IMG/VR virus record: IMGVR_UViG_3300025122_000162
Location: 1-23,717 of that record
Length of the DNA stretch: 23,717 nucleotides
DNA from: a virus
Strand: one strand, 5' to 3'
In this document: positions 1 through 23,717 of the stretch, one piece after another
Layout of the letters: each line of letters opens with the position of its first letter
Position numbering within the stretch: position 1 is the stretch's first letter
Notes under the pieces: generated by a model
What the model was told of the DNA's origin: nothing
What the model saw: the letters and a program-made list of their open reading frames with translations, nothing else
Database searches by the model: none
Made by a program: the position numbers and the translations under genes

Positions 1-155
1 CAGCGAAGCATGTTGAATCCCTACAGAGATCCAACGAACAGCTTGTAAAATTAATTGGGCTAAGGCAGAAGCACACTGTAAAGGGTTTTGAATTGTCCGA
101 CGATGATAAAAACAATCTTTTTGATATGATCCAAGGGGCCCCAGTCGATGAGTGA
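1..155 (+). CDS. 3' end of an unidentified structural-region gene (partial)
   Basis: Only one forward frame is open from the left edge: codons begin at position 3 and run to a TGA at 153-155, giving the last 50 residues of a protein whose start lies outside the window. The peptide is polar and probably helical (it begins AKHVESLQRSNEQLVKLIGL and ends with an acidic stretch and QGAPVDE). The early part has the spacing of a short coiled coil. I recognise no family. The stop overlaps the next gene's start by 8 bases, so the two are probably translationally coupled and belong to the same structural operon. Gene order ahead of hub-like genes would fit a tail tube, tape-measure or hub gene, but nothing in these 50 residues decides that. 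Confidence 0.6.
   Translation, partial: AKHVESLQRSNEQLVKLIGLRQKHTVKGFELSDDDKNNLFDMIQGAPVDE
133..138 (+). promoter_or_regulatory. Ribosome binding site for the 148 gene
   Basis: AAGGGG ends 9 bases before the ATG at 148. It lies inside the coding end of the preceding gene and supports choosing this ATG. The surrounding GGGGCCCC palindrome is not followed by a T run, so I do not read it as a terminator. Confidence 0.5.
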
Positions 156-816
156 AATACCAAAGATTGATCCTTCTACGATAAGTACTAAAGAAGCTGC
201 CGTGGAATTATATTATGCCGGCATAAGAAAATATTTAATTGGAAAGTCTCAGACTCAGCCTAAGAAAAAGACAGTTTATAATATGATAGCGTTAACGGAA
301 CCAGTGCGTATTAGCGAAGCGATAGCGAGTACGTTTTCTGGCGCTAGCACCATTAAAAAAGCGGCTTACCTATTGGGTAACATCTTAGATAACAAAACCG
401 ATAAATTTATTTTTCGAGGAAGAATAGATGAGGTTGATTCTCCCCATAATTTCATTCCAGATCCATGCAGCATAGAATTTGCAGATAAACCCACCGAGGC
501 AGCTAAGCTGATCGCCATGCACACCCTAGTAGTGTCTACCGACAGTACGGCCGATCAAGTTGTAAAAGTGGGAGATGTAGTATCTGTCAGATTAATTAAG
601 AATAGTTTACAAATGGGAGAATTAGTTGGATTGAATACCACTATGCCAGTTGCCAGTGATCCAACCGCTTGTCAAAAAATATCGGAACTAATTTCTCCGG
701 AAGACAAGTTTAGTTTTAGACAATTGGCAACTACTATCTTAACTACTATGGGCTCGTTTATGCCTACTTCTGATGAAGCGGAAATGAACGTTGATACAGG
801 GGGTGAAAGTCAATAA
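148..816 (+). CDS. Structural protein, short paralogue of the M15-peptidase gene
   Basis: This 222-residue protein matches the first ~204 residues of the next gene almost end to end. Shared blocks include EPVRISEA versus DPVRIDEA, SPHNFIPDPCSIEFA versus SPHAFIPDPCSIEFA, AKLIAMHTL, a VGDVVSVRL/VGDLIDVRL strand, and the 17-residue block ACQKISELISPEDKFSF (174-190), which is identical in both. The homology ends near residue 205, close to the C-terminus and just before the peptidase begins in the neighbour. The alternating beta pattern around residues 86-162 (basic strand, GD-x-V-x-V-x-L, then an MGELVGL strand) suggests an OB-like barrel of the kind found in tail hub and spike proteins. That fold assignment is inference. 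It has no signal peptide or membrane segment. It overlaps the preceding gene by 8 bases, and its TAA shares an A with the next ATG. A hub or spike-base role is likely but unproven. Confidence 0.85.
   Translation: MSEIPKIDPSTISTKEAAVELYYAGIRKYLIGKSQTQPKKKTVYNMIALTEPVRISEAIASTFSGASTIKKAAYLLGNILDNKTDKFIFRGRIDEVDSPHNFIPDPCSIEFADKPTEAAKLIAMHTLVVSTDSTADQVVKVGDVVSVRLIKNSLQMGELVGLNTTMPVASDPTACQKISELISPEDKFSFRQLATTILTTMGSFMPTSDEAEMNVDTGGESQ
667..717 (+). repeat. Copy 1 of the invariant 17-codon block shared by paralogues
   Basis: These codons encode ACQKISELISPEDKFSF, and the same peptide is encoded at 1332-1382. I count five base differences between the copies, all synonymous, so the peptide is held by selection and not by a very recent DNA duplication. 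Confidence 0.85.
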
Positions 817-2063
817 TGTCCGTGTTTGATAAGTCCAATTTTTCGAGTATTCCCCAGGCTCTGGAATTATTTAATAATTCTATTAGGGGAGCGTTTGAGT
901 ATGATGCATATGGGAACACAACGGTTTTTAAAGCAGTTGTACTAACGGATCCCGTGAGAATAGATGAAGCATTAGCTAGCGTTTACGGCACATCGGCGAT
1001 AGCCAAGAAGTTGACTTCTTTATTATCGGGATCTCCTAGTACAAATAAGTTTTTGATCCGTGCCCGTATTGATAGTATGAATCCGCCGTCACCTCACGCC
1101 TTCATTCCTGATCCGTGTAGTATAGAATTTGCGGCTAAACCAGAAGAGGCAGCTAAACTAATTGCAATGCATACACTTTTTGTATCGACAGAAAGTTCCA
1201 CTCATCTCAGCATGAAAGTAGGAGATTTGATTGATGTGCGATTAGAGGATCAAGGCTCGGGAATTTATAATCTTCAATATGGAGAAATTGTAGGATTAGC
1301 AACCACGTCTCCTCCTTCTGCGCAAGCAAGCGCTTGTCAAAAAATATCAGAATTAATTTCGCCTGAAGACAAATTTAGTTTTGCGGCTTTGGCTACCGCC
1401 GCCATCGGACTTATGGGCGATTGGATGGCGATGGGCGGCAATATTGAGGGTGGTCCTGCCAATAGAAATGGTTATGAGTTCTATGAATTTGCTAAAAGCC
1501 TCAACGTTTTAGATGCATCAGTACGCGGTGATTTTGAAGCATTTTTTGCTGAATTAGTTTCTCTCGGATATTCTCCGAAAATCACTTCAGCGCGCCGAAG
1601 TGTAAAACACCAATGGCTTCTTCGTACTGGATTAGGTGGAAAGGGTTACAAAACAGCAAAACCGTGTTATTCTGATCATCAATATGGATTTGCTATTGAC
1701 ATGAATGCAACAGATCCACAGGGAACCTACATCTCTAAGAAATCATCTCACACAAGATGGCAGCCTATTGCTAACGTAGCCTCCAAACACAACATTAAAT
1801 GGTTTGGATCGGGGGATGAGGTACATTTTAAACATCGAAGCTCTTCATCTGCACTTCCAGCCCTGAAAGCAAAGTGTAAGGCTTATTATTATGGTAAATA
1901 CGGTTCGGATTACAACAATTGGCCGAAAACAAAACCCGGGTTCGCCGATGAGCTTGCATATATTGAACCGCCCACCGGTGGTGGGGGAACTACTACAACC
2001 AATCCCAACGAAGAAGGTGAGCCTTCCACAGTTGCTAGCGATGACACATCCACCAATAGTTAA
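816..2063 (+). CDS. Virion-associated M15 (VanY-like) peptidase fused to a structural module
   Basis: The protein has 415 residues in three parts. Residues 1-204 are a paralogue of the preceding protein (OB-like hub module, inferred). Residues ~218-362 form a zinc D,D-/L,D-carboxypeptidase-like M15 domain: SDHQYGFAIDMN (286-297) supplies His288 and Asp295, and GDEVHF (333-338) supplies the Asp334-x-x-His337 pair. This is the His/Asp/His zinc set with a catalytic Asp three residues before the last His, as known for the T5 endolysin family. Residues ~385-415 are a low-complexity Gly/Thr/Ser tail. The expected activity is cleavage of peptide stems in peptidoglycan. Fusion to a structural module inside a baseplate operon, without a neighbouring holin gene, argues for local wall digestion at infection and against a free lysis enzyme. 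AGGGGGTG lies 10 bases before the ATG, which overlaps the previous TAA by one base (TAATG), suggesting coupled translation. Confidence 0.9.
   Translation: MSVFDKSNFSSIPQALELFNNSIRGAFEYDAYGNTTVFKAVVLTDPVRIDEALASVYGTSAIAKKLTSLLSGSPSTNKFLIRARIDSMNPPSPHAFIPDPCSIEFAAKPEEAAKLIAMHTLFVSTESSTHLSMKVGDLIDVRLEDQGSGIYNLQYGEIVGLATTSPPSAQASACQKISELISPEDKFSFAALATAAIGLMGDWMAMGGNIEGGPANRNGYEFYEFAKSLNVLDASVRGDFEAFFAELVSLGYSPKITSARRSVKHQWLLRTGLGGKGYKTAKPCYSDHQYGFAIDMNATDPQGTYISKKSSHTRWQPIANVASKHNIKWFGSGDEVHFKHRSSSSALPALKAKCKAYYYGKYGSDYNNWPKTKPGFADELAYIEPPTGGGGTTTTNPNEEGEPSTVASDDTSTNS
1332..1382 (+). repeat. Copy 2 of the invariant 17-codon block shared by paralogues
   Basis: Partner of 667-717, encoding residues 173-189 of the M15 fusion protein with the identical peptide. 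It sits close to the junction between the structural module and the peptidase, so it could be an assembly contact or a hinge. Confidence 0.85.
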
Positions 2064-2077
2064 TAACAGAGAACATA

Positions 2078-3118
2078 ATGACCACTCCCAGTAAACCACC
2101 AGATAAGATCTTTACATTAGATGAGCTTATAGATTTCCAACGAGATCTTGTAGAAACTATGGAAGAGAGGTATAAAAACAATCTTCCCGTCAACAAAGCG
2201 TTCGGAGGTCCTTTTGGTACAGATTACGCCGAAGCGCGGATGAATTATATCCGTGCTAGAAACGAAAAAGTAATAAGAAAAAAGAATGCTTATATTACTT
2301 TTGGAACAGATCGCCCGGATGGAGTGGCTTCAGGATACGGAGGAAAAGGCGCGCAAAGAGCTAATAGAATTGACATTGTTGTTGGAAGGATGGCATCAAA
2401 ACCACAAGATCCCGGAACAGAGATAAACAACAGTTTTTCTGCAGACGCTGCAAGAATTTATTTGAGTCAAGCCACCAAAATAGACGCTAACTTTGGGTTA
2501 GCCGATGGTATTGTACCACCAGAAAGCCTTGAAGGTCATTCCGGCATTGGAATTAAAGCTGATGCCGTAAGAATAATTGGACGCGAAGGGATTAAAATTG
2601 TTACCGGCAAAGGTATTGGATTCGGTGGATATGGGATGAAAGGAGAGACGAACTCTCGGGGCGGTAAGATTTTTAGATCCGCACCCCCTATCGAATTAAT
2701 TGCAGGTAATTATAGTGACAGAAAAGCCGTCGCCATCTTTAAGATGGATGGTACCACTCGCCCTGAAATGATTAATTATTTACAACCAATAGCTATGGGA
2801 GAATTGACACGAGATTCTCTATTAGAATTGAGTGACGTTCTTGATGATTTATGGAGCGCTCTCTATGGTTTCCTTATGGAACAAATGACTTTTAATGGTA
2901 TTGTAGGTGCTTGCTGTGCTGGTGCAGCTACCTCCCCCTTCAGTAACGCAGCATTGGCCCCAGTCGGAGCCTATACCGCTAAAAATACAATTGTGATGTC
3001 GACGAAGGGTTTAAATCCTATGTGGAACCAAAGGGCTAAAAAAATGATGTGGGAAGTTAACTATTTAAAACCATTTGGTTACAAATATATTTGTAGCAGA
3101 AATGTGTTCTCAACTTAA
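2078..3118 (+). CDS. Putative baseplate spike or hub-associated structural protein
   Basis: This 346-residue protein belongs to no family I can name with certainty. Residues ~10-30 look helical (DELIDFQRDLVETMEERYK). The middle (about 88-205) is Gly-rich and beta-like, with short alternating strands such as GIGIKADAVRIIGREGIKIV near 156-175. These resemble the repeating beta-strand core of phage tail spikes and tips (T4 gp5 C-terminus, VgrG/gpV type). The C-terminal third is more helical, with a Cys pair (ACCAGAA) and a final cysteine near the end. It has no signal peptide or clear membrane segment. It starts 14 bases after the M15 gene with only a weak purine-rich leader (CAGAGAA), and the giant gene begins 18 bases downstream. 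Position between a wall hydrolase and the wedge genes fits a spike or central-tip role. This is inference from context and a short motif. Confidence 0.75.
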   Translation: MTTPSKPPDKIFTLDELIDFQRDLVETMEERYKNNLPVNKAFGGPFGTDYAEARMNYIRARNEKVIRKKNAYITFGTDRPDGVASGYGGKGAQRANRIDIVVGRMASKPQDPGTEINNSFSADAARIYLSQATKIDANFGLADGIVPPESLEGHSGIGIKADAVRIIGREGIKIVTGKGIGFGGYGMKGETNSRGGKIFRSAPPIELIAGNYSDRKAVAIFKMDGTTRPEMINYLQPIAMGELTRDSLLELSDVLDDLWSALYGFLMEQMTFNGIVGACCAGAATSPFSNAALAPVGAYTAKNTIVMSTKGLNPMWNQRAKKMMWEVNYLKPFGYKYICSRNVFST

Positions 3119-3123
3119 TTATA

Positions 3124-3129
3124 AGAAGG
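3124..3129 (+). promoter_or_regulatory. Ribosome binding site for the 2151-residue protein
   Basis: AGAAGG ends 7 bases before the ATG at 3137, in the 18-base gap after the preceding stop. It fixes the start of the long gene ahead of an N-terminal calcium-loop motif. Confidence 0.6.
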
Positions 3130-3136
3130 CGATAAG

Positions 3137-6100
3137 ATGGCAGATTCAAAATTTTTAAAATGGCAAGATAAAGATGGTAATGGCTTAATCGATGTATGTG
3201 ATGATGTATTAGACATTCCTGCCGCTAATAATTGCCCTAGTTGTTTAAAAAATCCAGCAGCTATAACTCCTGATTGGTTAACGCGAACTAGATATGAACC
3301 TTTTCTTAATGAAAGAACGTGCGAATACCAAATTACACTTCGCACCAAACACACTACTACCATTGATGAAACTCTGTTAGAAGAAGATGCGATTAAACCC
3401 ATAACGTCAGATAAATCTGAAGCAGCCGTCGAGGAAAGATTTGAAGAATATGCTAACGATGCTGTCGAAGCTTTATTAGACTATTATGAAAAAGATGATT
3501 CGGAAGCCTCTAGATTAGCCATTTTAGATGTAATTGATTATACAGAATATGATTTGGATCCCCGTCCTAAATCCCGATTAAAACTGCTTTACTCGGTACC
3601 GTTTGATGATTTAAATGCCTTAGATGATGCAGGGGAAGAAAGCGACGACGAAGAAGACGAAGGAAGTGAAGTTGAAGTTACCTATGAGCCCGCCGACTTA
3701 GAATTAAAATTAATTCGTGTACGAAAGACATTAAATCTTTATACTAGATATTTGAAAGTTTATAGAGCACTAGACGGCGGAAATTTATATTTTTTGGACT
3801 CAAACGCGATCTTTAATTTGGAAGATTATGGCGATTTGGGAATATTTCCTAAGAGTATTTTAGCAGATCTTCTACCTCAATTAGATGCCTTCTTAGCTCA
3901 GAAGGGATATGATCTGCCTGGAGTGGGAAATCCATTTAAAGCTATTGGAAAAGACAAGGTTCAAAAATTAGAATTTAAATTTAGTAAGGAATATAAGTTA
4001 AAGAAATTATCAATTTATACTGAAGCTTGTAAAGAAAAACCAATAATCTTCAATAAAAAGCTTTCGATTCTCAATAGTAAATCAGCATGGAAAGATAAAA
4101 CTGCGCTAGCTTACTTGGCCCAATTGGATGATATTGATGCCGCACTCCAAGCACGAGAACCGCCCCCATGGTTAGAATTTGTGGAGGAGTATACATATCC
4201 TAAAATTTATTCTTCAGTGAATGCTGGTTATGAAAACACAGAACCAGAGAAAAGTGCAGGAAGTTGCATAGCAGGTGCTCTAGCCGAAGAAGGAAAACAA
4301 TTTGGTCAAGATATCCTTGATGACGTTTTTAGTATCGGGGACGCAATCGCCTATCAGTTCCAGAAAAATTTATGTGTAAATAATTTAGAGGAGTTGGCAG
4401 AACTAGACGTTAAAATGGGTCTTGTCTATGATCCGGAACGTGCGAAATTATATGGAGAAAAAAACGCTCATGTAGGGATTGGAGCAATGGCTAAAGAGCA
4501 AGCGTTTAAGGAGATTTTCGCCGAAGAAAGTCCGTGTGCAATTGCTTACCCATTGATGTTAATCGCCTATGGAGTACCCGTTGGTGATGTATGGAAGTTT
4601 ACTTTTGATCCTTTAAAGCAATGTGGTTTATTAGATTTGCTTTTAGACGCAGTTAAATGTTTATTTGGTGGGTTATCTTTAGAAGAAGCCTTAGCTAGTA
4701 TGCTCAAAAGCGCTTTACGATCAATGTCCTTAGAATATTTTGGAGATCTTTTTGTGGGCTTACCACCCGATAAGCAAGCAGAATTAGATGCGTTAGTTCA
4801 GAAAAAATTAGAAAGCGGAGACATGTTTAGTAAAAGCTCCAAGGATTTAGAATATTTACCCGAAGGCGATGAACCAGGAGAAGAAGCATCAGATACTCCG
4901 CTTATCGGCAGCTTTTCGTTTACAAAGCCATGGGAAGACGAAGATGCAATAGAAGCAGAAAAGAAAGCCGCCGCCGCCGCAAAAGAAAAAGCAATTGAAG
5001 GGACTTTGGCGCCCGACTATGATAGTCAAAAGGGGACTGTCAACAGTCATGAGGAAGCAAATGAACTTGAGGAAGAACAAATGATGACTCAAGCAAAACA
5101 ACAATTAAAACCAACGGTGGTAATGGAAGCATATATTTTAGCCTTACTAGATCTTTATGCTGATAATTTGTTGGGCTTAGCCGATCTTCTAAATAAATTT
5201 CCCGGCGCACAAATCATTGCTAACATAATAGCTATTTTTAGATGTCCCACACCGCCGCTGCGCCCGAATATAATGGATTTTCTTCACAGCATTGAGTTGC
5301 CTTTTTGTCGCGATAAATCAGAAATTGTTTTACCCCGGTTATTCAATCCAGCCGAATGGGTGGCTAGTTTAGCTGATATATGGAAAGCATTATGGAATAT
5401 AATCAAATTAGAGATTCAAAAATTAATTTTAAAAATTCTCATTAAATTAATGATTAAGATTTGTGAATTAATTGGAAATGCAATTTGTAAAGCCCTAGAA
5501 ACTGTAGGAGATTTAGCTGCAGCCCTCCCTGCCATGGCAACCGGCCGCACAACCTTCTCAGATGTGATTCGAGAATCTATATGTGGAGACGACGCAGACG
5601 AAGAACAGGTAAACGATACGATTGTAGATATGATATCCACTCTAGGTGTCGGTGGCGCAGCCTTAGCCGACACGGAGCAAACTTTAAGCTTTGCCGAAGA
5701 TATTTCAGCAGCCACCACAAGAAACGAATTAATGTCAGCTTTCTTAGGGAAGCCTTCCAATGATTTCTTAACCATCGTTAACGAGATTGTGGAGTTTGAG
5801 TATCCCGATTATCAAGATTCATTGGGGAACAAAAACAAAATTGGCTCCCTCTTTAAAAACATGGGCAACTTAATGCCAGCAGAATTTAAAGATACAATGC
5901 AAAACTTCGTAGATACCCTTCCCGAGGGTGACGGGATGCCGGCCAATCCTACTCTTTGTGCTACACCTGAAACATTAGATAACTTTAAAGAGCTAAGATG
6001 TGAACTTCTTGCTGGCCGAGCAACAAAGGAACAATGCGATAAGATGTTTAAAAACTTGCAGGATAAATCATTAGGAGATTTAGAACAACTCGGAAACGTG

Positions 6101-9100
6101 TTGCAAGGAGGAATTCCTAATTATCTTGCCGATAATATGCCGCCGATTATCTCGGCACCCGGTTGTGATGATGGCTTGGTTCCTCATGAATCGGATGAGG
6201 CAGCAGCCGCAACAGCCGGTGCTCTAGGAAACAACTTAGAACAGTTAAAGATGGACTTTTCCTATGATATGCTTGGAAATGGACCAGGCAAAGGCAATTG
6301 GGGATTCATTAATATGGTTCTCAGTGATACCATGGGCAAACCATTTACCGCGCACCAGAGAAAGAAGTTTAATCAGAGCAGACGATATGTAGATTTTTAT
6401 GTGGACATGGACGCCAACAACGACGCCAAAGATGCAGACGCTGTCGGTAAGTTTGCTCTTGTTTCAAATCAAAAAGGCGCATACCCTATCCAAGTCGCAG
6501 GCTGGCTAGAAACAGCACTACAAGCACTGGCTGCTGCGGGAGTCACTTATGACTCTAATAACGATGTAAAAGGAGATGTGACGTTTAGAAAATCTTTTGA
6601 TGACTTTGATATATCCAATTTCAGCGGTAACCCACAAAACCTATTGATGATTCCGGATTTAGGATACAATGTGGGACAAAGTGTAGATGCAGAAAGCGAA
6701 GAGATAGTGTTTACGAAATTTGCTCGTAAATCGACACCGGATATGACTTTGTCTTTTGATGATAACGGCGACGGCCGCGATTTAGGCTACATTTACGGGT
6801 TTGATTTGGATCTTTACTTAGCCGATATGTATGAATCTGGTAGTACTTACGTCAATAGATTTAGCGACAATGCTAGAATTAAGTTAACTAGTAGATTGAA
6901 TACGGCAGTTACGCCTAGTGTAAATGATATATACAAAGCCGAAGGTGAATCCGACGACGAGGGCGGCGATGATATCATCGAAAATCGAGAATTTGAGTTT
7001 TTAGGGGTAGATGACACTCTCACAGCATTGGATCTAGATTCTTATACTGAGTTTCTTGCTTCTTTTAATACACAGCAGAGCTATAGCCCACCAGTAATTT
7101 TGCTTACTGAAATCTTAAATCAAAATGGTGGTAGTTTTTCTCAATCCAATATTAAATCAGCACATGATGAGATCATGTCCACAGTAACGAATACTTTTAT
7201 CGAAGCGATTTCGCTAAACAGTGCATCTTTTCTATATGGTGCTGAGTTCGATGATTTAACATCATCTGACATTGAATATGTAACGAAAGAGGGTACCCCT
7301 TATTTTGAAGCCGAAGTCGATGATGGCGACGGAGGAACGCGCGCGATCCAGAATGATGATCAGATCATGGGAATGAGCAATATGCAATATGAAGAAGAAA
7401 ATAGTGGCGGACCACCCAACAGAGTGCTCTATTTAGATCCCATCCAATATGGAGGAAATTATATGAATCCTCCTCTTTATATCAAACCCAAACAGAACAA
7501 AGGCTGGCTTGGCTTTGTCGATGTAATGTTTCCAGAAATTAGTCCGTGTAAGCCTTCGCGCACCGATATAATTGATTTTGAGGATATTGACGATAAAATT
7601 TCAGAAGTATATCCAAATATTCCGGAGGACACCAGATTATTAGGGGATCCCGATTGTGTGATTGAAAAACCCTATAATAGAATTTTAGAAAGACCGTCTG
7701 CTGCTGGTCTGCAAGGTTTAATTACGGCAGCCATTAGAATATATGTAAGTGTGCATTTTATAAAATCTCTTACTACTTTTACAAAGTTTTATCCCAAATT
7801 TCCTGAGACCTTTAGTTCCTTATATGCATCTTATATCGTGGAGCAGATGGAGAAAAGTTTCAAAGATGCACAAAAGTCATTCTGGGAGTTTTTTAACCCC
7901 TTTAAAGATGAAGAATTTTGGTATGCATTTTTAGAACAATCAGTTCAATTATGGGCCCGCCGCGTAGATGAGGGGGATATCGAAAATCCGTCCACCACGG
8001 CATTAAACGCTTGTATCGCCTTAAATAATGCTCAACGAAGCTATGATTATCCCGACAAACAAGACCTACGCGAAGCCAAAGGACTGGATGATATTGCATC
8101 CACCGCCGCTCTTGCCGCTGCAGCCGCCGCAACCGGCGGTGCTGCAGCCGCTGTCGCCGGCGGTGCAGCCGTCACTGCAACTGCTACCAGTGCCGGCACC
8201 GTAAGTATTTTTAAAACTCTCAAGAATTATCGTTCGGAAAAGAATCTCGAAGCAGTTAAAGAAACAGATGAATATGCTAAATTAGTTCTTAAAGAACTGG
8301 TGATGGAACAATTAGTATTTATGGGAGAGAAATTTATTTCTAACCTTGAACAAGTCGGCATGAAACCTGATATCTACGATCTTGATTATTTCTTACTAAC
8401 AGATATGACGCAAGGCGGCATTGATCTAGACCTCAACAAAGAGATAAAAGAAGAAGTTGCTGATTTACCCGACGAAGAAGAGGAAGAATTATATACTGGT
8501 GGGGGTGAATTTTATGTCTCTGAACAACTCGATGATAGCAGCGAGTATGAACAAGGAGATGAATATGTAGGTTATTTTCACGCGGTGAAAGATGACGACG
8601 GAAATCTTTCCTATATGGCCGGAGAATTCCACAGTGACTACGCTCATGACATTCTAACGCCGTTTGCAAGTAAAGTAATTGTACCGATTGGCGATATTGA
8701 GGAATATGGTTATGATCCATCATCTAGCACGGATGCACCCTTTGTAGTTGAAAAATATATCAGTATTGACGGAACAAGATATGATACTTCTGAGGCACTC
8801 GATATTATAAAAGCAAATGATAGCGCCCTTCTAATGTCCGAGGTATACCCAGGCACATTGGAATTGGTGAGAGATAGCAAAAACAATGCAGTCGGGGTTG
8901 AAGGTGAAATGGGAGTCCGATATGGTTTACTTTTTTCGATTATGATTAGCGGCGAAAAAATAGAAGTTACGACCGCAGAGATCGACGCGCTTGATCTTCC
9001 AATTGGACAAACGGCACCATTAGAGGGAGATAGTAAAATGTTACTCTGTTTGATTAATCTTCTTACAAAAGATAATGTTTTTATGTTGATTTCTCGCTAT

Positions 9101-9592
9101 ATTTTCCCTCTTCCTAAAATTACAGCGATGTTGGCGATTTACAATGATTTTGCATTTTTGCCCTCGATTGCTCAGAATACGGTAGCCGAGGGGGAGTATA
9201 AATCGTCAACCATTGATTCCAAGCCTGGTCAATATGTTTCGGATTTTGAAGAAGACGGCACACCTATTCTGTCTCCTGGTAAACCAGGTTGGGCCAATTA
9301 TGTGGATCGAGATAAGATGTCTTTGTTCATATTAACGTGGGACGAATGGGATAAACAATTATTGCGAAACTCCAAAAGCCGCATCAAAAGACTATTTAAG
9401 AACTATTATAATTCTCGTGAATTTTCTGCCGGTGAGGGGGATGATGATCTTAAGCCCGGCAAGATGTTCTTAAACGAACTGCGTGAACGATTTAAGCCAG
9501 CAGCCGGTCGTCAATTGCTTCCGTGGTGGAAGAAAAGAATGCTTCGCACTAATCCACTTAATGAAGGCGGAGAATTGTGTGAAAAAGAATGA
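3137..9592 (+). CDS. Giant structural protein of unknown function (2151 aa) with EF-hand-like loop
   Basis: I recognise no family over most of this protein. The N-terminus has an EF-hand/dockerin-like loop, DKDGNGLIDVCD (11-22), with Asp at loop positions 1, 3, 9 and 12, followed by CPSC (33-36). Other Asp/Asn/Gly runs that could bind calcium include DDNGDGRD (1208-1215). A very acidic tract lies at ~170-186 and another at ~1773-1786. Residues ~735-795 form a long amphipathic Ile/Leu/Lys helix, and ~1656-1690 an Ala/Gly-rich, glycine-zipper-like hydrophobic segment. More than 20 cysteines are scattered along it. It has no signal peptide. It lies 18 bases after the spike candidate and 29 bases before the gp25 gene, so a baseplate, hub or envelope-penetration role is likely. 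A tape measure is possible, but the mixed acidic/beta composition and the position after the hub genes argue against it. The single intact frame shows it is a real gene; the function is unknown. Confidence 0.85.
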   Translation: MADSKFLKWQDKDGNGLIDVCDDVLDIPAANNCPSCLKNPAAITPDWLTRTRYEPFLNERTCEYQITLRTKHTTTIDETLLEEDAIKPITSDKSEAAVEERFEEYANDAVEALLDYYEKDDSEASRLAILDVIDYTEYDLDPRPKSRLKLLYSVPFDDLNALDDAGEESDDEEDEGSEVEVTYEPADLELKLIRVRKTLNLYTRYLKVYRALDGGNLYFLDSNAIFNLEDYGDLGIFPKSILADLLPQLDAFLAQKGYDLPGVGNPFKAIGKDKVQKLEFKFSKEYKLKKLSIYTEACKEKPIIFNKKLSILNSKSAWKDKTALAYLAQLDDIDAALQAREPPPWLEFVEEYTYPKIYSSVNAGYENTEPEKSAGSCIAGALAEEGKQFGQDILDDVFSIGDAIAYQFQKNLCVNNLEELAELDVKMGLVYDPERAKLYGEKNAHVGIGAMAKEQAFKEIFAEESPCAIAYPLMLIAYGVPVGDVWKFTFDPLKQCGLLDLLLDAVKCLFGGLSLEEALASMLKSALRSMSLEYFGDLFVGLPPDKQAELDALVQKKLESGDMFSKSSKDLEYLPEGDEPGEEASDTPLIGSFSFTKPWEDEDAIEAEKKAAAAAKEKAIEGTLAPDYDSQKGTVNSHEEANELEEEQMMTQAKQQLKPTVVMEAYILALLDLYADNLLGLADLLNKFPGAQIIANIIAIFRCPTPPLRPNIMDFLHSIELPFCRDKSEIVLPRLFNPAEWVASLADIWKALWNIIKLEIQKLILKILIKLMIKICELIGNAICKALETVGDLAAALPAMATGRTTFSDVIRESICGDDADEEQVNDTIVDMISTLGVGGAALADTEQTLSFAEDISAATTRNELMSAFLGKPSNDFLTIVNEIVEFEYPDYQDSLGNKNKIGSLFKNMGNLMPAEFKDTMQNFVDTLPEGDGMPANPTLCATPETLDNFKELRCELLAGRATKEQCDKMFKNLQDKSLGDLEQLGNVLQGGIPNYLADNMPPIISAPGCDDGLVPHESDEAAAATAGALGNNLEQLKMDFSYDMLGNGPGKGNWGFINMVLSDTMGKPFTAHQRKKFNQSRRYVDFYVDMDANNDAKDADAVGKFALVSNQKGAYPIQVAGWLETALQALAAAGVTYDSNNDVKGDVTFRKSFDDFDISNFSGNPQNLLMIPDLGYNVGQSVDAESEEIVFTKFARKSTPDMTLSFDDNGDGRDLGYIYGFDLDLYLADMYESGSTYVNRFSDNARIKLTSRLNTAVTPSVNDIYKAEGESDDEGGDDIIENREFEFLGVDDTLTALDLDSYTEFLASFNTQQSYSPPVILLTEILNQNGGSFSQSNIKSAHDEIMSTVTNTFIEAISLNSASFLYGAEFDDLTSSDIEYVTKEGTPYFEAEVDDGDGGTRAIQNDDQIMGMSNMQYEEENSGGPPNRVLYLDPIQYGGNYMNPPLYIKPKQNKGWLGFVDVMFPEISPCKPSRTDIIDFEDIDDKISEVYPNIPEDTRLLGDPDCVIEKPYNRILERPSAAGLQGLITAAIRIYVSVHFIKSLTTFTKFYPKFPETFSSLYASYIVEQMEKSFKDAQKSFWEFFNPFKDEEFWYAFLEQSVQLWARRVDEGDIENPSTTALNACIALNNAQRSYDYPDKQDLREAKGLDDIASTAALAAAAAATGGAAAAVAGGAAVTATATSAGTVSIFKTLKNYRSEKNLEAVKETDEYAKLVLKELVMEQLVFMGEKFISNLEQVGMKPDIYDLDYFLLTDMTQGGIDLDLNKEIKEEVADLPDEEEEELYTGGGEFYVSEQLDDSSEYEQGDEYVGYFHAVKDDDGNLSYMAGEFHSDYAHDILTPFASKVIVPIGDIEEYGYDPSSSTDAPFVVEKYISIDGTRYDTSEALDIIKANDSALLMSEVYPGTLELVRDSKNNAVGVEGEMGVRYGLLFSIMISGEKIEVTTAEIDALDLPIGQTAPLEGDSKMLLCLINLLTKDNVFMLISRYIFPLPKITAMLAIYNDFAFLPSIAQNTVAEGEYKSSTIDSKPGQYVSDFEEDGTPILSPGKPGWANYVDRDKMSLFILTWDEWDKQLLRNSKSRIKRLFKNYYNSREFSAGEGDDDLKPGKMFLNELRERFKPAAGRQLLPWWKKRMLRTNPLNEGGELCEKE

Positions 9593-9608
9593 GAGCGCAT
9601 AATTACGT

Positions 9609-9615
9609 AGAGGTG
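9609..9615 (+). promoter_or_regulatory. Ribosome binding site for the gp25-like gene
   Basis: AGAGGTG ends 6 bases before the ATG at 9622, in the widest gap between genes in the window (29 bases). I see no promoter-like boxes or hairpin in that gap. Confidence 0.65.
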
Positions 9616-9621
9616 TAAAAT

Positions 9622-9990
9622 ATGAATGCATTTGGAGTCGCCCTTCCGCTGAACCGATCTTCAGCCGATGGGTTTGTGATGATTAAGAGTATTAAGAAGC
9701 TCGTCAATCAAAATTTAAAAATGTTACTTTTAACTAATCCCGGCGAAAGAGTGATGCGTCCTAACTTTGGCGTAGGAGTTAAGCGATATTTATTTGAGAA
9801 TTATGGGCAAAATGTGCAAGCACAAATAGAAGCTAAAATTAAAGAACAAACTCAAATATATATGCCTGCTATAGAGATAATAAAGATCTTTTTTGACGGC
9901 TCCGATCAGGATCAAAACATCCTAGTAATGTCGATTGCATATACCATCCCGGATATAAATGTAAAAGATTTATTGCAAATTACTATTTAA
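9622..9990 (+). CDS. Baseplate wedge protein, gp25-like (GPW/gp25 family)
   Basis: This 122-residue protein is close to the usual length of T4 gp25 and P2 gpW. The family hallmark is clear: LLLTNPGERVMRPNFGVGVK (35-54) followed by RYLFEN, i.e. the conserved GER-(V/M)-x-P-x-FG-x-G-(V/L) motif with a following LFE. The C-terminal half alternates an amphipathic helix (about 64-80) with beta strands, as in the lysozyme-like fold of this family. In contractile tails and related injection systems, gp25 joins the baseplate wedge to the first sheath ring and helps start sheath assembly. It is followed 15 bases later by the gp6/J gene, the order conserved in many contractile-tail clusters (gpW-gpJ in P2, gp46-gp47 in Mu). 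This is one of the two firmest identifications in the window. Confidence 0.95.
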   Translation: MNAFGVALPLNRSSADGFVMIKSIKKLVNQNLKMLLLTNPGERVMRPNFGVGVKRYLFENYGQNVQAQIEAKIKEQTQIYMPAIEIIKIFFDGSDQDQNILVMSIAYTIPDINVKDLLQITI

Positions 9991-9994
9991 AATT

Positions 9995-9998
9995 GAGG
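9995..9998 (+). promoter_or_regulatory. Ribosome binding site for the gp6-like gene
   Basis: GAGG (within TGAGGAT) ends 7 bases before the ATG at 10006 and supports this start. Confidence 0.6.
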
Positions 9999-10005
9999 AT
10001 TTTAT

Positions 10006-11802
10006 ATGTCTAATGAACAGAAAAAAATAGTCCCCATCGACTATACCCATCGAGAGTTTGAAAGTATACGCGCAGATTTGATGGAAATAGCCGAACGGTT
10101 TTATCCTGATAATTTTCAGGACTTTAGCGAGGCATCATTTGGTTCGCTCATGTTAGATGCGGTAGCGTATGTAGGAGATCAATTATCCTTTTATCTCGAC
10201 TACAATGTAAACGAAGCATTTTTAGATACCGCTTATCAATATAATAATGTTCTAAGACATGGTCGGGTGTTGGGATTTAAAAACCCCGGTCGCCCCTCCA
10301 CTTATGGAAAGGTGGCCTTGTACCTTTTAGTTCCATCTTCAGTTAGCGCTTTGGGTCCGGATGTTAATTATATTCCCATTCTTAAGAGGGGGTCTCGTTT
10401 TAATTCTCAAAATGGATTAAGTTTTGTGTTAACCGAAAATATAGACTTCGCCGCCCCAAAAAACCCCGTTGTTGTAGCCCGAGCAGACACCACAACGGGC
10501 GCCCCCACCTATTATGCTATCAAAGCTTATGGCAATGTAGTGTCGGGATATTTTTCTCAAGAAGAAGTAACGATTGGAGCATTCGAACGATTTAAGCGCG
10601 CTCGACTCGCAAACGCCAACGTTTCAGAAATTATATCGGTACTAGATGCCGACGGCAATGAATATTTTGAAGTAGATTATTTATCGCAAGATATCGTCTT
10701 TAAGGAGATTCCTAATAATAACTATAAGAAGGATAACGTACCTTCAGTTATAAAGCCATATTTGGTATCTCGTAAATTTGTAGTCCAACGAGATCGATTA
10801 GGAACGAGCATTCAGTTCGGAAGTGGAAAAACTGGAGAAACAGATGTGGTAGCAAATCCCCAAGGAGTTGCCATGGATATTTTTGGAAAATCTTATGTAA
10901 CCGATACTACCTTTGATCCCACCCGTTTATCTAAAAATGATAGTTTAGGGATTGTCCCTTCTAATACTACATTAACTATTATTTATCGCGTAACCAATCC
11001 TACGAATTCTAATGTTGCCACCGGTGGATTAACTAGCGTTTCTAATGGATTGTTTAACTTTAAAGATAGAGATCTTTTAGTTGAATCTACAATTCAGACA
11101 GTTATAGGTTCTTTAGAGGTTAGCAATGAAGAACCTATCGTAGGAAACGTTAGCAATGCCAATAGTACCGAATTGAAACGAAGGATTTTTGATACTTTCC
11201 CGACCCAAAACAGAGCCGTTACACAGTCAGATTATGAAAATTTAGTGTATCGAATGCCAGCCAAGTTTGGATCACTCAAACGTTGTTCAGTACAAAAAGA
11301 TCCTGATTCGCTTAAACGAAATTTGAATTTATATGTTATTTCTGAAGATCAATTCGGAAAATTAACAAAAACCAATTCTACTATCAAAAATAATTTAAAG
11401 ACTTGGCTTAATCATTATAGAATGATTAACGACACTATAGACATTCTCGATCCCTTTATCATTAATTTAGGAATTGATTTTGTAGTAAAACCAGCAACAG
11501 GGGTAGACAAATTTACTTTATTAGATTCGTGTGTGATGGCGTTGACCAAGAAATATGCCACCGCATTTTATATTGGAGAACATTTTAATATTTCCGATGT
11601 GTATCAAGAACTCAAAAACGTAAAGGGCGTCTTAGATGTGGTAAAAGTAAAATTAAATAACAAAACGGGAGCAAATTATTCAGGAACAATGATAAATATT
11701 AACAACAATTTTTCTCCTGAAGGAACAATGCTTATCGCTCCTAAAAACGCCATCTTTGAAATTAAATATCCCACAACCGATATTAGAGGAAAAATTCGTT
11801 AA
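10006..11802 (+). CDS. Baseplate wedge protein, gp6/baseplate-J-like
   Basis: The 598-residue length is close to T4 gp6 (660). The N-terminus has the pattern of T4-like gp6 proteins: DYTHREFESIRADL (12-25), then FSEASFGSLMLDAVAYVGDQ (40-59), then a Tyr/Asn-rich helix with NEAFLDTAYQ and LGFKNPGRPS. Towards the C-terminal part, FPTQNRAVTQSDYENLVYRM (about 400-420) matches the baseplate-J hallmark (NRAVT-x-x-DY). In T4, gp6 dimers link neighbouring wedges into the continuous ring around the hub and drive the dome-to-star change of the baseplate. It sits directly behind gp25 as expected, and its TAA overlaps the next ATG by one base (TAATG), so the DNRLRE gene is probably translated in coupling with it. 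The family is firm; which of gp6 or a shorter J protein it functionally equals is less certain. Confidence 0.92.
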   Translation: MSNEQKKIVPIDYTHREFESIRADLMEIAERFYPDNFQDFSEASFGSLMLDAVAYVGDQLSFYLDYNVNEAFLDTAYQYNNVLRHGRVLGFKNPGRPSTYGKVALYLLVPSSVSALGPDVNYIPILKRGSRFNSQNGLSFVLTENIDFAAPKNPVVVARADTTTGAPTYYAIKAYGNVVSGYFSQEEVTIGAFERFKRARLANANVSEIISVLDADGNEYFEVDYLSQDIVFKEIPNNNYKKDNVPSVIKPYLVSRKFVVQRDRLGTSIQFGSGKTGETDVVANPQGVAMDIFGKSYVTDTTFDPTRLSKNDSLGIVPSNTTLTIIYRVTNPTNSNVATGGLTSVSNGLFNFKDRDLLVESTIQTVIGSLEVSNEEPIVGNVSNANSTELKRRIFDTFPTQNRAVTQSDYENLVYRMPAKFGSLKRCSVQKDPDSLKRNLNLYVISEDQFGKLTKTNSTIKNNLKTWLNHYRMINDTIDILDPFIINLGIDFVVKPATGVDKFTLLDSCVMALTKKYATAFYIGEHFNISDVYQELKNVKGVLDVVKVKLNNKTGANYSGTMININNNFSPEGTMLIAPKNAIFEIKYPTTDIRGKIR

Positions 11803-13529
11803 TGGCCATTAGAAGATATACTGCGTCTGCTGACACTACCATTGTTAATGCATATAGACCAGATTTACAAACGCGTGGGACCGGCGCCAATATGGGTGAA
11901 GCCGATGTCTTGGAAACTTTTTCAATTTACGGTCGCGTCACTACAAGCTCAGCAGAACTATCCAGAATTTTAATTAAATTTCCTATTAGTGACATTTCAG
12001 CAGATCGCACCGCTGGTACAATCCCGGCGAGTGGTAGTGTCAATTATTATTTACGGATGTTTAATGCTAAAACTTCCAAAACCGTACCACGAGATTATAA
12101 ATTAACTATCATGGGGGTTTCCCAGTCATGGCAAGAGGGAATTGGATTAGATCTCGAAAGTTATGCAGACATCACCAATGGGAATACGGGTGCCAACTGG
12201 ATGAGTGCCTCCAATACAGCTTATTGGACAGATAATAATGGAACTCTTTTGGTTGGTGGTTCTTATCATACAGGCAACACCGGCGTCACCCCTTCCCAGG
12301 AAACGTTTATCTTTACTCCCACTTTCTCCAGTGGTTTGGAGAGCTTAGAAGTTAATATCACTCCGATGGTGGAGCAATGGATTGCAGGAACCTATACAAA
12401 TTATGGTGTAGGGGTACATTTTTCTGCGAGCTATGAAGCCAAACATTCTGGTTCGGCACCTTCCGTGGTCAAACGACGACCCGGTCAGCCCGCACTAGAT
12501 GCTGGTGACAGTACCCAAAGCGTTCTCTATAACCCTAGCGGTTCTACTGTTTCTTATTATACGAAACGCTTTTTTGGAAAGGGCTCGGAATTCTTTTTCA
12601 AGAGACCGGTGATTGAGGCGCGCTGGAATGATCGTGTTACTGATGATCGCGGCGACTTTTATTATAGTAGTTCATTGGCCCCTGCTGCCGATAACATGAA
12701 TACAATTTATCTCTACAACTATATTAGAGGAAGGTTGAAAGATATTCCTAATCTTGGAACAGATAAAAGAATTTATGTTAGCATTTTCTCTGGTTCTACA
12801 GGGGGATTCTATGAGGGAGGTGATGGAGACGATGTTGCACCTTCAAACACACCTGTGTCTGCAGCGACTGCCCAACAAACCGGCGCAGTTCAGATTTTAT
12901 CTGCCGATAACACGGGTTATGTTCGAAGTACCTATCCAACTGTTGTAACTGGCGGTATCGTTTCCACAGGGGTCTATAGCGCCTCCTTTGCATTTACGGG
13001 CTCAGATAAATTATATACAATTTATGATGTGTGGTTTACCGGGAGTCGTAGCACAAAAAATGCTTTAACGGCTCCGACTCAGTATTTTACTGGAACCATT
13101 AAGCCTATGACCGTTCGCGCGCGCCAGAGTACTCGACATCCTGTATATTATCTCAACATTACGAATCTACATGATAGATATCGACCCGATCAAAAAGGCC
13201 GTTTTAATTTATTTGTAAGAGATAAGTATTGGAGCCCAACGATCTACACAAAAGCAAATTCAGATATTGAAACCACCACCATTGTAAGCGCTTCATATAG
13301 AGTTTATCGAATTTTGGACGGCTTTGATGCCATTCAGTATGGGACCGGAAGTGAGTTGCATACCGGACTATCTTATGATGTCTCAGGAAATTACTTTGAT
13401 TTTAATATGACCCTATTAGAACCGGGTTATGCTTATGCATTTAAGTTTGCATTTTACGATGAAGAGTTAAAGACCTGGACAGAACAAGATCAAGCATTTA
13501 AGTTTAGAGTAGAAGACTATGAGTATTAA
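11802..13529 (+). CDS. DNRLRE-domain baseplate/adhesion protein
   Basis: The protein has 575 residues. The first ~210 fit the DNRLRE-type beta-sandwich pattern seen in surface and phage proteins: SADTTIVNAY near the start, GTGANMGEADVL at 27-38, then ELSRILIKFPISDI at 53-66 (the R-x-L/I-x-KF strand), and later a W-rich strand with SWQEG. The middle is Ser/Gly/Thr-rich. The last ~130 residues are compact and aromatic-rich (RDKYWSPTIYTKA, SYRVYRILDGF, YDVSGNYFDF), and look like a conserved anchoring domain. There is no signal peptide, as expected for a virion protein. It is translationally coupled to gp6 (TAATG) and overlaps the next giant gene by 11 bases, which suggests that the two work together, perhaps with this one attaching the giant fibre-like protein to the wedge. 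The domain call rests on motif pattern only; the role is inferred. Confidence 0.8.
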   Translation: MAIRRYTASADTTIVNAYRPDLQTRGTGANMGEADVLETFSIYGRVTTSSAELSRILIKFPISDISADRTAGTIPASGSVNYYLRMFNAKTSKTVPRDYKLTIMGVSQSWQEGIGLDLESYADITNGNTGANWMSASNTAYWTDNNGTLLVGGSYHTGNTGVTPSQETFIFTPTFSSGLESLEVNITPMVEQWIAGTYTNYGVGVHFSASYEAKHSGSAPSVVKRRPGQPALDAGDSTQSVLYNPSGSTVSYYTKRFFGKGSEFFFKRPVIEARWNDRVTDDRGDFYYSSSLAPAADNMNTIYLYNYIRGRLKDIPNLGTDKRIYVSIFSGSTGGFYEGGDGDDVAPSNTPVSAATAQQTGAVQILSADNTGYVRSTYPTVVTGGIVSTGVYSASFAFTGSDKLYTIYDVWFTGSRSTKNALTAPTQYFTGTIKPMTVRARQSTRHPVYYLNITNLHDRYRPDQKGRFNLFVRDKYWSPTIYTKANSDIETTTIVSASYRVYRILDGFDAIQYGTGSELHTGLSYDVSGNYFDFNMTLLEPGYAYAFKFAFYDEELKTWTEQDQAFKFRVEDYEY

Positions 13530-16500
13530 GAAGCTTTTTGATTCTAGTGACACATCCCGCAATTTTCTAGCCGACTCGAATGAGAAAGAGGCGTTTCAGG
13601 AAATTGAATCTGCGGATAATCTTCGAGCCCTTCGGGACAAACAAGATTCTTTTGTTCCTCATATAAATTATCGCAAGCCGGAGAATTTTGCCAAGTTTGG
13701 GTCTGCTTACTTATATTATAAGGGTGCCATAGAAAGAATTATCGATTTCTATCCCTACGACGGATCTGATGCAGAGCTAAATGAATTTTATAATAAATCT
13801 CTCAATATTGAAAAGTATATTTTTAATAACCTATATCCGCGCACAAATGGTTACGTTAAGCTTAGCTCAGATGGGTGGGGAACTTTAAGTGGTTCGCTCC
13901 AAAGTGGATATGGACTACCAAGTAGTTTAGAATATATTGATTTCACTGGTGGTCCTCATACAATTTCTACCACAGCAACAGCGAAGCTGTTTCACAATCC
14001 AAGTTCTTCTAACCCACAAGCTTCTAATATTTACGATACTTCAATTTACACCACCGCTGGTTTACCTAGTGATTATGGAAGTGGTACTAGGGAGTCGAAC
14101 TTAAGAGCCAATTTTGATACTGGAGTGAGCGTAGAGTTTTGGATAAAGAGCGGCTCTATAAATACGAATTTGACCAATAAACAAGTTGTTGTGGATCTCT
14201 GGAACAATGAATTATCGTCCAGCGGATATGGGGGAGCCGCAGGCGCCAATCCCAACCCTCACTATGGACGTGTCACGATTGCCTTAAATGGTTTATCGGC
14301 AGGTTCTCCCTTTAGGGTGACGGCCCAATCAGGGGCTACTGGTATTTTTGAACAAGCCATTGGTGATGATTTAAAGGTCAATACTCTAGATAATTGGAAA
14401 CATTACGCTATTGTTATGCAGAACACCGGAAGCGACTTCGCTTATCGGCTTTATGTAGATGGAAGAATCAATGATATCAATTATGTAAGTGGTTTAAACA
14501 TCAACGAGATCAATTCTAAAAATATGGTAGGAAGGTTAGGATCTCTGCTGACCGCCCCTTCTGGTGCTGCTGACAATGCCCAAAAAACTGAGAACATGGT
14601 CGGCGCTGGCAAATTTAGTGGGTCTATTGATGAATTCCGATATTGGAAAGTAGCACGTAGTGGTAAGGGTATTGGAAAGAATTGGTTTACTCAAGTACGC
14701 GGCGGTACAAATACCGATATTGCGAACACGACTTTAGGAATTTATTATAAGTTTAATGAAGGCACCACCGGCGAATCAGCTATTGACCAAACAATTTTGG
14801 ACTATAGTGGAAGAGTTTCCAATGGCGCGTGGACCAACTACACAGCAAATGGACGGTTTACTGGTTCAGCGATAGTTGAAGCCACTGCTTCAGCTACAGA
14901 ATATAAAGATCCTATTATTTATGCTGTTAATCCCGATGTTGCATCCCTGAAGAAGAGCTTATTGAAAAGCGGTTCTTATCACGATACAACCAATAATTCT
15001 TCTTTCATGAGTTTAATACCCAATTGGGTTATTGAAGAAGTTGAAGAGGATGAGACTAATAATGTAAGAGTTATCTCTCATATTATGGGAACTTATTTTG
15101 ATAAGATTCATGCATGGATTAGTGCCATTCCTAAGTTTAAAAACACTGTGTATACTAGCGCGTCTTATTCTCCTTATCCTTTCGCCGAACATCTACCTCA
15201 ATCATTAGGGCTTTATGCGCCTGAATTATTTGTAGATGCCGATGTATTAGAAAAATTCTTAAATCGCGATGAGACAACGAAATTTGAAGGCGATCTAACA
15301 GAAACTAAGAACCTTATTTATCTGAACTTATACAATAATATTGCTAATATTTATAAGGCCAAAGGAACCGAAAAATCCGTGAGAAACATTTTTAGGTGTT
15401 TTTACATGGACGATACGGTAATGAGATTAAATACCTATGCGCACCATAACACATTCACTCTCCAAAACAATCTTCAACAAGTACGAGTTGACCAAACATC
15501 CCTAAACTTTAATAGCAAACTTAACCTCACCGGTGTGGTTTATCAAGCTCAAAGTGGCTCTAGCGCAGAAAGTCAGGGCTATATTTCTGGTAGTGGACCA
15601 TTAGGATATGAAGATAAATATGGATTTACGCTGGAAGCTGATGTCCTTTTTCCTAGATTCTTCAGAGAAAAAGACAAATTTGATAGAAACTTTTTCACTG
15701 CTTCTTTGTTTGGTCTGTATTCCGCATCGGTGGACCCCGATTTAAACAATGACACTACCTTTTATGCCACCGATAATGTCAACTTTCAGGTGTATGCAGT
15801 AAGAGATGCAACACGTTCTAAAAATGTGTATTTTAAATTATCGTCATCGATTGCGCCTTTCCCTATTCCAATTTTAACCAGTAGTGTTTTCTTCAATACC
15901 TATGATCAGGAAAGATGGAACCTTTCCGTAAGGCTGAAGCCGAGTAATTATCCTTTAACTGATATTGTAACAGGGTCCGAAGACTATACCTATGATCTGG
16001 TATTTCGTGGGGTTAATCCTGAATTAGGGAGCGTTCAGAATAGTTTTGTCTTGACGGCATCCTTGAGTAAAGCTGCGGGTCGCAACTTGTTAAGATCGGC
16101 TAAAAGAGCTTATGTGGGCGCCCGCAAGACAAACATTACCGGCGCAATTTTAAACAAATGCGATGTGGTGTTTAACGGACTAAGATATTGGACGAAGTAT
16201 CTCGAAGACACCACCCTTAATCAACACATTTTTGATGTTCATAACCGAGGTATTTCGGGATCGTATCAGAATTATGCTGTAAAAGATCCAACCTTGGCGA
16301 ATAACGACGTTTTGAATCTAAATGCTATAGCCCTTGATTGGAGCTTTGATGACATTACGGGTTCTAATACAACTGGTAATTTTTATGTAACTGATTTTAG
16401 TTCGGGCTCCGCGTTATTGAGGGATAATTTTAAATGGGTTGGAGACATGACAGGCTACCAGCATACGGGATATGGTTCAGGGTTCCCTACCTCTTCTAGC

Positions 16501-19500
16501 GACCCGGTTGTTCGAGAAGCCATCAACTCCTTTAAGTTTATTGATCCAGAAATGGTGATTTCATCTGAGATGATACAGATTTTATCAGAGGATGATAAAG
16601 TTTTTGATATCACCAAAACCGTACCCAGTTATAAGTATACTCTCGAAAAGAGCATGTACAGCGCAATTTCTGAGGAAATGTTACAATTTTTTGCTGGTGT
16701 CATAGATTTTAATAATATAATTGGAGATCCAGTAAACCGATATAGAGCGAGATATAAGGCTCTCGAAAAACTACGAGAGATTTTCTTCAGACGAGTTACC
16801 ACCACATCAAAGGTAGAAAAGTTTATTGACTATTACAAATGGTTTGATGATGCTATCTCCCAAGTAATTGCGCAAATGCTACCAGCATCATCCGACTTTC
16901 TCCCCGACACTCTTAATACTATCGAAAGTCATGTTTTAGAAAGAAACAAATATAAAACTGCGTTCCCCACAATTGAGATGAAGCCTACCGATCCAGAGGG
17001 GATTATTGAAGGCGTATACGCTTTAACCTATCCATACATCACAGGCTCAACTCCACTCCCCAGTTCTCCTCGATTAACCAGCGAACACAAGATCTATTGG
17101 CAACAACGAGCAGAAAGAGGGGCCCCAGAAATTACATCGGGTGATAGTACTGTTGATCGACAAAGAAATAAATTTAGAGATGTAATTTATAACACTCCCC
17201 ACCTCAGTCAAAGTTATCCAGTAGTGTCTACGATTGATGGTGATCGTTATTCAACTAGAAAATTTACACTTGATAGGTTAGCAAAAACATATAATATAAA
17301 TGCCATCCATAAAAGCGCAAGCTATGCACAAGGTGGGGTAAACTTTGGCGGCAATAAAAACATTCAGCTTACTTATACTGCATTATATCCTTTTGGACCG
17401 GTGAACACTGATGGAGGAGTATATATTCCTGAAAACGTTCTTGTCGCCTTTACAGATGATATGGTTAAACTGGATGAAACAGTAGATATTTCTGATGTTA
17501 ATATAGCTTCTGCTCCTTACTTTTTTAAGCACCTTCAAAAGCACAAGAGATATATGGGGGTACAACATGGTAGAGAATGGGAAAGGGGCTTAGGCTATTA
17601 CAATCTTAAGTCTTCACGTATTTTTCCTTTTAATATTATAAGTCCTGGTGTTAATTCTGGGTTTAACAAGCGAGTGGTTGATCGGGTCACGGCAAGCATT
17701 CAATTAACCAACTTGCACAACGATGTATACGGGGACGATATGGAAGTACCCATGCAGGGTCCATTTACGGATTATGCGGTCGGAGGACATCAATCTCGTC
17801 ACATTGCACTTAATAAGAGTAGTTCGGCCAAAACCTATTATGTTAATGGTTTAGATAGTTATTTAAGTCGTCCTGAAGCTTGGAAGATATTGTTGGGTAT
17901 GCGCACCAGCAGCGCGGGTGTTTTTGGGGCAGGCGCCGGAGCCCTCGGGATGGCGGGTCCGGATTATCCATGGCCCGAAGCCAACGCACTCGGGGTGCGT
18001 CCTTATCCGATGACAGGCGCCCAACGTGCAACTTATTATCGGGACTTTATAGCTAAGCGTCCGGTTAATATTAGAAACATTCAGATGAAAACCGGCTCAA
18101 CCATTCTCGGAAATTATAGTCATAATTATGAATTGGTTAGTAGCGTCGGAGCATATTCCAATCCACGCAACTTTGTAAAGAATCAACCAACGCTACCCAT
18201 TGAAATTACAGAAACACCTTCCGCATCCCAGGGACGGTTATTCACTGATATTCATCGAACAGAAAACGGACACATTGAATTGATTCCTTCATATTCTATT
18301 GGATATCTTACTGGCGCCACCAACAAGAGTATTATCACCTCTCGTTTCTCTAACCCGGGAGGAATTGAAACGATGGGCATCGGATATATGGATATTCGAG
18401 CGGCAGAGTACTCAGTTTATAATGTCCCCAATTATAGGAACTTAACAGTTCTTAAACCTTCACAAGGACCCAGCGGTACTATTTCGCAACCTACCGGTTC
18501 CGGAACGCCCGGTATTCGTGTTTATGACGTTATTGGAAAGGATTATGGATTGTATGCTAACCTTTCTCGTCATAGCGCAAAATTTGGCAGAAATAGTTCA
18601 ATATATCCTTCTGACTCTGAACGCGGGCCCTATAGTTTAAATCAACCCTTTGTGGGCTATAGTGGTCTCAAAACTTATCGTGGAGAAGAGTATTTACAAG
18701 GATGGTGGCGCTTAAGAGAAAATGTATCATCTGCTGGAACCGCTAAAGATAGTAGTGATTCGGGAGTAGGCGCTGGTACTTTTGCAGGCGCCTCATCACG
18801 TCCCGCCTATTCCACCGCACTGTATCCCTCTATCTATGTTCAAACTGCTAGTTGTACTTTCGATGCATCTGCTAATAAAGTTGCTATTGGGGGCGCCGGC
18901 ACATGGAACGTAATTATAGGCGCCGGCGCCGGTTCAACCAAACAAATGACTTTTAGTGCATGGGTATACAAAACTGGTGACGGTGGAAACAATGAGGGAC
19001 GTATATTAACCTTTGGTGACGATGATATTTTCCTTTATACCAATAGTGTAGAAAGAGTTTTGTTTGAAGTGGGTGCGTGGTCTGGCACCAAGGGGCTGTG
19101 GAACAGCAATACAACAGGCGTTTTTGCACTTAATTCATGGACTCATATTGCTGTAACTTATGATGTCTCTAGCACTACCAACGATCCTCTTATATATGTT
19201 AACGGAGTATTGGACACCCTTTCTGAAACAAGCACCCCCGTAGGCACTTATGGAGGCATACAAACAGCAGCATCTTATATAGGAAACAGAAACGACGAAG
19301 CTTATGGATTCGCCGGACAACTTTCTGATGTCGCCGTGTGGAATTCTATATTGACTTCAGAAGAAATTAAAGCAATATATAATGCTAGTAAATTACCAGA
19401 AATCGCAGGACCAGGAGCTTCTTATCAGCAGGCTCCGTCATATCAGAAGGTCAATAGAAATACTAAAAAACGTTTAAAATGGGTAGAACGATTTGGAGCC

Positions 19501-22500
19501 GTTACGACCGCCTCTGTTTATGACAACTGGTCTGTCCAATATCAAATTCCGAGATCAGACAAACAATATGCGTGGATAACGGAATCACTATCCGATCCTA
19601 CTAACGAAAGATATATGGGATTTTGTCCACTTTATGGAGATTTTGAGGGATGGCATTCCACTTCAGCCGGATATGTATCTTTCTTTGATTTTGTGTCCGC
19701 TAGTGAAATTGGAAATCAATTGCCGAATTTTTATCAGCCTACAACAAGCAGATTAAATATTTATACTCTAGATCCTGTTACTGGCGCCACGGACAATGTA
19801 ATAGGGTTTGCGGCCGGTATCAATACAAGTTCATACTTTAATAATACACTATTAAACAAACGGTTTTATGGCGGCGCCCGCCCCAACGTTTCACGTTCGG
19901 TTACTGCAAACGGTGCCACTTATTTTAACCTTCTCATGACTCGCAGAGGCAATACCTTTGGCTGGGGCTGGAACAGCAGCCGCCAAGAAGACAATCCCAT
20001 CTTAAGAGCGGAGAGAAATGCTAATGAAATTACCTTAATGCAAGAAGATAGGACGCTCTATAGGTATTCGATGCGGCCGGTTAATTCGGATGGGCGTCCT
20101 GCTTTAATAAATATCAATGCCCCCATCTCCGCAGATTCGCTAACAAAGCAAGAAGATAACAACTTTACTTTGAAAGTTGCACACAAGGGAATGGATATGC
20201 GCTTTACTGACACTGGGATGGATGACTTCTTATCAGCGCAAAATATTCAAACTGAAGAATCGCCTTTGGAACAAATTATACGACTAACCTATGAACCGGT
20301 TTATACCTTGAACTGGCTACTTTATACCGAAAACCTATTCCCATCAGTAAGGAATGCATATAAATCTTCTTCAATTGAAAGAACAGATTATGATAATAAG
20401 TTTTGGAGAGATAACACCGCCGCACGAGTTTCATTGGGTGCCACCCTGCCTAATTCTTATAACATAAATCCCTATGCATATTTGTCTCAAAGCTGTTGGC
20501 CCTTAGACGCACAGGAAGATTTTTTAACAAGGACGGGACCCCCTACGAGTAGCGTTCCTAGTGAATTCACATTTCCAACCGAAGGCAAAGCAGGAGAGCT
20601 TCAAAACAATTATTTCTCCTATTTTACTGGAGCACTGGATCGAGGTACGATCGATGGTATTACTTATAGTATTCCATACACCAGCGTTCGAATGCTTCGC
20701 CCGGCTGCTTTATATGCTAAAAAACACATGATAACGACTTTACGATCTACAGTATCTCCAACAGGGCCACAACCAATTGTAAGTTATGATGTGGGTGCCG
20801 CAACCTTTTCGGGTGCTATCGCTCCGTATGCCGGCGAAGCAAAATGGGAAGCGAATACTTTAGCTGGAATTGTGGTCAAAAACAATGTGAGAGCAGCGTT
20901 CCAGGCTTCTGGTTCAGATCCATTTTTTAATGATTATGATGATTTTAAATATGATTTAAAATTAATAGCCAAAGATTATTCTATTATTCCTGAATTTAGA
21001 ATTAGTGAGCATGTTGAAGATTATGTAAAATTTGGAATTTCGAATAAAGAGAAGACCGATACCTTTGAGATTCCCGGGACGATCTATAATAGTAGCACTA
21101 GCTCATTTTATAAAGATTATTCCAATTCAGAGTTTATGACAGAATTTTTGAACATTAAAGACCAAATCGATCTAAAAGGAGCCGAAATTAAACTAGTATG
21201 CAGCGCTGCTATTAGGCTTAATCCATACAAGGGATTCTATCCAGCCCAAAGAACTTTAGATTTGGTTTCACAATTTTCAAACTCATATGGAGAGAGTCTA
21301 TATGGGCGCGCCCCACATGGAAATGGTGCTCTGGTAACTTACGGATTTCCCATGTTCATGCAGCCAGCGCGCCCTGGCGGCTCCCTAAGACCTATTGTGC
21401 AGCCTTTGTTTAATCCAGGAATTTTATATAACTCAATTAAATCTGGGATCGGGGTCGATTATCCAGTGGTTACCGATATCACCAAGATAGCGCGCTCCAG
21501 TTCTGCCGGCTCGGATATTAACTATTATGGTCCGAACAAGGGAGACAAAACTGATAACTGGGCGATTACTTCTGCTAATAGTGCTAGCGCTACTCGTGGA
21601 ACAGGCTATATACCCACTGTTGGTTCTGGTAGTGTATTCTGGGATGCACGAATTCCTTTTGAAGCAATTATGGAGCCGGAAAATTATTTAGATGGTATGG
21701 ACCTTTGCGATATTGAACCTCACCCCTCTATGAGTTTAGATGCTACTGGCTCTTGGAGCGGCGGAGGAGACGAAGTTTATACATTAATGGCTAAAAACTT
21801 CTTTGGCGAAGTAGCCAATTTTTTCTTAAAAGATCAAGTGCTCACACGATTAGAATCGGGGGTCATAACTGATGGTACAACATTTAAATCGGGAAGTATG
21901 TATGGTGCTAGATTGAAAATTCGTCGGTCCACCACTGGTCCGAGAACTTATGATAACGAATCGGGTTCTTCAGGTGATAATACAGCTTATTCTAGGATGG
22001 GAGGACGTGTTTGGGCTGATAATCTCGGCGGCGGCTTCAGACTTGGAGGCTTTCCTCTTCCACAAGATCCTCGCCAGAATCCATTATTTAAAGAAAATTT
22101 CACCATGTATAGCCGTCCAAGTGCATTCGGACCCGCAGTGGGAGGAAGACCCGTGGCAACAGATTCTGCGCTTAATCCTGCAGGTGGGACAGGGACCGAT
22201 GGGCCGCGAAAACAGGTTCTGAAGGCTTCCCCGGTTGATTCTTTTAATGGTTTTAACTGGGCTTTTACTCCTCCCTATTACAACGGAGAAGCATGGGTGG
22301 ATATAATCTTTAAACCCCAGGCTAATACTTCTTATGATTTAGATTCTATACTTTCTGAGGCAAAAACGTTTTATAGAAGAGTTGATCCCGGCTGGAATGG
22401 AATGAAAATAGGACCCTACGACCAGAATCAAACCGCCCTCCTTAGTTCGTTTGTAACGTTTTCGGGCTCTTTGCAAACGATTTATGGTGGCCACAATGTA

Positions 22501-23717
22501 AATTGGAATGCAATGCAGATTTCCTCTAGTATTAATATATTTGGCGTACAAAGCGTACCCCAACAAAGAACAGGTAGATCTGGACAATTAGTAGAAAGCG
22601 TAAACACGTCCGAAGGAAAAAAATGGATTATTCAACCCAAATGGGAAACACCCATGCTAAATTTCAATGATACGGGTACCCGTGCTATTACTTCTTCTGC
22701 CGGCACCTTAACGCTTCCTTCAAATTACGGATCCGGCTCTGTTCCTCAAGGGATGTGGCACCAATTTGGCATTATTGATCCCGATCCTAAAAAGGGTGTC
22801 TTTTTAGAAATAGTCGATATTCCCGTTGATTGGTTAAAATTTCATTATGATATATTACAAAATGATACTTATTATAACGATTTTGATGCTGCGAATAAGG
22901 GCGCCCGCGTTAACAAACGAATGAAATCATTGTTGAATGTAGTAGGTTTTAATAAAAAGAATAGCAGAGTTAGACTAGGTCAAATGGCTGAAGAAATTAT
23001 TCTTCGAGAAGCTGTAGTGGCAATTCCATATATCTTAGAAAGTGTAGATAACAACACCAATAATAATGCAGGCGGATCATCCAATACTACTAAAAAGAGT
23101 TTTATTGATATTCCTATGGCACGTTATGAAGCGGCATTAGCAGGGCAACAAGGAAGTTTAACGGGAGACTCCCTAGAAGCATCCGGAGAGTCAATTAGAA
23201 AGTTGGTTCAAAAAATGAACAGGTTTATCTTACCCCCGCAGTTCGATTTTGTTAACAATGGAGATGTAGACCCAATTGTTATGTATATGTTTGAATTTCA
23301 ATACAAATTAGACAAAGATGATCTAGCATATATTTGGCAAAATGTTGCTCCTCGTAATTATAAGAGACTGGATCTGGTAGCAGAATCCATCGCTCATGAC
23401 CTGGGCGACACACAACTATTAAGTGAGAAAAACATTTTTGATAATGAAAACTTACGTTGGATGCTTTTCAAAGTCAAACAAAGATCTCAAGCTAATTATG
23501 ATGATTTAATAGCGGATCAAGCTGAAAGCTCTACCACTGTGGCTCGAATGAGTTCCCAAGGTGTCAATGCCCTCAGAAGTGGATTAGGGGGTTTTGGCGG
23601 AAGCATTGGAGGCGGCGGTGGAGGCAGCGGCGGAGGAATTGGGGGAAGTGCTATCTCCGGCATGTCCGGACAGTCTTCCAATCAAAGTCTAAGGACGCCG
23701 CAAGCCAGCACAGAGCC
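13519..23717 (+). CDS. Giant LamG-domain baseplate/tail fibre protein, 3' end outside window
   Basis: The frame starting at ATG 13519 (MSIKKLFDSSDT) shows no stop up to the right edge, giving at least 3399 codons. In order: a conserved-looking N-terminus (YRKPENFAKFGSAYLYYKGA, DFYPYDGS, YPRTNGYV; to ~115); a LamG/concanavalin-A-like domain ~138-414 (VSVEFWIKSGS, WKHYAIVM, FSGSIDEFRYWK); helices with IYKAKGTEKSVRNIFRCF (611-628), a GT-containing stretch reminiscent of contractile-tail wedge proteins; a divergent LamG-like region ~703-909; WSFDDITGSNTTGNF from ~941; a helical segment ~1051-1124; a clear LamG_3 domain ~1770-1955 (MTFSAWVYKTGD, WTHIAVTYD, YVNGVLDT, GQLSDVAVWN); long beta-rich sequence; a helical block ~3248-3334; and a Gly-rich run ~3354-3381. 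It overlaps the DNRLRE gene by 11 bases (AGAG and AGAAG precede the ATG). Its place after gp6 matches T4 gp7 (1032 residues), so a greatly enlarged wedge or fibre protein for receptor or glycan contact is inferred. Confidence 0.88.
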   Translation, partial: MSIKKLFDSSDTSRNFLADSNEKEAFQEIESADNLRALRDKQDSFVPHINYRKPENFAKFGSAYLYYKGAIERIIDFYPYDGSDAELNEFYNKSLNIEKYIFNNLYPRTNGYVKLSSDGWGTLSGSLQSGYGLPSSLEYIDFTGGPHTISTTATAKLFHNPSSSNPQASNIYDTSIYTTAGLPSDYGSGTRESNLRANFDTGVSVEFWIKSGSINTNLTNKQVVVDLWNNELSSSGYGGAAGANPNPHYGRVTIALNGLSAGSPFRVTAQSGATGIFEQAIGDDLKVNTLDNWKHYAIVMQNTGSDFAYRLYVDGRINDINYVSGLNINEINSKNMVGRLGSLLTAPSGAADNAQKTENMVGAGKFSGSIDEFRYWKVARSGKGIGKNWFTQVRGGTNTDIANTTLGIYYKFNEGTTGESAIDQTILDYSGRVSNGAWTNYTANGRFTGSAIVEATASATEYKDPIIYAVNPDVASLKKSLLKSGSYHDTTNNSSFMSLIPNWVIEEVEEDETNNVRVISHIMGTYFDKIHAWISAIPKFKNTVYTSASYSPYPFAEHLPQSLGLYAPELFVDADVLEKFLNRDETTKFEGDLTETKNLIYLNLYNNIANIYKAKGTEKSVRNIFRCFYMDDTVMRLNTYAHHNTFTLQNNLQQVRVDQTSLNFNSKLNLTGVVYQAQSGSSAESQGYISGSGPLGYEDKYGFTLEADVLFPRFFREKDKFDRNFFTASLFGLYSASVDPDLNNDTTFYATDNVNFQVYAVRDATRSKNVYFKLSSSIAPFPIPILTSSVFFNTYDQERWNLSVRLKPSNYPLTDIVTGSEDYTYDLVFRGVNPELGSVQNSFVLTASLSKAAGRNLLRSAKRAYVGARKTNITGAILNKCDVVFNGLRYWTKYLEDTTLNQHIFDVHNRGISGSYQNYAVKDPTLANNDVLNLNAIALDWSFDDITGSNTTGNFYVTDFSSGSALLRDNFKWVGDMTGYQHTGYGSGFPTSSSDPVVREAINSFKFIDPEMVISSEMIQILSEDDKVFDITKTVPSYKYTLEKSMYSAISEEMLQFFAGVIDFNNIIGDPVNRYRARYKALEKLREIFFRRVTTTSKVEKFIDYYKWFDDAISQVIAQMLPASSDFLPDTLNTIESHVLERNKYKTAFPTIEMKPTDPEGIIEGVYALTYPYITGSTPLPSSPRLTSEHKIYWQQRAERGAPEITSGDSTVDRQRNKFRDVIYNTPHLSQSYPVVSTIDGDRYSTRKFTLDRLAKTYNINAIHKSASYAQGGVNFGGNKNIQLTYTALYPFGPVNTDGGVYIPENVLVAFTDDMVKLDETVDISDVNIASAPYFFKHLQKHKRYMGVQHGREWERGLGYYNLKSSRIFPFNIISPGVNSGFNKRVVDRVTASIQLTNLHNDVYGDDMEVPMQGPFTDYAVGGHQSRHIALNKSSSAKTYYVNGLDSYLSRPEAWKILLGMRTSSAGVFGAGAGALGMAGPDYPWPEANALGVRPYPMTGAQRATYYRDFIAKRPVNIRNIQMKTGSTILGNYSHNYELVSSVGAYSNPRNFVKNQPTLPIEITETPSASQGRLFTDIHRTENGHIELIPSYSIGYLTGATNKSIITSRFSNPGGIETMGIGYMDIRAAEYSVYNVPNYRNLTVLKPSQGPSGTISQPTGSGTPGIRVYDVIGKDYGLYANLSRHSAKFGRNSSIYPSDSERGPYSLNQPFVGYSGLKTYRGEEYLQGWWRLRENVSSAGTAKDSSDSGVGAGTFAGASSRPAYSTALYPSIYVQTASCTFDASANKVAIGGAGTWNVIIGAGAGSTKQMTFSAWVYKTGDGGNNEGRILTFGDDDIFLYTNSVERVLFEVGAWSGTKGLWNSNTTGVFALNSWTHIAVTYDVSSTTNDPLIYVNGVLDTLSETSTPVGTYGGIQTAASYIGNRNDEAYGFAGQLSDVAVWNSILTSEEIKAIYNASKLPEIAGPGASYQQAPSYQKVNRNTKKRLKWVERFGAVTTASVYDNWSVQYQIPRSDKQYAWITESLSDPTNERYMGFCPLYGDFEGWHSTSAGYVSFFDFVSASEIGNQLPNFYQPTTSRLNIYTLDPVTGATDNVIGFAAGINTSSYFNNTLLNKRFYGGARPNVSRSVTANGATYFNLLMTRRGNTFGWGWNSSRQEDNPILRAERNANEITLMQEDRTLYRYSMRPVNSDGRPALININAPISADSLTKQEDNNFTLKVAHKGMDMRFTDTGMDDFLSAQNIQTEESPLEQIIRLTYEPVYTLNWLLYTENLFPSVRNAYKSSSIERTDYDNKFWRDNTAARVSLGATLPNSYNINPYAYLSQSCWPLDAQEDFLTRTGPPTSSVPSEFTFPTEGKAGELQNNYFSYFTGALDRGTIDGITYSIPYTSVRMLRPAALYAKKHMITTLRSTVSPTGPQPIVSYDVGAATFSGAIAPYAGEAKWEANTLAGIVVKNNVRAAFQASGSDPFFNDYDDFKYDLKLIAKDYSIIPEFRISEHVEDYVKFGISNKEKTDTFEIPGTIYNSSTSSFYKDYSNSEFMTEFLNIKDQIDLKGAEIKLVCSAAIRLNPYKGFYPAQRTLDLVSQFSNSYGESLYGRAPHGNGALVTYGFPMFMQPARPGGSLRPIVQPLFNPGILYNSIKSGIGVDYPVVTDITKIARSSSAGSDINYYGPNKGDKTDNWAITSANSASATRGTGYIPTVGSGSVFWDARIPFEAIMEPENYLDGMDLCDIEPHPSMSLDATGSWSGGGDEVYTLMAKNFFGEVANFFLKDQVLTRLESGVITDGTTFKSGSMYGARLKIRRSTTGPRTYDNESGSSGDNTAYSRMGGRVWADNLGGGFRLGGFPLPQDPRQNPLFKENFTMYSRPSAFGPAVGGRPVATDSALNPAGGTGTDGPRKQVLKASPVDSFNGFNWAFTPPYYNGEAWVDIIFKPQANTSYDLDSILSEAKTFYRRVDPGWNGMKIGPYDQNQTALLSSFVTFSGSLQTIYGGHNVNWNAMQISSSINIFGVQSVPQQRTGRSGQLVESVNTSEGKKWIIQPKWETPMLNFNDTGTRAITSSAGTLTLPSNYGSGSVPQGMWHQFGIIDPDPKKGVFLEIVDIPVDWLKFHYDILQNDTYYNDFDAANKGARVNKRMKSLLNVVGFNKKNSRVRLGQMAEEIILREAVVAIPYILESVDNNTNNNAGGSSNTTKKSFIDIPMARYEAALAGQQGSLTGDSLEASGESIRKLVQKMNRFILPPQFDFVNNGDVDPIVMYMFEFQYKLDKDDLAYIWQNVAPRNYKRLDLVAESIAHDLGDTQLLSEKNIFDNENLRWMLFKVKQRSQANYDDLIADQAESSTTVARMSSQGVNALRSGLGGFGGSIGGGGGGSGGGIGGSAISGMSGQSSNQSLRTPQASTE
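13930..14760 (+). other. LamG-like domain 1 coding segment
   Basis: This segment codes for residues ~138-414 of the giant protein. The signature of the concanavalin-A-like jelly roll is visible: an EFWIKSGS strand, a WKHYAIVM strand, a YRLYVDGR hairpin, and the closing GSIDEFRYWK strand followed by YYKFNEGT. Such domains commonly bind glycans, or act as trimer-supporting modules in phage fibres. Confidence 0.75.
18820..19400 (+). other. LamG_3-like domain coding segment
   Basis: This segment codes for residues ~1768-1961. It is the cleanest LamG_3 match in the window: MTFSAWVYKTGD, FALNSWTHIAVTYD, PLIYVNGVLDT, SYIGNRND and FAGQLSDVAVWNSILTSEEI occur in the canonical order. It lies in the middle of the giant protein, far from the N-terminal copy, and sits in the part of the gene richest in GGCGCC. 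Confidence 0.85.

Follow-up and report, generated by a model that had tools for sequence, protein, structure and literature searches.

In T4, the slot after gp6 is occupied by gp7, a protein of 1,032 aa that contains no LamG domain. Among the T4-like phages, gp7, gp10 and gp12 fall into as many as nine divergent clusters (Sullivan et al., PMC3037559), and the marine T4-type cyanophages have no recognisable T4 g10, g11, g12, g34, g35 and g37, the replacements of which are an open question (PMC2984593). Directly after gp25-gp6, the Kyanoviridae (S-PM2p084, Syn1_094, SRSM4_151 and S-RIM8 gp160, for example) encode far longer proteins, namely those of S-PM2 (3,048 aa), Syn1 (3,274 aa), S-RSM4 (3,515 aa), DSL-LC03 (4,107 aa), ACG-2014f (4,225 aa) and S-RIM8 (6,395 aa), which are annotated as virion structural protein, baseplate wedge subunit or baseplate wedge initiator. 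Giant slot proteins are thus already established in marine T4-type phages. Three further T4-type phages also have unannotated proteins in the slot after gp25-gp6; their lengths are 1,336 aa in Microcystis phage Mel-JY01 (WWT39511), 1,265 aa in Flavobacterium phage immuto (Immutovirus; QQO92079) and 1,400 aa in LR756508.

Here, a stretch of 23,717 bases (the window), which is the complete IMG/VR record IMGVR_UViG_3300025122_000162, was analysed. On its plus strand, a gp25-type baseplate wedge subunit (9622..9990; phrog_261, E 1.8e-18), a gp6/J-type baseplate wedge subunit (10006..11802; phrog_6, E 9e-17) and P0008 (11802..13529), a protein of 575 aa with a weak DNRLRE-like N-terminal domain, are followed by the putative giant baseplate protein of the gp7 slot (P0001, 13519..23717), which overlaps P0008 by 11 nt and comprises at least 3,399 aa, its 3' end lying beyond the contig. 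A scan of IMG/VR detected 46 relatives of this giant, and the order gp25-gp6-P0008-giant was found in all 41 of those with sufficient upstream DNA; the 11-nt overlap with the preceding gene was found in 34 of 43. The gp7-like position after gp6 that the first-pass annotation had proposed therefore stands as far as the slot is concerned, but not as a place immediately after gp6, because P0008 intervenes in the window and in every one of these 41 relatives. The size of the giant, for its part, is not without precedent in the gp7 slot, in view of the Kyanoviridae lengths given above; the slot protein of S-RIM8 (L112, NC_047733.1, 48784-67971) is about twice as long as the giant of the window. No paper on this protein family was found in a literature search.

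Homology to slot proteins of other phages is located in a core of the giant (14926..16953, plus strand, residues 470-1145). A profile of the giant family matched the slot proteins of Mel-JY01, Immutovirus and LR756508 with E-values of 7e-12 to 2e-18, and a profile-profile comparison (hhalign) aligned the core with these shorter homologues over 566 columns (probability 99.5%, E 3e-22). Unlike the giant, the three shorter proteins have neither the N-terminal LamG part nor the C-terminal extension of 2,200 residues. The first-pass annotation had singled out residues 1-130 and 580-1150 for comparison with T4 gp7; no significant direct similarity to T4 gp7 was obtained with single sequences or profiles in hhalign, whereas the core matches three T4-type slot proteins, which contain nothing that corresponds to residues 1-130. 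In the Pfam scan, the gp7 domains PF21428 (Gp7_helical) and PF21427 (Gp7_5th) matched neither P0001 nor its core segment, and a T4 gp7 segment matched both; searches of PDB sequences with both profiles gave nothing useful.

A link to gp7 was obtained through the Kyanoviridae. The core includes a motif (15328..15420, plus strand, residues 604-634), seen in the family alignment and in profile comparisons, in which K615-G616-T617 is invariant across the giant family. Between the giant family and the Kyanoviridae slot proteins, this KGT-centred motif aligned over 34 columns (E 7.9e-6), and between the latter and T4 gp7 a KG(T/I) motif aligned over 26 columns (E 5e-8); none of 60 column shuffles reached the score in either case, although the segments compared had been selected for containing the KG motif, a choice that makes a match more likely. 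In a less biased check, in which a profile of the Kyanoviridae and T4 motifs was searched against 971 ORFs, the giant of the window ranked first (E 3.9e-5, followed by 0.21), and its close relative in the 191-kb record G001 was not among the matches listed. Moderate evidence from these comparisons, the link being one of about 34 residues, thus suggests that the giant contains a gp7 core that is reached transitively. In short, the gp7 identity first proposed is supported by the slot and by the core motif via the Kyanoviridae, but not by direct similarity to T4 gp7 or by a Pfam gp7 domain. The motif lies near the N-terminus (about residue 190) in the Kyanoviridae proteins and at about residue 615 in the giant, and outside it the two families could not be aligned. 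Their decorations also differ: the Kyanoviridae proteins scanned (S-PM2p084 and DSL-LC03) carry YHYH domains and no LamG, whereas no YHYH domain was found in P0001 by the Pfam scan.

Two clear LamG-like domains had been recognised in the giant at the outset, and both were confirmed, since Pfam PF13385 (Laminin_G_3) matched P0001 in two stretches with 74.6 bits against a cut-off of 27.6. LamG1 (14164..14685, plus strand, residues 216-389), with a fold of the pentraxin/PAPP-A/laminin type, exists in every family member that covers the region. The second domain (residues 1804-1955, nt 18928-19383) lies within a larger cassette at site a (18604..19401, plus strand, residues 1696-1961). A divergent third LamG, suspected in a beta-rich region at about 650-905, gained no support from profile comparison; of the matches in the fold search, none but some tandem-LG ones, the rmsd of which is very large (34-41 A), might reach this region. 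LamG1 itself is related to the cassettes (E 4e-5 and 2e-11 in profile comparison).

Cassettes were found at four sites in the family. The cassette of site a is recognised in the window, L006, L019, L045 and others, and is lacking in L021, the closest of the complete relatives; insertions at site b fall at about 1987-2003, site c is occupied at about 2311 (L045), and at site d a cassette is nested inside LamG1, at about 325-333 (L024 and L039). One cassette type is common to sites a, c and d, with 41-50% identity across sites, and has thus moved within the protein. Cassettes also differ in presence between close relatives, L016 being without the cassette of L020 and L028 without that of L024. 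Site b is hypervariable, with identities of 20-38% over most of the cassette and of about 70-100% in the flanks. For example, L020 and L022 share 72-100% identity upstream of site b, 80-88% just downstream and 26-38% in most of the cassette, and L003 and L020 share about 90% on both flanks and 20-33% inside. Between L006 and L034, identity falls sharply from 84-100% up to about residue 1680 to about 60% beyond the cassette, which marks a recombination breakpoint within a single gene. Cassette exchange together with hypervariability at site b forms a pattern typically seen in domains that are in contact with the host. The architecture of an invariant LamG accompanied by LamG cassettes inserted at four sites appears to be new.

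Taking these results together, we think that the giant is probably a virion protein in the gp7 wedge slot, the LamG cassettes of which act as an exchangeable receptor-binding array. Its presence in the virion, its assembly into the wedge and its binding of receptors are what we infer from the slot and the domains. In this model, the conserved core at about 470-1145 would join the gp25/gp6 wedge, and the N-terminal LamG and the cassette LamGs would be displayed around the baseplate, where they may bind surface glycans or other receptors. The cassettes sit at a few tolerated sites, most of them within the C-terminal extension, and recombination adds, drops, relocates and swaps in divergent cassettes while the scaffold remains conserved. 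Because cassettes are exchanged and the scaffold is conserved, attachment specificity could be changed without rebuilding the wedge, and such a swappable lectin design may govern the choice of cells to which the virus attaches. The family would thus offer, for one uncultivated T4-type lineage, a concrete candidate answer to the question of replacements raised by the cyanophages, namely a wedge-slot chassis for exchangeable adhesion domains. As the cassette sites are sharply defined, their role is testable with isolated cassettes.

The first-pass annotation had gone further and suggested that a baseplate wedge is merged with an integral receptor-binding array that replaces separate tail fibres. 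Cassette exchange supports the receptor-binding part of this suggestion; a replacement of separate fibres could not be demonstrated, the 191-kb relative having further, putative fibre-like ORFs of 983 and 370 aa. A related and bolder possibility, which we regard as rather doubtful, is that the wedge polypeptide is itself the host-range organ: with several LamGs per chain and six wedges, a lectin ring would be formed, in which cassettes are inserted, moved and replaced at fixed sites, and no separate fibre would be needed for at least the first contact. If this were true, receptor recognition would sit directly in the contraction machinery.

It is unlikely, in our estimation, that the giant is instead a baseplate-anchored tail fibre or spike encoded after gp6, which binds receptors without being part of the wedge, the true gp7 being, say, P0008 or the downstream gene of about 335 aa. 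The LamG content and the exchange of cassettes are both characteristic of adhesins, and it is P0008 that directly follows gp6 in every relative; however, the gp7-core motif is located in the giant, and homologues of the giant's core occupy the slot in three other T4-type phages. LamG folds may also serve structure rather than receptor binding. A somewhat smaller chance still is given to a purely structural wedge protein, in which the LamGs would serve only protein-protein packing or stability and the cassette differences would be neutral mosaicism. The invariant position of LamG1 and its identity of 80-97% between close relatives would be consistent with such a role, but the divergence at site b greatly exceeds that of its flanks, and the appearance and disappearance of cassettes between close relatives (L020/L016 and L024/L028) are as expected of exposed host-interaction domains. 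That an assembly error or frameshift has fused several genes, or that the protein is a non-virion surface protein, deserves hardly any credence in spite of the ORF being open at the contig edge, since the synteny is fixed within the baseplate operon and independent contigs encode complete homologues, which refute a fusion.

These homologues also allowed the missing end of the giant to be estimated. The frame had been described as uninterrupted and open at the window edge, and this is correct: 3,399 codons (13519-23715) are free of stops, of which about 222 would be expected by chance from the base composition. Because the window is the whole IMG/VR fragment, the stop codon of the giant must come from relatives, and 25 distinct relatives in IMG/VR were found to be complete single-frame ORFs of 2,919-3,895 aa; the giant ORF is therefore real. 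The conserved ends that had been noted were likewise borne out, in that the relatives share a C-terminal region (23119..23553, plus strand, residues about 3201-3345), which could be aligned and modelled, and, in the complete homologues, a conserved (F/Y)NWPYD(Y/H)xSxVE stretch near the C-terminus that is followed by a short tail. In the window, the conserved region is followed by a Gly/Ser-rich linker at the contig edge (23554..23715, plus strand), after which the NWPYD motif comes in the relatives, beyond the window. Judging from this alignment, the window lacks the last tens of residues of the giant, possibly as many as about 100.

Structure prediction for the N-terminal 1,160 residues yielded a model that was confident in part (pTM 0.43) and matched pentraxin, PAPP-A and laminin-type folds; essentially ConA/LamG folds were returned, and matches to toxin receptor-binding domains were set aside as reflecting the shared lectin fold only. 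Confidence was low in the helical core (pLDDT <50 for 540-652 and about 1008-1160). The model of the C-terminal 926 residues of L027 (pTM 0.77) had no fold match in the PDB and seven strong matches in BFVD (A0A0F7LAZ6, A0A1B1IWQ4 and five others; E 1e-35 to 1e-65, TM 0.54-0.71). These entries, to which the C-terminal part is thus similar in fold, are without functional names, and at least one of the seven (A0A0F7LAZ6) is from an uncultured marine virus.

The source of the window is best explained as an uncultivated virus of bacteria with a T4-type contractile tail. The marker genes were established in the relatives, the window itself being only a fragment: the 191-kb relative has T4-type terminase, portal, capsid and sheath genes, and six long relatives have a T4-type prohead protease. 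The terminase of the 191-kb relative is about 44% identical to those of Immutovirus, Mel-JY01 and LR756508, its closest relatives, and 32% identical to those of cyanophages; psbA was absent from the 12 relative records examined. The end of P0008 and residues 1-1206 of the giant were also found in CP070664.1 (L062), a "chromosome" of a WOR-3 MAG. There, the phage fragment is flanked by runs of N and unrelated genes, and it is probably a scaffolding artefact, so that it gives no host and WOR-3 was rejected as such.

Upstream of the giant, the genes of the window are arranged in the order P0002, P0003, a protein of 346 aa, another of 2,151 aa, gp25, gp6 and P0008. P0002 and P0003 (148-816 and 816-2063) are adjacent paralogues with 50% identity over 207 aa, and P0003 has an added VanY/M15-type peptidase domain and is probably a tail-associated cell-wall enzyme. 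The 2,151-aa protein, a second giant ORF (3137-9592), could not be matched convincingly to any entry of Pfam, PHROGs or NCBIfam, and it is conserved upstream of gp25 in the relatives, at about 1,900-2,150 aa. Elsewhere in the 191-kb relative, a 378-aa protein (G001:138311-139447; L058:18311-19447) showed a near-threshold match to the Tubulin/FtsZ GTPase family (E 1.4e-7, 32.4 bits against a cut-off of 33).
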